From the NCBI GenBank assembly GCA_902556905.1, contig CACDYK010000006.1, positions 1 to 64,000 on the forward strand: a stretch of 64,000 bases of DNA, given 5' to 3'. A program made the translations under genes and the position numbers. The notes beneath the pieces are model-generated. The model did not search any database and had not been told where the DNA came from. It saw only the letters and a program-made list of their open reading frames with translations. Below, piece after piece: positions 1 through 64,000 of this stretch. This stretch comes from an uncultured Pelagibacteraceae bacterium (lineage in GTDB: Bacteria > Pseudomonadota > Alphaproteobacteria > Pelagibacterales > Pelagibacteraceae). Numbering within the stretch: position 1 is the first letter of the stretch; each line of letters opens with the position of its first letter.

Positions 1-147
1 ATTCCAAAAATAGATATGGATCAAACAAAAATTAAAGATCAAAACAAAAAAATTAGAGTTATCGATTATAACAAAATAAATGAAAGTGAAAAAAAACTTA
101 AAAATAAATTTGGAATTGATAAAATAAAAATTGTTTATTTTGATTAA
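1..147 (+). CDS. C-terminal fragment of a CDS truncated by the window edge; product unknown (precedes ABC permeases)
   Basis: Frame 1 is open from base 1 to TAA at 145-147 (IPKIDMDQTK...KIVYFD*), immediately followed by the permease gene. Confidence 0.6.
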   Translation: MPKIDMDQTKIKDQNKKIRVIDYNKINESEKKLKNKFGIDKIKIVYFD

Positions 148-152
148 AAAAA

Positions 153-2477
153 ATGGAAATAATAGAAAAATTAAAAACCTATAGATCTAGTGTAGATACT
201 TCTTCAAATAAGTATCTAATGGTACCCATTTTTATTTTTTTTGCTTTATTAATTTTTGCTTTAATTAGAAGTCCAATACTTATCTCACAATCAGGCATAG
301 GAAGTGCGATAATGCTTACTGCTCCTTTAATTTTAACCACCTACGCTCTAACATTTATAGCTATGGCCGGAAGAGGTGGGGTTGATTTGTCTATTGGTCC
401 TTTCATGGGTTTTATAAATGTAAGTAGTATTCAACTATATGCTGCTGGATATTTACAAACTCCAATTGGCTGGTTTGTTTATGCAATAGCAATGGGATTA
501 ATTTGGCAGCTTTTCTATGCTTTGATTGTTTGTTTTGTTAGAGTTTCACCAATAATTGTATCTCTAGCTGGATATTTAGCATTTGCTGGAATAAATATCG
601 TAATTTTACCAAGACCAGGTGGAATAGCTCCTGACTGGTTGCTTCCATGGGGAGAAGGATTTACAATTCTAAATCCTATATTTCTTCTAATGATATTGGC
701 AACAATATTATTTTATATAATTACTCATACGGCTTTTTGGGGTCATCTAAAATTAATGGGTTCAGATGAACGTGCAGCTTTTACAAGCGGTGTAAAAATT
801 CACCTTGTAAGAATAGTTGCTCATATGATAGCAGGAATTTTTGCAGCTCTTTCTGCAATATGTTTTACGGCTCTTGTTGGATCTGGAGATCCACTACAAG
901 GAACTAAATACACATTACTAGGTATTACTGCTTTAGTTCTAGGTGGTGCAAGTTTGGCTGGTGGGCGTGGAGGTGCGTTTGGAGCAATTTTAGGTGCATT
1001 AAACTTATACCTTATAAATTATATCTTGGTTACTTTTAGATTTGAAAGACTTCAAAGCTTTGTTTCGGACTTATCTTATGGAGCAGTTTTGGTTATAGCA
1101 TTATTGGTTAGTCTTATTCTTCCTTATGTCACAAGAGTAACAAAGGGTTTATCGGTAATGGTTTTTTTCATTTTAATGGCATTTGCAGGATTATTTGTAG
1201 TATTACATCAAGTGTATGATCAACCAATTATTATAGAGAAAGTAGTTGAAACTGATGAAAAATCTCAAAATGATGTAAGAGGATCAAAAGTAAGGAAGGT
1301 AGATTCTACAGGAAATATTATAGTTGAGGACTCTGAAGCTGGGGCAACAACAGGAACTGGTACTGCTAAGGGTGGCTCATTGGCAGGTCATGGCGTAGTT
1401 CAATTCACTGAAACACCAGGAACTATAGTGTTTTATGTAATTTTAGGAATAGCATTCGTTGCTTTGTTGCTTTACCTATTGTCAGCTCATAGAAATCCAT
1501 CCACGATTTCTTTTGTAATTATCGTAGTCATAATGGCAGCTGGTTTAATTTTTGACCCCGACGATAAAGAAAAAGACATATTAAAAGATACAGAAAAAAT
1601 AACTCTAAACTCTAATCAAGTAAGTAGTATTGAAACTTCTGCTCCTCAATACTTTAGCTTGGAAAAAATAAATTACTTCCCAAATGTTGTAGAGAGTTCT
1701 CTTATTTCTGGAACTACTTATAGTATTATTTATTTTGCTGGAATTGTTTTGTTGGCATCTCTAATTGTAATATCAATGCTTCCTCAATTTAGTCCACGTA
1801 CTAAATCTACGGCGCTTTTATTTTTTCTAGCAGCTATATCTTTAATTGTTTTAAAAGGTGTTTCATATAATAATTTAGTTGAAAGTACTGATAGTAGCTT
1901 TTTTGGCATTCAGGGTTATGGGGTAATACTAGTAGTTTTACTTTTATTTGTTATAACGGCCCCATTTGTTCATTCAAAAATAAAAAACTTAACAAATGTA
2001 TATATATTTGGATTTGGTATTCTTGCAATAATTTGTACTTATTTTATTGGTGGTAATACTTTTGTTCCAAATGATCCATCTTTTTATCAACCTAAAATAA
2101 TAAGTGAATTAAATATCGGAGATCTTTCTCAAATTAAATACGAAGGGACAAAAAGATTTTTTTATGAAACTGCAACTTCAGGATATTCTCAATTTGCCTT
2201 TAGTATTCTAGCGGTATTTTTAGTCCAATATTTTTTATTCCTTAATATGGGTGAGAAAGCAAATTATAAAAGATTTGCTCCATATATTTACATAGTCACT
2301 ATTGCTGTAGCACTTTGGGCTTCAATATTTTATTCTGTAGGATATTCATTATATAAAATTCTTGCAGTGTTAGTAATTGGAATACCTATTACACCTTTAG
2401 TTTGGCAATTTATGTCTATCTATAAAGAAAAAAATGCACGTGATAAACAATTAAGTCAATGGGAGGAAATAAAGTAG
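153..2477 (+). CDS. RbsC-like (BPD_transp_2) ABC transporter permease with a very long additional C-terminal membrane region
   Basis: N-terminal ~330 aa resembles a sugar-type permease (AGRGGVDLSIGPFMGF, GGASLAGGRGGAFGAILGA); the remaining ~430 aa is hydrophobic and not part of the usual fold. Confidence 0.8.
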   Translation: MEIIEKLKTYRSSVDTSSNKYLMVPIFIFFALLIFALIRSPILISQSGIGSAIMLTAPLILTTYALTFIAMAGRGGVDLSIGPFMGFINVSSIQLYAAGYLQTPIGWFVYAIAMGLIWQLFYALIVCFVRVSPIIVSLAGYLAFAGINIVILPRPGGIAPDWLLPWGEGFTILNPIFLLMILATILFYIITHTAFWGHLKLMGSDERAAFTSGVKIHLVRIVAHMIAGIFAALSAICFTALVGSGDPLQGTKYTLLGITALVLGGASLAGGRGGAFGAILGALNLYLINYILVTFRFERLQSFVSDLSYGAVLVIALLVSLILPYVTRVTKGLSVMVFFILMAFAGLFVVLHQVYDQPIIIEKVVETDEKSQNDVRGSKVRKVDSTGNIIVEDSEAGATTGTGTAKGGSLAGHGVVQFTETPGTIVFYVILGIAFVALLLYLLSAHRNPSTISFVIIVVIMAAGLIFDPDDKEKDILKDTEKITLNSNQVSSIETSAPQYFSLEKINYFPNVVESSLISGTTYSIIYFAGIVLLASLIVISMLPQFSPRTKSTALLFFLAAISLIVLKGVSYNNLVESTDSSFFGIQGYGVILVVLLLFVITAPFVHSKIKNLTNVYIFGFGILAIICTYFIGGNTFVPNDPSFYQPKIISELNIGDLSQIKYEGTKRFFYETATSGYSQFAFSILAVFLVQYFLFLNMGEKANYKRFAPYIYIVTIAVALWASIFYSVGYSLYKILAVLVIGIPITPLVWQFMSIYKEKNARDKQLSQWEEIK

Positions 2478-3878
2478 ATGAAAAAATCGGCATTTCTTTT
2501 TTTTAAAGGACTAGGATTATTATTTGCAATTCTATGTGGAATAGGAACTGCTTTTCTTGGTTGGTATGATGGCGCAGATTGGATGAATATTGCTACCTAC
2601 TCTATTGCTGTAACTGGATTAATATTGTGGGGATGGTACCATTTTTCTGTAAGATGGATTAATGAAGATTTAAAACAAAATATCTTCACTAAATTTCCTA
2701 AAGAAGAAACTATAAAAGACGAAGAAGATGAAGAAAATTTCTTCTTCAAAAATATTAGAGAAAATAAATGGAAAACAATTGCTTTCCTTGGGGTAATTCT
2801 AATCTTTATTTTTGTATCTTTTGTAGCAGATGATTTCTTTTCAGGAAGAACCCTAGTTTCATTTTTGATCTTTTTAGTATTTGTGATTTTTATGGGTGTT
2901 ATCAGCAGATACATAAAAGGTTCAAAAAGTGTTTTTGTAGGTATCTCTGTTTTGATTGGGTTGTTTATTATTGGATCTCTAACCATACCTGGTTTCTTAA
3001 CGACCATGAACATGAAATCAATGTTGGTTTTTGCATCATTTTTAGGACTAGCTACTATTGGTCAGACTTTTGTTGCACTTTTAGGGGGTTTAGATCTTTC
3101 AATTCCATTTGTTATTGGCTCTATGAATGTTGGTTTAATGTCGTTAATTTCAAAAGGAGTTCCACCTTGGCTTGCTTGCATAGTTATTTTGCTGCTAGGT
3201 GCTTTGATAGGATTTGTTAATGGCACTTTAAGTTTTAGACTTCAAGGACAAGCATTAATTTTAACTTTGGGTGTTGGGTTTTTTGTTAAAGGAGGGGTTC
3301 AAATATTAGTTTCTATGGGTACTTTTTCAGCTGGTACTGTTTTTGGTGTTGTTCCAGATTGGATGCAAAATTTAGCTTCTATGGGTGGAAAAACTATTGG
3401 TCTTCCAATACCTCCTGTTATCATTATTTGGATAGTAGCAAGTATATTAGTTATCGTTGCACTTAGGTTAACAAAATGGGGAAGGCATTTATATGCTTTA
3501 GGTGGAAGTAGATTGTCATCATCAAGACTTTCTATTTCTGAAAGAGGATACTGGGTTGGTGCTTATGTTATTAGTGGATTTTTCTCAGCTTTAACTGGAA
3601 TTCTACTTCTTGGTTGGAGTGGTGGAGGATATGTGGGTGCTGGAGATATTTATTTATTCACAACTATAGCTGCAGTGGTTATTGGTGGAACTTCATTATT
3701 AGGAGGTTCTGGAGGTTATGGGTTAAGTGTTATTGGAGTATTTATATTGCAAATAATAACAACTGTATTAATTGGATGGGGTTTAAGTTGGGAAGCACAA
3801 CAATTTATTTTGGGATTACTTATTATTCCAATGGTTGCCCTGTACGCAAGATCCCCACATATAAGAAGCCAGATATAA
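2478..3878 (+). CDS. RbsC-like ABC transporter permease with N-terminal membrane extension
   Basis: GGLDLSIPFVIGSMNVG and GGTSLLGGSGGYGLSVIGVF motifs; directly abuts the preceding permease. Confidence 0.85.
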   Translation: MKKSAFLFFKGLGLLFAILCGIGTAFLGWYDGADWMNIATYSIAVTGLILWGWYHFSVRWINEDLKQNIFTKFPKEETIKDEEDEENFFFKNIRENKWKTIAFLGVILIFIFVSFVADDFFSGRTLVSFLIFLVFVIFMGVISRYIKGSKSVFVGISVLIGLFIIGSLTIPGFLTTMNMKSMLVFASFLGLATIGQTFVALLGGLDLSIPFVIGSMNVGLMSLISKGVPPWLACIVILLLGALIGFVNGTLSFRLQGQALILTLGVGFFVKGGVQILVSMGTFSAGTVFGVVPDWMQNLASMGGKTIGLPIPPVIIIWIVASILVIVALRLTKWGRHLYALGGSRLSSSRLSISERGYWVGAYVISGFFSALTGILLLGWSGGGYVGAGDIYLFTTIAAVVIGGTSLLGGSGGYGLSVIGVFILQIITTVLIGWGLSWEAQQFILGLLIIPMVALYARSPHIRSQI

Positions 3879-3890
3879 AGGAGAAGATTT

Positions 3891-4610
3891 ATGATAGAAT
3901 TAAATTGCGACATGGGTGAAAGTTTTGGGATCTATAAAGCGGGTAATGATGAAGAGATAATGCCATTAATAGATATAGCAAATGTTGCCTGTGGTTTTCA
4001 TGCTTCTGATCCTAATCATATGAGAAAAACTGTGGCACTTGCAAAAAAACATGGGGTAAAAGTTGGGGCTCACCCTTCTTTTCCTGATCTGCAGGGATTT
4101 GGAAGAAGAGAAATAAAAATGCCAAGGCAAGATATAAAAAGTATGGTTATGTATCAGGTAGGTGCTTTAAAATCATTTTTAGATGAACAAGATATGCCTT
4201 TGAACCATATCAAACCTCATGGATCATTATATGTTATGGCTGCGAAAGATGAAAATATGGCTAACGCAATTGCAGATGCTGTTGAAACTTTTAATGTGAG
4301 TATTTTTGGAATGGCAAATACTTGTCATGAAAAGATTTATAAAGATGAAAGAGGTTTAAATTTTATAGCAGAATTTTACGCTGACCTAGATTATGATAAA
4401 GAAGGAAACCTAGTTGTAGCTAAAGGAAAAAATGCAAACTACGATAGTAAAATTGCAGCCAAACGTGTCATGCGCGCATTAAAAGAAAAAAAAGTTACCA
4501 ATACTATTGGTAAAGATATAAATGTTGGTTGTGATACAATTTGCGTTCATTCAGATACACCTAATGCAGTTGAAATAATTACAGGTATTAAATCAGCCCT
4601 TAGTAAATGA
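3891..4610 (+). CDS. pxpA: LamB/YcsF family protein, 5-oxoprolinase subunit A-like
   Basis: MIELNCDMGESFG, ANVACGFHASDP, KVGAHPSFPDLQGFGRR, NHIKPHGSLY are hallmark PxpA/YcsF motifs. Confidence 0.92.
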   Translation: MIELNCDMGESFGIYKAGNDEEIMPLIDIANVACGFHASDPNHMRKTVALAKKHGVKVGAHPSFPDLQGFGRREIKMPRQDIKSMVMYQVGALKSFLDEQDMPLNHIKPHGSLYVMAAKDENMANAIADAVETFNVSIFGMANTCHEKIYKDERGLNFIAEFYADLDYDKEGNLVVAKGKNANYDSKIAAKRVMRALKEKKVTNTIGKDINVGCDTICVHSDTPNAVEIITGIKSALSK

Positions 4611-7060
4611 AAAGAATTTTAATAGCTAACAGAGGCGAAATAGCTTGTAGAATTATTAGAAGTTGTAAAAAACTAGGTTTACAGTCAATTGCCGTATATT
4701 CAGATATAGACAAAAACAGCAAACACGTTAGAGAAGCTGACGAGTCAATCCACATAGGGGGGTCAAAAGCACAAGAAAGTTACCTTCTCGCAGAAAAAAT
4801 CATTGAGGTTGCTAAAAAATTAAATGCTGATGCTATTCATCCAGGATATGGATTTATGGCTGAAAATGCTGAATTTGCCCAGAATGTAATAGACTCAGGA
4901 ATAATTTGGATAGGCCCAAAACCAAGCACTATCATATCAATGGGTAATAAAGATGTAGCAAGAGATTTGGCTATAAAAAATAACCTTCCTATTTGCCCAG
5001 GGTTAAAAGATGAAGATTTAAAAAAAGATGATCTAGAAAAAAAATGTAATGAAATTGGTTATCCAATTTTAATAAAGGCAAGTGCTGGTGGTGGTGGAAT
5101 TGGAATGCGAATAGCAAACAATTATGAGGAATTAATTCAATCAATTGAAAAAACTAAAAATTTAGCAAAAAAAGCATTTGGTAATAGTGATATTTTTTTA
5201 GAAAAATTCATCTCAAATGCAAGGCATATAGAAATTCAAGTTTTTGGTCTTGGTGAAAGAAAAGCTTTGCATTTCTACGAAAGAGATTGCTCAATACAAA
5301 GACGTTTTCAAAAAATTATAGAAGAAAGTCCTGCTCCTGAGATTAAAGACTCAATAATTAATGAGATGGCAGAAAGCGCAGTAAATTTTGTTACAAATCA
5401 AAATTATGAAGGAGCCGGTACAATAGAATTTATATACGACATTGATAATAAAAAATTTTATTTTTTAGAAATGAATACCAGAATTCAAGTAGAGCACCCT
5501 GTTACAGAGATGATCACAAATTCTGATTTAGTTTCAATGCAAATCCAATTTGCATTGAACCTAGATCTAAAATCTATAGAACAAAATAAAATTAATAAAT
5601 CAGGACATGCTATTGAATGTAGATTATATGCTGAAGACCCAGCTAAAAACTTTCTTCCTTCTCCAGGTAAAATTACTAAATTAAATCTTCCTAATACTGG
5701 TTTTGCAGACATTAGACTTGATATAGGTGTGGATGAAGGAGATGAGATATCTTTTTATTATGATCCAATGATTGCAAAAATTATTTCAAAAAGTGAAAAT
5801 AGAATAGAAAGTATAAATAATATGATTCATTATTTAAGTGAATTAAAAATAGAAGGAATTAATACAAATAAATCTTTTTTAATTTCAGTTTTAAAAAATG
5901 AGTCTTTTGAAAAAGCAACTTATAATACTAAATTTATAGAAAATAATTTATCTTTATTTACAAAAGAATCAGAAACTTTAAAAAAAGATATAAGTAAAAC
6001 TATAAATGAAGAAAATATTGTTCAAAAATATACTGATAAAGATGTTGAGGCTTTTAAAAAAATAACAGCACAATCTCCTAATAAAAAACACTCAGACCAC
6101 TACACTGAAAATGATTTCAAAGCATTTAAGAATATTTTAAATAAAAAAAATGATAATCAAAAAAAAGGTTCTATTAAAAATATAATAGGAAAAGTATATG
6201 AAGAACCAGTATTTAAACCAGGGGGTGACAAATATATGATCATTGAATTTGGTAATCTTATGGATCTAGAAATTAACTTTACAGCACAAAACTTAGCTAA
6301 AGCTATTCTTGATAATAAAATCAAAGGTATTTATGAAACTGCTCCATGTTTTGCTTCGATGCTTATTCATTATAATCCTGATGAAATAAAATTTAATGAT
6401 TTAAAAAATGAGATGAAGTCACTTATTAAGTCATTAGGTCCAACTGATGATATTGAGATTAATAGTAGAATTTTCTCATTTCCCACTGTTTATTTAGATA
6501 AATGGACAAAAGAATGTATTGAAGATTATTCAAGCAAAATTGCAGAAAAAACTCCTGATCCTGATTTTATTGTAGAGCTGAATAAACTTGAAAATACTGA
6601 ACAATTTGTAAGGGTTCATTCTGGAACTGAATATTGGGTTTCGGCACTAGGTTTTTGGCCAGGTCTTCCATTTATGATGCCTTTAGACCCTAGATGTAAA
6701 TTAACTGCACCAAAATATAATCCGCCAAGAACCTGGACCCCAAAAGGTGCTGTAGGAATGGGTGGATCTTCAACTTCAATATATCCTGATAGATTGCCTG
6801 GTGGTTATCAAATTTTTGGAATAATACCTGTTCCTATTTGGGATACTGAGAAAAGTTTTTCTGTATTCGAAGAAAGTATCTGTCTTTTTAAACCTGGTGA
6901 CAGAGTAAAATTTGTACCCACAAGCTACGAAGAATTTGATCATGTTTCGAATAAGGTAAAGGACAAATCCTATGATTATAATATTATTGACTATCAAAAA
7001 TTTTCAGTAAAAAATTATAAAAATTGGTTAACAACAATTGATAAAACAAAAAGATTTTAA
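4607..7060 (+). CDS. Fusion of biotin carboxylase (N-terminal) and PxpB/KipI-like allophanate hydrolase subunit 1 (C-terminal)
   Basis: N-term: MKRILIANRGEIACRI, HPGYGFMAENAEFA, ASAGGGGIGMR, EMNTRIQVEHPVTE. C-term: GFWPGLPFMMPLDPRC...PRTWTPKGAVGMGGSSTSIYPDRLPGGYQIFG. ATGA overlap with pxpA. Confidence 0.88.
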   Translation: MKRILIANRGEIACRIIRSCKKLGLQSIAVYSDIDKNSKHVREADESIHIGGSKAQESYLLAEKIIEVAKKLNADAIHPGYGFMAENAEFAQNVIDSGIIWIGPKPSTIISMGNKDVARDLAIKNNLPICPGLKDEDLKKDDLEKKCNEIGYPILIKASAGGGGIGMRIANNYEELIQSIEKTKNLAKKAFGNSDIFLEKFISNARHIEIQVFGLGERKALHFYERDCSIQRRFQKIIEESPAPEIKDSIINEMAESAVNFVTNQNYEGAGTIEFIYDIDNKKFYFLEMNTRIQVEHPVTEMITNSDLVSMQIQFALNLDLKSIEQNKINKSGHAIECRLYAEDPAKNFLPSPGKITKLNLPNTGFADIRLDIGVDEGDEISFYYDPMIAKIISKSENRIESINNMIHYLSELKIEGINTNKSFLISVLKNESFEKATYNTKFIENNLSLFTKESETLKKDISKTINEENIVQKYTDKDVEAFKKITAQSPNKKHSDHYTENDFKAFKNILNKKNDNQKKGSIKNIIGKVYEEPVFKPGGDKYMIIEFGNLMDLEINFTAQNLAKAILDNKIKGIYETAPCFASMLIHYNPDEIKFNDLKNEMKSLIKSLGPTDDIEINSRIFSFPTVYLDKWTKECIEDYSSKIAEKTPDPDFIVELNKLENTEQFVRVHSGTEYWVSALGFWPGLPFMMPLDPRCKLTAPKYNPPRTWTPKGAVGMGGSSTSIYPDRLPGGYQIFGIIPVPIWDTEKSFSVFEESICLFKPGDRVKFVPTSYEEFDHVSNKVKDKSYDYNIIDYQKFSVKNYKNWLTTIDKTKRF

Positions 7061-7065
7061 CTTTT

Positions 7066-8190
7066 ATGGTTCAGGTAATTAAAAAAGGTTTAGAAACATC
7101 AGTCCAAGATTATCCTGGAAGAATTGGAACTTTAAATCAAGGATTTCCAGCCTCAGGTCCAATGGATAGTTGGTCTTTTAGACTTGCAAATATATTGGTT
7201 GGAAATAAGCCTGGTGACGCAGCACTAGAGTGTCAATTTATGGGGCCTACTCTTAAATTTATTGATGATAGAACAATAGCTATTACAGGTGCAGACATGT
7301 CTCCAAAAATAGATGGTAAAAGTGTTCCTTTATGGGAGAGTATTGAAGTTAAAGCAAATCAAGTTTTAGAATTGGAATTTGCCACAATAGGTGCAAGATC
7401 ATATATTGCTTTTGCTGGAGGAATTACTAGTGAACCTTGGCTTGGATCGAAATCTACATTTCATAAAGCTGGGGTAGGCGGAATTGATGGCAAAGCTATT
7501 GAAAATAATCAAATTCTGCCACTAGGAAACAATAAAAAAATTCAGTTTAGAAAGATAAAAAAAAGTTCAATACCCGAAATCTCTAAAGATAAAAATTGGT
7601 CTATAGAAGTTGTTTTAGGTCCCAACGATGACTGGATAGATAACAAGGGTCATGAGATTTTTTTTAACTCTAAATGGAAACTTCAAGCAAAAAGTGATCG
7701 GACAGGGTATAGATTAGATGGACCTAAACTAACTTTCACTGATAAGGCTACAAACAAAAGCCTTGAAAATGGTTCGGAACCTTCAAATATTATTGACCAG
7801 GGCTATCCTGCAGGAGCAATTAATCTTGCAGGTCAAACCCCAATTATTCTTGTTAATGATGGACCAAGCATGGGTGGTTTTATTAACCCCTATACTGTGC
7901 CATCAGCAGCTTTTTGGAAATTAGGACAAGCTAAACCAGGAGATACTCTCAATTTTATAGAAGTTTCAGTTGAAAAAGCTCAAACATTAAGAGCTGAACA
8001 GTCAATCATTTGTAGCGAAGAAAGCCTTATGTCTTTTAATAAGAATGAAACTATCAAAAATGAAAAAAACAAACAATTAGGCCCAATAAAGATAATAGAT
8101 TTTGATAAAAATAAGACAGAAGAGAGAAAAAGACTAAAATTGATGGAAAAAAAAGGCATGAAAAATATGAAAATTCGGTTTTTTAATTAA
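7066..8190 (+). CDS. pxpC: Biotin-dependent carboxyltransferase family protein (PxpC/KipA, allophanate hydrolase subunit 2)
   Basis: VQDYPGRIGTLNQGFPASGPMDSWSFRLANILVGN, GADMSPKIDG, QGYPAGAINLAGQTPIILVNDGPSMGG. Confidence 0.9.
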   Translation: MVQVIKKGLETSVQDYPGRIGTLNQGFPASGPMDSWSFRLANILVGNKPGDAALECQFMGPTLKFIDDRTIAITGADMSPKIDGKSVPLWESIEVKANQVLELEFATIGARSYIAFAGGITSEPWLGSKSTFHKAGVGGIDGKAIENNQILPLGNNKKIQFRKIKKSSIPEISKDKNWSIEVVLGPNDDWIDNKGHEIFFNSKWKLQAKSDRTGYRLDGPKLTFTDKATNKSLENGSEPSNIIDQGYPAGAINLAGQTPIILVNDGPSMGGFINPYTVPSAAFWKLGQAKPGDTLNFIEVSVEKAQTLRAEQSIICSEESLMSFNKNETIKNEKNKQLGPIKIIDFDKNKTEERKRLKLMEKKGMKNMKIRFFN

Positions 8191-8220
8191 TTATTAAATA
8201 TGAAAGGAATATTTTAGATA

Positions 8221-8439
8221 ATGACAACTGAGGTAAAAACAACAGTTCCAGGTAATATATGGAAAGTACTAGTTAAAGTAGGAGATATTGTTAAACAAAA
8301 TGATGATCTTTTCATTATGGAAGTAATGAAAACAGAGGTACATCACAACTCACCTATTGATGGGAAAGTTATACAAGTAAACATTCAAAATGACCAAGAA
8401 GCTGTTGAGCCTGGTACAGTTGCGATTATCATTGAATAG
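8221..8439 (+). CDS. Acetyl-CoA carboxylase BCCP-like biotin/lipoyl attachment domain protein
   Basis: 72 aa with biotinylation-type motif MEVMKTEVHHNSPIDG. Confidence 0.85.
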   Translation: MTTEVKTTVPGNIWKVLVKVGDIVKQNDDLFIMEVMKTEVHHNSPIDGKVIQVNIQNDQEAVEPGTVAIIIE

Positions 8440-8442
8440 CAT

Positions 8443-8652
8443 ATGAAATCTAAAAAAAAATTTATTACTAAATATTTAGATACTATAATTGAACTATCAA
8501 ATGAAACTGGGATTTCAAAAAAAGAAGCAAGAACAATCCTAGATATAACATTATCTAATCAAAATCCTGAATCTGTTAATTTTGAACTAATAAAAACTGA
8601 GATAAAAACATTCATTACAATTAATATTTTTTCGCTAGTGTGTAAATTATAG
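8443..8652 (+). CDS. Small hypothetical protein
   Basis: 69-aa ORF starting 3 bp after the BCCP stop; plausible last gene of the operon. Confidence 0.4.
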   Translation: MKSKKKFITKYLDTIIELSNETGISKKEARTILDITLSNQNPESVNFELIKTEIKTFITINIFSLVCKL

Positions 8653-8679
8653 AGTGATAAAAAAATATAATTTTTTAAA

Positions 8680-9516
8680 TTAATCGTAATAAAACATTGG
8701 AGCTTTTTTCCAATCTAACCATGTAACTGGGTCATGTCCCCAAACTACTTTAGCATTATAATCTTTGGCAACTTTTCTTAATTTTTTAACAGAGTCAGCC
8801 GCATCTGAAGCAGAAGCAACAAGTCCAGGCAGACATTTATCACACCAATGATCTCCTGTATAACATGCGTCTCCAGTAAATAACATGTGTCCAGTTTTTG
8901 GTAAATTTACAAGAACCGATTGATGACCAGGAGTATGTCCAGGAGTAAATATTATTTTAATAACACCATCTCCAAAGACATCATAAAAATCTGTTTTTCT
9001 TCCCTGTAAAAATTTCCATCTTATATTTGGTTTATCAAAATCTGCTCTTACATAAGCTGGTTGTGAAAACCAGTCTGGATTGAATGCATAATCGTATTCT
9101 ACTCTTTGTGTAATATGTGTTGCATTAGGAAAGTGACCAATTGCTCCTGAATGATCAAGATGTAAGTGAGTTTGAATAACATATTTAACATCCTCTGGGT
9201 TTGTGTTTACAGATTTAACTACTTCTTTGCACCACTCCGAAGCTTTCATCACAGGATCATAAGCCTCAACTACGTTTCCCCAATGTTTGTGTTTGTCTAG
9301 AGCTGCCTCAATTGGCATTCCTCCATCAATAATAACATCTCCTTCAGGATGTTTAATTAAAAACCAAGGTACAGGAATTTCATAAGCTTCTTCACCTTGA
9401 TTCATCTTTATGAATTTCAATTTAGTTTTTATAGAACCAGTTTGAAACATATATAGTTTAATTCCACTATTAAACTTTGTTGTTTTTTCAAAAAAGTCAT
9501 CAGAAATATTATTCAT
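8680..9516 (-). CDS. MBL-fold metallohydrolase (N-acyl homoserine lactonase family-like)
   Basis: QTHLHLDHSGAIGHFP, FTPGHTPGHQSV, FTGDACYTGDHW metal-binding motifs. Confidence 0.85.
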   Translation of the reverse strand: MNNISDDFFEKTTKFNSGIKLYMFQTGSIKTKLKFIKMNQGEEAYEIPVPWFLIKHPEGDVIIDGGMPIEAALDKHKHWGNVVEAYDPVMKASEWCKEVVKSVNTNPEDVKYVIQTHLHLDHSGAIGHFPNATHITQRVEYDYAFNPDWFSQPAYVRADFDKPNIRWKFLQGRKTDFYDVFGDGVIKIIFTPGHTPGHQSVLVNLPKTGHMLFTGDACYTGDHWCDKCLPGLVASASDAADSVKKLRKVAKDYNAKVVWGHDPVTWLDWKKAPMFYYD

Positions 9517-9524
9517 AATTTATT

Positions 9525-10691
9525 CTACCAGGCTGCCTCATATATGTTAAGAGCGTCATTTTCAGTCAGTTCTCTTGGGTTATTAACTAATAAACGAGTT
9601 TGTTTCATTGCATCTGATGCCATTTTTTTACATGCCTCTTTTGGAATATTTACCTCTCTTAATCTTTGAGGAAGTCCAATTTTTTGTGATAAACTCTCTA
9701 ATCGATCAATAAATTCTTTGCATACTGCTTGGCTTCCCTTTTCAGTGTTAATATCTTGGAAAACAAATGGGGCTAATTCAGCATAATTTTTTGTTGTTTT
9801 GCTATCTACACTGTTAAATCTTAAAACGTATGGTAGAACTAAAGAGTTTGACAATCCATGAGACACATGAAAAGTTCCTCCAATCGGATAGGCAAGAGCA
9901 TGGACTGCTGCAACAGGAGAATTAGCAAATGCTTTCCCAGCTAACATTGCTCCAATTAACATGTTGCCTCTAGCCTCAATATTCGAACCATCAAATACAG
10001 CTTTTTCTATTGAGCCCGACAAAAGTTTTAGTGCTTCGATAGCTAACATTTTTGAAATTAGATTATTATTTTTGTTTGATGAAGTATAACCCTCTATAGC
10101 ATGAACCATAGCGTCAATTCCTGTAGCTGCAGTTGTGTGTGCTGGTAATCCAATTGTTAAATCTGGATCTAAAATTGCAATATCAGGTAAAATTATTGGC
10201 GAAGAAACTCCTTTCTTTTCTTCTTCTCCAACTGTGATGATAGATATAGGGGTTACCTCCGAGCCTGTTCCAGCAGTAGTCGGTATTAAAATTAATGGTA
10301 ATCTTGGACCTTTAGCATTTGAAACACCCCAGGCGTCTTCAATATTTTCATTTGAACCTAAAATTAAAGAAGTTAATTTAGCTACATCCATTGAAGATCC
10401 TCCCCCAAATCCAATAACACCTGTAGCATTAATTTTTTTTCCAACTTCTATAGAGTGTAGAAGTGTTTTAATTGAAGGATCTGCTTCTACATCTTGAAAA
10501 ACTTCAACTATTGATGAATATTTATTTAGTTCAGTTAGAGTTGGTTCAGTTAAATTTAAAGACATCAACCCTTTATCAGTTATAAATAAAACATTTGGTC
10601 CCAATTTTTTTGAAATTTCTTCAGCACATATTTTAGACATTCCACTTCCAAATCTAATTCCTGAAGTAGTATTAAATGTAAAATTATTCAT
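9525..10691 (-). CDS. Iron-containing alcohol dehydrogenase
   Basis: GFGGGSSMDVAK, PTTAGTGSEVTP, GIDAMVHAIEGYTS, HALAYPIGGTFHVSHGLSN. Confidence 0.93.
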   Translation of the reverse strand: MNNFTFNTTSGIRFGSGMSKICAEEISKKLGPNVLFITDKGLMSLNLTEPTLTELNKYSSIVEVFQDVEADPSIKTLLHSIEVGKKINATGVIGFGGGSSMDVAKLTSLILGSNENIEDAWGVSNAKGPRLPLILIPTTAGTGSEVTPISIITVGEEEKKGVSSPIILPDIAILDPDLTIGLPAHTTAATGIDAMVHAIEGYTSSNKNNNLISKMLAIEALKLLSGSIEKAVFDGSNIEARGNMLIGAMLAGKAFANSPVAAVHALAYPIGGTFHVSHGLSNSLVLPYVLRFNSVDSKTTKNYAELAPFVFQDINTEKGSQAVCKEFIDRLESLSQKIGLPQRLREVNIPKEACKKMASDAMKQTRLLVNNPRELTENDALNIYEAAW

Positions 10692-10702
10692 AATCCTAAT
10701 TC

Positions 10703-12769
10703 CTAAACGTAATAAACATAAAAGATTATTGAAAATATAGCTAGACCAATTAATATTAAGATCCAGCCATAGCCAGTTCCTAAATTATCTAAATAATTTT
10801 TTTCTCCAGAAACTTCATCTGGATGTTTATGAAGATCACCAGACTGTATTGGTTTATTTGGTAAAGTTGATAAATCCATTTTACTTGCTAAAAACCAAAT
10901 CAAACCAATTCCAAAAAACCACCATATTAATTGATATCCCCATAATGAAGGTATCTTTAAAATCCAAGATTCATATCCCGCATTTGGAGCACCAAAAAAA
11001 TTATTTCCAAGAACTTGTCCTGGACCTACTCCAAAGAATAACCATATAAGAGCAATAACATATGCAAATGATCTTAATTTTGTTCTACTCGGATGAAGGC
11101 CCATGTGTTCGTTTAAAAAATCATGAAATTTTTGACGATAATCTCTATCATTATCTACTTTTGCTATTGATGAAAACGCTGAGACTGAAAAACAAATAAA
11201 TACATTGAATAATAAGCCCCAAACACCTGAATGAATAGTCAATGGCCATCTTCCCCACGGTAATCTATTTCCTGAAATTTGCTGACCAATAGTTTCTGTT
11301 AAAATAACAATTATTATTCCAATTATTATACCAGATATAGCAGCTCCTCTTGTTATCCATGGAAACCAGACAAGACCAAGTAGAACAATTAAAAATTGAA
11401 ATGCTATAGCAATTGAAATACCACTAAAAATAATCATAGCAGGTTTAGCAAATGTAGCTAGATAAAGTGAGGCCAGAAACATTAACATCATAATTATACG
11501 AGCTGCTCTTCGCTCTTTCTCCCAGTTCGAGTTCTTATCTACGTAAGCTTTATAAAAATCTCTAGTAACGATGCTACCTGAGGTCATTAAAAGGGCAGCT
11601 GCTGTAGACTGAAGTGCAGCAACTAATCCAACAGCCAATAAACCAGTTAACCATAAGGCATGTTTGTCCATTAAACCGATAATATGATAAACAATTGATG
11701 AATGATCTTTACTTGAAACTTCTGGTAAAAGCTTATTAACGAAAAGACCATTACTATTAATTTCAGCACTAGCCCCCAATAAAATTGCTCCTATTCCTTG
11801 AAAAGTTGTAAATATAAATAATAATAAACCAACAATAACTGCAGATCCCCATATTTGATAATAAGAAAAAGTTTTAGGGTGTTTTGCTGTATAGCTTAAC
11901 ATTGAAAATGATGGTGACAGAACTATTCCCATAAAAGAAATTGTAAATGTAAAAATCATCATCGCAGTCCAAGGACCTCCAATTGCTTCATTTTTTCCTA
12001 AACCAGCTACCCATTGTATAACACCTGGTAATGCGAAATAACCATTATAGTCACCTCCTCCATAACCATTTGTATTTCCCCAAAAACTAATTTTTGTATT
12101 TGCTATTTTTGCTAATGATTTACCAAAAGTTTCTATATCTCCTATAAAGGAATAAGTGATTAATCCTAAAATAATTATTGTTAAAAAATAAAGCCAAGAT
12201 TGAACTACACCTACACTGAAAATAGATTTAAAACCTCCTCTTGTTACATAGAATAATACAATGATTGAAATTACCCACATTCCTAATTCTCTAGAAACAT
12301 ACTCACCAGTTAATGTATTTATAAGATAACCTGTTGCTCCAAATAAAACAGCAAGTAAGGGTATTGCGAAAAAAAAAGTTACTAAAACAGAAATAATTCT
12401 AATGGTATCACTTTTATAGTAATCATAATACATTTCACCAGGAGTAATGTATCCAAATTTTCTGCTTAGCATCCATTGTCTTTTAAAAAAAAATATACTC
12501 CCTAAAGGAACAGTTATAGCAATAAAAGCCGTACCAACATATTGAAAGCCATCATGAAAGATAAGGCTGGTTTGAGAAATTACAGTTAAGCCTGCAAACG
12601 TTGCGGCTGTTGCTGCAAAGAAAAAAACCCATGAAGAAATACTTCTATTTGCTAGATAATAATTTTCTGGATTATCAGAATTATACCTTGATCCTCTAAC
12701 ACCCCAAAAAAAACAATAGGCAGCATATAATAATATGAAGATAAATAACCAAACTGATTTTTCAGACAT
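10703..12769 (-). CDS. Sodium:solute symporter (SSS family) transporter
   Basis: Multi-TM protein. The listed ORF starts at 12901, but the likely start is the internal Met (MSEKSVWLFIFILLYAAYCFFWG; CAT at 12767-12769); AAATAATFAGLTVISQ, ALQSTAAALLMTSGSIVTRDFYK. Confidence 0.85.
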   Translation of the reverse strand: MSEKSVWLFIFILLYAAYCFFWGVRGSRYNSDNPENYYLANRSISSWVFFFAATAATFAGLTVISQTSLIFHDGFQYVGTAFIAITVPLGSIFFFKRQWMLSRKFGYITPGEMYYDYYKSDTIRIISVLVTFFFAIPLLAVLFGATGYLINTLTGEYVSRELGMWVISIIVLFYVTRGGFKSIFSVGVVQSWLYFLTIIILGLITYSFIGDIETFGKSLAKIANTKISFWGNTNGYGGGDYNGYFALPGVIQWVAGLGKNEAIGGPWTAMMIFTFTISFMGIVLSPSFSMLSYTAKHPKTFSYYQIWGSAVIVGLLLFIFTTFQGIGAILLGASAEINSNGLFVNKLLPEVSSKDHSSIVYHIIGLMDKHALWLTGLLAVGLVAALQSTAAALLMTSGSIVTRDFYKAYVDKNSNWEKERRAARIIMMLMFLASLYLATFAKPAMIIFSGISIAIAFQFLIVLLGLVWFPWITRGAAISGIIIGIIIVILTETIGQQISGNRLPWGRWPLTIHSGVWGLLFNVFICFSVSAFSSIAKVDNDRDYRQKFHDFLNEHMGLHPSRTKLRSFAYVIALIWLFFGVGPGQVLGNNFFGAPNAGYESWILKIPSLWGYQLIWWFFGIGLIWFLASKMDLSTLPNKPIQSGDLHKHPDEVSGEKNYLDNLGTGYGWILILIGLAIFSIIFYVYYV

Positions 12770-12803
12770 ATGACTTGGCCATATCGTAGATCCTTTTGTT
12801 AGA

Positions 12804-13169
12804 TTAAGTGCAGCGTCTAGGTGCTGATTCACCTTTTTCTTTTTTAATTCTTTCAGCTTCTTCTTGGGCTTCTTTAATCGTAGAGTAAGCCTTATCTTCA
12901 AATATTATAAATGGTTTAGCTCTATCAGCATTCAATTGCGCAACACACCATTCTTTGTCAGGTTTAGTGCACATCACCATATACGCACCAGGTATAGGTC
13001 CATATTTTCGATTATTTAATGTAAAAAGACTTTTAGCCAATTCATTAAGTTTATCTTCATCTAATTTTCCCAAAGCATTTTTTTCTAAATCATTTGGTGG
13101 AGTTTCGTTATCTGATCCTAAAATACCTTTCCCACCTGTTCCTTCTGGTCTAGTAAATTGATTGCTCAT
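12804..13169 (-). CDS. Conserved-looking small hypothetical protein between DMFase-like and SSS transporter genes
   Basis: 121-aa soluble ORF starting at the stop of the upstream gene (13169). Confidence 0.65.
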   Translation of the reverse strand: MSNQFTRPEGTGGKGILGSDNETPPNDLEKNALGKLDEDKLNELAKSLFTLNNRKYGPIPGAYMVMCTKPDKEWCVAQLNADRAKPFIIFEDKAYSTIKEAQEEAERIKKEKGESAPRRCT

Positions 13170-15526
13170 TATGGTAAAGGTCCATCTTTTAAAAATCCTC
13201 TAATTGCATTTTCTAAAATTTTAGAGACATTATTATTGTAATTGTTGTAAGATAAGCTTCCACAGAAAGATAGAGATCCAGGTGCAAACAATGCGCCATC
13301 ATTTGGCGTTTTATAATAAATCATATCTGCTCTAACCATTGGATTTTCAGTACCCCCACCGTAATATCCTCTAACAGTAAAATGAATCTCTTCATTTACT
13401 TGCATCATTAAATTTGTATGATTTTCTGATCTTGCTAATAGATATGCATTATGAGGTGTTCCAAACTCTAAATCATACCTATCAAGCTCAAGTCCTGCTG
13501 CACCTCCACCTACTAAGCCAAAATCTCCTATTACTTCATCTTTTCCAACACCATCAAAAATCCAAGAACATTCAGGTCGTTCGCTATCAGGAGACCTTTT
13601 GTAATAAGAGCTAACATCAAATCCATATGCTGTAAAAGTTAATCCACATACTTTTGATGGTATTCTCCCTCGAGCTCTCCACATTCCACCATATTTTCCA
13701 TCAAAAGCATTATTGTATTCACCTGGATTTGCTGTCCATGCTCTAGTACCTGCTTCGCCTTTTCTAACTTCAATAATATTTGGATTATCAGGATGATATT
13801 CGCTAATCCAATAAAAACCATCTGAACCCAAGTATATCCATCTTCCACCATTAAGTTGGTACTGTTCATAAGCTGCTAGCATTTTTTCAGAACTATATTC
13901 AGGGTGCGAACCTGTTAAAACACATTTGTATCGATTTAATAATTCAACACCTTCCAAATGTAAGTCTTCATCAGTAACAACATCAAAATCTAAATTTTTT
14001 TCTTCCAACCAATCAGTCAAATGCAAATCTGCATTAAGTTGCCATAGAGATGGTGATAGCCAGTGTCTATATTTTGGTCTCATATTCAAAATAGGTCTTA
14101 GTCTCGATGAAATTGCTACACCACTACCGTCTGAATGTTGAGAATAAGTTGATAAACCATATTCTCTGTGTTCATTTAAATACAAATCTGAAGCTGACAT
14201 AACTGGTACTTTTCCAGCTAATAATTGAGCTACTACTGAATTTGTACCAAGGTTGTCATTTGAATAAGCTATGTAACTATTTGTTGGTAAAACAAATAAA
14301 AGATCTGAAGTAGTTTTGCCTTTGGGGGGTTTAATAACAAAAGGTATGAAGTCCTCTGTTTCAGCTGAATCTTCACCATTTATTCTTAATCTTGCTGCAT
14401 AAACTCCACTTCTAATTTTATCAGGCACTTTATATACAAAGTCTACATCCCATCTTGCATCATCAATATCATCATCATGAAAATGAATAGCTCCATATTC
14501 TTCTGGCTTGTGATGGAATACCATTTCATCTGCAGTCCAATTATACCCTGTCATAGCTCTGCATGGTAAATTTACAATAAAACCATTTAGATGATTTGAT
14601 GTCATATCAACAATTAAAGTTGATGCCATATTCTTTGTAATATTGGCATGAAAATCCCAAGCTCCTATAACTTCAGATCTTAATTCAGAAGTACATCCAC
14701 CAAAACCTCTAGCCAGAGACTCTATTTCTGATTTCGATAAAGCCTTTTTACTAAGTCTTGGTCTATCTATTTTGCCATTATAAGTTAATGTTTGCTCTGG
14801 CAATTCAACAGGGCTAGTTGCTTCTTTATAGTGTCCTCCAAAAATATGTCTTCCAGATCTATCATTTAATGCACAGGCAGCCATTAAAAAAGGAGCATCG
14901 TTTGCACGTGGTTTCAAATTACTTATAGATTCTACATAAGCAGTTGTTTCATCTGCTGGATGTAACATCGACATACCTAGTCCACCATTGGTAGGTGTAA
15001 CACAAGGTTCTTGGTATAACTTTAATTTTCCTGTTTCAGCATCATATGTAGCTGCTACTAAGTACCAAACTTTTCTCATTAATTTCTTTTCACTTGAAAC
15101 TGAAGTTGTTTGCCCTCCTCCGTCTCCAATCATTACTGATAAACAGCTATTTTCATCTATGAATAACCCATAACCGCTTTGAGTTTTTTCATTCCACTTT
15201 GTTAAAATTCCTTGCTTACCTTTGTCTGGAGTTGTCGGAAATATATATGCCTGTAAAGTAAAGCTTGTTGTGTTTAGTCTCTCGTCTTGAGGAATTACAA
15301 CATAAGAACCACCATGAATTTTTTGATTTTTTCCCTGATAATTTCTATTACATTCAGCGCCTATTTCTTCTTCTTTATATCCAGGTCCATCAGGATTTGT
15401 ATCTCCATGAATTAATCTTACAATTTGAACCTCATAATTTTCATTTTTTTCAGAGTTGACCATAAATTTAATCTCTTCACCAGGAAAAGAAGTGTATTTA
15501 TCACTATAACCTGTAATTCTTAACAT
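13169..15526 (-). CDS. dmfA2: N,N-dimethylformamidase-like large (beta) subunit
   Basis: 785 aa with LamG-like region (INTTSFTLQAYIFPTTPDKGKQGILTKWNE) and DMFase-type C-terminal domain; VLPTNSYIAYSND and TGSHPEYSS motifs; preceded by a DmfA1-like ORF. Confidence 0.85.
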   Translation of the reverse strand: MLRITGYSDKYTSFPGEEIKFMVNSEKNENYEVQIVRLIHGDTNPDGPGYKEEEIGAECNRNYQGKNQKIHGGSYVVIPQDERLNTTSFTLQAYIFPTTPDKGKQGILTKWNEKTQSGYGLFIDENSCLSVMIGDGGGQTTSVSSEKKLMRKVWYLVAATYDAETGKLKLYQEPCVTPTNGGLGMSMLHPADETTAYVESISNLKPRANDAPFLMAACALNDRSGRHIFGGHYKEATSPVELPEQTLTYNGKIDRPRLSKKALSKSEIESLARGFGGCTSELRSEVIGAWDFHANITKNMASTLIVDMTSNHLNGFIVNLPCRAMTGYNWTADEMVFHHKPEEYGAIHFHDDDIDDARWDVDFVYKVPDKIRSGVYAARLRINGEDSAETEDFIPFVIKPPKGKTTSDLLFVLPTNSYIAYSNDNLGTNSVVAQLLAGKVPVMSASDLYLNEHREYGLSTYSQHSDGSGVAISSRLRPILNMRPKYRHWLSPSLWQLNADLHLTDWLEEKNLDFDVVTDEDLHLEGVELLNRYKCVLTGSHPEYSSEKMLAAYEQYQLNGGRWIYLGSDGFYWISEYHPDNPNIIEVRKGEAGTRAWTANPGEYNNAFDGKYGGMWRARGRIPSKVCGLTFTAYGFDVSSYYKRSPDSERPECSWIFDGVGKDEVIGDFGLVGGGAAGLELDRYDLEFGTPHNAYLLARSENHTNLMMQVNEEIHFTVRGYYGGGTENPMVRADMIYYKTPNDGALFAPGSLSFCGSLSYNNYNNNVSKILENAIRGFLKDGPLP

Positions 15527-15548
15527 TATTTAAACCTCTTAGTTTTAA

Positions 15549-15968
15549 TCATTGTCCATGTCTTTCTAAAAGATCTAAAATTCTTTTTAAAAAAATTGCA
15601 TGTTCGGCAGCTTCTTCAGAAGAAAAAGACTCTTCTAAAATTTCAACAGGATCTCCTCTTACACCAGTAACTATTCCTATTCTGTAATCTTCAAAATCTT
15701 TTTTACATACTGTTACATATTTTTTGATTGCCATTGGTTGTCTTCTAAGTTTATCTAAAACAATTTGAAGTTCTTTGCTATGTTCAACCATTGGCTGACC
15801 TTTATGAGGTTGGGCGGCTCTGCCAACAGGAGTTGCTCTGTGTTCTTCTATTAATTTGTTTCTCATTTTTTCATCTCTTAATAGTGGTAATACATATTTT
15901 TCAGTAATAAAGTCATCAGTGCTTGTATGACCAAGATTAAGTTGAACTCCTGTTTTATCTTTTTCCAT
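15549..15968 (-). CDS. dmfA1: N,N-dimethylformamidase-like small (alpha) subunit
   Basis: EEHRATPVGRAAQPHKG...LRRQPMAIKKYV...FEDYRIGIVTG...EESFSSEEAAEHAIFLKRI matches the recalled pattern of the Paracoccus DmfA1 C-terminal region. Confidence 0.7.
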   Translation of the reverse strand: MEKDKTGVQLNLGHTSTDDFITEKYVLPLLRDEKMRNKLIEEHRATPVGRAAQPHKGQPMVEHSKELQIVLDKLRRQPMAIKKYVTVCKKDFEDYRIGIVTGVRGDPVEILEESFSSEEAAEHAIFLKRILDLLERHGQ

Positions 15969-15988
15969 ATCCGCTCCTAGTAACTAAA

Positions 15989-16843
15989 TTACTTATTGGT
16001 CCTTTCTTGGATTATTTTCAGAGCTTCTATTAAATAAACTCTAAATAACTCATGATTTTCACTCATTGGAAAATGCCCTATATCAGGCATTTCAATATAA
16101 ACTCCACCTTTAATTTGTCTTGCTGTATTTTCAGTAGCTTCAGGTGGTGTTAAATAATCATAAGTTCCAGTCATCATTATTACTGGACATTTATGACCAT
16201 CAATATTCTTCAATTCATTTCTTAAGTCATGATCAACGGAATAAAAATATAAATCACCTTTAAATGCCTCAGAGCCCTGAGTGTAATAATGCCATGTCAA
16301 CCATCTATCTTTTTCAGGTGATTGAGGTGCCATTAAATCCCACGTACCACTTCCACAAACTTGAGCTGCATTTGCATGTGGATGTCTCCACCAATCTAAA
16401 TAGAAACCTGGCGCATGATCTGCTGCTTCAACTGGAATAACGGCTCTAAATTTATTAGGATGACGAAGGGCTAATTGCAACGCTACATTTCCTCCAAAAG
16501 AAGACCCCATAAAAATAGGATTTTTTAAATCTAAAGCTTCACATAATTTAATTATAAAATTGCAATAATGTTCTGCAGTTAGTTTATATTCTTCTTTCCA
16601 AAATTCCTTATTATGTGGAGGGTCTGATTTACCATGTCTAGGTAAGTCATATGCAATTACATTGTAATTTTTTATAATTTCTTCATCCTCAAGAAGTCCT
16701 CTCCATTGATGATTATGACATCCCGCAGTATGTTGACAGATTAATGGTATTCCTTTTCCATTTTGAAGATAAAAAACTTTATATTCACAATCATCTACTT
16801 CAATAGTAACATACCGCCCTACTACACTGTGATGCTTTACCAT
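15989..16843 (-). CDS. Alpha/beta hydrolase
   Basis: GSSFGGNVALQLALRHP nucleophile elbow; DIGHFPMSENHE catalytic His region. Confidence 0.88.
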   Translation of the reverse strand: MVKHHSVVGRYVTIEVDDCEYKVFYLQNGKGIPLICQHTAGCHNHQWRGLLEDEEIIKNYNVIAYDLPRHGKSDPPHNKEFWKEEYKLTAEHYCNFIIKLCEALDLKNPIFMGSSFGGNVALQLALRHPNKFRAVIPVEAADHAPGFYLDWWRHPHANAAQVCGSGTWDLMAPQSPEKDRWLTWHYYTQGSEAFKGDLYFYSVDHDLRNELKNIDGHKCPVIMMTGTYDYLTPPEATENTARQIKGGVYIEMPDIGHFPMSENHELFRVYLIEALKIIQERTNK

Positions 16844-16876
16844 TTTTTAAATCCTTTTAATTCAACAAAATTCATC

Positions 16877-17266
16877 TTATACGGGAACTCCTGATTTTCT
16901 TAATAGTTCAAATTGAACAGTAAAATTTCTCAAATTTTTCATTAAGATTAAGTGATTGCCCTCTATTTTTAAATCTTTTCTAAAACTTGCTGACCAAATA
17001 CCATGATACATTGGTTTAGGTATTGGCTGACTAAATTCTTTCCAAGTATTTGCGGAAGCCCTTAAAGCGAAATCATATGGGTCTAATGGGCCTGGGTTAG
17101 TATTAATATTTTTCACTTTTCCATCATGCATTTCAATAATGACTTTTGCTTTTTCCATATCAAACATAAATGAGCATGAATAATATTTTGCCATAGCAGC
17201 AATAGTTTCATCACTATTTGTAAGATCTTCGTACTTTTTTGCCCAATTATTCAAATCACTACTCAT
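16877..17266 (-). CDS. Small SCP2/sterol-carrier-like protein (tentative)
   Basis: 129 aa; FDMEKAKVIIEMHDGKVKNINTNPGPLDPYDFALRASANTWKEF resembles an SCP2-like fold pattern. Confidence 0.55.
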   Translation of the reverse strand: MSSDLNNWAKKYEDLTNSDETIAAMAKYYSCSFMFDMEKAKVIIEMHDGKVKNINTNPGPLDPYDFALRASANTWKEFSQPIPKPMYHGIWSASFRKDLKIEGNHLILMKNLRNFTVQFELLRKSGVPV

Positions 17267-17280
17267 ATATCTTTAACTCT

Positions 17281-19257
17281 TTATTTAGAACTTTTAGGTC
17301 CTTTAGTTGGATCATTATCAAAATTCATATGATAATCTTTTTTCGGATTTTCATAATCGCCTAAAATATTTCTAATATTACTTATTTCACCTGGTGCCAT
17401 TCCAATTTCTTTGAGTAAACTATCTAAGAAAGGTTGATGAGCTCTGTATCGCAATGCAGAACTAACTACATTATCTGCTAAATTACCACTTCTTGCAGAT
17501 CCACCTGTACCATCGGATGCTTCTCCACCGCCGCCTCCAGTGCTGGATGTTCCACTAAAGCCAGGCAAACCATTAACATCAACAATTTTAATATCTCCAA
17601 TGTTAGCCATTGGTTTAACACTTTCTCTAATGATTGACTCAATCTTATCAGCAAGTTTTAAACGTAATGCACTTCTTCTACTTGCGTCACTTCTAAGATT
17701 TTCAGCAGAGTTTAATGCTTCTTTACCTGCAGCATCTATCTCATATCTTAATTTTGCAGCCATAGTTGCATGTCTATCTTGCTCAGCTTTAGATGCAGCT
17801 GTTATTACATCCACTTTTTTAATCCCTTGTGCTTTTTCAACATATCTAGCTGAATTAGCTTTTTCTTCTGCTTCTATAGCTCTAGCTCTAGAATTTTCTT
17901 CTTCAGCTTTTGATTTTAAAACCTGTTTTGACTTATTAATCACTTCAAGATTTTTTTGATGCTCTTCAATACTTAATCTTTTAGCTTTTTCTATATCAAG
18001 AAGTCTCACTACTCTTTCAGATTCAATTCTATGTGAGTCTATATTTTTTTGTTGTTCAATCTTAGCATTTTTAACTTGTTGTTCTGAAACAATTTGAGCT
18101 TCTTCAGCCTCCTTTTGTCTTTCAGATTGTTCTTTTATAATAGCTGCTTTTTCTTGAGCTCGTTTGATATCAACTTGTCTTTGCTTTTCAAGTCTTGCAT
18201 ATTCACTTTCTTTATCAAGATTTAAAATTTTAACTTCTGTTTCTAAATCTTTTTGTCTTATTTCAAACGCTGAATTTTTCTCTAATTCATTTTGCTCTTT
18301 TCTTCTTTTTTCAATTTCTTCGATAAGTCTTGTTTCTGTTAATTTTCTTTCAACCTCGATAACTTGATTTTGTGAAATTTTTGCAACTTCAATTTGTTCT
18401 TGACTTCTTATTTCAGCTTCTTCTGCTTCTCTTTCTTTTTCAGCTTTTTCTTTTATTGTCTCTGTTTTTTCTTTAGCTCTTTGAATAGCTATTTCTCTTT
18501 CTTGTTGATACTTAGAAAACTCCTCATTTTTCTTAATTTCTAATTCTTTTTGAACTGTTTCTAAATTTTTATTTTCAATTGAAATTTTTGTATCTTGAGT
18601 AATATCATTTCTCTTTTTCTTTCTCTCTTCGATTTGCTCAGTCAATTGAGTTAAACCTTGAGAGTCAAAAGTATTAGCAGGATTAAACATTTCAATAGGT
18701 GCTTGATCAAGAGAGATAATAGAAACTGTTTCAAGTGCCAATCCAGTATGCCCTATTGATTCATTTGCAATGTTAGCAACTTGTTTAACAAATTGACCTC
18801 TATTTTCTTGTATTTCATCTAAGGTCATTTTTGCTGCAACTTCTCCAAGTGCGTCTGCAAAACGACCAGCAACAACCTCTTTTAAATGTTCTGGATCAAG
18901 AGTTCTGTTACCTAAAGTTTGTGCTGCAGTTGATACTGCTTTAGCCTCTGGTGGAACTTTCGTAAAAAATTCTGTAACAAGTTCTGCTCTCATTCTATCT
19001 TTTGTAATTAGAGATTTGTCACCTGCTCTCTTTATATTCAGACTAAGTGTACGCATTCCTACTTGTGTAATATTATGAATTATAGGTAAGACAAACGCAC
19101 CACCAGATATAACAACTTTTTCCCCTAACATACCTGTACGTACAAACGAAACTTCTTTTGATGATCGTCTGTATAACCAATGTAATAAGTAAACTATAAT
19201 CGCAATTGCAAGTGCGACTAAAATTATACCTGCTATTATGTCTGCTCCTTTAGTCAT
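17281..19257 (-). CDS. Flotillin/SPFH family protein (YqiK-like)
   Basis: N-terminal TM, SPFH domain (RTGMLGEKVVISGGAFVLPIIHNITQVGMRTLSLNI), then long Glu/Lys-rich coiled coil and Gly-rich C-terminus. Confidence 0.9.
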   Translation of the reverse strand: MTKGADIIAGIILVALAIAIIVYLLHWLYRRSSKEVSFVRTGMLGEKVVISGGAFVLPIIHNITQVGMRTLSLNIKRAGDKSLITKDRMRAELVTEFFTKVPPEAKAVSTAAQTLGNRTLDPEHLKEVVAGRFADALGEVAAKMTLDEIQENRGQFVKQVANIANESIGHTGLALETVSIISLDQAPIEMFNPANTFDSQGLTQLTEQIEERKKKRNDITQDTKISIENKNLETVQKELEIKKNEEFSKYQQEREIAIQRAKEKTETIKEKAEKEREAEEAEIRSQEQIEVAKISQNQVIEVERKLTETRLIEEIEKRRKEQNELEKNSAFEIRQKDLETEVKILNLDKESEYARLEKQRQVDIKRAQEKAAIIKEQSERQKEAEEAQIVSEQQVKNAKIEQQKNIDSHRIESERVVRLLDIEKAKRLSIEEHQKNLEVINKSKQVLKSKAEEENSRARAIEAEEKANSARYVEKAQGIKKVDVITAASKAEQDRHATMAAKLRYEIDAAGKEALNSAENLRSDASRRSALRLKLADKIESIIRESVKPMANIGDIKIVDVNGLPGFSGTSSTGGGGGEASDGTGGSARSGNLADNVVSSALRYRAHQPFLDSLLKEIGMAPGEISNIRNILGDYENPKKDYHMNFDNDPTKGPKSSK

Positions 19258-19270
19258 ATATTATTCCCCC

Positions 19271-19975
19271 TTAATTCTGATTACCTTTCTTTGTATCTTC
19301 TAAAGCTGCGCTATAAATTATCATTCCAAAAATGATTTTATTTAATACGTCAGCTAAATTATAAATTATGTTTAAACTGTTAATATTTGCTCCACCCGCA
19401 AGGTGCTCTATGAAGTATCCAATATGATATATTGAAAAACCTATTGTAATTATTAGTCTATTTGCAAAAAAAGCCATCTGAACTCGCTCATTATTGCAAG
19501 ATGCATTTGCTCGTCCAGCATCTCCCATATAAAGCTCTCCAATGATATAAAGCCATCCAACAATACCTACTAAGAACCCAAGAGTTACACTCATGTAACC
19601 ATAAGCCCCTAAAAGTTGTGCAATAACCCAAACTAACGTCCCAACTAGCAATCTCCAGAACATTCCACGCTTGATATCTGTAACTGACTTAAGCATTACA
19701 TAGAAAGTGAGTATTGTAAGTGGAAAAGTTAACAGCCAATCAATATATCTTAGTGCAGTTGGTGCTTGGCCATTCAAAACCCACAAATTTTTTGCATAGA
19801 AGTAATGAATCGATGACATTAATGCTATAACACCAACTAAATTCATTACTGTTCCCCATTTTGGAGACAGTCGTCCTCTTTCAAGAAAGAAAAATATTGC
19901 TGCACCTATCATCGCAACGGATATTAACCAAAAAGATCCGCCTACAACGTCTTGTGGAAGCAATAATTTATTCAT
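19271..19975 (-). CDS. Microbial rhodopsin, flotillin-associated, non-canonical DTT motif
   Basis: Seven-TM protein; RYIDWLLTFPLTILTFY in helix C and YNLADVLNKIIFG in helix G (retinal Lys213, Asp209); His57 in helix B (proteorhodopsin His75 equivalent). Confidence 0.95.
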   Translation of the reverse strand: MNKLLLPQDVVGGSFWLISVAMIGAAIFFFLERGRLSPKWGTVMNLVGVIALMSSIHYFYAKNLWVLNGQAPTALRYIDWLLTFPLTILTFYVMLKSVTDIKRGMFWRLLVGTLVWVIAQLLGAYGYMSVTLGFLVGIVGWLYIIGELYMGDAGRANASCNNERVQMAFFANRLIITIGFSIYHIGYFIEHLAGGANINSLNIIYNLADVLNKIIFGMIIYSAALEDTKKGNQN

Positions 19976-20212
19976 AAGCTAAAATTTTACCCTCTCAAGC
20001 TACATTTAAAGATAAAATGACGCGCAAAGCAAATTAAAAGTGTTTATATTTTAAATATATAATTTTTATATGTAGATGAAAACTTTTAGAGAAATTATAA
20101 AAAATTAAAAAAAAATTTTCAAATACAATCACTAGTAGAATTTTACAGAAAAATTTTTAGTTAAACCTTATTCATTCGATCATAACTTAATTATAGAATA
20201 TATTGCTTACTT

Positions 20213-20851
20213 ATGCTTTCGAAGGTCATAACTATTTCTCAACAAAAAGGGGGTACTGGAAAAACTACCCTTGCTGTTCATTTAGCTATGGCTTTTATAA
20301 AATATCATAATTTAAAAGTTGCAATTATTGATACTGATCCTCAAGGAAGTTTGGGTAAATGGTTCATGATACGAACAGAAAAAAAAGTTTCAAATGAAAA
20401 TCTAACTTTCAAAACTGCTAGTTTATGGGGAGCACAATATGAGTCAAAAACATTAAAAAATGATCATGATATCGTTATCATTGATACCCCACCAAAAATT
20501 GAGTCAGATGCAAGACCTTCTATTGAAGCAGCAGATTTAGTTTTAATACCTATGGCTGCTTCACATGTTGATTTTTGGGCAACAGGAGCAATAGTTGAAA
20601 TAGCCAAAAAAGCAAACAAGAAAATTTTAGCACAAATTAATAGATCAAGTAAAAGATCCAAGCTTATAGATAAAACAAAAGATTTTATAAAAAGTCTAGA
20701 TCTTGAGTCGACTCAAACAATTATAGGAAATAGACAAATCTATACTTCTTCAATGGGCGAAGGTAAAACTGCAGTAGAAAAACAAAGAAAAGGTAATGCT
20801 GTAGATGAGATTAAAAAACTTTCAGATCAAATTTTAAATCAATTAAATTAA
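20213..20851 (+). CDS. ParA/MinD-family ATPase (orphan, no adjacent parB)
   Basis: Deviant Walker A QQKGGTGKTTLAVHLA; IIDTDPQGSLGKW; VIIDTPP. Confidence 0.9.
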   Translation: MLSKVITISQQKGGTGKTTLAVHLAMAFIKYHNLKVAIIDTDPQGSLGKWFMIRTEKKVSNENLTFKTASLWGAQYESKTLKNDHDIVIIDTPPKIESDARPSIEAADLVLIPMAASHVDFWATGAIVEIAKKANKKILAQINRSSKRSKLIDKTKDFIKSLDLESTQTIIGNRQIYTSSMGEGKTAVEKQRKGNAVDEIKKLSDQILNQLN

Positions 20852-20852
20852 T

Positions 20853-21320
20853 ATGTCTCTACTTCTAAATACTACTAAAATTGTTAACGAATGGACCGAT
20901 TACAACAATCATATGAATTTATCCTTTTATATATTAGTTTTTGATAAGGCTGCAGAAAAAATTTTATCAAAATTTAATATGGGTGAAGAAGCAGCAATAA
21001 AAACAAAAAGAAGCACGATGGTTGTAGAGACGCACACTACATATAATAACGAAGTTAAAGAAGACGATGATGTAGATGTTTATCTTTCATATTGTGATCA
21101 TGATAAAAAAAGATTGCACTATAAATTGGAAATGTACGAAAAAAGTAAAAATGTTCTCTCTGCAACAACCGAGGTTTTAGCTTTATATATTAATTTAGAT
21201 TTGAGAAAAGTAGCAGAATTTGAAAAAGAAAAAATACTGATAATGAACAATTTTATTGATGAAAATAAATCAAAATTTAAATTTGATAACTTGCAATTTT
21301 TAAATAAACTTAAGAAATAA
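20853..21320 (+). CDS. 4HBT-like acyl-CoA thioesterase (possibly betainyl-CoA thioesterase-like)
   Basis: Hotdog-fold start pattern NEWTDYNNHMNLSFYILVFDKAAE. Confidence 0.75.
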   Translation: MSLLLNTTKIVNEWTDYNNHMNLSFYILVFDKAAEKILSKFNMGEEAAIKTKRSTMVVETHTTYNNEVKEDDDVDVYLSYCDHDKKRLHYKLEMYEKSKNVLSATTEVLALYINLDLRKVAEFEKEKILIMNNFIDENKSKFKFDNLQFLNKLKK

Positions 21321-21330
21321 CCTTAATTAA

Positions 21331-22170
21331 ATGAATACAGAAATAAAATTACTATCAGGTGCGCTTGGCGCAGAAATTAAAGGAGTTGATTTAACTGATA
21401 TTTCAGATGAAAATTTCAAAAAAATTAATGATTTACTTTTAGAGCACAAAGTAATTTTTTTTAGAGACCAACCAATTACTAAAGATCAGCAGGTAGCTCT
21501 TGCAGAAAAATTTGGTCCTTTAGAAACACATGCTTATGTTAAAGGCTTAGAAAATTATCCAGAAATTGTAAGAATCATAAAGGGTAAAGAAGAAAAAAAC
21601 CAATGGGGTGAGAATTGGCATAGCGATGTAAGTTATAATGCTAAACCAACTAAAGCAGTAATTTTAAGATCATTAAAAATACCTCCTGTAGGAGGAGATA
21701 CTTGTTTTTCTAATATGGAATTAGCTTGGGAAACATTAGATCCCAAAATTCAAGATAAAATTAAAAATAAAAAAGCTATCCATAGTTCACTTGGAGCAGA
21801 ATTTTTCATCGATAACTATAAATACATGGAAGGTAATGAAAAAAGAAATTACGACTCTTATTCTAACGAACATCCAATTGTTAGAACTCATCCAGAAACA
21901 GGTAAGAAAATCCTATATGTGAATTGGACATATACAAAACAAATTATTGGTATGGATAAAGAAGAAAGCGATCAAATATTAAAAGAAATATTTGAACATC
22001 AATCAAGATTAGATTTAACATGTAGATTTAACTGGACTAAAGATACTGTTGCTATCTGGGACAATAGAAGCGTTATTCATTACGCAATAGCAGATTTTTT
22101 TCCTGGAAGAGGTTTAGGTTATGAAAGAATAATGGATCGTATTGCAATTGAAGGTGACCACCCTCAATAA
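21331..22170 (+). CDS. TauD/TfdA-family Fe(II)/2-oxoglutarate dioxygenase
   Basis: FFRDQPITKDQQVALAEKFGPLE, WHSDVSY (HxD), SVIHYAIADFFPGRGLGYERIMDR. Confidence 0.92.
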   Translation: MNTEIKLLSGALGAEIKGVDLTDISDENFKKINDLLLEHKVIFFRDQPITKDQQVALAEKFGPLETHAYVKGLENYPEIVRIIKGKEEKNQWGENWHSDVSYNAKPTKAVILRSLKIPPVGGDTCFSNMELAWETLDPKIQDKIKNKKAIHSSLGAEFFIDNYKYMEGNEKRNYDSYSNEHPIVRTHPETGKKILYVNWTYTKQIIGMDKEESDQILKEIFEHQSRLDLTCRFNWTKDTVAIWDNRSVIHYAIADFFPGRGLGYERIMDRIAIEGDHPQ

Positions 22171-22175
22171 TCTTA

Positions 22176-22712
22176 ATGCAAGTTGTAGATAAAATAATAT
22201 CAAATTTTGTAAATAATAAATCTCTTTATATTGGTGAAAAAGTCACCATGTCGGAACACATGATACAAACTGCAATGCTAGCTGAAAAAGCAAAATGTAA
22301 TGATAATTTAATTTGTTCATGTTTATTGCACGATTATGGTCATTTTATTTTAGAAAAACCAGATGAGTTGGTTAAACTAAATGTAGACGGTCACCATGAA
22401 AATATAGGTTATGAATATTTAAAAAGTTTTTTTAAAAAAGAGATATTAGAACCAATAAAATACCATGTTTTAGCAAAAAGATATTTGGCAAAAGATAAAA
22501 AGTACTTTGATCTTTTGTCAGATGCTTCTAAAACAAGCTTAAAACTTCAAGGTGGTGTATTAAATCAAGAGGAGAGTAATAAATTTGAAGCTCAAGAATA
22601 TTTTAAACCTTCAATACTTCTTAGAAAGTTTGATGAGGCAGCGAAAAGAATTGACCTTAAAATGAAATCTATTCATGACTATCAAAAGTTGCTAACTTCT
22701 AAACTTATATGA
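22176..22712 (+). CDS. PhnZ-like HD-domain diiron oxygenase
   Basis: YIGEKVTMSEH, LLHDYGH, HHENIGYEYL, YHVLAKRYL, LSDASKTSLKLQGG, KFDEAAKRIDLKM; ordered motifs match recalled PhnZ sequence. Confidence 0.85.
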   Translation: MQVVDKIISNFVNNKSLYIGEKVTMSEHMIQTAMLAEKAKCNDNLICSCLLHDYGHFILEKPDELVKLNVDGHHENIGYEYLKSFFKKEILEPIKYHVLAKRYLAKDKKYFDLLSDASKTSLKLQGGVLNQEESNKFEAQEYFKPSILLRKFDEAAKRIDLKMKSIHDYQKLLTSKLI

Positions 22713-24289
22713 AATTTGATTATCTAATTATTGGAGCTGGTTCAGCTGGATGTGTTCTTGCAAATCGACTATCTAAAGATAGTCAAAATAACGTTGCTGT
22801 TTTTGAGGCCGGAAAACCAAGTGATATTTGGAAAGTTAATATGCCCCTTGCAATTCTTTATACAATGCATGATCCAAAATATAATTATAAATATTATTCA
22901 GAGCCAGAACCTCATTTACATAATAGAAATCTTTTTTGTCCAAGAGGAAAAATGATTGGGGGTTGCTCCGCTCATAATGGAATGGTTTATGTAAGAGGAA
23001 ATCCAAATGATTATGAAAGATGGGCTTCTTTTGGTTTGAAAGACTGGTCTTATGATAAAGTTTTACCCTATTTTAAAAAAATTGAAACTTGGTCAGAAGG
23101 GGAAAATGATTACAGAGGTGGAAATGGAATTTTACCGGTAAACCAATCAAAAAATAAAAACCCATTATTTAAAGCATTTATAGAATCTGCAGGTGAAGCT
23201 GGATACAAAATTAATGATGATATGAACGGTAAAGATCAAGAAGGTTTTGGTATGTACGATGTAACCATTCACAAAGGAGAGCGAGCAAGTGTTTCTAAAT
23301 ATTATTTAAATCCTGCAAAAAAAAGAAAAAATTTAAATGTTTTTACTGATGCTTTTGTTGAGAAGATTATTTTTGATGGAAAAAAAGCAATTGGTATTGA
23401 AGTAAAAATTAAAAATAAAATTGAAAAAATTTATGCTAATAAAGAAGTTATCCTTAGTGGTGGGGCAATAAATTCTCCACAATTGTTGATGCTTTCAGGT
23501 GTAGGCCCAAGTGAACATTTAAAAGAAAAAGGAATTGATGTCGTTCATGGCCTTGATGGTGTTGGTAAAAATTTACAAGATCACCTTGAAACTTATGTGC
23601 AACAAGAGTGTAAAACGTCAGACACTCTATATTCTTATGTAAATAAACTAAATATGATGAGAATAGGTATTCAGTGGTTTTTATCTAGAACCGGTCCCTG
23701 CGCTACTTCTTTTTTAGAAGCTGGTGGTTTTTGTAAATCTTCACCAGAAAGAGAATATCCAAATATACAATTTCATTTTTTTCCAGCTTTTGTAATTGAT
23801 CATGGATTAGTTGATCCTGACTGTCATGGTTATCAACTTCATGCTAGCCCTAATCATCCAAAAAGTAGAGGGCATATCACTTTAAATAGTTCTAACCCTT
23901 ATGATTATCCAAAAATTCAATTTAATTATTTAGAACATGAGGATGATCTTAAGCAAACAATAGAATGTATTCATGTAGCAAGAAATATTTTGGGTCAAAA
24001 TTCATTAAAACCTTTTGCTGGAAAAGAAATTGGTCCTGGAGAAAATGTTCATACAAATGAACTATTTGAAGAATATATAAGATCCAAAGCTGAAACAGCT
24101 TATCACCCATCATGCACTCTTAAAATGGGAGTGGATAGTATGGCTGTAGTAGATGAAAAACTGAAAGTACACGGTCTAGAAAATATTAGAGTAGTCGATG
24201 CATCTGTGATGCCTGAGATTACAAGTGGAAACCTAAACGCTCCAACATTAATGATAGCTGAAAGAGCTTCAGAATTTATTTTGGATTAA
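22709..24289 (+). CDS. GMC-family oxidoreductase (choline dehydrogenase-like)
   Basis: YLIIGAGSAGCVLANRLS, RGKMIGGCSAHNGMVYVRGNPNDYERW, GGAINSPQLLMLSGVGP, C-terminal YHPSCTLKMG...NLNAPTLMIAERASE. Confidence 0.93.
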   Translation: MKFDYLIIGAGSAGCVLANRLSKDSQNNVAVFEAGKPSDIWKVNMPLAILYTMHDPKYNYKYYSEPEPHLHNRNLFCPRGKMIGGCSAHNGMVYVRGNPNDYERWASFGLKDWSYDKVLPYFKKIETWSEGENDYRGGNGILPVNQSKNKNPLFKAFIESAGEAGYKINDDMNGKDQEGFGMYDVTIHKGERASVSKYYLNPAKKRKNLNVFTDAFVEKIIFDGKKAIGIEVKIKNKIEKIYANKEVILSGGAINSPQLLMLSGVGPSEHLKEKGIDVVHGLDGVGKNLQDHLETYVQQECKTSDTLYSYVNKLNMMRIGIQWFLSRTGPCATSFLEAGGFCKSSPEREYPNIQFHFFPAFVIDHGLVDPDCHGYQLHASPNHPKSRGHITLNSSNPYDYPKIQFNYLEHEDDLKQTIECIHVARNILGQNSLKPFAGKEIGPGENVHTNELFEEYIRSKAETAYHPSCTLKMGVDSMAVVDEKLKVHGLENIRVVDASVMPEITSGNLNAPTLMIAERASEFILD

Positions 24290-25259
24290 CACAGATTAAG
24301 CAGATTATTTCAAACATAATTGCTGCAGCAACCATAGATGTAATTTGATTTGGATTATCTTTTGTTGGCATCAAGCAAGCAACATCACCACCAATAACGT
24401 TTTTTCCTTTTAAACATTGAATGAGTTTTCTTGCCTCATCCATATTAAAACCTCTATATGCTGACTCTATATTTGCAACCCCTGGTGCAACGGTGGGGTC
24501 TAAACAATCTAAATCAAAAGTTATGTAAATAGGATTATCTCCTATTCTATCTAAAATCTTTTTTACACATTTTTCATGTCCCCACTCTCTATACTCATCC
24601 ATAGTAATTACTTGGTAACCATTATCATAACTTGCCTGTAACCAATCTAACGTTCTTGGATTACCTCTAATTCCAATTTGAGTACTTGTATGAGGATCTA
24701 CATTTCCTTGTTTAACTAAATACGATGCCCAGTGCGCTGCTGATTTTTTTGCACCTAAGAAATGGTCTAACTTTTCAAAACAATCTGTATGTGCATCAAA
24801 ATGAAGAAATGTAATTTTTTTTCCTTTAGTTAATTTAGAATTTTTTTTTGCTAAACTTTGAACAATTCCTCCTGTGATAGAATGGTCTCCACCAATTGAT
24901 ACAACTGGCTTCTCTGCTTGTTCAATTTGATCATAAAAAGCAGAAATTCTCTCAATACATTTTTCATTGTTATTTGCTTCAGGAAAAGGAACATCACCTA
25001 AATCATGAATTTTTTTCATTTTCCAAGGGTCAATTCCGTAATCTAAATGTGATCTTTTAAGCATTGCTGAAATATTTCTTACAGCTCGAGGACCTAAATG
25101 CTGATCTCTTTCGGTAGTACCATTTCCTGTGCTATGTGGAACACCCACTAAGGCAATATCACAGTTTTTTGGATCAGGATCATTTTTGCATCTAAATAAA
25201 GTGGGAATACCCCACCAATAAAGAGTATCCATCATTATTTGATCTTCTTCTGAAATCAT
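24276..25259 (-). CDS. Agmatinase/arginase (ureohydrolase) family protein
   Basis: SIGGDHSITGG, LHFDAHTDCF, TFDLDCLDPTVAPG metal-binding motifs. Confidence 0.93.
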   Translation of the reverse strand: MISEEDQIMMDTLYWWGIPTLFRCKNDPDPKNCDIALVGVPHSTGNGTTERDQHLGPRAVRNISAMLKRSHLDYGIDPWKMKKIHDLGDVPFPEANNNEKCIERISAFYDQIEQAEKPVVSIGGDHSITGGIVQSLAKKNSKLTKGKKITFLHFDAHTDCFEKLDHFLGAKKSAAHWASYLVKQGNVDPHTSTQIGIRGNPRTLDWLQASYDNGYQVITMDEYREWGHEKCVKKILDRIGDNPIYITFDLDCLDPTVAPGVANIESAYRGFNMDEARKLIQCLKGKNVIGGDVACLMPTKDNPNQITSMVAAAIMFEIICLICVNPK

Positions 25260-25312
25260 AATTTAATATTGCACAATTAATAAAAATATAAAGAAGAAAA
25301 GTTCTATGTTAT

Positions 25313-26272
25313 ATGGGGCGAATGCCTAGACAAAATAATAATCCAAAAGGAATATTATACATCTTGTTAGCCATGATGGTTTTTTCAGTACAGGACGGAA
25401 TTATGAAACATATTTATAATTTTGTTTCACTTTATGAAGTTTACTTAGTTAGAACTGTAATAAGTTTTGTACTTATTCTAACATTTTTAATACTCACAAA
25501 AAAACCCATAGTATTTAAAAGTAAATATCCAGTTTTAACTTTTTTTCGTGTAATACTTTTTTTCTTTGGCTTTAGTTCTTTTTATATTTCTTTAACAGTA
25601 CTACCACTTGGCACTGCTACAGCTTTATTTTTTGTTACTCCATTTTTAATTACAATATTTGCTCATTTTTTTTTGAAAGAAGAAATAGGAATGAGAAGAT
25701 GGTCTGCTGTAGTTGTTGGATTTATTGGAGTTTATATAACTTTAAATCCTGATTTCAGTAATTTTAACTATTTAAGCTTACTGCCTATTTTATGTGCATT
25801 TTGTTATTCATTATCGATGATAATAATAAAAAAAACATCTGATAAAGATAGCGTTTATACACAAACATTTACATTTTACATTGGTGCAATAATTTTAAGT
25901 ATAATTTTTTATTTCATTATTGGAGATGGTCAATACAACACTTCAGATCATCCAGCTTCTCAATTTATATTTAGGGAATGGTTTGTTGATTTTAATAGTA
26001 GTATTCTTCTAATGAGTGTAACTGGAGTTACAGCTACCGTAGCTTTTCTTTTATTATTTACAGCTTATAGCATAGCTTCTCCATCTGTAATTTCACCTTT
26101 TGAATATTCAATATTATTTTGGTCACCATTATTAGGATGGTTATATTTTGATGAAATACCAACATTAAGTACCGTGATAGGAATTTTAATAATTGTATCA
26201 AGTGGTATTTATATTTTCATACGTGAAAAAGCTCAAGATCAATCTATAGCTACAGAAAAACCTCTTAGGTAA
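25313..26272 (+). CDS. DMT-superfamily (EamA) transporter
   Basis: Ten-TM pattern with EamA-like repeats (LPLGTATALFFVTPFLITIFAHFFLKEEIG). Confidence 0.88.
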   Translation: MGRMPRQNNNPKGILYILLAMMVFSVQDGIMKHIYNFVSLYEVYLVRTVISFVLILTFLILTKKPIVFKSKYPVLTFFRVILFFFGFSSFYISLTVLPLGTATALFFVTPFLITIFAHFFLKEEIGMRRWSAVVVGFIGVYITLNPDFSNFNYLSLLPILCAFCYSLSMIIIKKTSDKDSVYTQTFTFYIGAIILSIIFYFIIGDGQYNTSDHPASQFIFREWFVDFNSSILLMSVTGVTATVAFLLLFTAYSIASPSVISPFEYSILFWSPLLGWLYFDEIPTLSTVIGILIIVSSGIYIFIREKAQDQSIATEKPLR

Positions 26273-27241
26273 ATGACAAAAAACATAATTCCTACTATTA
26301 ATATTTCATCTATAGTAAAAAATGGTTTTGACAATTCAAAATCAATTATAGCTATTAATAAAATTAGAAATGCTTGTATTGATATAGGTTTTTTTCAAAT
26401 TACAGGTCATGGTATAAGTCAAAAAGATATTAAAAATATTTGTAAAATTGGGAATAAATTTTTTAATTCATCTGAAAAAAATAAAAAAAAATTAGCTCCA
26501 AAAAAGTGGAATAAAAAAAATAAGAATACATACAGAGGCTATTTTCCAAATAGCGTTAATGGTAAAGAAGGATTGGATTTAGGTGATCTCAAAATAACAC
26601 CTCATAATTTAAAAAAATACAGATCTCCTTTTATAGAGTATCTGGATTTAAATAAATCTTTTGATAAATCTTCTATTGAAAGTCTGTCAAATTATTTTGA
26701 TGATATTTTTTCTTTAGGTGAAATATTGTTTAAAGGAATAATTAAGCTTTATAACAAAGATGATAGTATCAGTAATAGAGCTTTCTCAAGACTTAAAACT
26801 TTAAGTACATTAAGATTTAATTACTATCCTAATCAAACTAAACCAGTTGAAATTTCAAAACAAGATGGTGTAGCTCTTGGATGTGAAACGCATGTTGATA
26901 GTGGAGTTTTTACTGTTCTTTACCAAGATAAGAAAGGTGGTCTTCAAGTACAAAATAGAAAAAATAAAAAATGGTATGATGTGCCATTTAATAAAAAAGC
27001 TTTAGTGGTAAATACAGGAAGATCATTAGAGCTTTTAAGTAAAGGAAAGTTTAAAGCAACAAATCATAGAGTGTTATGGAACAAAAGTAAGAGATTATCT
27101 GTTCCCTTTTTTTTTGAACCCTCTTACGACTTTAAAATGAATAAATGTTTCCTAAATTCAAAAGAAAATTCAAAATCAGGGCAGATATATGAAAAATTTT
27201 TAAATCGATCTTTGATGAAATTTGTCGAATATCAACGGTAA
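26273..27241 (+). CDS. Isopenicillin N synthase-like Fe(II)/2-oxoglutarate oxygenase
   Basis: IGFFQITGHGI, THVDSGVFTVLYQDKKGGLQVQ, TNHRVLWNKSKRLSVPFFFEP. Confidence 0.9.
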   Translation: MTKNIIPTINISSIVKNGFDNSKSIIAINKIRNACIDIGFFQITGHGISQKDIKNICKIGNKFFNSSEKNKKKLAPKKWNKKNKNTYRGYFPNSVNGKEGLDLGDLKITPHNLKKYRSPFIEYLDLNKSFDKSSIESLSNYFDDIFSLGEILFKGIIKLYNKDDSISNRAFSRLKTLSTLRFNYYPNQTKPVEISKQDGVALGCETHVDSGVFTVLYQDKKGGLQVQNRKNKKWYDVPFNKKALVVNTGRSLELLSKGKFKATNHRVLWNKSKRLSVPFFFEPSYDFKMNKCFLNSKENSKSGQIYEKFLNRSLMKFVEYQR

Positions 27242-27299
27242 TTCACATTAAGCCATTGAATATTTGTAATTACATTTTATAAACAATAAACAATTTTAA

Positions 27300-28451
27300 A
27301 TGTCTAAAGTATTTGATTTATTCATAATAGGTGGTGGTATAAACGGAGCAGGTATTGCAAGGGATGCTGCGGGCAGAGGTTTGTCTGTTTGTTTAGCTGA
27401 CAAAGGTGAGATTGGAGGAGCAACTTCTTCTTGGTCTACAAAATTAATTCATGGTGGCCTTCGGTATTTAGAAAATTATGAATTTAAATTAGTAAGAGAG
27501 TCTCTCATTGAAAGAGAAATAGTGTATAAAATTGCTAAACCTATTTCAAAACCAATTCCTTTTATTATACCTTATGTTGATAAAATTCGACCAGCCTGGT
27601 TAATTAAAATCGGTTTATTTCTATATGACAACTTAGGTGGCAAAAGCAATATACCAAAATCAAAAACTTTAGATCTTAAAAAAAAATTTCCAAACATTCT
27701 TAAAGAAAAATATAAAACTGGTTTTCAATATTTTGATATTCAAATTGATGATAAAAAATTAACAAAGTTAAATGTAAAAGATGCAAAAAGAAATAAAGCT
27801 AAAATACTAGAATACAATAAAGTAAAAAAAGCAGAAATTATTGATAATGAATGGGTCATTAGTCTTCAAAGTGGAAAAAAAATAAAATCAAAAGTTTTAA
27901 TAAATGCATCTGGTCCCTGGATAAATGAAACTTTAAAGAAAAATATAAAAATTAAATCTAAGAAAAAAATAAGACTAGTTAAGGGAAGTCATATAATTAC
28001 AAAAAAATTGTATAAAGCTAATATTGCTTTCACATTTCAAAATACTGATAAAAGAATAATATTTGTCATACCTTATAATAGAAAATTTTCATTAATAGGA
28101 ACTACAGAAGTAGAAGTTAAATCACCTGAAAATAAAGGGATATCAAAAACAGAAACTAAATATTTAATTAATTCAGTAAATAATTACTTAAATAAACAAA
28201 TTAGTACAAAAGATATTGTAGATACTTATTCAGGGATCAGACCTCTAATTGAAGATTTTAATACAGCTTCTAAAGTTACTAGAGATTATGTTTTTGATTT
28301 AAAGGTTATAAAAAAATTACCTTTATTGAATATTTACGGAGGAAAACTTACTACCTATAGAAAGCTGTCCGAAAAAGTCCTAATTGACCTTAAAAAGTTT
28401 TTACCTAAGACAAAAAAAGGACCTTGGACCTCAAAGAAAAAACTAATTTAA
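27300..28451 (+). CDS. GlpD-like FAD-dependent glycerol-3-phosphate dehydrogenase, short form without the C-terminal domain
   Basis: FIIGGGINGAGIARDAAGRGLSVCL, TSSWSTKLIHGGLRYLE, YSGIRPLI, YGGKLTTYRKLSEK; ends at the residue block preceding the usual C-terminal domain. Confidence 0.88.
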   Translation: MSKVFDLFIIGGGINGAGIARDAAGRGLSVCLADKGEIGGATSSWSTKLIHGGLRYLENYEFKLVRESLIEREIVYKIAKPISKPIPFIIPYVDKIRPAWLIKIGLFLYDNLGGKSNIPKSKTLDLKKKFPNILKEKYKTGFQYFDIQIDDKKLTKLNVKDAKRNKAKILEYNKVKKAEIIDNEWVISLQSGKKIKSKVLINASGPWINETLKKNIKIKSKKKIRLVKGSHIITKKLYKANIAFTFQNTDKRIIFVIPYNRKFSLIGTTEVEVKSPENKGISKTETKYLINSVNNYLNKQISTKDIVDTYSGIRPLIEDFNTASKVTRDYVFDLKVIKKLPLLNIYGGKLTTYRKLSEKVLIDLKKFLPKTKKGPWTSKKKLI

Positions 28452-29249
28452 TTAATCATTTTTTTGATGCATTTGTAATGCTTCATTTCTGTATTTTTTT
28501 AAAGAATATAAATCAGTATCAAGGTAATTTTGATCTGAGATTTCATAATTTCCCCAAATTTTAAAATTAGCAACCAAAGACTCGTTAAACTCGTTGAGAT
28601 CTTTTACATTTAAATAATTATCCATATCAGTGACAATTTGATGGTCAGTATTAATTCCATATGCAAAATATGTACTTATATAATGCTCATCTTTAGAATA
28701 ATAAATGCTGTGAACACATGAAAAAAGATGATTATAACTTATATCATTTTCTGTAGTTGTATAAACTACTCTATCTTTATATCTAATCATGTCACCTGAA
28801 ATCCAATTTTTATACTCTTTTTTTTTTTCAGAAAAATTTAATCCCATTACTTCTTTAATAAACTGCTGTCTTAGTGAAGTACATTCTCCAATTTTAAATT
28901 TAGATTGAACAACTTTACGATTAAGACTCTTCACGGCAACAATATAATTTGATTTGTTATCTTTTTCGTAAATATAATAAGTATCCCAAAAATAATCTGG
29001 ACTTAGAATTTTAAAATCTTTGTAGGTTCCTCTATTTTTATAACCTAAATTAAAAATATTATTTGCAAAAATTCTTATATTTTTATCAAATTTTCTAATT
29101 CTGATATCTTTATTCTTCTCCTCTTCAGATATAATTAAATAATTGTTGATATTTTGATTTAGTTTTAATCCACCTAAATCCACAGCAAATAAACTTGAAG
29201 TATAAAATGAAATAATTAGTGAGTATGAAAATATTTTAAAATATCTCAC
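28452..29249 (-). CDS. Hypothetical exported protein
   Basis: 265 aa with N-terminal signal-like sequence (MRYFKIFSYSLIISFYTSSLFAVD). Confidence 0.65.
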   Translation of the reverse strand: MRYFKIFSYSLIISFYTSSLFAVDLGGLKLNQNINNYLIISEEEKNKDIRIRKFDKNIRIFANNIFNLGYKNRGTYKDFKILSPDYFWDTYYIYEKDNKSNYIVAVKSLNRKVVQSKFKIGECTSLRQQFIKEVMGLNFSEKKKEYKNWISGDMIRYKDRVVYTTTENDISYNHLFSCVHSIYYSKDEHYISTYFAYGINTDHQIVTDMDNYLNVKDLNEFNESLVANFKIWGNYEISDQNYLDTDLYSLKKYRNEALQMHQKND

Positions 29250-29671
29250 CTAGAATTAATATATTTTCTGTTAAATGTTGAAACTATATCTGCTATTCTT
29301 GGATTTACTTTTTTAATTTGAGAGATAGACTCAATTACCATCATATCAGCTTGCGCAGGATCAATCATATCTTCAGACTCCATTAATCTTACTGAAAAAA
29401 TTAATGATCCTTCATTAAATAACACTCCTGCATTATTCGCATTTTCCTCTATACTCTCTTGCATAGAAATTTGCCTATCAATAAGAGATTTGTAATCGTT
29501 ATAAACTCTATCAACTTTTTCCTCTACTTTCATTAGTACCTCTTTTTGAGCTATTAGTTTATTTGCTGCTGTAGTTTTGAGATAAAAGCCTAAAAAAATT
29601 ATAAACGCTGATGCGATTACACATAAAAGTGTTATGGAATAATTTTTAATATTTTCTGACGAGTTTGCCAT
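29246..29671 (-). CDS. Hypothetical membrane-anchored protein
   Basis: 141 aa with single N-terminal TM; overlaps next gene by 4 bp (operon). Confidence 0.65.
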   Translation of the reverse strand: MANSSENIKNYSITLLCVIASAFIIFLGFYLKTTAANKLIAQKEVLMKVEEKVDRVYNDYKSLIDRQISMQESIEENANNAGVLFNEGSLIFSVRLMESEDMIDPAQADMMVIESISQIKKVNPRIADIVSTFNRKYINSR

Positions 29672-29849
29672 AATTTAAGCTAGCACAAATTGGTGTTTTT
29701 CAAAAGAAACTTTGATTTATTTTTTTCTAACAGAAACTATTAAAATATGATAAATTAATTTAATAAAGCGATACATAACTCGTCGTTAAAATCAAAGATT
29801 TACGAAAGTGGGATCGGTCGTCTTTAAATTAACTTTTAAAGGAGGCTTT

Positions 29850-31019
29850 ATGAAATTTGGTTATTTTTGCAATACCACAAACTGGACACACAAACCTTAC
29901 CACGAACTATTAGACGAAACTAGAGAGATTACTGAATATTGTGATCAGAACAAATGGAATTCTATTTGGTATACGGAACATCATTTTAACCATGAAGGAA
30001 TGGAGTCATTGACTAATCCATTAATGATGGGGGTTGATGCTGCGGCAAGAACTAATCAAATTCGAATTGGTCAGGCTTGCAACGTAATTACATTTCATAA
30101 TCCAATTAGAATGGCTGAAGATATTGCTTTATTAGACCAATTATCAAAGGGTAGAGTTGAAATCGGAATCGGGAGAGGGATTTATGGAAGAGAAGCTATA
30201 AATTTAAATAAAGAAGCAGACATGAAAGACCAGGCAAAAAACTTTAGGCTTTTTGAAGAAACATTAACTATTTTAAAAAAAGCCTGGAAAGAAAAATTTT
30301 TTAATCATAAAGGTGAATTTTATACATATCCAGCACCTGATTATGTGTGGCAACACGATATGAGTCCGCCAAATAAAGATTTAGTAAACCTTGAAACTAA
30401 TGTTATGGAAAACATAAGTGTTCTTCCAAAACCTTACCAAAAACCTTGTCCTCCTATTCATCAAGTTGTAGATGGAATTCGATCAATTGAATGGGCTGCA
30501 CAACAAGGTTTAAATATCATTATGTGGATACCAACAGTTAAAGCGTTAAAGATTAAATTTGAAGCTTTCAAGAATGCAAAATCTGAAGCTGAAAAAAGAA
30601 ACGTACCAATGGGTGAAGGAATTTCGCTTGTAAGAGATATGTTTGTTGCAGATACTATGGAAGAAGCCAAAGAAAAAGCTGGTGAACATATGGTAAACTA
30701 CATGAGATGGGTTTGTCACTGGAGAGGACTAGGAAATCATATGGATCCAGGTGAAGAATTACCTGTTACTAAAGGAAAGTTAGATTTACTTAGCTATGAT
30801 TTTTTACATAAACGAAATATGCTTTTTGGAACTCCAGAGTATGTAATTGATAAAATTCATGAATTAAAATCTGAATTAAACTTACAAAATTTACAAGTTT
30901 GGTCAAATTTTCCAGGTATAAAACATGAAGATTGTATGAAAAGCATAAAACTTTTTACTGAAAAAGTAATGCCTCACTTTAAAGATGATGCTGATACTGA
31001 AGTCAAAAAAGTTTCGTGA
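29850..31019 (+). CDS. LLM-class (luciferase-like) flavin-dependent monooxygenase
   Basis: Start at MKFGYFCNTTNW preceded by GGAGG at 29841-29845; WYTEHHFNHEG, LDQLSKGRVEIGIGRG. Confidence 0.9.
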   Translation: MKFGYFCNTTNWTHKPYHELLDETREITEYCDQNKWNSIWYTEHHFNHEGMESLTNPLMMGVDAAARTNQIRIGQACNVITFHNPIRMAEDIALLDQLSKGRVEIGIGRGIYGREAINLNKEADMKDQAKNFRLFEETLTILKKAWKEKFFNHKGEFYTYPAPDYVWQHDMSPPNKDLVNLETNVMENISVLPKPYQKPCPPIHQVVDGIRSIEWAAQQGLNIIMWIPTVKALKIKFEAFKNAKSEAEKRNVPMGEGISLVRDMFVADTMEEAKEKAGEHMVNYMRWVCHWRGLGNHMDPGEELPVTKGKLDLLSYDFLHKRNMLFGTPEYVIDKIHELKSELNLQNLQVWSNFPGIKHEDCMKSIKLFTEKVMPHFKDDADTEVKKVS

Positions 31020-32716
31020 TCAAACCCCATAGGAAAATGACTGGTGGTGAAGCTGCCGTTATATCATTAAAGAAAGAAAAAGTTGATCATGTCTTTGGTC
31101 TTATTGGTTCTGCTACAATGGAGATGTTTGATGCTCTTTACCATGAAAAAAATATAAAATTTATTGGAGTAAGAGATGAAAGAACAGGCACTCATATGGC
31201 TGACGGGTATGCAAGAGCCTCAAATAAACCAGGTGTTATAATAGCTGGACAAAATGGACCTGGAGCTACTAACTTAGTTACTGGTGTTGCTCAAGCAAAA
31301 GCTGCTTTTTCACCTGTAATTGCAATTGCTGGGTCTTATTCTACAAAAGATAAAATGGAAGATGCATTTCAGGGTCTTGATCAGCAATCTTTATTTACTC
31401 CGATTACAAAGAAAACCTGGACTGTTAAAAATTCAAAAATAATACCTAATATTATGAGTGATGCTTTTAGCCTTGCAATGAAACCCAGAAGAGGTCCAGT
31501 TTGCGTTAATCTACCAAGAAATATTTTAGCAGCAACAAATACCTATAAAATCAATACTAATAAACCCTCTTTTGAAAGCGAGAGCAGTCTTAAAGGTAAA
31601 AACGAAAAAATAAAAAAAGCTGCAAAAATTATAAATCAAGCAAGTCAATTTGTAATAATTGCTGGTGGTGGGATTAAACATACCGCTAAATATAAAGAAG
31701 TAATCAAACTTGCTGAATTGTTAAATGCACCAATTGTAACAGCAGCTGGCCATGGCGATGCCATTCCATTTAATCATAAACTAAATGCAGGACAGATGGG
31801 ACCCCGTGGAAATCCTGTTGCATCAAGACTTGTTAAAGAAGCAGATGTCATTTTAGCAATTGGGACTAGATTAGGTTTTAACTCTACTTTTTACTCTTAT
31901 GACAACATAAATAAAAAAGCAAAAATTATTCAAATTGAAATTGAAAACAAAATGCTTGGAAAATATTTTCCAATAGTTGTTGGAATTAATGCTGATGCAG
32001 CCACCGCTACCAATCAGATATACAATGAAATTAAAAAACAGAAAATTAAATTAGATATAAATAATTGGACAAACTCATATTTAAAAGAAAGAAAAGATTA
32101 TTTAAGTAACAGAGATAGAGATAATCTTGGAAAAAACTTCCCTATTCAACCAAAAGGGTTATTTAAACAATTAAGAAAAGCTCTACCAAGAGATAATGCT
32201 ATTACTTTAGATGCGGGAACACTTTGTTTACAAGCAACAGATGCTCTAGAATATTATAATCCACCTTCATTATTTACACCGTTAGACTTTGGATTGGTGG
32301 GTTTTTCATTTGCATGCGGTCTTGGTGTTAAAATTGCAAAACCTAAAAAAACTGTTGTCAGCTTGATGGGCGATGGTGGTTTTGGCATGACTATATCTGA
32401 ATTAAGCACTGCTGTTGAATATGGAATAAATACAACAACTATTGTAATGAATAATCAAAGTTGGGGGGCAGAAAAAGCTTACCAAAAAGATTTTTTTGGA
32501 AAAAGATATTTGGGTGCAGATATTACTAGCCCTTCATTTGATAAAGTTGCAGAATTATATGGTGCAAAAGGGTTTAAGGTTAAAAAAATTTCTGAAGTAA
32601 ATGAGGCTGTTAGAGCAGCTATTAAATCTAATAAACCTGCAGTAGTTGATGTTGATGTGGATCCTAGTGCATTATATAGTTTTAGAAGAGATAGTTTTAA
32701 ACATAGGCAAAAATAA
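31016..32716 (+). CDS. Thiamine-pyrophosphate enzyme, acetolactate synthase superfamily, Xsc-like
   Basis: VFGLIGSATMEMFDAL, GQNGPGATNLVTGVAQA, GDGGFGMTISEL...MNNQSWGAEKAYQKDFFGKRY (TPP motif). Confidence 0.88.
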   Translation: MIKPHRKMTGGEAAVISLKKEKVDHVFGLIGSATMEMFDALYHEKNIKFIGVRDERTGTHMADGYARASNKPGVIIAGQNGPGATNLVTGVAQAKAAFSPVIAIAGSYSTKDKMEDAFQGLDQQSLFTPITKKTWTVKNSKIIPNIMSDAFSLAMKPRRGPVCVNLPRNILAATNTYKINTNKPSFESESSLKGKNEKIKKAAKIINQASQFVIIAGGGIKHTAKYKEVIKLAELLNAPIVTAAGHGDAIPFNHKLNAGQMGPRGNPVASRLVKEADVILAIGTRLGFNSTFYSYDNINKKAKIIQIEIENKMLGKYFPIVVGINADAATATNQIYNEIKKQKIKLDINNWTNSYLKERKDYLSNRDRDNLGKNFPIQPKGLFKQLRKALPRDNAITLDAGTLCLQATDALEYYNPPSLFTPLDFGLVGFSFACGLGVKIAKPKKTVVSLMGDGGFGMTISELSTAVEYGINTTTIVMNNQSWGAEKAYQKDFFGKRYLGADITSPSFDKVAELYGAKGFKVKKISEVNEAVRAAIKSNKPAVVDVDVDPSALYSFRRDSFKHRQK

Positions 32717-33346
32717 ATGTCACAAAAAGATATTGGTAATAAAATTCCAATTTATAAATTAAAAGCAGGTAAGGAAGTTGAAGATTATTATGACGAATGG
32801 ACTGTTGAAAATAAATATGACAAGGATATGGTTGATTGGAAATATTCTGGACCTCAAGAAACTGTAGACCTTTTTAACAAACATGTTCCCAACAAAGATA
32901 TAAAAATTTTAGATGCAGGTTGTGGGACTGGTTTAGTAGGTATTGAGCTAAAAAAACATGGTTTTAAAAACTTTGATGGAGCTGATTTTTCACAAAAAAT
33001 GCTAGATTTGATACCAGAGAATATTTATCAAAATTTATTCAAAATCGATCTTAATAAAAAAGTTGATATAAAAGATGATGCTTATGATGGGATAACCTGT
33101 GTTGGTACTTTTACATTTGGTCACGTTAACCCTCCAGCTTTAGATGAAATGGTAAGAATTTGTAAAACAAGATCATTTATTTGTTTTACAATTAATCTAG
33201 GTATTTATGAAGAATATGGATTTGACAAAAAGATCAAAGAATTAGAAGATAAGAATTCTTGGAAAATAATTGAATTCTTTAAATCAAATTATATTGCAAG
33301 CAAAGGGGTAAATGCTTGGTTAGTATTAGCTCAAGTAACAAAATAA
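32717..33346 (+). CDS. Class I SAM-dependent methyltransferase
   Basis: ILDAGCGTGLVGIELKKHGF motif I. Confidence 0.88.
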   Translation: MSQKDIGNKIPIYKLKAGKEVEDYYDEWTVENKYDKDMVDWKYSGPQETVDLFNKHVPNKDIKILDAGCGTGLVGIELKKHGFKNFDGADFSQKMLDLIPENIYQNLFKIDLNKKVDIKDDAYDGITCVGTFTFGHVNPPALDEMVRICKTRSFICFTINLGIYEEYGFDKKIKELEDKNSWKIIEFFKSNYIASKGVNAWLVLAQVTK

Positions 33347-33352
33347 AAAATT

Positions 33353-33940
33353 ATGGATATTAACTTAAGAAAATTTACAAAATTTGTTGATAAAACTTTC
33401 ATAGAAGGTGGCAAAAAAGCTAAAGAACCAGTTTTGTTAGTTTCGGTTGCAGCTGTATTTAAAAACCCTTGGAATGGAAAAGGTTTTGTTGAAGATTTAA
33501 GACCTATAATTTTAGATTTAGCACCTAAGCTCGGTGATTTATTGGTGCCGGAACTAATTAAAGAAATTGGATCTCCAGAAAAAATATTAGCGTATGGTAA
33601 AGCAGGAGTAGTTGGTTTAAATGGAGAAATAGAACATGCTTCAGCTTTTATCCATACATTAAGATTTGGTAATAAATTTAGAGATGCTGTTGGTGGAACT
33701 TCTTATTTAAGTTTTACAAATACTAGAGGACCAGCTGGATCTAAAATTTCAATTCCAATGATGCACAAAACAGACTCTGGATTGCGTCCGTATTATTTAA
33801 CGCACGAATTCACGATACATGATGCTCCATTTGACGATGAAATTGTTATAGCTATTGGGGGAGCTTCAAGTGGAAGAGCTCATGCGAGAACTGGTGATAG
33901 ATATCAAGATATGAAAGAAATGGGTATTGAGCCTAAGTAA
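33353..33940 (+). CDS. Amino acid synthesis family protein (DUF1185-like)
   Basis: Sequence style VAAVFKNPWNGKGFVEDLRPIILDLAPKLGDLL, IGGASSGRAHARTGDRYQDMKEMG. Confidence 0.75.
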   Translation: MDINLRKFTKFVDKTFIEGGKKAKEPVLLVSVAAVFKNPWNGKGFVEDLRPIILDLAPKLGDLLVPELIKEIGSPEKILAYGKAGVVGLNGEIEHASAFIHTLRFGNKFRDAVGGTSYLSFTNTRGPAGSKISIPMMHKTDSGLRPYYLTHEFTIHDAPFDDEIVIAIGGASSGRAHARTGDRYQDMKEMGIEPK

Positions 33941-33943
33941 TAT

Positions 33944-34729
33944 TTGATGACAACTGGGAATACTGCATCAGGTACTTTTTATATCTTCAATAAAAAAGAG
34001 CAATCAATCCCAATAGTTTTTATTCATGGTGTTGGTTTAACTTATGAAATCTGGCAACCACAATTAAATTTTTTTAAAAATTATTCTAATCTTTCATATG
34101 ATATTCTTGGTCATGGAAAGTCATCTTTAACAAAACAAAATATAAGTTTTGATGATTTTTCAGAACAACTTATAGAGTTAATTGATGAACTTAAGATTGA
34201 AAAAATTCATTTAGTTGGTTTTTCAATTGGATCTTTAATAGCTAGAAATTTTGCAATTAAATATGGTGATCGATTACAATCATTAATTCTTTTAGGTTCG
34301 ATATACAAACGATCTGAACAACAACAAAAAATAGTTAATGAAAGATTTGATCAAGCTAAAAAAGAATTAAAACTCTCAAGACAAGCGTTGAAAAGATGGT
34401 TTACAGACAAATATTTAGAAAATAACCCTGACACTTATGAAAAAATTAGTTCAATTTTATCTGCAAATAATATGGCTAATTTTTTAAAAGTTTATGAGTT
34501 ATTTGTTAGACATAAAAATGATGAAGACTTTAAAAAAATCTATTGCAAAACCTTAGTAATGACTGGAGAAAATGATATTGGGTCTACAATTGAAATGTCA
34601 CAACAGTTAAACAACATAATTAAAAATAGTGAACTAAAGATCATCAAAGATGGCAAACATCTTTGTGGTATTGAGTGTGCAGATGATATAAATTTAGCAA
34701 TCAAAAAATTTGTAGACAAAAATGACTAA
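33944..34729 (+). CDS. Alpha/beta hydrolase
   Basis: FIHGVGLTYEIWQPQL, DILGHGKS, LVGFSIGSLIARNFAIKYG. Confidence 0.9.
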   Translation: MMTTGNTASGTFYIFNKKEQSIPIVFIHGVGLTYEIWQPQLNFFKNYSNLSYDILGHGKSSLTKQNISFDDFSEQLIELIDELKIEKIHLVGFSIGSLIARNFAIKYGDRLQSLILLGSIYKRSEQQQKIVNERFDQAKKELKLSRQALKRWFTDKYLENNPDTYEKISSILSANNMANFLKVYELFVRHKNDEDFKKIYCKTLVMTGENDIGSTIEMSQQLNNIIKNSELKIIKDGKHLCGIECADDINLAIKKFVDKND

Positions 34730-36203
34730 GCTAAAACATTATAAAATGTTCATTAATGGGGAGTGGGTTGACTCGGAAAGTAAAAGAACTTTTGAAACTT
34801 TAAACCCAGAAAACAATGAACCTTGGGCAATTGCTCCAGAAGCAAGTGCTAAAGATGTAAACAACGCAGTTAATGCGGCACAAAAAGCATTCGAGGGTGA
34901 GTGGCCTAAATTACTTCCAAGAGAAAGAGCTAAATTCTTAAGAGCTATTGGAGATCAATTGAGACAAAACGCAGAGATGTTAGGTGAAATAGAAACGATT
35001 GATACTGGAAAACTTTTTAGAGAAACAAAAAAACAAGCAATCTATATTGCTGAGTATTATGATTATTATGCAGGTCTTGCTGATAAAGTTGAAGGAACAG
35101 TTCTTCCAATTGATAAACCAAATGTTCAAGCGATAACTACAAGAATTCCAATTGGTGTTATTGCAGCAATCATTCCTTGGAATTCACAAATGTTTTTAAC
35201 AGCAACAAAATTAGCTCCTGCCCTTGCTATGGGGAATACAGTAGTAATTAAATCTTCAGAATTAGCACCCGCTGTAATGTTTGAATTTGCAAAACTTATT
35301 GAAAAAACTGGTATTCCTAAAGGAGTAGTAAATGTTATCACTGGCTTTGGTGATCCGTGTGGAAAAACTCTAACAACACATAACTTAGTTGAAAAAATTG
35401 CTTTTACTGGTGGACCTGAAACAGCAAGACATATAATTAGAAATTCAGCAGATAATTTATCAGAGGTAAGTTTAGAACTAGGTGGAAAAAGTCCTGTTGC
35501 TGTATTTGATGATGCAGAACAAGAAAATGCAATAAATGGTATTGTTGCTGGAATTTTTGGTGCAAGCGGTCAAAGTTGTATAGCTGGTTCAAGACTTTAT
35601 ATTCAAAAAGGCATTTATGATGAATTTTTAGACAAACTCTCAAAACGTGCATCAAAAATTAAAATTGGTGCTCCTATGGACTCTGAAACTGAGATGGGAC
35701 CATTAAGTAGTTTTAAACAATTAGAAACAATTGAAAAAAATATAAAAGCGACAATTGACCAAGGTGGAAAAATAAAGTGTGGTGGTAAACGACACTCTTT
35801 TTCTAACAAAGGATATTATTTTCCAGCGACAATCATAGAGTGCGACAACCATAATTTACCTGTTGCAGAAAATGAATTATTTGGACCAGTTCTATCTGTT
35901 ATGAAATTTGACACTGAAGAAGAAGTAATAAATAAGATGAATGATAATCAGTATGGATTATCCTCTGGGGTTTATACTAGTAATCTTTCAAGAGGAATGA
36001 GAGTTTCTAAAGCAATAAGAGCAGGGATAACTTTTGTAAATACTTATAGATTAATTTCTCCATCTGCTCCATTTGGAGGTATTAAAGATAGTGGTTATGG
36101 TAAAGAAGCAGGAATCGAGTCAATAAAAGATTATACAAGAGTTAAAACAACTTGGTTCTATACTTCTGATGAACCTTCACTAGACCCTTTTTCAATCAGG
36201 TAA
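34722..36203 (+). CDS. Aldehyde dehydrogenase family protein
   Basis: PWNSQMFLTATKLAPALAMGNTVVIKSSE, FTGGPETARHI, LELGGKSPVAVFDDA, GASGQSCIAGSRLYIQ. Confidence 0.95.
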   Translation: MTKLKHYKMFINGEWVDSESKRTFETLNPENNEPWAIAPEASAKDVNNAVNAAQKAFEGEWPKLLPRERAKFLRAIGDQLRQNAEMLGEIETIDTGKLFRETKKQAIYIAEYYDYYAGLADKVEGTVLPIDKPNVQAITTRIPIGVIAAIIPWNSQMFLTATKLAPALAMGNTVVIKSSELAPAVMFEFAKLIEKTGIPKGVVNVITGFGDPCGKTLTTHNLVEKIAFTGGPETARHIIRNSADNLSEVSLELGGKSPVAVFDDAEQENAINGIVAGIFGASGQSCIAGSRLYIQKGIYDEFLDKLSKRASKIKIGAPMDSETEMGPLSSFKQLETIEKNIKATIDQGGKIKCGGKRHSFSNKGYYFPATIIECDNHNLPVAENELFGPVLSVMKFDTEEEVINKMNDNQYGLSSGVYTSNLSRGMRVSKAIRAGITFVNTYRLISPSAPFGGIKDSGYGKEAGIESIKDYTRVKTTWFYTSDEPSLDPFSIR

Positions 36204-36207
36204 TATT

Positions 36208-37065
36208 TTGTCCCCAAAACACACTGTATTAATTGTTTTGGTGATGTTTTTTCTTGGTAGCGCTTATCCACTTGGTAAATTTGGATTAAATGCTTCAATG
36301 AATCCAATTTTCTTTGGTGCATTAAGAATGGGCTTTGTTTTTTTATGTTTATTACCATTTTGCAAAATAATTATTCCTAAAAAGAAATATATATTACCTT
36401 TAATAGGATTTTCTCTTTGTATGGGTGCGGGTGTAAATATGTTTTTATACTTATCTATCAATGCAGTGACTTTATTGGCTCCTATTACAATTGGAGCACA
36501 ACTATCTATACCGTTTGCAATACTAATAAGTTCTTTATTTTTAAAAGAAAGTATTAGTTTAAAAAAATGGATTTTTATTTTTTCATCATTTTTAGGAATA
36601 CTATTTATAGCTTTTGATCCAAATATCTTTGATGAAATTGTTGGTACTTTTTTGGTTTTTGGAATGGCCTTTTTTTATGGACTATCTCAAGTTTTTTCAA
36701 GATACATAAAAGACCTAGATGTAAAGTTTACAAATGCTTTTATGGGGCTTATAGGTTTTTTAGTCTTGATTATTTTTTCTCAAATATTTGAAGGAAACAT
36801 CGTTAAACAAATGGAGAAAGTTGAAACAAATGGTTGGCTTTCAGTTATGTATGCTGGAATGATCATTTCAATTTTAGGACACATGATGATGTTTTATCTT
36901 TATAAATTTTATCCAATAGGAATGGTCATGCCTTTTTATTCACTATTTCCTGTTTTTGGACTGATATTAACTTTCTTTATATTTGGTGAAGTACCCTCTT
37001 TAATAACAGTATTTGGGGGTATAGTTGTAATAACATCAATATATTTACTTCAAAAAACTAAGTAA
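36208..37065 (+). CDS. DMT-superfamily (EamA) transporter
   Basis: Ten-TM EamA pattern; the first in-frame codon of the listed ORF is TTG (36208), so the exact start is uncertain. Confidence 0.85.
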   Translation: MSPKHTVLIVLVMFFLGSAYPLGKFGLNASMNPIFFGALRMGFVFLCLLPFCKIIIPKKKYILPLIGFSLCMGAGVNMFLYLSINAVTLLAPITIGAQLSIPFAILISSLFLKESISLKKWIFIFSSFLGILFIAFDPNIFDEIVGTFLVFGMAFFYGLSQVFSRYIKDLDVKFTNAFMGLIGFLVLIIFSQIFEGNIVKQMEKVETNGWLSVMYAGMIISILGHMMMFYLYKFYPIGMVMPFYSLFPVFGLILTFFIFGEVPSLITVFGGIVVITSIYLLQKTK

Positions 37066-37083
37066 TTTTTCATTGAATTGTTG

Positions 37084-37110
37084 AGATAATCATCATTTAA
37101 TTATCTTTTT
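37084..37110 (+). terminator. Possible weak terminator (AGATAAT/ATTATCT stem, T run) after the DMT gene
   Basis: 7-bp AT-rich inverted repeat 37084-37090 / 37100-37106 followed by Ts. Confidence 0.35.
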
Positions 37111-37114
37111 ATAA

Positions 37115-37126
37115 ATTGTTAACAAT
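37115..37126. promoter_or_regulatory. Perfect 12-bp palindrome ATTGTTAACAAT just upstream of substrate-binding protein gene
   Basis: Read directly; lies 14 bp before the ATG at 37141. Confidence 0.35.
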
Positions 37127-37140
37127 AAAAGAGGAAGATA

Positions 37141-38331
37141 ATGAAAAAACTATTTATTGCTGCATTTATGCTTGTTTCAAGTTTTGGAACAAATGTAATG
37201 GCAGACGGACATGCGATTAAAATGGGGATTATCTTAGGATTTACTGGTCCTATTGAATCTCTAACACCAGCTATGAGAGACTCAGCTAAATTAGCTTTTG
37301 AAGAAGCTTCAGCGTCTGGATCTTTATTGGGTGGAAAAAAAATATCAGTTTTAGAAGCAGACTCAACTTGTGTTGACTCAGCAGCAGCAACTGCAGCAGC
37401 TGAAGGATTAGTATCACAAGGTGTAGCAGCTATAATGGGTGCTGACTGTTCAGGTGTTACGGGTGCAATTGCATCTAATGTTGCTGTACCTAATGGTGTA
37501 GTGATGATTTCACCATCAGCAACTTCTCCAGGATTAACAACTCTAGATGATAATGGATATTTCTTTAGAACAGCTCCATCAGATGCTAGAGGAGGTCAAA
37601 TCTTAGCTGATATTACTAAAGATAGAAAAGTTAAAAGTGTAGCAATTACTTACACTAACAATGACTATGGAAAAGGCTTAGCTGATGTTTATAAAGCAGC
37701 AGTTGAAAGTCATGGTATTAAAGTAACTACTGTAACTGCTCACGAAGATGGTAAAGCAGATTACTCATCTGAAGTTGCAACTCTTGCTTCAGCGGGTGGT
37801 GATGCTGTAGCTGTAATTGGTTACCTAGACCAAGGTGGAAAAGGAATTATTCAAGCTTCTTTAGACTCTGGAGCATTTGATACATTTGTTTTATCTGATG
37901 GTATGATAGGTCAATCTCTAGTTGATGCATTTGGAAAAGATTTAAGTAAATCTTTTGGTTCAATGCCTGGTTCAACTGGAAAAGGTGCAGGTGTATTTGC
38001 TGATGTAGCAAAAGCTGGAGGAATTGATTCTTCTGGACCATACACAGGCGAGTCATACGACGCAGCAGCTTTGATAGTATTAGCAATGCAAGCAGGTAAT
38101 TCTGCTGACAGAGCATCAATTGCAAAAAATGTAATGGGTGTTGCTAACGCTCCTGGAACTAAAATTTATCCAGGTGAGCTTAAAAAAGGATTGGATTTAC
38201 TAGCTAAAGGTAAAAAGATAAATTACGAAGGTGCAACTGGAGTAACTTTTACTAGTGTTGGTGAAGCTGAAGGTTCTTTCTTAGAGCAAGAAATCAAAGG
38301 TGGAAAATTCAAAACTAAAAAACAAAGATAA
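37141..38331 (+). CDS. Branched-chain amino acid-type ABC transporter substrate-binding protein
   Basis: Signal peptide, then IKMGIILGFTGPIESLTPAMRDSAKLAFEEA; periplasmic-binding type 1 fold pattern. Confidence 0.92.
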   Translation: MKKLFIAAFMLVSSFGTNVMADGHAIKMGIILGFTGPIESLTPAMRDSAKLAFEEASASGSLLGGKKISVLEADSTCVDSAAATAAAEGLVSQGVAAIMGADCSGVTGAIASNVAVPNGVVMISPSATSPGLTTLDDNGYFFRTAPSDARGGQILADITKDRKVKSVAITYTNNDYGKGLADVYKAAVESHGIKVTTVTAHEDGKADYSSEVATLASAGGDAVAVIGYLDQGGKGIIQASLDSGAFDTFVLSDGMIGQSLVDAFGKDLSKSFGSMPGSTGKGAGVFADVAKAGGIDSSGPYTGESYDAAALIVLAMQAGNSADRASIAKNVMGVANAPGTKIYPGELKKGLDLLAKGKKINYEGATGVTFTSVGEAEGSFLEQEIKGGKFKTKKQR

Positions 38332-38349
38332 TTATTATCTAATTAAAAA

Positions 38350-38380
38350 CCCCAGTAATAAAAATTACTGGGGTTTTTTT
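38350..38380. terminator. Rho-independent terminator, probably bidirectional
   Basis: CCCCAGTAAT-AAAA-ATTACTGGGG followed by TTTTTTT on the plus strand and TTTTT on the minus strand; between convergent genes. Confidence 0.9.
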
Positions 38381-38454
38381 ATATCTAAATACTAATTAAA
38401 ATTCTTAAAACATCAAAAAAATGTACTAAAATATTAGACAGAGAATTGTGATAA

Positions 38455-38523
38455 TTAAAACATGTACTTGTCAGCCATATACATAGCCCAAGCAATTGCA
38501 GCACCTAATATAATATATTTCAT
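38455..38523 (-). CDS. Candidate 22-aa hydrophobic microprotein MKYIILGAAIAWAMYMADKYMF
   Basis: ORF read by eye (CAT 38521-38523; TTA 38455-38457) starting 8 bp after the livM stop; too short for the ORF track. Confidence 0.35.
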   Translation of the reverse strand: MKYIILGAAIAWAMYMADKYMF

Positions 38524-38530
38524 ATAGTGA

Positions 38531-39901
38531 TTACTTTATTTCTATTTTTTCAGGAAGTATACCTTTAGGTCGATATCTCATTATCAATAACAAGCCAAGG
38601 CCCATCATTAAATATCTAAAGTAAGGAACACTCTCAATTAAATGAACTTTTAATGCATGTGTGTCTGCCATTCCAGCTGTAAAAAAATTTATCAAAAATA
38701 GTGCTATAGGTGCAGCCTCAATCCATAAAAACCAAACTGCAAAACCTCCAAGTATGGCTCCAAAATTATTACCACTTCCACCAACAATTACCATCACCCA
38801 AATAAGAAATGTATATCTCATAGGTCTATAACTTCCTGGTGTAAATAAACCATCTTGAGTAACTAACATTGCCCCAGCAATTCCAACAATTGCAGAACCC
38901 AAAATAAATATCAACAGGTGTTGTTTAACAACATTTTTACCCATTGCATTTGCTGCTTCTTCGTTGTCTCTAATAGCTCTCATCATTCTGCCCCATGGAG
39001 AATAAAGCGCTTTTTGAGTTAAAATTAAAAGTATAATAACAACAATCAAAAATAATCCTGAATAACAAAGTTTAACAAATACAGTTGAGCCTTCTATTAC
39101 CATTTGATTTAATGCTGCCTGACGATCTGCAAGATTAGAAATTAATGCTAATTTTCCTGAATTGAATTTTTCTACTAAATTAATAAACCATTCAGTTGTT
39201 TGAAGGTCAACTTCATATGGTGCTGGTCTTTTTAAGCCTATTACATTTTTAACACCTCTTGTTAACCAGTCTTCATGCTTAATTATTGCAATTACAATTT
39301 CAGAAATAAGTAAAGTTGCAATTGCTAAATAATCAGCTCTTAAACCTAAGGCAACATTTCCAACTATAAAAGCTAGCCCACCTGCAAAAAATGCTCCAAC
39401 AATCCAAGAAAAGATAATTGGTAATCCAAAGCCACCTAAGAATCCTGTTTTAGCTGGATTAACCCCTTCTATCGCTTCAATTCCAGGTTCAGCTGTTATT
39501 CTAATGATTACAATTCCAGCAACTATAATTGCAGCTATTCCATAAGTTCTAAATTTTGATTTTTCAAAATTTTTTAAAATAAATCTAATAGCAAATACCA
39601 TTGCAATAATTAGCCATAGACACATTAAGATATCAAAACCACCTGCACGCCATGCTTCCTGTACAGGATCAACCGAGATTAAAACTGCCGCTAACCCTCC
39701 AAGCGCTGTATAACCCATAATTCCAAAGTTAATTAGTCCTGCATAACCCCACTGAATATTTGCTCCCATAGTCATTACTGCAGAAATCAAACAAAGATTA
39801 AATATTGATAATGCTACATTCCAAGATTGAAAAATTCCTACAAGAATTATCAAAGCCATCATGATGCTATAAGCAGCTATTACATTTAAATTCTTTCTCA
39901 C
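38531..39901 (-). CDS. livM: Branched-chain amino acid-type ABC transporter permease (LivM-like)
   Basis: GYAGLINFGIMGYTALGG, LGLRADYLAIATLLISEI, WGRMMRAIRDNEEAANAMGK. Confidence 0.92.
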   Translation of the reverse strand: MRKNLNVIAAYSIMMALIILVGIFQSWNVALSIFNLCLISAVMTMGANIQWGYAGLINFGIMGYTALGGLAAVLISVDPVQEAWRAGGFDILMCLWLIIAMVFAIRFILKNFEKSKFRTYGIAAIIVAGIVIIRITAEPGIEAIEGVNPAKTGFLGGFGLPIIFSWIVGAFFAGGLAFIVGNVALGLRADYLAIATLLISEIVIAIIKHEDWLTRGVKNVIGLKRPAPYEVDLQTTEWFINLVEKFNSGKLALISNLADRQAALNQMVIEGSTVFVKLCYSGLFLIVVIILLILTQKALYSPWGRMMRAIRDNEEAANAMGKNVVKQHLLIFILGSAIVGIAGAMLVTQDGLFTPGSYRPMRYTFLIWVMVIVGGSGNNFGAILGGFAVWFLWIEAAPIALFLINFFTAGMADTHALKVHLIESVPYFRYLMMGLGLLLIMRYRPKGILPEKIEIK

Positions 39902-40326
39902 AATACTTTTCCTTTAAATATTCCTGAAGGTCTATAAAGCAATACTATGACCAATATTGAAAATGAAACTGCAAATTTATAATCTGTAGATAAAAGTTGA
40001 ACTAAACTTTCAGGCTCCATACTTTCTGGCAAAATGTACATAAAGAATTTTTTATAAGCATAAGTTAAAAATATTTCTGAAAATGCAATAACATATCCTC
40101 CTAAAAAGGCACCAAATGGATTTCCTATACCTCCAACAATTGCTGCTGCAAATATAGGAAGCATATTGTTAAAATAAGTGAAAGGTTTAAAACTTTTATC
40201 CAAACCATATAAGGCGCCTCCAATAGTTGCTAAAATCCCTGCTATTATCCATGTAATCATCACTATTTTTTTTGGATCAATTCCTGATAGTAAAGCTAAA
40301 TCCTCATTATCAGAGTAAGCTTTCAT
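39898..40326 (-). CDS. livH: LivH-like permease, C-terminal part (frameshifted from upstream ORF)
   Basis: MKAYSDNEDLALLSGIDPKK...GGIGNPFGAFLGGYVIAFSEI is the C-terminal half of a LivH permease. Confidence 0.85.
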   Translation of the reverse strand: MKAYSDNEDLALLSGIDPKKIVMITWIIAGILATIGGALYGLDKSFKPFTYFNNMLPIFAAAIVGGIGNPFGAFLGGYVIAFSEIFLTYAYKKFFMYILPESMEPESLVQLLSTDYKFAVSFSILVIVLLYRPSGIFKGKVL

Positions 40327-40345
40327 ACTTTTTCCTGTTTTAGTC

Positions 40346-40909
40346 TTATTTAAAAAACCAAAACAAAAGAGAAACTAGAACAATTGTAACAAATATTGTT
40401 AGTACTTGCGTAGACTTCAATGCAAGTCCTTCATTAAGGCCTGTCATTTCTTTAAATTCACGTGCTTTGATAATAAATTTTTCACCATCAAAAAATCTTT
40501 GATCAGAAGGACCAATAATTATTCTTACCACAGCCTGAGTGACAAACATTACACCAATACTAACCATTGCCAGTTGAACAGGTGGGCTCTTATTGACTCT
40601 GTAATATTTAAATACAAATTTATCTATAAACAACATGTAAATAATCATAAATAAAATTGCAAATGGAATAGCTATTAACGCTGTTGGCAAAACCCCAAGT
40701 GAAATTCCAATTGATTGAAAATACCAAGTAAATAAAATTGTAACCATTGTCCCAAAAGACATCATGTCTCCAGTTGCAAAATTAGCAAATCTCAAAATTC
40801 CATAAATTAATGTAACAAAAATTGCACCTAATGCTAACTGAGAACCATATGTTAAAGCAGGAATAAAAATATAATTTAATAAAAGAATTATAGCATTTAA
40901 AAAATCCAT
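40346..40909 (-). CDS. livH: LivH-like permease, N-terminal part (frameshifted)
   Basis: ALTYGSQLALGAIFVTLIYGILRFANFATGDMMSFG is the N-terminal half of LivH; terminates at TTTTTTAAATAA. Confidence 0.85.
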   Translation of the reverse strand: MDFLNAIILLLNYIFIPALTYGSQLALGAIFVTLIYGILRFANFATGDMMSFGTMVTILFTWYFQSIGISLGVLPTALIAIPFAILFMIIYMLFIDKFVFKYYRVNKSPPVQLAMVSIGVMFVTQAVVRIIIGPSDQRFFDGEKFIIKAREFKEMTGLNEGLALKSTQVLTIFVTIVLVSLLFWFFK

Positions 40910-40911
40910 AA

Positions 40912-41619
40912 TTATCCCCCTAAAAAAGAGCTTCTTACTCTTGGATCATTTAATAATTCATTTCCAGTTCCTGAATATCTATTTTCTCCAGTTACTAAAA
41001 CGTATCCCCTGTCAGAAATATTAAGTGCTTGTTTTGCATTTTGTTCAACCATTAAAATGGCAACATTAGTTCTTTTAACTTTTATTATATGATCAAATAA
41101 TTCATCCATTACAATTGGCGAAACACCTGCAGTTGGCTCATCCAACATTAGAACTGTTGGTTTAATCATTAGTGCTCGACCAAGAGCTACTTGTTGTCTT
41201 TGTCCACCTGATAATTCACCGACTAATTGATTTCTTTTTTCTTTAAGAACAGGAAATAAATTATAAATTTCCTCTATTGTATCTTTAATTTCATCATTGA
41301 TAAGAAAAGCTCCCATTTCTAGATTTTCTTCAACAGTCATTCCAGCAAAAACATTTTTAGTTTGTGGTACAAAAGATATTCCTTCTTTGACTCTATCTTG
41401 AGGAGATAATTTAGAGATATCTTTACCATCAATTTTTACTGATCCAGATTTTAAATTCAAAAGACCCAACATCGCTTTCATGGCTGTTGATTTACCAGCT
41501 CCATTTGGTCCAAGAATTGAAACTATTTCACCTTTGTTAACATTTACTGAGCAAGAATTAATTATATCAGGACCACTACCATAGCCCCCTGTCATTGCGT
41601 TTCCTTCAAAATATGCCAT
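40912..41619 (-). CDS. livF: ABC transporter ATP-binding protein (LivF-like)
   Basis: GPNGAGKST, LSGGQRQQVALGRALM, LMLDEPTAGVSP. Confidence 0.95.
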   Translation of the reverse strand: MAYFEGNAMTGGYGSGPDIINSCSVNVNKGEIVSILGPNGAGKSTAMKAMLGLLNLKSGSVKIDGKDISKLSPQDRVKEGISFVPQTKNVFAGMTVEENLEMGAFLINDEIKDTIEEIYNLFPVLKEKRNQLVGELSGGQRQQVALGRALMIKPTVLMLDEPTAGVSPIVMDELFDHIIKVKRTNVAILMVEQNAKQALNISDRGYVLVTGENRYSGTGNELLNDPRVRSSFLGG

Positions 41620-42407
41620 TAATTTGAGTCCTTAAGTTTAGATCCCCTACCTAAATAACTTTCTATTACTTTTTCATCTTTTTTAACTTCATCTACTGAT
41701 CCTTCAAATAAAACTGAACCTTCAGCCATTACAATAACTGGGTCGCATAATCTTCCTATAAAATCCATATCGTGTTCGATCATACAGAAAGTATACCCTT
41801 TTTCTTTATTGAGTTTTTCGATTGCTGTCCCAAGATCTTTTAGTAAAGTTCTATTCACACCAGCACCCACTTCATCTAATAATACTAATTTAGCGTCTAC
41901 CATCATTGTTCTACCTAATTCCAACAATTTCTTTTGTCCGCCTGATAAATTTCCAGCCAATTCATTTGATAAATGACTAAGATTTAAAAAATCAACAACT
42001 TCTTTTGCTTTTTCTTTTACAATAGCTTCTTCCTCAGAAACTAGTTTTGGTTTTAATAGTGCGGTCATCAGTTTTTCACCAGATTGGTTTCCTGGAACCA
42101 TCATTAAATTTTCCAATACTGATAAATTTGAAAATTCATGAGCAATTTGGAAAGTTCTAAGTAAACCTTTTGAAAATAATTCGTAAGATGGAACATCTGT
42201 AATATTTTCTTCATCAAAAGTTACTGCTCCACTTGATGATTTTAAATTACCAGCAATTAAATTAAATAAAGTAGTTTTACCAGATCCATTAGGTCCAATA
42301 ATGCCAGTTATAGTTCCTCTTTTAACATTTAAAGAACAATCAGATACAGCTGCTAAACCACCAAAATATTTTGATAAATTATTTATTTCTAAAATATTTT
42401 CTGACAT
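41619..42407 (-). CDS. livG: ABC transporter ATP-binding protein (LivG-like)
   Basis: GPNGSGKTTLFNLIAG, LSGGQKKLLELGRTMM, LLDEVGAGVN. Confidence 0.95.
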   Translation of the reverse strand: MSENILEINNLSKYFGGLAAVSDCSLNVKRGTITGIIGPNGSGKTTLFNLIAGNLKSSSGAVTFDEENITDVPSYELFSKGLLRTFQIAHEFSNLSVLENLMMVPGNQSGEKLMTALLKPKLVSEEEAIVKEKAKEVVDFLNLSHLSNELAGNLSGGQKKLLELGRTMMVDAKLVLLDEVGAGVNRTLLKDLGTAIEKLNKEKGYTFCMIEHDMDFIGRLCDPVIVMAEGSVLFEGSVDEVKKDEKVIESYLGRGSKLKDSN

Positions 42408-42412
42408 TGGAA

Positions 42413-43180
42413 TTATTTATTAAGTCGTTTATGGATACTATTTAAAGTTTTTTCTAATGACTTATAAAAACCAGCTTTAGTCAATTCTTTAACACCTTGT
42501 TCATTAAGACCCTTAGGCGTTTGAGACTCTTTAACTAAATACTTCAAATCCTCTTTAGAGTTTACAACAGCATCTTGAGATAAAGCTAAGAATAGTGATG
42601 TAATATATTTTTGAGCATTATCTCTTTTCACACCACGTTTTACAAGCCAATCTGTCATAACTCTAAGCAACTCATAAAAAGGTGCCATCATTCCAGAAGT
42701 AGACCAAAAATTAATTGAAGATTTCTCATTTTTAATTTCTACAGTTGTTCCTATTTGATTAAAGAATTTTTTTATTTTTGGGTTAGGTGGACAAATAGGT
42801 ACTGGTCCTTTTTTTAATGATATTGGAGGTAATGGTATTGCTCTTACAATATTTGCTTTTACTTTAATCGATTTTTTTAATTGCGATAACGTAATCGTTG
42901 AAATGAAACTTATAATAGTATGACTAGATTTAAATTTTAAATCTTTAATGATTTTTTCACCCACTGTTGGTGTAACTGATAAAAATATCCAATCACATTT
43001 ATCAATTATTTCTTGATTATTTTTAGAAATATTAATCTTTTTAAATTTTCTTTTTAAAGTTTTTGCAGTTTTCTTATTTCTTTCAGAGATTATAATTTTT
43101 TTGAATTTAATTTTAGATTTACAGACTCCTGTGATTACTGAAGATGCAATTTTTCCTGTACCAATAAATCCTAAATTCAT
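42413..43180 (-). CDS. proC: Pyrroline-5-carboxylate reductase family protein
   Basis: MNLGFIGTGKIASSVITGVCKSK, IVRAIPLPP; ProC-like dimerisation region. Confidence 0.8.
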   Translation of the reverse strand: MNLGFIGTGKIASSVITGVCKSKIKFKKIIISERNKKTAKTLKRKFKKINISKNNQEIIDKCDWIFLSVTPTVGEKIIKDLKFKSSHTIISFISTITLSQLKKSIKVKANIVRAIPLPPISLKKGPVPICPPNPKIKKFFNQIGTTVEIKNEKSSINFWSTSGMMAPFYELLRVMTDWLVKRGVKRDNAQKYITSLFLALSQDAVVNSKEDLKYLVKESQTPKGLNEQGVKELTKAGFYKSLEKTLNSIHKRLNK

Positions 43181-43213
43181 AAATTTTGATTACTTTATAT
43201 TGATTATATTGAA

Positions 43214-44125
43214 TTAATTAACAAAAAAAGAGCCTCTAATTCTCAGCAATTCTCTAATTAATTCCTTATTTTCTTCAAAAGGTTTTCTTCCGTGTAACCA
43301 GAAGTAATTATTTGCAATAATAGAATTTCCAACTGGAAGCTTAGTAATAATTTTATTGTTACTCTCCTCTAAACTGTCTGATAATTTTTGTAAAAAATTT
43401 CCTTGTTCCATATTTTTTGGCTCTGGAAATTGATCTATATAAGAAATATGAGGTCTTCCCTCTTCATCTGATGAAAAAACAGGGTGCTCAACCTTATAAT
43501 CTATGTTTTTGCTTTTGGGTGATCCCCACATAAAATTTTGTTTACCAACTGGGTCACTAAATAAATCATCACAGTGCTCCCAATCGTCTAAGTGCAACAT
43601 TGCGGTCTCACCACCTTTTACATTCTCTTCATTTATTTTTGTCATTATTAACCAATCTGTAATTTCTTTTACATAAGTTCCATCTGTATGAAGATCCATA
43701 TTTCTATAAGCTTTTCTTAAATAAGAATCGCTTTTGTCTTCATGCTTGACTTCAAATCTTGCATAATATTTTCCAGCCATTGAGTCATGATTGGGTACAC
43801 CAATTAAATGAGCAATTGCAGTAGAAAGTTTTACTAAAAATTTATCATTAATTTTAGAAGTAATATTTTTAGGGCCAATTATAAAACATCCTGTATCCCT
43901 ATCTCTTAATATTTTATTCATTAGTTCACTTAATTTATTATTAGTTAAATCATCTAAACTTTTTGCAATGGTAAATCTGGTAAATGGTTTTAGTTCTAAT
44001 GCGGTTAGATCAAATTTGTTAAAAGGGAAGATTAGTTTTTTTATGATTTCATCATCTAAACTAATATTAATTATTCGTTTTGATTTTTCATGCTCATGTA
44101 TTTCAAGACCAGCTATATTTTGCAT
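43214..44125 (-). CDS. csiD: Glutarate 2-hydroxylase CsiD (Fe(II)/2-oxoglutarate oxygenase)
   Basis: YYARFEVKHEDKSDSYLRKAYRNMDLHTDGTYVKEITDWLIMTKI, LHLDDWEH, YIDQFPEPKNMEQG, FWLHGRKPFEENKELIRELLRIRG match recalled CsiD closely. Confidence 0.9.
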   Translation of the reverse strand: MQNIAGLEIHEHEKSKRIINISLDDEIIKKLIFPFNKFDLTALELKPFTRFTIAKSLDDLTNNKLSELMNKILRDRDTGCFIIGPKNITSKINDKFLVKLSTAIAHLIGVPNHDSMAGKYYARFEVKHEDKSDSYLRKAYRNMDLHTDGTYVKEITDWLIMTKINEENVKGGETAMLHLDDWEHCDDLFSDPVGKQNFMWGSPKSKNIDYKVEHPVFSSDEEGRPHISYIDQFPEPKNMEQGNFLQKLSDSLEESNNKIITKLPVGNSIIANNYFWLHGRKPFEENKELIRELLRIRGSFFVN

Positions 44126-44165
44126 AATAAATTCTAGGTTAACTTTATTAATAAATCAATTTTAT

Positions 44166-44489
44166 TTAAAAATAATTGCTTAAAATTGCCATACTGACAG
44201 CAGAAAAAATAGTTGGATAAACATAGTTTTTATTTGAAATAAAAAAAACAATTAAAGATAAAATTACAACAGCTAATCTACTTAAATAACTAGCATCAAT
44301 TAAAACTCCTACAGGAAAAATAATTGTTCTAGCAATTAGAGCAGCTAATGTTGCATAAGCTAAACAATTAAACCATTTAAATAATTTTGATGTTTCTTTA
44401 ATTCCTTCAGAACTTACTGCACCTAAAAATCTTGATAAAAAAGTTGCAAGTGATGTTACTAGGATTGCATAAACAATATTAGCTGACAT
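44166..44489 (-). CDS. azlD: AzlD-family transporter subunit
   Basis: 107 aa hydrophobic, paired with the AzlC-like gene; TFLSRFLG pattern. Confidence 0.8.
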   Translation of the reverse strand: MSANIVYAILVTSLATFLSRFLGAVSSEGIKETSKLFKWFNCLAYATLAALIARTIIFPVGVLIDASYLSRLAVVILSLIVFFISNKNYVYPTIFSAVSMAILSNYF

Positions 44490-45183
44490 TTAATTCTCCA
44501 ATTAAATATGCGATTGAACCACCCACCAATCCACCTAATAAAATTGACCACTCTGGTGTTAAAAAATAAAAAATTGGTCCTAATATTAATCCAAGAATAA
44601 CTGATAAGGAAACCTGTATAGTTTTAGAAGCCCCAACCATCATACATAAAAAATAAATAGGATTTAAAATTGCTAATCCCATCATCAAATCTTTATTTAG
44701 ATATTCTGAAGAAAAAAAACCAATAAAAGTTCCAATTACCGCAATACTCCAGGTTGCAGTACCAATACCAATCCAATAATCAATACGTTGTTCTTTAGGT
44801 ATTGATTTGTAATTACTTTTCATGATTAACCAAGCAGAAACAGCAATAAAATGACATGAAAAATAATATTTCCACTTTGGCTGACTTTCATGCATCATCA
44901 AAGGGAATAACGATACGGCCATTGGATAAAGTCGGGCATTAACAAACCAAACAGCTAAAAAAATATTTAGCAAAGAAGCACCAACTAACAATGACTCTGC
45001 CATTACCAAAGAACCTGGCAAGGCATAAGTTAACATTGTAGAAAAAACACTCTCTTGAATATTAAATCCTAAATTTTTAAGTAAAGCTCCAATAGCAATA
45101 AAACAGCATCCTAATGCAATAGCGGGGCTATCATGTTTTAATATGGATTTATAACCTTTAAGAAAAAATTCTTTATTTATCAT
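44479..45183 (-). CDS. azlC: AzlC-family transporter subunit
   Basis: LPGSLVMAESLLVGASLLNIFLAVWFVNARLYPMAVSLFP. Confidence 0.85.
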   Translation of the reverse strand: MINKEFFLKGYKSILKHDSPAIALGCCFIAIGALLKNLGFNIQESVFSTMLTYALPGSLVMAESLLVGASLLNIFLAVWFVNARLYPMAVSLFPLMMHESQPKWKYYFSCHFIAVSAWLIMKSNYKSIPKEQRIDYWIGIGTATWSIAVIGTFIGFFSSEYLNKDLMMGLAILNPIYFLCMMVGASKTIQVSLSVILGLILGPIFYFLTPEWSILLGGLVGGSIAYLIGELNVS

Positions 45184-45968
45184 CAGCCACCAAGAAATAG
45201 TCTACCTACGTCTGGATTTTCCAATAAATCATTTCCTTTTCCAGCAATGGCAGTTTGTCCTGACACTAAAACATAACCAATGTCAGCAAACTCCAGACCT
45301 TTCTTAGCATTTTGTTCAACAAGTATTATTGTTTTTTTTTCATTTTGTTGAAGATCTCTTAAAATTTCAAAAACCATATCTATATATCTTGGCTCTAATC
45401 CAATTGAAGGTTCATCTACCAATAACACTGATGGTTTCATAACAAGAGCTCTAGATATTTCTAGCAATCTTCTTTCTCCACCAGATAAAACTTTTGCAGG
45501 TTGTGTTCTTCTATTTCTTAATCTTTCATATTTTGCAAAAATCTTTTCAGCTTCCTCATAAGACTCGTCTGTTTTATCTTTGATATATCCACCCATTAAT
45601 AAATTTTCTTCAACTGTCATGTCTGGAAAAACAGAATTATCTTGAAGAATATAAGCTATCCCTACTGATTTTAATTTTTCAGCTGGTGATAAATTTGTAA
45701 TTTCTTTTCCTTCTATTTCTATTTGACCTGAAAAAATATTTGTAAATCCATAAATAGAATGAAGTATTGTAGATTTACCAGCTCCATTAGGGCCAATTAA
45801 ACATAACGATTGAGCTTTATTTACAAACAAATCAAAGTTATGCAAAATTTCCATTTTACCGTATCCAGCATTTAAACCTTTAATAGTTAAATGAATTTCA
45901 TCTGGAGATAATTTTTTTAAATCATCTGCTGTTGGAGCTTTTCCTAATACTTCATATTGGTTTGACAT
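45183..45968 (-). CDS. livF: ABC transporter ATP-binding protein (LivF-like)
   Basis: GPNGAGKSTILHSIYG, LSGGERRLLEISRALV, LLVDEPSIGLEP. Confidence 0.95.
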   Translation of the reverse strand: MSNQYEVLGKAPTADDLKKLSPDEIHLTIKGLNAGYGKMEILHNFDLFVNKAQSLCLIGPNGAGKSTILHSIYGFTNIFSGQIEIEGKEITNLSPAEKLKSVGIAYILQDNSVFPDMTVEENLLMGGYIKDKTDESYEEAEKIFAKYERLRNRRTQPAKVLSGGERRLLEISRALVMKPSVLLVDEPSIGLEPRYIDMVFEILRDLQQNEKKTIILVEQNAKKGLEFADIGYVLVSGQTAIAGKGNDLLENPDVGRLFLGG

Positions 45969-46708
45969 TATTGTGCCCCTAAATACGCATCTATAACACG
46001 TTTATCATTTTTAATTTCATCTGGAGAACCATTTGCTAGCATCTTTCCATGAGCTAGACAGAAAATATCTTCAGCTAATTGCATAATCACCCTCATATTA
46101 TGCTCGATAACTAGAAGAGTGATTCCAAAATCTTGGTTAACTTTGATTAATCTATCAATAATCCCGTTAATCAATGTAGGGTTAATTCCTGCTGTTGGCT
46201 CATCCAATAGTAGCATCTCAGGTTCATTCATTAAAGCCATAGCAAGCTCTAATAATTTTTGCTGCCCAAAAGATAAATCTCCTGCTCTTAATTTTCTTTT
46301 TTGATACAAACCTACAAAATTTAATAAATTTTCTGCTCTTTCATTAAGCTCTTTAGGAATTTTTGAAAATATAGACATTATATTTGCATCACTATCTTTA
46401 TGGCTAATAAGCATGTTTTCTACACAGTTTAGCTTGCCGTAAATTCGAGTTTGTTGAAATGTTCTTAATAACCCAAGTTTTGCAATAATTGGGACAGGTA
46501 ACTCTGAAACTTCTTTACCATTAAATTTGATAGAACCATTATCTATTGGATATGTTCCAACAATAGAATTAAATAATGTAGTTTTTCCTGATCCATTTGG
46601 ACCAATCAAACCTACAATTTTGCCTTTTTCAACATTCATTGAAATATCAACATTAGCTTTTACACCACCAAATGATTTACTTACGTTGCTTACTTCTAAA
46701 ATACTCAT
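45968..46708 (-). CDS. livG: ABC transporter ATP-binding protein (LivG-like)
   Basis: GPNGSGKTTLFNSIVG, LSFGQQKLLELAMALM, LLLDEPTAGINP. Confidence 0.95.
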   Translation of the reverse strand: MSILEVSNVSKSFGGVKANVDISMNVEKGKIVGLIGPNGSGKTTLFNSIVGTYPIDNGSIKFNGKEVSELPVPIIAKLGLLRTFQQTRIYGKLNCVENMLISHKDSDANIMSIFSKIPKELNERAENLLNFVGLYQKRKLRAGDLSFGQQKLLELAMALMNEPEMLLLDEPTAGINPTLINGIIDRLIKVNQDFGITLLVIEHNMRVIMQLAEDIFCLAHGKMLANGSPDEIKNDKRVIDAYLGAQ

Positions 46709-47757
46709 TTAAGTTCTACCTGTGCTTTTCGATCTGCTTCATCTACAACTTCCCCAAATCTTTCTGGGTATTTTTCTCTCAACCAACCCATAATTCCCTC
46801 TGGGAAATATATTACAATTACAACAATTAAAACTCCAAGAGCTACGTACTGCCAGCCCAAGAAGAATGTCCAAAAGCCTTCTTTAAAAATATGAAATATA
46901 GTTGCTCCAATAACTGGTCCCCATAAAGTTCCTTTACCACCTAAAATTGCCATTAAAACCATGAACACTCCCATTTCTCTTCCATCGAATGCAACATCGG
47001 TTGAGTCAATGTAACCAACTAATCCTCCCATGATTCCTCCAGCTAAACCACAAAAGAAAGCTGATATCATCCAACCAATGATTTTATATTTCATAGTTTG
47101 AATTCCCATAGCTTCTGCTTTATCTTCGTTATCTCTTATTGCATTCAAGATTAATTTGAATCGAGTAGAGTAAATTGATTTAACAGATATAAAAGTTAGT
47201 ACTAAAACTAAAAAGCTTAAAAAATAAAAAAACTCTCCTCGTGCTTCTAAATCTCCAACTTCAGGGAATGGAGGAGTTGTAAAGCCTTGACCTGCTCCTA
47301 TAATTTCTATTCCACCCGAAATCTCTCCAGCCGCAACTCCTAAACCTAAAGTGCAAATTGCAAAATAATGTCCTCTTAATCCTAGAATTGCATATCCAAT
47401 TAGACCAGCAACTATTGTTGGGACTATTGCAGCAACTACAAGTCCATATGCCATACCTTGGAAAAATTGACTAGGAGTATGTACGAAAGTTTTTTCTCCG
47501 CCACTTTCAGTCCATTCAGCTAAAGGGAAAAACATCCCAACTTGAACTGAGGCACATAAATACATTCCAAGACCATAGAATAGAATATTACCAAACGTAT
47601 TATAACCCATTTCACCACCCTGAATATTCCAAGTCAAAGCTAGTACAATGAGTATACAAAGTATAGATAATTGAACCTTAAAGGCAGGTAATACAAATGG
47701 TGCAACTACTCCAAAGATTAATATTGCAGCGTATAATATAATATTTTTATTTATCAT
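46705..47757 (-). CDS. livM: Branched-chain amino acid-type ABC transporter permease (LivM-like)
   Basis: LTWNIQGGEMGYNTFGNILFYGLGMY, LGLRGHYFAICTLGLG, FKLILNAIRDNEDKAEAMG. Confidence 0.93.
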   Translation of the reverse strand: MINKNIILYAAILIFGVVAPFVLPAFKVQLSILCILIVLALTWNIQGGEMGYNTFGNILFYGLGMYLCASVQVGMFFPLAEWTESGGEKTFVHTPSQFFQGMAYGLVVAAIVPTIVAGLIGYAILGLRGHYFAICTLGLGVAAGEISGGIEIIGAGQGFTTPPFPEVGDLEARGEFFYFLSFLVLVLTFISVKSIYSTRFKLILNAIRDNEDKAEAMGIQTMKYKIIGWMISAFFCGLAGGIMGGLVGYIDSTDVAFDGREMGVFMVLMAILGGKGTLWGPVIGATIFHIFKEGFWTFFLGWQYVALGVLIVVIVIYFPEGIMGWLREKYPERFGEVVDEADRKAQVELK

Positions 47758-48647
47758 TTTAGGTACTCTCTTTTTTTAGAAAGTTTAAATCTTCGATAAA
47801 CTAAAATTAAAACTAGCAACATAAAAACAGAACCAATTCTGAATTCTGTTCCAAGAATATAATCTGCAAATTCTTCAAATACTCCAAGACCCATACCTGA
47901 AACTGCAACACCAGGTAAATTTCCTAATCCAGCAATAATAACAATCATGAAAGATCTTATTGTATAAGGTAGCCCCATATAAGGATGAATTGTAAATGTA
48001 ATAGCTACTAATGCTCCAGCTACACCACAAAGTGCTGCATTAATACCAAAAGTAGCTGCATAAACTTTTTCAGTATCAACACCTAAAATTTTTGCTGCTC
48101 TAGCATTTTGTGCTGTTGCTCTAATTGCACGACCTAACTTTGATTTTCTCATGTAAATAACAAGACCTATAGCAAAAATAATACTTATGATTGCTGCAAA
48201 TATTTTTGAATTTGGTAATGTCACTGAATTATTAAACAACATTGTTGTTCCAAATTCAGAATTTGCAAGAACAACATCTGCACCAAAAGCAAAGTTCATT
48301 AATTGCATGAAAAGTATACTTATTCCAAACGTAGCTAGTATCGATATGAATAAATCTCTATCTACAACTTTATTGATGACTAATTTATAAAGACCTACAC
48401 CTACAAAATACATTATAGCAGGTGCTACTATCACTCCTAAAGCTGGGTGTATTCCTGATAGATACATAAAATAAGTAATGTAACCTCCAAGAATTACTAA
48501 ATCTCCTTGAGCTATATTAATTATATTCATTACTCCCCATTGAAGAGCCATTCCATATGCAATAAGTGCAAATAAAATTCCAAGCAATATTCCATCTAAT
48601 GATGCTTGAACCATTAATATTGGTACTTGAAATATAAGTAGATCCAT
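47754..48647 (-). CDS. livH: Branched-chain amino acid-type ABC transporter permease (LivH-like)
   Basis: DGILLGILFALIAYGMALQWGVMNIINIAQGDLVILGGY; GRAIRATAQNARAAKILGVD. Confidence 0.94.
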   Translation of the reverse strand: MDLLIFQVPILMVQASLDGILLGILFALIAYGMALQWGVMNIINIAQGDLVILGGYITYFMYLSGIHPALGVIVAPAIMYFVGVGLYKLVINKVVDRDLFISILATFGISILFMQLMNFAFGADVVLANSEFGTTMLFNNSVTLPNSKIFAAIISIIFAIGLVIYMRKSKLGRAIRATAQNARAAKILGVDTEKVYAATFGINAALCGVAGALVAITFTIHPYMGLPYTIRSFMIVIIAGLGNLPGVAVSGMGLGVFEEFADYILGTEFRIGSVFMLLVLILVYRRFKLSKKREYLK

Positions 48648-48673
48648 AATTTTTTATTGAGACTTTCTATATA

Positions 48674-48701
48674 AAAATGCCCCCTATTACTAGGGAGCAT
48701 T
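48674..48701 (-). terminator. Hairpin plus T-tract attenuator/terminator between substrate-binding protein and permease genes
   Basis: Minus strand TGCTCCCTA-GTAA-TAGGGGGCA-TTTTT pairs fully with one G-U wobble. Confidence 0.8.
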
Positions 48702-48715
48702 TTGCAAATTAGATA

Positions 48716-49951
48716 TTATCTTTGAGACCAAGAAGGAATTGGGTGTATTAACTCAGCTGAGGCCCATTTAGTAGGAGCTACAACTTTGTTTTCACATTTA
48801 TCCCCATCACACATAACTTGGAATAACACCATTGGCTTGTCAACATTCTGACCACCTTCTGCAAATTTTATGTTTCCATAAAAAGTTTGCATATTGGTAT
48901 CAGCAAGTGCATCTCTTACTTTAACTTTGTCAAAAGAGTTTGCTCTTTCAAATGCATCTTTAAAAACCAATAAAGCTGCTGAAGACTCAGCTGCTTGATA
49001 AGGAGGTGCATAACCGAACTCTTTAGTAAAGTCAGCATCATAAGTCATGCCGTCTTTAAAAAAGTTATCTTTATAAGTTAAAGTCTTATGCCATTGTGAA
49101 GCACATAATGCATACTGAGAATTTTTACCATGTTGTTTTGATAATTTCGCAGCATCACAGTGTGTCATTGCAAGCATTGGTACGTCAACTTTCATTTCAG
49201 CAATTTGTCTAATTGCTGTCAAAGCACCTTTAGTATGACCAGAAACTACTAGAACATCTGGTTTAACAGCTTTAACTTTTGCTAAAGTTGCTGCCATATC
49301 ATTTAGTTCTTTTGGTAGTTTGTCGTCAATTACTTTTTTAGATCCAGTTCTTTTGATTGCATCTAAAACACCTAATCTTACATCTTGAGAAAAAGCATCT
49401 TGTTCAAATGCCATTGCAACAGATACCGGTTTACCATTATTTTTCTCAACAGCTAAATCGATAGCTACATCAAGATATAAATTTGCTGGTGCAAGCACTG
49501 CAAAAAGATATTTGTAACCTTTAGTGAACAAAGATCTTGAAGCACCGTTTGCTTCAACCATTGGTACACCATACTTTTCAGTTACAGGAGCTATTGCTTT
49601 AGTCAATCCTGAGCTGTATGGCCCAAGCATAAACTCAACTCCATCTTGTTTGATTAATCTTTCTGCAAGTTGCGCTGCTCTTTTTGGGTTTGACTCATCA
49701 TCATAATAAATGATTTCAAACTTATAAGTTTTTCCACCAACCTTAACACCACCCATGCTATTAATTCTATCAACGGCCATATTGTAACCGTTTTGAGTAT
49801 GAACACCATTAGAAGAGTATTTACCAGTTAGTGAAATAGCAGATCCTAAAACTATCTTGTCACCTACAACTTTTGCAAAAGATGTAACTGATGAAGATAA
49901 TAAAATTGCTAATGCAGAAACAAAACTTAAGATAATTTTATTTAATTTCAT
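48716..49951 (-). CDS. Branched-chain amino acid-type ABC transporter substrate-binding protein
   Basis: Signal peptide; IVLGSAISLTGKYSSNGVHTQNGYNMAVDRINSMGGVKVGGK. Confidence 0.94.
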   Translation of the reverse strand: MKLNKIILSFVSALAILLSSSVTSFAKVVGDKIVLGSAISLTGKYSSNGVHTQNGYNMAVDRINSMGGVKVGGKTYKFEIIYYDDESNPKRAAQLAERLIKQDGVEFMLGPYSSGLTKAIAPVTEKYGVPMVEANGASRSLFTKGYKYLFAVLAPANLYLDVAIDLAVEKNNGKPVSVAMAFEQDAFSQDVRLGVLDAIKRTGSKKVIDDKLPKELNDMAATLAKVKAVKPDVLVVSGHTKGALTAIRQIAEMKVDVPMLAMTHCDAAKLSKQHGKNSQYALCASQWHKTLTYKDNFFKDGMTYDADFTKEFGYAPPYQAAESSAALLVFKDAFERANSFDKVKVRDALADTNMQTFYGNIKFAEGGQNVDKPMVLFQVMCDGDKCENKVVAPTKWASAELIHPIPSWSQR

Positions 49952-50041
49952 TTTATTTCCTCTGGTTATTAATTAATTAATGATTGATTAAATAAAGAAA
50001 TTGACCTTAATGCAAGAGGCAATAAGAACCACGTATTTATG

Positions 50042-50656
50042 TTAATATTGCTGAGTTATAACTATTATCAATGCAATTATTAGTAAAACGCACGCTGAAA
50101 TTGTATTAATAACTTTGGGGTTTGCTTTAATCCAAACAATTAGTTTTCTTGCAAGCACCGCGTAAGCAATTAAGGATAAAAAATCTAAAACAACATAAGT
50201 TGTGATCAAAATAAAAAATTGAGCAATATAATTTGCACTAAAATCGATAAATTGGGGAAATATTAATGGAAAAAACATCCATGCCTTTGGACTTGTGCCT
50301 GCAACTAAAAAACCATCTCTGTAAAAAGAAAATAAACTTTTTGATAAAACGTTGTCTGAATTTATATCTTTTGGTTTTGATTTATAGAGATCATAAGAAA
50401 GATATAAAATATAAGTTACTCCAACCCATTTAAAAATATTTAAAAAATTTGGATTATCGACAAAAAAAGATCCAATTACAAAAATTACTAAGGTCGCCTG
50501 TATAAAATTTGCTGTCACATCTCCTAATGCCGTCCAGATACATTTTTGAATTCCATAATTCATAGAATAAGAAATGATTACAATTCTAGGTGTACCTGGG
50601 GTGATGAATAGAAATAAAATTATTTGTAAAAATAAAAAGTAATTTAGGGGGTACAT
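50042..50656 (-). CDS. LysE-family translocator
   Basis: LFITPGTPRIVIISYSMNYGIQKCIWTALGDVTANFIQ; six-TM, 204 aa. Confidence 0.85.
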   Translation of the reverse strand: MYPLNYFLFLQIILFLFITPGTPRIVIISYSMNYGIQKCIWTALGDVTANFIQATLVIFVIGSFFVDNPNFLNIFKWVGVTYILYLSYDLYKSKPKDINSDNVLSKSLFSFYRDGFLVAGTSPKAWMFFPLIFPQFIDFSANYIAQFFILITTYVVLDFLSLIAYAVLARKLIVWIKANPKVINTISACVLLIIALIIVITQQY

Positions 50657-50665
50657 GTTATAGAA

Positions 50666-50712
50666 GATAGTCCAAAAAAACCGGGAGCTAAAGATGGCTA
50701 AGATGGACTATC
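50666..50712. other. Inverted repeat GATAGTCCA ... TGGACTATC with 29-nt loop in divergent intergenic region
   Basis: Perfect 9-bp arms (50666-50674 / 50704-50712). Confidence 0.5.
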
Positions 50713-50776
50713 AGATATATTAATATCATGCTCTAAAAAAAATGCATTAATCTTTTTTTTCAAATATAAAGGATTT

Positions 50777-51073
50777 ATGAAAAAAAAAGGTCACACCCCT
50801 ATCACCAAAGTCAAAAATCCAGAGCCGGATGTAAATGACCCAGATTGGGTCATATGGGCAGCATGGGCTGATCGGATTACCTTTGAAGAGATAGAAAAAA
50901 AAACAGGCAAAACAGAATCTGAAGTAATTAGGATTATGAGGAGATCTGTAAAACCTTCTTCATTTAGATTATGGAGAAAAAGAGTTAATCAAAAAAGTAT
51001 AAAACATAGAAAAAAATTTGAATATTCTAGAAAAGAAATAACTAGTAAATTGAAAAAGAATGATTATTTATAA
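50777..51073 (+). CDS. TIGR03643-family small protein
   Basis: NDPDWVIWAAWADRITFEEIEKKTGKTESEVIRIMRR...SSFRLWRKRV. Confidence 0.8.
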   Translation: MKKKGHTPITKVKNPEPDVNDPDWVIWAAWADRITFEEIEKKTGKTESEVIRIMRRSVKPSSFRLWRKRVNQKSIKHRKKFEYSRKEITSKLKKNDYL

Positions 51074-51076
51074 TAT

Positions 51077-51331
51077 ATGAAATCGGTAACAATTTATACA
51101 GGTCCTCTTTGCAATTATTGTGATGCAGCAAAAAGATTGCTAGCTAGAAATAATATTGAATATAAAGAAATTAATATTGCTACAGTTGATGGTGCAATGG
51201 ATGAAATGATTAAAAAAGCTAATGGTAAAAGAACTATTCCTCAAATTTTTTTTGATGATCAGCACATTGGTGGTTACGATGAAACAAGAGCATTAGAAAA
51301 AGAAGATAAACTGCAAGATCTTCTAAAATAA
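51077..51331 (+). CDS. grxC: Glutaredoxin 3
   Basis: IYTGPLCNYCDAAKRLLARNNIEYKEINI...TIPQIFFDDQHIGGYDE. Confidence 0.92.
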   Translation: MKSVTIYTGPLCNYCDAAKRLLARNNIEYKEINIATVDGAMDEMIKKANGKRTIPQIFFDDQHIGGYDETRALEKEDKLQDLLK

Positions 51332-52570
51332 TTAATTACTATCTTCTAAAACTAATTGTTTTTTTGCTATAGAACTTAAATTTTCTAATTTTACTCTACC
51401 TTTATAATTAATTTCATAATCTTCTGGCGCAAAATCAGGTGGGCTCTTACCTTCTAAAAATTTTTTTGATTGTTTTAGTGTATAATCAAGGTTTTTCTTA
51501 CAGTATGGAGTTGCACCAACGTAAACAACATTAGAATAGTTTTTTCCTAAATGTTTATCCTCAACAGCATGAACGATATCTGGATGCCACCAAATTGTAT
51601 CTCCTGGGTTCATTTTTGGAATTGAAACTAAACCTTTTAAAAGTAATTCATGATAATCTTTGTTTACTGACAAAGCTTTGCCAAGTTTTGAACCACATAA
51701 TTCATTTTTAGGAACATCGTCAAGTAAAGCCCTAGTTAAAATATAAGCCATCCCTTTTGTAATCGGAATTAATTGTAAAGTTCCATCATTTGGTCCTTGT
51801 TCAGTCAATGCAGTCCAACCTTGAAAAGTTCTAAATACATGCGCAACTGCTGGAGATTCAAATTCCTTGGTTTTATCCCTATATTTTGCATCAAATGGAT
51901 CATATTTTTTAAAGTTGTCTGAAAATATATTTTTATAAATTTTTTGATAAGAACTATCTATCCATCTTTCAACAGATCCTGCATCACAATGGGGGGATAA
52001 ACCTAACGTATCATCTCCTGGCTCTCTTCTTCTTACTCTGTCAGCATAAGATAATTCTCTATTAGGATCAAAAACCTTATATTCGTCATTTTCATATACC
52101 CAAAGATTATTAAGCCATTTTTTAACTTTAGCCATTTCTTCAGAATGTCTAATCTCAATTTGAGCTTTAGACCAATACAAACCATATATTTGGGGCTTTC
52201 CCGATTTTAAATCACTAAAATATTTATCTAAGCCTACCTTTTTTTTTTGATCCTCATAATATCCGTTACCTTCAATATATTCCTCTAATTCTTTATTAAT
52301 TTTTACTATTTTATTATCCTCAAAAACGTCTCGAATAATTAGACAACCTCTTTTATGGATATTTTCTATTGTTTTACTATCAACTAGATCAAGCTCACCA
52401 TAAGAAATTTCAGGAATTATTGATTTTGAAGAATTCTTAAGAATTTCTATTTCTGCAATTTCCTTTTTTATAAATTCCTCAATTTTTTTAAAATTTAAAA
52501 CATAATCCTTAGATTTATTTCTTAATTTTTTTTTTGATGCTATTATCTGATCAGATAATTGATCATTCAT
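51332..52570 (-). CDS. DUF1479 family (YbiU-like) putative non-heme iron oxygenase
   Basis: RGCLIIRDVF, LGLSPHCDAGSVERW, GWTALTEQGPNDGTLQLIPI, GDTIWWHPDIVHAVED. Confidence 0.85.
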   Translation of the reverse strand: MNDQLSDQIIASKKKLRNKSKDYVLNFKKIEEFIKKEIAEIEILKNSSKSIIPEISYGELDLVDSKTIENIHKRGCLIIRDVFEDNKIVKINKELEEYIEGNGYYEDQKKKVGLDKYFSDLKSGKPQIYGLYWSKAQIEIRHSEEMAKVKKWLNNLWVYENDEYKVFDPNRELSYADRVRRREPGDDTLGLSPHCDAGSVERWIDSSYQKIYKNIFSDNFKKYDPFDAKYRDKTKEFESPAVAHVFRTFQGWTALTEQGPNDGTLQLIPITKGMAYILTRALLDDVPKNELCGSKLGKALSVNKDYHELLLKGLVSIPKMNPGDTIWWHPDIVHAVEDKHLGKNYSNVVYVGATPYCKKNLDYTLKQSKKFLEGKSPPDFAPEDYEINYKGRVKLENLSSIAKKQLVLEDSN

Positions 52571-52574
52571 TTTT

Positions 52575-53351
52575 CTATTTAATTGTGATTGTAACTACTG
52601 GTTCTTGAGGATCAAACATACAAAAATCTGTACCAATTTCTGTTGCTTTAATAGCAGCTGATGTTCCAAAGCTAATGTCTATAGTCGGAGAAATTAAAGC
52701 TACTTTGTATGGTGTTGAAAGCTCATAAACCATTACATGATCATCAGAAGTGCTGCCATCAGCATGCTGAGTTTGATAAGTAGATGATCCAGAACCTTGA
52801 GCATAAGTAATTGTATTTGCACCACTTAGTGCTGAACATGCACCATTTGTACAAGTTTTCATTTGATCATTTTTTAAATATAATTCTGCTTCAGCAGCAG
52901 TTCCGCCATCAGCAATAATTGGAGTTCTGTCATATTTTTCATTTCCACTTAAAGATCCACCAGGATAAGCAGAGCCAGAAAGTGCAGCCGTTGTAGTGCA
53001 ATTATCTGTTACACCTGAAACTTCTAAATCAGCTTTTATCGTAAATTTTCTATCTATAGTAACTCTCATATGAGTATAAGTTTCTCCTAGAGGTAATAAC
53101 GCAGGATCACCAAATGTAGCGGCTGCAGCTCCAGCTGATACAGATGCTATATCAACAACTTTAGAAGTATCACCTACTGTTACTGATCCAACACAACTAG
53201 ATACACTTGTGCTAGCAGTACACAATTCTACTTTTTTCATTGTTACTTTGTAAACATCTGCTTGTCCTGTTGTACTAGCGGCTTGAGAATTAAAGACTAA
53301 AAATAAAAATAAAATTTTAGAAATAAATAAAATTTTTAGTAAATTTTTCAT
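52575..53351 (-). CDS. Hypothetical secreted protein
   Basis: Signal peptide (MKNLLKILFISKILFLFLVFNSQAAS), Ser/Thr/Ala-rich body; overlaps the upstream barrel gene by 1 bp. Confidence 0.7.
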   Translation of the reverse strand: MKNLLKILFISKILFLFLVFNSQAASTTGQADVYKVTMKKVELCTASTSVSSCVGSVTVGDTSKVVDIASVSAGAAAATFGDPALLPLGETYTHMRVTIDRKFTIKADLEVSGVTDNCTTTAALSGSAYPGGSLSGNEKYDRTPIIADGGTAAEAELYLKNDQMKTCTNGACSALSGANTITYAQGSGSSTYQTQHADGSTSDDHVMVYELSTPYKVALISPTIDISFGTSAAIKATEIGTDFCMFDPQEPVVTITIK

Positions 53352-54178
53352 TAATCAGCCCTTGATATTGTTGATGATCCTTTGAACTCGACCATAATTT
53401 TATTATTTCTTTTAACTTTTGTTAAAAGTTCTTGAGACATGTCTTTTTCTTCTTTCCAAGTATTTGAATTAACAAATCCATCTTGTAGAGAAGGTCCTGA
53501 TCTTGGCGGATGGATAAATTGAATTTTTGCATACCATTCATCTTCAAGACCTTTTTTATCCTTATCGTCGTATGCTATCTCTAAATTTAAATTTGGTGTT
53601 AACAACATTTCTGAACCCAATTTTGTTCCTTTAATGTTATCTCTATCTCTTCCTTCCCAATCATAAGTATTAAGAAAGAAGCTTGCCCAATGCAGATGAG
53701 GTACCTGGGAGGATAATCTCATATCATATCCATCTAATACTTTTTCATCTGTTCCATCACTAACACCAAAATATTGATTGTACCAAAGTTCAAGAACTGC
53801 GCTTCTAGCTTCAAATCCTAAACTCATTCTTGTGTTATCGTTATCATCGTAATCCAAAAAGGCATTAAAACCAGTTAACAAAGTTTTATCATCGCTTAAA
53901 TTTCTTTTTCCAATCCCTATATTACCAACTACTCTCTCATCATTGTTTTTCTCAGTATTAAATAATGAGAATTGAGTGAAATAATTACCTGTTTCAGTTT
54001 TTTCAATCTCTCTTACAGCTAGTATACTATAATCGGGTTTATGATTATCTCTTATGTCTATACTAACTTCCGTGTCACCTTCGCCTGGAATTAAATTAGA
54101 TATATATTGAGATACACTTTCAGCATAACAACTTAATGAAAAAAAAGTTATTAATACAGCTTTTAAAAAAAGTCTCAC
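53351..54178 (-). CDS. Inverse autotransporter-type beta-barrel outer membrane protein (tentative)
   Basis: NIGIGKRNLSDDKTLLTGFNAFLDYDDNDNTRMSLGFEARSAVLELWYNQYFGVSDGTDEKVLDGYDMRL... resembles IAT_beta (intimin/invasin) domain. Confidence 0.75.
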   Translation of the reverse strand: MRLFLKAVLITFFSLSCYAESVSQYISNLIPGEGDTEVSIDIRDNHKPDYSILAVREIEKTETGNYFTQFSLFNTEKNNDERVVGNIGIGKRNLSDDKTLLTGFNAFLDYDDNDNTRMSLGFEARSAVLELWYNQYFGVSDGTDEKVLDGYDMRLSSQVPHLHWASFFLNTYDWEGRDRDNIKGTKLGSEMLLTPNLNLEIAYDDKDKKGLEDEWYAKIQFIHPPRSGPSLQDGFVNSNTWKEEKDMSQELLTKVKRNNKIMVEFKGSSTISRAD

Positions 54179-54230
54179 TTAGATATCAAGCTATATAAGT
54201 TAGAAACTAAAGTCAATTATCAAAGAAAAT

Positions 54231-54602
54231 CTATTTAGGTTTAAAAATTAGGCAAACCCCATTATTACAATATCTTTTTCCTGTTGGCTCTGGACCATCA
54301 TCAAAAATATGCCCATGATGGCCACCACATTTTTTACAGTGATACTCGGTTCTTCCATAACCTAAATGATAATCAGTTTTTGTCTCAAAAACATCTGGTA
54401 GAGATTCATAAAATGATGGCCAACCTGATCCACTTTCATATTTTGTTTTTGAATCAAATAATTTCTCTCCACAATTTGCACAGTGAAAACTTCCTTCTCT
54501 TTTTTCATGATTTAATTTGCTTGTACCAGCAAGTTCAGTTCCTTCATCAAACAAAACTGATTTTTGTTCTTCAGTTAGATTAGGATTAATTTTTTTAGTC
54601 AT
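54231..54602 (-). CDS. msrB: Peptide-methionine (R)-S-oxide reductase
   Basis: YHCKKCGGHHGHIFDDGPEPTGKRYCNNG; GSGWPSFYE. Confidence 0.96.
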   Translation of the reverse strand: MTKKINPNLTEEQKSVLFDEGTELAGTSKLNHEKREGSFHCANCGEKLFDSKTKYESGSGWPSFYESLPDVFETKTDYHLGYGRTEYHCKKCGGHHGHIFDDGPEPTGKRYCNNGVCLIFKPK

Positions 54603-54605
54603 AAT

Positions 54606-55499
54606 TTAAAATAATTTAGCACAAGACTGATGTAATAAAGAATGTAATTCTACTAATTTATTAAAATCTTTATTATATCCTCCACCTAAAACACCACAGA
54701 TAGGTATCTTTTTTGAAGAAAAATTTTCAATTACTAGCTCGTCTCTTTGTCTTACACCTTCATCAGAAATTTTTAATTTTCCTAATCGATCGTTAAAGTG
54801 AATATCAACACCTGCTATATAAAAAACAAAGTCAAAGTTTTCATTATTGAGTGTATTTATATAAAATTTAAGTGTCTTTAAATAAGCATCATCTTCAAGG
54901 TCATCTTCTAGCTCAACATCTAAATCACTAATAGATTTTTTTGCAGGATAATTAGTTTTTGAATGCATACTAAAAGTAAATACATGTCTATTATCTTTAA
55001 AAATTTCTGAGTTTCCATTTCCTTGATGAACATCTAAATCTAAAATTAAAATTCTATTTGCAAATCCTCTTTCTAATAAATAGTGAGCAGCAACTGCTAC
55101 ATCATTAAATACACAATAACCTGCTCCTTCATCATAATTTGCATGATGACTTCCTCCAGCAGTATTACAAGCAACCCCATAGTTTAGCGCAAGTTTTGAT
55201 GCTAAAACAGTACCGCCAGTTGCAACCAATGATCTTTGTACCACACTATCAACTAATGGAAGGCCAATTTTTTTAATTCCATTTTTATCTAAAGTTTTAT
55301 TTTTTATATTATATATATAATTTGCTGAATGAGCTCTATTTAAAGTTTCAAAAGAACAGACAGAAGGTTTATGAAATTGATTTATTACCTTTTTATCAAT
55401 TAAATATTTAGCAAGTTCTCCAAATTTATTTATTGGAAACTTGTGATCATCCTCAATTTTTGCAACATAGTCTTTGTGATTAACAACTGGTAGCTCCAT
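54606..55499 (-). CDS. Histone deacetylase-family (acetoin utilization/acetylpolyamine amidohydrolase-like) protein
   Basis: TAGGSHHANYDEGAGYCVFNDVAVAA, ILDLDVHQGNGN. Confidence 0.92.
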   Translation of the reverse strand: MELPVVNHKDYVAKIEDDHKFPINKFGELAKYLIDKKVINQFHKPSVCSFETLNRAHSANYIYNIKNKTLDKNGIKKIGLPLVDSVVQRSLVATGGTVLASKLALNYGVACNTAGGSHHANYDEGAGYCVFNDVAVAAHYLLERGFANRILILDLDVHQGNGNSEIFKDNRHVFTFSMHSKTNYPAKKSISDLDVELEDDLEDDAYLKTLKFYINTLNNENFDFVFYIAGVDIHFNDRLGKLKISDEGVRQRDELVIENFSSKKIPICGVLGGGYNKDFNKLVELHSLLHQSCAKLF

Positions 55500-56452
55500 T
55501 ACTTTTCAATAACACGAATAGGTTTTCCATTTACACAAGACTCAAGATCTTCAATCATCTGGGTATAAAAAATACTATAATTTTCTGCTGTCACATATCC
55601 GATGTGAGGTGTGAGTAAAGCATTTGGAAGAAATCTTAACTTGTTGCCCTCAGGTAATGGTTCTTTTTCATAAACATCTAGACCTGCGCCAAGAATAACA
55701 TTAGTTGACAAAGCAATAATCAAATCATCCTCATTTACAATTGGGCCTCTTGAAGTATTAATTAAAAAAGCAGTTTTTTTCATTTGATCAAACTCTTTAA
55801 TAGTAATGCAATCTTTATATCGATCCCCACCTTGAACATGAATTGAGATATAATCAGAGGTTTTAATTAAATCTTCTTTACTACATGGAAGAACATTTAA
55901 TTCTTTACATTTTTCTAAATCTAAATTTTCACTCCAAGCGATGACTTGCATACCAAAAGCATTAGCAATTTTTGCCACTTGAGAACCTACTCTTCCAAGT
56001 CCAATTAAACCAATAATTTTACCCTTTAATTCAAAGCCAACTGTTGTCTGCCAATAGCCTTGATACATATTATCAATTTCAGTTTTTAAATTTTTTGATA
56101 AACCTAAAATTAAAGCCCAAGTTAACTCACAAGTTGGATTAAAATTAATCTCAGTCCCGCAAACTATAATTCTTCTTTTTTTTGCAGCCTCTAGATCAAT
56201 TGCCTTATTTCTAGAACCACTTGTGATGATATATTTAAGGTCATTAAGATTATCGATTAAATTTTTTGTAATTGGTGTTCGCTCTCGCATGATTAATAAT
56301 GCTTCAAAATCTGATAATTGCTCAATAGCATCAGCTTCATCTAAAAATGGCTCACTAAATATTTTAAATTCATATTTTCCAGATAGTTTTTTTAAATCAA
56401 CAAACTCTTGAGAAACGTTTTGATAATCGTCTAATATTGCAACTTTAAGCAT
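55499..56452 (-). CDS. D-2-hydroxyacid dehydrogenase family protein
   Basis: IGLIGLGRVGSQVAKIANAFGMQVIAW, LINTSRGPIVNEDDL, GLDVYEKEPLP, TPHIGYVT. Confidence 0.94.
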   Translation of the reverse strand: MLKVAILDDYQNVSQEFVDLKKLSGKYEFKIFSEPFLDEADAIEQLSDFEALLIMRERTPITKNLIDNLNDLKYIITSGSRNKAIDLEAAKKRRIIVCGTEINFNPTCELTWALILGLSKNLKTEIDNMYQGYWQTTVGFELKGKIIGLIGLGRVGSQVAKIANAFGMQVIAWSENLDLEKCKELNVLPCSKEDLIKTSDYISIHVQGGDRYKDCITIKEFDQMKKTAFLINTSRGPIVNEDDLIIALSTNVILGAGLDVYEKEPLPEGNKLRFLPNALLTPHIGYVTAENYSIFYTQMIEDLESCVNGKPIRVIEK

Positions 56453-57347
56453 TTTGAACTTTCCTATTTGATAATAAAATCCCTGTAATAATAAAACAGG
56501 CTCCTAAGATATGATAAAACATAAATTTTTCATTAAAAAAAATCATAGCCATAATGGCACTGAATATAGGCATCAAATGTAAAAATACTCCAGATCGATT
56601 TGCTCCAATCATAGATATACCTTTAATCCATAATATAAATGAAGCTAAACCAGGAAGCAAAACAACGTATGATAAAATTAAAATAAATGGTGTATTAATT
56701 TTAATTCTAAAGCCAATTTGATATTCCATGAAATAAACTGGAATTAAAAAAATTAATCCGAATGTAATCAGAACTTGTAATAAACTTATTTGCGAAATTT
56801 CATATTTTTGTTTTTTTAATAAACTTGAATATAGGGCCCATGAAAACATAGCTACAACCATCGTAATATCTCCTTTATTAAAATTTAAATTTTTTAAAAT
56901 TTCAAAATTAGCTTTAGTTATTATTACGATAACTCCAATGAAAGACAGTATTACTCCTATGATTTGAAAAATATTTGTTTTTTCAATTTTTAAAATTGAT
57001 GAAAAAAACATTATCATTACAGGAATTGTAGATATCATTAAAACACCACTTATAACTTGTGTGAAATTTAAAGAATAATAAACAATTGAATTAAAGATTG
57101 TAATACTTGTAACTCCTAGAATTATAAACAATTTATAATTTTTGATTATGTAATCTTTTTTTCTAATAATTTCAGGTAAAGTAAAAGGGGCTAAAATCAA
57201 CCAAGCAAAAAACCAACGATAAAAATTTAATGAAAAAGGTGGAACGTTGTAAAGACTGGCAAATTTACCAATAATAAAATTACCTGCCCAAAAAGTTACG
57301 GTTAGTAACAAAAAAACATACGCAAGAAAGTTAGACTCTTTTCTCAC
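56445..57347 (-). CDS. DMT-superfamily (EamA) transporter
   Basis: Ten-TM EamA pattern, TFWAGNFIIGKFASLYNVPPFSLNFYRWFFAW. Confidence 0.88.
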   Translation of the reverse strand: MRKESNFLAYVFLLLTVTFWAGNFIIGKFASLYNVPPFSLNFYRWFFAWLILAPFTLPEIIRKKDYIIKNYKLFIILGVTSITIFNSIVYYSLNFTQVISGVLMISTIPVMIMFFSSILKIEKTNIFQIIGVILSFIGVIVIITKANFEILKNLNFNKGDITMVVAMFSWALYSSLLKKQKYEISQISLLQVLITFGLIFLIPVYFMEYQIGFRIKINTPFILILSYVVLLPGLASFILWIKGISMIGANRSGVFLHLMPIFSAIMAMIFFNEKFMFYHILGACFIITGILLSNRKVQNA

Positions 57348-58589
57348 CTAACTAAATCTTAATGAGCTATATGGTTTTAAATCTAAGTTCGTATTTTCGT
57401 TTGCAATCATTCCTGAAACAATCTTTCCAGATATTGGACCTAAAGTCCATCCTAAATGATGGTGACCAAAACAATAAAAAACATTTTTATATTTTTTTGA
57501 GGGACCCATAACTGGTAAAAAATCTGGCAATGATGGTCTAAAGCCTAACCATTCATCTTCGTGTTCAGGCAATTCACCAAGCATGTATTTAGCATTGTCA
57601 ATTAAATTTTTAATTCTTGATTTAGATAAAGGATTTTTCAGACCTCCAAATTCTACTGTACCTACAACCCTTAAGCCCTGTTCCATAGGAGTAATACCAA
57701 ATCCACGATTTGAAAATATTACAGGTCTACTCAACAAATGATCGCAACCTTTAAAGTGAACATGATATCCTCTTTCTGTATCTAGAGGAATTTTTTCATC
57801 TAGGTTATCAGTTAATATTTTTGAAAAAGCCCCACAAGCAATTACCACTTTATCAAAAATAAAACTTTGATTTTCTGTTTTAAAAACTGGTTTTTCTTCA
57901 TCAAAACTAATATCTTCAATATTTACTTTATTGAATTTTCCACCTTTTTTTAAAAACAAATCAAAAAGTTTTAAAAGAATTTTTTTTGGGTTTCTTGCAT
58001 GTCTTGCGTATGGATAATATACACCCGCATGATAAAAAGGTTTGATGTGTGGCTCTAAATCATGAATTTCAGATTTGCTGACTAATTGTTGTTCAACACC
58101 CAGTTCATCTCTTATTTTGATTTCTAACTCTCTACTTTTTAGGTCTTGATCGTTCCAAATATATAATATTCCTTTATTTTCAACTAAACTCTCTAGATTA
58201 ATTTCATCAAATAGTTCATCATAAGCGGGTAATGCTAAGTCTAAAATTTGATGCATATTTTTTGCAGTATGCATCATATTCTTTGTGGTTGAATTCATAA
58301 TAAATTTCATAAACCACGGGATCATTTTTGGAAGGTAATTCCATTTTAATGCTAAAGGACCTGAAGAACTTAAAAGCATAGCAGGAACATCTGCTAATAT
58401 ATCCGGTCTATTAAGAGGAACTGAAGCATATGGAGAAAAATGACCCGCATTTCCATAAGATGCTGCTTGCGCACCAGGGTTGTCTCTATCAAAAATAGTA
58501 ACACTAAATCCTTTTTTTTGAAGAAATAATGCGTTTGAAACTCCTTGAATTCCTGCTCCAACTATTCCAACTTTAATATTTTTATTCAT
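57348..58589 (-). CDS. dadA: D-amino acid dehydrogenase (DadA-like) FAD oxidoreductase
   Basis: VGIVGAGIQGVSNALFLQKKGFSVTIFDRDNPGAQAASYGNAG; WLGFRPSLPDFLPVMGPS; FGHHHLGWTLGP. Confidence 0.9.
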   Translation of the reverse strand: MNKNIKVGIVGAGIQGVSNALFLQKKGFSVTIFDRDNPGAQAASYGNAGHFSPYASVPLNRPDILADVPAMLLSSSGPLALKWNYLPKMIPWFMKFIMNSTTKNMMHTAKNMHQILDLALPAYDELFDEINLESLVENKGILYIWNDQDLKSRELEIKIRDELGVEQQLVSKSEIHDLEPHIKPFYHAGVYYPYARHARNPKKILLKLFDLFLKKGGKFNKVNIEDISFDEEKPVFKTENQSFIFDKVVIACGAFSKILTDNLDEKIPLDTERGYHVHFKGCDHLLSRPVIFSNRGFGITPMEQGLRVVGTVEFGGLKNPLSKSRIKNLIDNAKYMLGELPEHEDEWLGFRPSLPDFLPVMGPSKKYKNVFYCFGHHHLGWTLGPISGKIVSGMIANENTNLDLKPYSSLRFS

Positions 58590-58656
58590 AAAACTTTATA
58601 CAATTATAATTTAATATTTATAGTGACAAATTATACACCTGTTTAAAGTTTGATTG

Positions 58657-59781
58657 TTAAGCAATGAGTTGTTTGTGATTTATTTTGGCACTCAAGACAA
58701 TACCAAACCCAATCATTGTTGCCATCATTGAAGATCCGCCATACGACATGATTGGTAAAGGAGAGCCCACAATAGGAAGTAGACCTAGAACCATACATAA
58801 ATTTACTATAATATAAACAAAGATTGCAAAAGCAAACCCAAAACAAAAAAGCTTTGAAAAATCACTTCTCGAAATAGCTCCTATTCTTATAATTCTAATG
58901 ATAATTATTGAATAAATTAATAAAAGAAAAATTGATCCAACAAAACCAAATTCCTCTGAAAACAAAGTAAAAACAAAATCTGTATGCTTTTCAGGTAAAA
59001 ACTCTAAATAACTCTGTGTGCCTTTTAAAAAACCTTTTCCATTAAGTCCGCCTGACCCAATTGCAATTTTAGATTGGATAATTTGATATCCCGCACCTAG
59101 TGGGTCCCTGTCTGGATCTAAAAAAGTTAAAATTCTCAATTTTTGATATGGTTTCAAAAAAGAAATAATAAAAGGTAATGAAATGAGGAAACTAACTAAA
59201 GAAATAAAAAAATATTTCATTCTTACACCTGCTAACCATAAAATTATTAATCCACTCGATGCTATTAATACAGATGTTCCAAGGTCAGGTTGAGATATAA
59301 CCAAAATAATTGGAATAATAATAATTACAAGAGCAACAGAAATACTTGAAAATGAATTTATATTATCAACTTTTAGTCGATGATAATATTTTGCTAAGCA
59401 CAAAATAATTCCAATTTTCATTAATTCTGAAGGCTGTAAAACTATAAAATATAAATCTATCCATCTTTGAGATCCTGAAACCTTAATTCCATAAACTGAA
59501 ACCCAAATCAAAAGAAGAAGGATAATAAAATAAATAAAATAAGAAGTAATATGCCACAAACGTATATTAAAAAAAGAAATTACTATCATTAATGAAAAAA
59601 AAGTTAATAGTTTTATAAAATGACTTTTAGTATGATAAAGAACTTGCCCACCATCAGTTGAATACATAACTAAAACACTGACGATTGATAATATAACAAG
59701 ACAAAATAACAAAATAAAATCTAAATTTTTAACTTTTTGAATAAATGTTAGTTCATTATTTAGTCTGTTATGTTGGAACAT
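58657..59781 (-). CDS. rodA: Rod-shape determining peptidoglycan polymerase RodA
   Basis: LQPSELMKIGIILCLAKYYH, SQPDLGTSVLI, FLPEKHTDFVFTLFSEEFGFVG, PLPIMSYGGSSMMATM. Confidence 0.96.
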   Translation of the reverse strand: MFQHNRLNNELTFIQKVKNLDFILLFCLVILSIVSVLVMYSTDGGQVLYHTKSHFIKLLTFFSLMIVISFFNIRLWHITSYFIYFIILLLLIWVSVYGIKVSGSQRWIDLYFIVLQPSELMKIGIILCLAKYYHRLKVDNINSFSSISVALVIIIIPIILVISQPDLGTSVLIASSGLIILWLAGVRMKYFFISLVSFLISLPFIISFLKPYQKLRILTFLDPDRDPLGAGYQIIQSKIAIGSGGLNGKGFLKGTQSYLEFLPEKHTDFVFTLFSEEFGFVGSIFLLLIYSIIIIRIIRIGAISRSDFSKLFCFGFAFAIFVYIIVNLCMVLGLLPIVGSPLPIMSYGGSSMMATMIGFGIVLSAKINHKQLIA

Positions 59782-61686
59782 TTAAATATCTATTTCCTCA
59801 AAATTAGATTGTTTTTCTCTCAAAGCATCTCTATCAATGATTAATTTAAAAAGCTCTTTTGCTATTGGTGCAGCAGCTTTACTACCTGATCCTCCATGTT
59901 CAACAATAATGCTAAGAGCGTATCTTGGATTAATATATGGACCATAAGCTACATATAAAGCGTGGTCTCTATCTTTATATGGTATTTGCTCTAATTTAAG
60001 ATCTAATTCTCTTTCTCTTTTACTTATTCTTTTTACTTGTGCAGTACCTGTTTTTCCAGCAAATTGATATTTGGGGTCATCTATCCTAGATCGATATGAA
60101 GTCCCTCTAATTTCATTGGTAGAACTAAACATTGCTTTTTGAACTAATTTTAAATTTTTTTTATCTTTAATTAGTTGAAGATTAGGCTCAATAGAACTTT
60201 TTAATTCCATATTCTTTTTTGCTTTTAAAAAATTTAATGGCTTATTATTAACAATAATTTTTGGGGAAATTTTGTATCCACCATTTGCTATTTGAGCTGT
60301 CATTAAACATAGTTGTAAAGGTGTGGTTTGAATATATCCTTGACCAATACCAGTTATCAATGTTTCACCCAATACCCATCCTTTTCCAAGATTATTTTTT
60401 TTCCAAACTGTATTTGGAAATAAACCAAGCTTCTCATTTTCATAGTATTCCCCCAGAACTTTATTTCCTAAACCAAATTTTTCTGCAGTAATTTTTAATT
60501 TATCTACCCCAAGAATTCTTGCAATTTCATAAAAATATGTATCACAAGATTGCTTCATCGCATTTTTTAAACTCATTACACCATGACCTTTTTCTTTCCA
60601 GCAATGAAATGTTTGACCATAAAGCTCTGTCTTACCTGTGCATTTAACTTTAAAGTTAGGGCCAATTATATTGTTCTCTAAAGCTGATAAAGCTACGATT
60701 GGTTTTATTGTAGAACCTGGAGAATAAAGACCTGAAAGCGTCTTATTTATTAGTGGTTTTAAGGGATTATTTCTAATTAACTCCCAATCATCATTGCTTA
60801 TACCAAATAAAAATAAATTAGGATCATATGATGGTGAAGAATACATTGCTAAAATTTCACCAGTATAAATGTCCATAACACTTATAGATCCAGCCTTACT
60901 AGCTAATAACTTTGCTGACAACTTTTGTATCTCTGTATCTAAAGTTAATCTAATTTTAGATCCTTGTTGACCTTTTTGGTGTTCAAGTTGATTAATTCTT
61001 TTTCCATAGGCATTTACTTCATATCTTTGAATATCATTTGTGCCTATTAAATAATTTTCTAATCTTTTTTCTAAGCCTAACTTTCCAACTTTCATTCCTG
61101 TTACAAATCTTTCTTGGATTATTTTATTTTCCAAAATATCATTTTCATTAGGCTGACTCACATAGCCTAAAACATGTGTGTAAATATCACTAAATGGATA
61201 ATTTCTTGAAATAGTCATCACCGGTTTTACTCCAACTAAATCATACAAATAGTTATTAATTTTCAAAAACTGTTCCCAACTTAAATTTTCTGAAACAATG
61301 ATGCTTTCCCAGGGTTTTTTTTGTTTTTTTGATTTTAAGATTTTTTTAATCTTTTTATCAGTCAATTCTAAAAGAGTTTTTAATCTAGATAAAAGATAAT
61401 TAAAATTTTCTACTTGTTCTGGTATAATATGAAGTTGATATACTTTTAAATTACCAGCAATTATATTTCCAAAATAATCTACAATATCTCCTCTGATTGG
61501 AGGTAATTTCCACTCCCTAATTCTATTTTTATCCGACAGAGTTAAATATTTTTTATTATCATTAATTTGTAAAGAAAATAAACGAATAACTATTCCAGAG
61601 AATATTATTAACTTGGCAGCACCAATGATGAACATTCTTCTGTTTATTATATCTGTTTTTCTTATACCTGAACTATCTTTAATCAT
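59782..61686 (-). CDS. mrdA: Penicillin-binding protein 2
   Basis: PPIRGDIVDYFGNIIAGN, SGLYSPGSTIKPIVALSAL, FAGKTGTAQVKRIS; adjacent to rodA. Confidence 0.96.
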   Translation of the reverse strand: MIKDSSGIRKTDIINRRMFIIGAAKLIIFSGIVIRLFSLQINDNKKYLTLSDKNRIREWKLPPIRGDIVDYFGNIIAGNLKVYQLHIIPEQVENFNYLLSRLKTLLELTDKKIKKILKSKKQKKPWESIIVSENLSWEQFLKINNYLYDLVGVKPVMTISRNYPFSDIYTHVLGYVSQPNENDILENKIIQERFVTGMKVGKLGLEKRLENYLIGTNDIQRYEVNAYGKRINQLEHQKGQQGSKIRLTLDTEIQKLSAKLLASKAGSISVMDIYTGEILAMYSSPSYDPNLFLFGISNDDWELIRNNPLKPLINKTLSGLYSPGSTIKPIVALSALENNIIGPNFKVKCTGKTELYGQTFHCWKEKGHGVMSLKNAMKQSCDTYFYEIARILGVDKLKITAEKFGLGNKVLGEYYENEKLGLFPNTVWKKNNLGKGWVLGETLITGIGQGYIQTTPLQLCLMTAQIANGGYKISPKIIVNNKPLNFLKAKKNMELKSSIEPNLQLIKDKKNLKLVQKAMFSSTNEIRGTSYRSRIDDPKYQFAGKTGTAQVKRISKRERELDLKLEQIPYKDRDHALYVAYGPYINPRYALSIIVEHGGSGSKAAAPIAKELFKLIIDRDALREKQSNFEEIDI

Positions 61687-62197
61687 TTGGCTGTGACAAA
61701 ATTTTTTGATCTAAATAATTAAAAATAAAAAAAAATAATGGATACAATATAAATGTAAATCCAGAGTTAATTAAATAAGATAGGTAATTTGGATTAAAAT
61801 TGAATACAAAATCAAGAATTAATATTTGAATTGAATTTATTAACAACAATGTAAATAATATTGATATCCAATCATTTATAAAATTATAAATTAAAGTTAT
61901 ATTTCTAATATATGCAGTTACTGCACAAATTAACAAATAACACAAGCTGCTTATTCCTATTGGGAAACCAATGATAACATCATTAATAATGCCAGCTAAA
62001 AATATTGAAATGTAACCAAGTTGATTAGGATTTCTTAGGGTCCAATAAAAAATTAAAATATATACAAAATTGAATGAAAAATATTCAATTTCTAAATAAT
62101 TAAAATCATACTCATTAAATACTGACAAAAACAATAATAATGTTGGAAAATATGAAAATAATATTTTAGAAAAAGTTGATTTGTTAAGTGAAGACAT
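61679..62197 (-). CDS. mreD: Rod-shape determining protein MreD
   Basis: Hydrophobic 172-aa protein between mreC and mrdA; GIINDVIIGFPIGISSL. Confidence 0.88.
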   Translation of the reverse strand: MSSLNKSTFSKILFSYFPTLLLFLSVFNEYDFNYLEIEYFSFNFVYILIFYWTLRNPNQLGYISIFLAGIINDVIIGFPIGISSLCYLLICAVTAYIRNITLIYNFINDWISILFTLLLINSIQILILDFVFNFNPNYLSYLINSGFTFILYPLFFFIFNYLDQKILSQPND

Positions 62198-63045
62198 TAT
62201 TTTTGACTCTCCATATCAAAAGAAACTATTTTCACATATTCCAATTGAGTAAATTTAGAAAAAAAATCAATTTGACCATTTGATTTTTCAGACATTCTGC
62301 CCACTGGTATTCCAGATTTAAATAATCCAGCAAACCCAGAAGTATAAATTACTCTATCTTTTTTGTTAATTTCCTTATCTTCTTTTTCTTTAGTATATTC
62401 AATAATACCATAATTTTTTCCAGTTCCAGAAACCACTGCTTGAATTCTATCTGGTAACAACATCACTGGTATCTTACTGTTTAGATCCGATAAAAGTAAT
62501 GCTCTTGAATTTGTGTAATTTACCTCGATAACTTTTCCAGCCAAATAAGAACCATCCATTATAGCCATTCCAATTTTTACATTATCTTTACTGCCTTTGT
62601 TTAAAACAATTGATTTTAAATATGGGCTTTCCTTGTCAATTAAAACCTTAGCTAATATCTCTTCTGAAGAAACACTTTCATTAATTAGATTTCTTAATTT
62701 TTTATTTTCTAGTTTTAAAAAATCGATAGTTAACTTTTCTTCTTTTAAAATATTAAGTTCAGATTTTATATCTTGATAATTGTTATATATTTCTAGATGG
62801 GCTGTTAATTGATTATTTATTTTTTGTATTTTATTTTCTGGTATTGAAATTATATAAGACGATCTATAAACAACTTCATTAATTCCAAACTTTATGAGTT
62901 TAATTACCTTAAAATCAAAATTACTTAAAATAATTACAAAAATAGATAAGAATATTAGAGTTAATAATGAAAAACGTTGCTTATCTTTTTTTTTTAAAAT
63001 TGCTGACCTAAAGGCTATTACAAAATCGTCTCTGCCTGTAGCCAT
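62197..63045 (-). CDS. mreC: Rod-shape determining protein MreC
   Basis: AKVLIDKESPYLKSIVLNKGSKDNVKIGMAIMDGSYLAGKVIEV...SRALLLSDLNSKIPVML. Confidence 0.95.
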   Translation of the reverse strand: MATGRDDFVIAFRSAILKKKDKQRFSLLTLIFLSIFVIILSNFDFKVIKLIKFGINEVVYRSSYIISIPENKIQKINNQLTAHLEIYNNYQDIKSELNILKEEKLTIDFLKLENKKLRNLINESVSSEEILAKVLIDKESPYLKSIVLNKGSKDNVKIGMAIMDGSYLAGKVIEVNYTNSRALLLSDLNSKIPVMLLPDRIQAVVSGTGKNYGIIEYTKEKEDKEINKKDRVIYTSGFAGLFKSGIPVGRMSEKSNGQIDFFSKFTQLEYVKIVSFDMESQK

Positions 63046-63050
63046 TATTT

Positions 63051-64000
<950 letters not shown>

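Follow-up and report, generated by a model that had tools for sequence, protein, structure and literature searches.

Genetic context of the rhodopsin locus

The window analyzed here, a 64,000-nt stretch of a contig from an uncultured Pelagibacteraceae bacterium, contains a rhodopsin gene beside a flotillin gene, and both lie within a larger set of transport and catabolic genes. The features are listed below in coordinate order.

153..2477 (+): ABC importer permease 1 (BPD_transp_2); adjoins the rhodopsin in other lineages
2478..3878 (+): ABC importer permease 2; immediately precedes the rhodopsin gene in the other lineages examined
3891..8190 (+): LamB/YcsF, biotin carboxylase with CT_C_D, CT_A_B (5-oxoprolinase/urea-carboxylase-like set)
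8680..9516 (-): metallo-beta-lactamase-fold hydrolase
9525..10691 (-): iron-containing alcohol dehydrogenase
10703..12901 (-): sodium:solute symporter, listed from a TTG; the true start is probably further in
12804..13169 (-): conserved 121-aa protein, function unassigned; overlaps the listed start of the symporter ORF
13169..15526 (-): N,N-dimethylformamidase-beta-like protein (DMFA2_C)
15549..15968 (-): conserved 139-aa protein, function unassigned
15989..16843 (-): alpha/beta hydrolase, 79-87% identical in distant loci of this type outside Pelagibacterales
16877..17266 (-): SCP2-like 129-aa protein (sub-threshold SCP2 match, E 0.016), kept across loci of this type
17281..19257 (-): flotillin (SPFH/Band_7 + Flot), 1,977 bp, separated from the rhodopsin stop by 13 nt
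19271..19975 (-): flotillin-associated rhodopsin (FArhodopsin), 234 aa, DTT-T motif, K213 kept; pocket F84, W116, Q120, I138, F180, H184
19706..19708 (-): codon ACT, Thr90, at the proton-donor position by alignment and codon position
19976..20212: 237-nt spacer, followed by a divergent ParA-like gene

The rhodopsin ORF (19975-19271, minus strand) starts with ATG, has an intact reading frame, and matches Pfam Bac_rhodopsin (E 3.5e-27). The dimethylformamidase, alpha/beta hydrolase, SCP2-like protein, symporter, and carboxylases in the window are those of the conserved FAR gene cluster. The spacer contains a sigma-70-like match of 11/12 at 20122-20094 (minus strand), and such matches were no commoner than in shuffles.

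Identity and phylogeny of the rhodopsin

The earlier note had described the protein as a non-canonical type-1 rhodopsin that has lost its proton donor (D79-T83-T90), and alignment with bacteriorhodopsin, proteorhodopsins, and relatives agrees, with H57, R76, D79, T83, T87, T90, D209, and K213 all falling where they had been placed by hand and codon 90 reading ACT at 19708-19706. No carboxylate occupies the donor position in the sequence alignment; a realignment that would supply one was rejected because the alignment is ungapped in helix C. In the same alignment, the donor position is Glu in 23/23 non-FArhodopsin sequences and T, I, L, or V in FArhodopsins, a change common to all of the latter; two rows labelled as proteorhodopsin or “other” (L094 and L096) were left out of the canonical 23, since both the tree and synteny make them FArhodopsins. 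Among the traits of pumping proteorhodopsins, K213, D79, and D209 are present and the helix C carboxylate donor is absent (Thr90). The motif is one of those that mark FArhodopsins (DTT, DTL, or DNI in place of DTE) and recurs in ∼45 Pelagibacterales loci whose products are 84-100% identical, and the proposed link to flotillin is borne out by the flotillin gene 13 nt downstream.

The gene is the Pelagibacterales (SAR11) FArhodopsin of the DTT-T type and is already known, since Pelagibacterales DTT rhodopsins with Thr at the tuning site, encoded alongside a canonical proteorhodopsin in the same genome, have been described (Haro-Moreno et al., 2023, PMC10308929; Olson et al., 2018, PMC5864233), and nothing of substance sets the window gene apart from them. 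The protein is 100% identical to that encoded by AG-390-L03 (L034), the reference cell of the former study, where the gene cluster is the same and the upstream spacer measures 236 nt rather than 237 nt; the flotillin also has the length given for SAR11 flotillins (PMC10308929), and the FArhodopsin of SCGC AAA288-N07 is 95% identical. Searches by sequence and by structure each grouped the protein with PsFAR, a Pseudothioglobus FArhodopsin (PDB 9r21; E 5e-87, TM-score 0.94, 56% identity). An AlphaFold model of the window protein reached a pLDDT of 88.6 with a 41-row alignment and 54 without one. No relatives of the protein were found in the viral contigs searched.

Phylogenetic analysis placed 18 FArhodopsins on one side of a well-supported branch (99/98), apart from the pumping proteorhodopsins, in a clade that takes in genes from large-genome Alphaproteobacteria. 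Canonical proteorhodopsins, including the paralog from the same genome (G000:C1:169577-170224, DTE-Q) and PDB 4jq6 and 7b03, have the fold, K213, D79, D209, R76, and H57 in common with the window protein; however, the latter lacks the donor Glu, has a filled pocket, belongs to another clade and gene neighborhood, and has no N-terminal leader, 22 N-terminal alignment columns of its own paralog being missing.

Conservation of the gene cluster

A core gene order of ABC ATPase, two BPD_transp_2 permeases, FArhodopsin, flotillin, SCP2-like 129-aa protein, and alpha/beta hydrolase is shared by divergent SAR11, HIMB59-type, freshwater, and large-genome Alphaproteobacteria. Flotillin is present in 51 of 52 related loci; the one locus without it is a fragment at a contig edge. 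Genome G945 and AG-390-L03 additionally encode a Peripla_BP_4 binding protein at the locus. The SCP2-like and hydrolase genes of G945 do not follow flotillin but are found a few kb away from the rhodopsin. The permeases of the window (plus strand, 153-3878) are ∼16 kb from the rhodopsin. Because the divergent SAR11 loci L071 and L072 have their permeases immediately 5′ of the rhodopsin gene, the main SAR11 layout appears to be a rearrangement of the permease-rhodopsin order.

Between distant lineages, the enzymes have diverged less than the rhodopsin: in comparisons of the window with L080 and L081, identities were 86-87% for the hydrolase, 80-83% for the SCP2-like protein, and 79-80% for the dimethylformamidase-like protein, versus 61-62% for the rhodopsin and 56% for flotillin. 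The cluster enzymes can also exist without a FArhodopsin, since two genomes (G592 and G1063) contain the SCP2-like and hydrolase genes and no rhodopsin. Three SAR11 genomes with the SCP2-like gene and no detected FArhodopsin (G175, G194, and G336) were discarded as counter-examples, as their contigs end within 0.1-0.8 kb on the flotillin/rhodopsin side.

Several database entries were anomalous. A Roseibacillus-labelled contig (L084, 1-81) starts with 27 SAR11-like FArhodopsin residues followed by unrelated sequence and is probably a chimeric assembly; the MAG casp150-mb.165 has both SAR11-type and HIMB59-type FArhodopsin loci (L038 and L077), probably from mixed binning; and on one MAG contig (L079, 1225-1925) the match of a SAR11 FArhodopsin to the window protein stops at residue 169, reflecting a frameshift or sequencing error.

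Retinal-pocket residues are replaced in a gene under purifying selection

The earlier note had not remarked on the pocket, in which five residues are replaced relative to canonical proteorhodopsins: V84 by Phe, M116 by Trp, G120 by Gln, W180 by Phe, and P184 by His. The open pocket of proteorhodopsins, with small residues at the positions of bacteriorhodopsin G122 and T90 and Pro at that of P186, is replaced by Q120, F84, and H184. Each of the five residues occurs in 42/42 distinct Pelagibacterales genes, and F84, Q120, F180, and H184 are each encoded by both synonymous codons. Lys213 is likewise kept in 42/42 and Asp79 in 41/42; the counterion Asp79 is Glu in the SAR11 FArhodopsins of L044 and L070. 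Summed over 17 positions, pocket side-chain volume is 2657-2831 Å3 in marine and freshwater FArhodopsins versus 2542-2615 Å3 in the 23 canonical sequences; a retinal clash in the window protein was judged by aligned positions and such volumes, not atoms.

The 42 Pelagibacterales genes are under strong purifying selection (median pairwise dN/dS 0.025, at a median dS of 1.6 with synonymous sites near saturation); this and the recurrence of the motif in the ∼45 loci argue that the observation is not due to chance. A decaying, functionless paralog might account for the loss of the donor and pocket, and the copy in G945 has even lost the Lys and counterion, but the dN/dS rules out a pseudogene, and the open frames and retention across lineages with very small genomes leave decay practically no probability.

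Other FArhodopsins fill the pocket differently, with H84/E120 in freshwater relatives and PsFAR, and F84/F116/W137 in family f32, which was called HIMB59-type from its DNI motif and context. PsFAR resembles the window protein in having bulky residues at 84 and 120, and the two differ in their identity (H84, E120, M116, W180, P184, and donor-position M in PsFAR versus F84, Q120, W116, F180, H184, and T). Wild-type PsFAR (PDB 9r21) and the H84V/E120G variant (9r23) differ exactly at positions 84 and 120, where the variant has the proteorhodopsin residues put back, and it was presumably made to restore retinal binding. The work behind PDB 9r21-9r23 reportedly found an absence of retinal binding.

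Published expression experiments on DTT-T rhodopsins as a type point the same way. In Escherichia coli, these proteins gave no visible pigment and no pH change, even when fitted with the leader from a shallow-water homolog, and a working pump given the DTT-T residues no longer pumped (PMC5864233); structure-based retinal clashes have been reported (PMC10308929). The failure of DTT-T rhodopsins in E. coli may, on the other hand, reflect misfolding. Loss of the donor is the lesser change, and the five pocket replacements come on top of it. Judging from the aligned residues, space for retinal has probably been lost and the window protein probably does not bind it; lacking the donor as well, it is most likely no light-driven pump.

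The earlier note had expected retinal binding and, the proton donor being absent, had considered slow pumping, sensing, or some other function likely, without settling on one. Its conclusion that this is not a normal proton pump holds, whereas the expectation of retinal binding finds no support and a slow pump or sensor appears quite improbable: Lys213, Asp79, Asp209, Arg76, and His57 are conserved, the host has blh and lycopene cyclase, with which it makes retinal for its ordinary proteorhodopsin, and a deep SAR11 DTQ-Q rhodopsin pumps without a donor carboxylate (PMC5864233), but the five pocket positions are filled, DTT-T proteins showed neither pigment nor pumping, clashes have been reported, and no transducer gene is seen among the annotated cluster genes of the window. 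For the bulky pocket, the negative expression results, and the reported clashes, a T90E substitution alone would probably not yield a pump.

The main loose end is Lys213, which, like Asp79, a retinal-free protein need not keep, and this counts against a retinal-independent reading; the two residues may form a salt bridge. A ligand other than retinal is conceivable, because in proteoopsin without retinal a bound decanoate forms a salt bridge with the retinal lysine (PMC11322631). A remodelled pocket holding a fatty acid, carotenoid fragment, or cluster substrate, and acting as chemical receptor or carrier, would explain the retained lysine and would suit both the different remodelling in each lineage and the SCP2-like and hydrolase neighbors, which handle organic molecules. 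We nevertheless consider it rather unlikely, given that no ligand has been observed, the pocket in SAR11 appears filled and not reshaped, and the G945 protein has no lysine.

Genomes in which FArhodopsin is the only rhodopsin

A canonical proteorhodopsin was always present in the SAR11 and HIMB59-type FArhodopsin genomes searched. This co-occurrence and the match of the FArhodopsin fold to solved oligomeric proteorhodopsins would fit the hypothesis of mixed oligomers, in which FArhodopsin tunes or assembles ordinary proteorhodopsin within flotillin microdomains (PMC10308929). However, FArhodopsin is the only rhodopsin in three genomes of family f67 (G581, G674, and G752; 96-97% complete) and in G945 (100%), all of which keep the FArhodopsin-flotillin pair; proteorhodopsin tuning is therefore not the shared function of FArhodopsins, and we regard mixed oligomers as an improbable explanation for the window protein.

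In these four genomes, the PF15461 (blh-type) retinal-forming dioxygenase was not found, and searches for lycopene cyclase gave short sub-threshold matches only, none convincing. The f67 genomes do encode RPE65-family carotenoid oxygenases, and their FArhodopsins (L155-L157), with V, I, or T at the donor position, have a pocket that is open and even enlarged (V84, M116, A120, A138, and G141); binding of retinal or a related ligand is thus conceivable for some FArhodopsins. None of the three retinal-pathway families (PF15461, RPE65-family, and lycopene cyclase) was found in G945, whose rhodopsin (L158, 1967-2701), located between an ABC permease and flotillin, carries K213R, D79G, D209E, and R76P; thus, a retinal Schiff base is not involved in at least one lineage. 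This gene has a long branch, and synteny contributes no less than the tree to its placement. Lysine-less rhodopsins are known (Rh-noK and freshwater FArhodopsins without Lys), in which the fold persists with no role that depends on retinal, some of them alongside a functional pump (PMC10308929); the window protein differs from them in keeping the lysine, which its relative in G945 lacks.

Proposed role in a nutrient-import module

With moderate confidence, we propose that the window protein is a retinal-independent seven-helix membrane component of a flotillin-organized import and catabolism module. It would be a proteorhodopsin derivative whose own side chains fill the retinal pocket, for which reason it would not pump in the light, and would be made together with flotillin as a single membrane unit. 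This unit would serve a cluster that imports and hydrolyzes an organic, perhaps amide-type, nitrogen compound through the ABC importer, SCP2-like protein, alpha/beta hydrolase, and dimethylformamidase-like enzyme. More tentatively, FArhodopsin may anchor, assemble, or gate the import module within a flotillin membrane patch. The role in import is suggested by gene context, and operon linkage does not prove joint function; the ∼16-kb distance between permeases and rhodopsin in the window also speaks against it. That FArhodopsins as a whole are not light proteins, and instead form the retinal-independent membrane part of a flotillin-organized ABC-importer/hydrolase system, with the rhodopsin fold repurposed for nutrient uptake, is possible though somewhat doubtful.

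These observations bear on what rhodopsins without retinal do, and SAR11 DTT-T rhodopsins have been reported as the commonest type of rhodopsin at depths beyond 200 m at Station ALOHA (PMC5864233). The newer part of the present analysis is the conserved membership in a nutrient-importer cluster, also in bacteria without a known retinal-forming dioxygenase; it adds a single FArhodopsin clade reaching large-genome Alphaproteobacteria and an operon of ABC importer, rhodopsin, and flotillin, with the SCP2-like and hydrolase genes beside it. The cluster comparison yields a hypothesis that is testable without light, namely that the protein works for the ABC importer and the associated hydrolases. 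Large-genome Alphaproteobacteria, of which some can perhaps be cultivated, have a related FArhodopsin as their sole rhodopsin. If the hypothesis is correct, a rhodopsin fold has been turned to nutrient uptake and has outlasted the loss of lysine and counterion in one lineage or more.

Beyond the spacer, divergent from the FArhodopsin gene, the window encodes a ParA-family ATPase (20213-20851; NF041546, above cut-off). It was not found in the available flanks of L071, L072, or non-SAR11 FArhodopsin loci, and is kept at this position in almost every SAR11 FArhodopsin locus of the main group (75-99%). By analogy with McdA-type ATPases, it could, speculatively, position flotillin patches.
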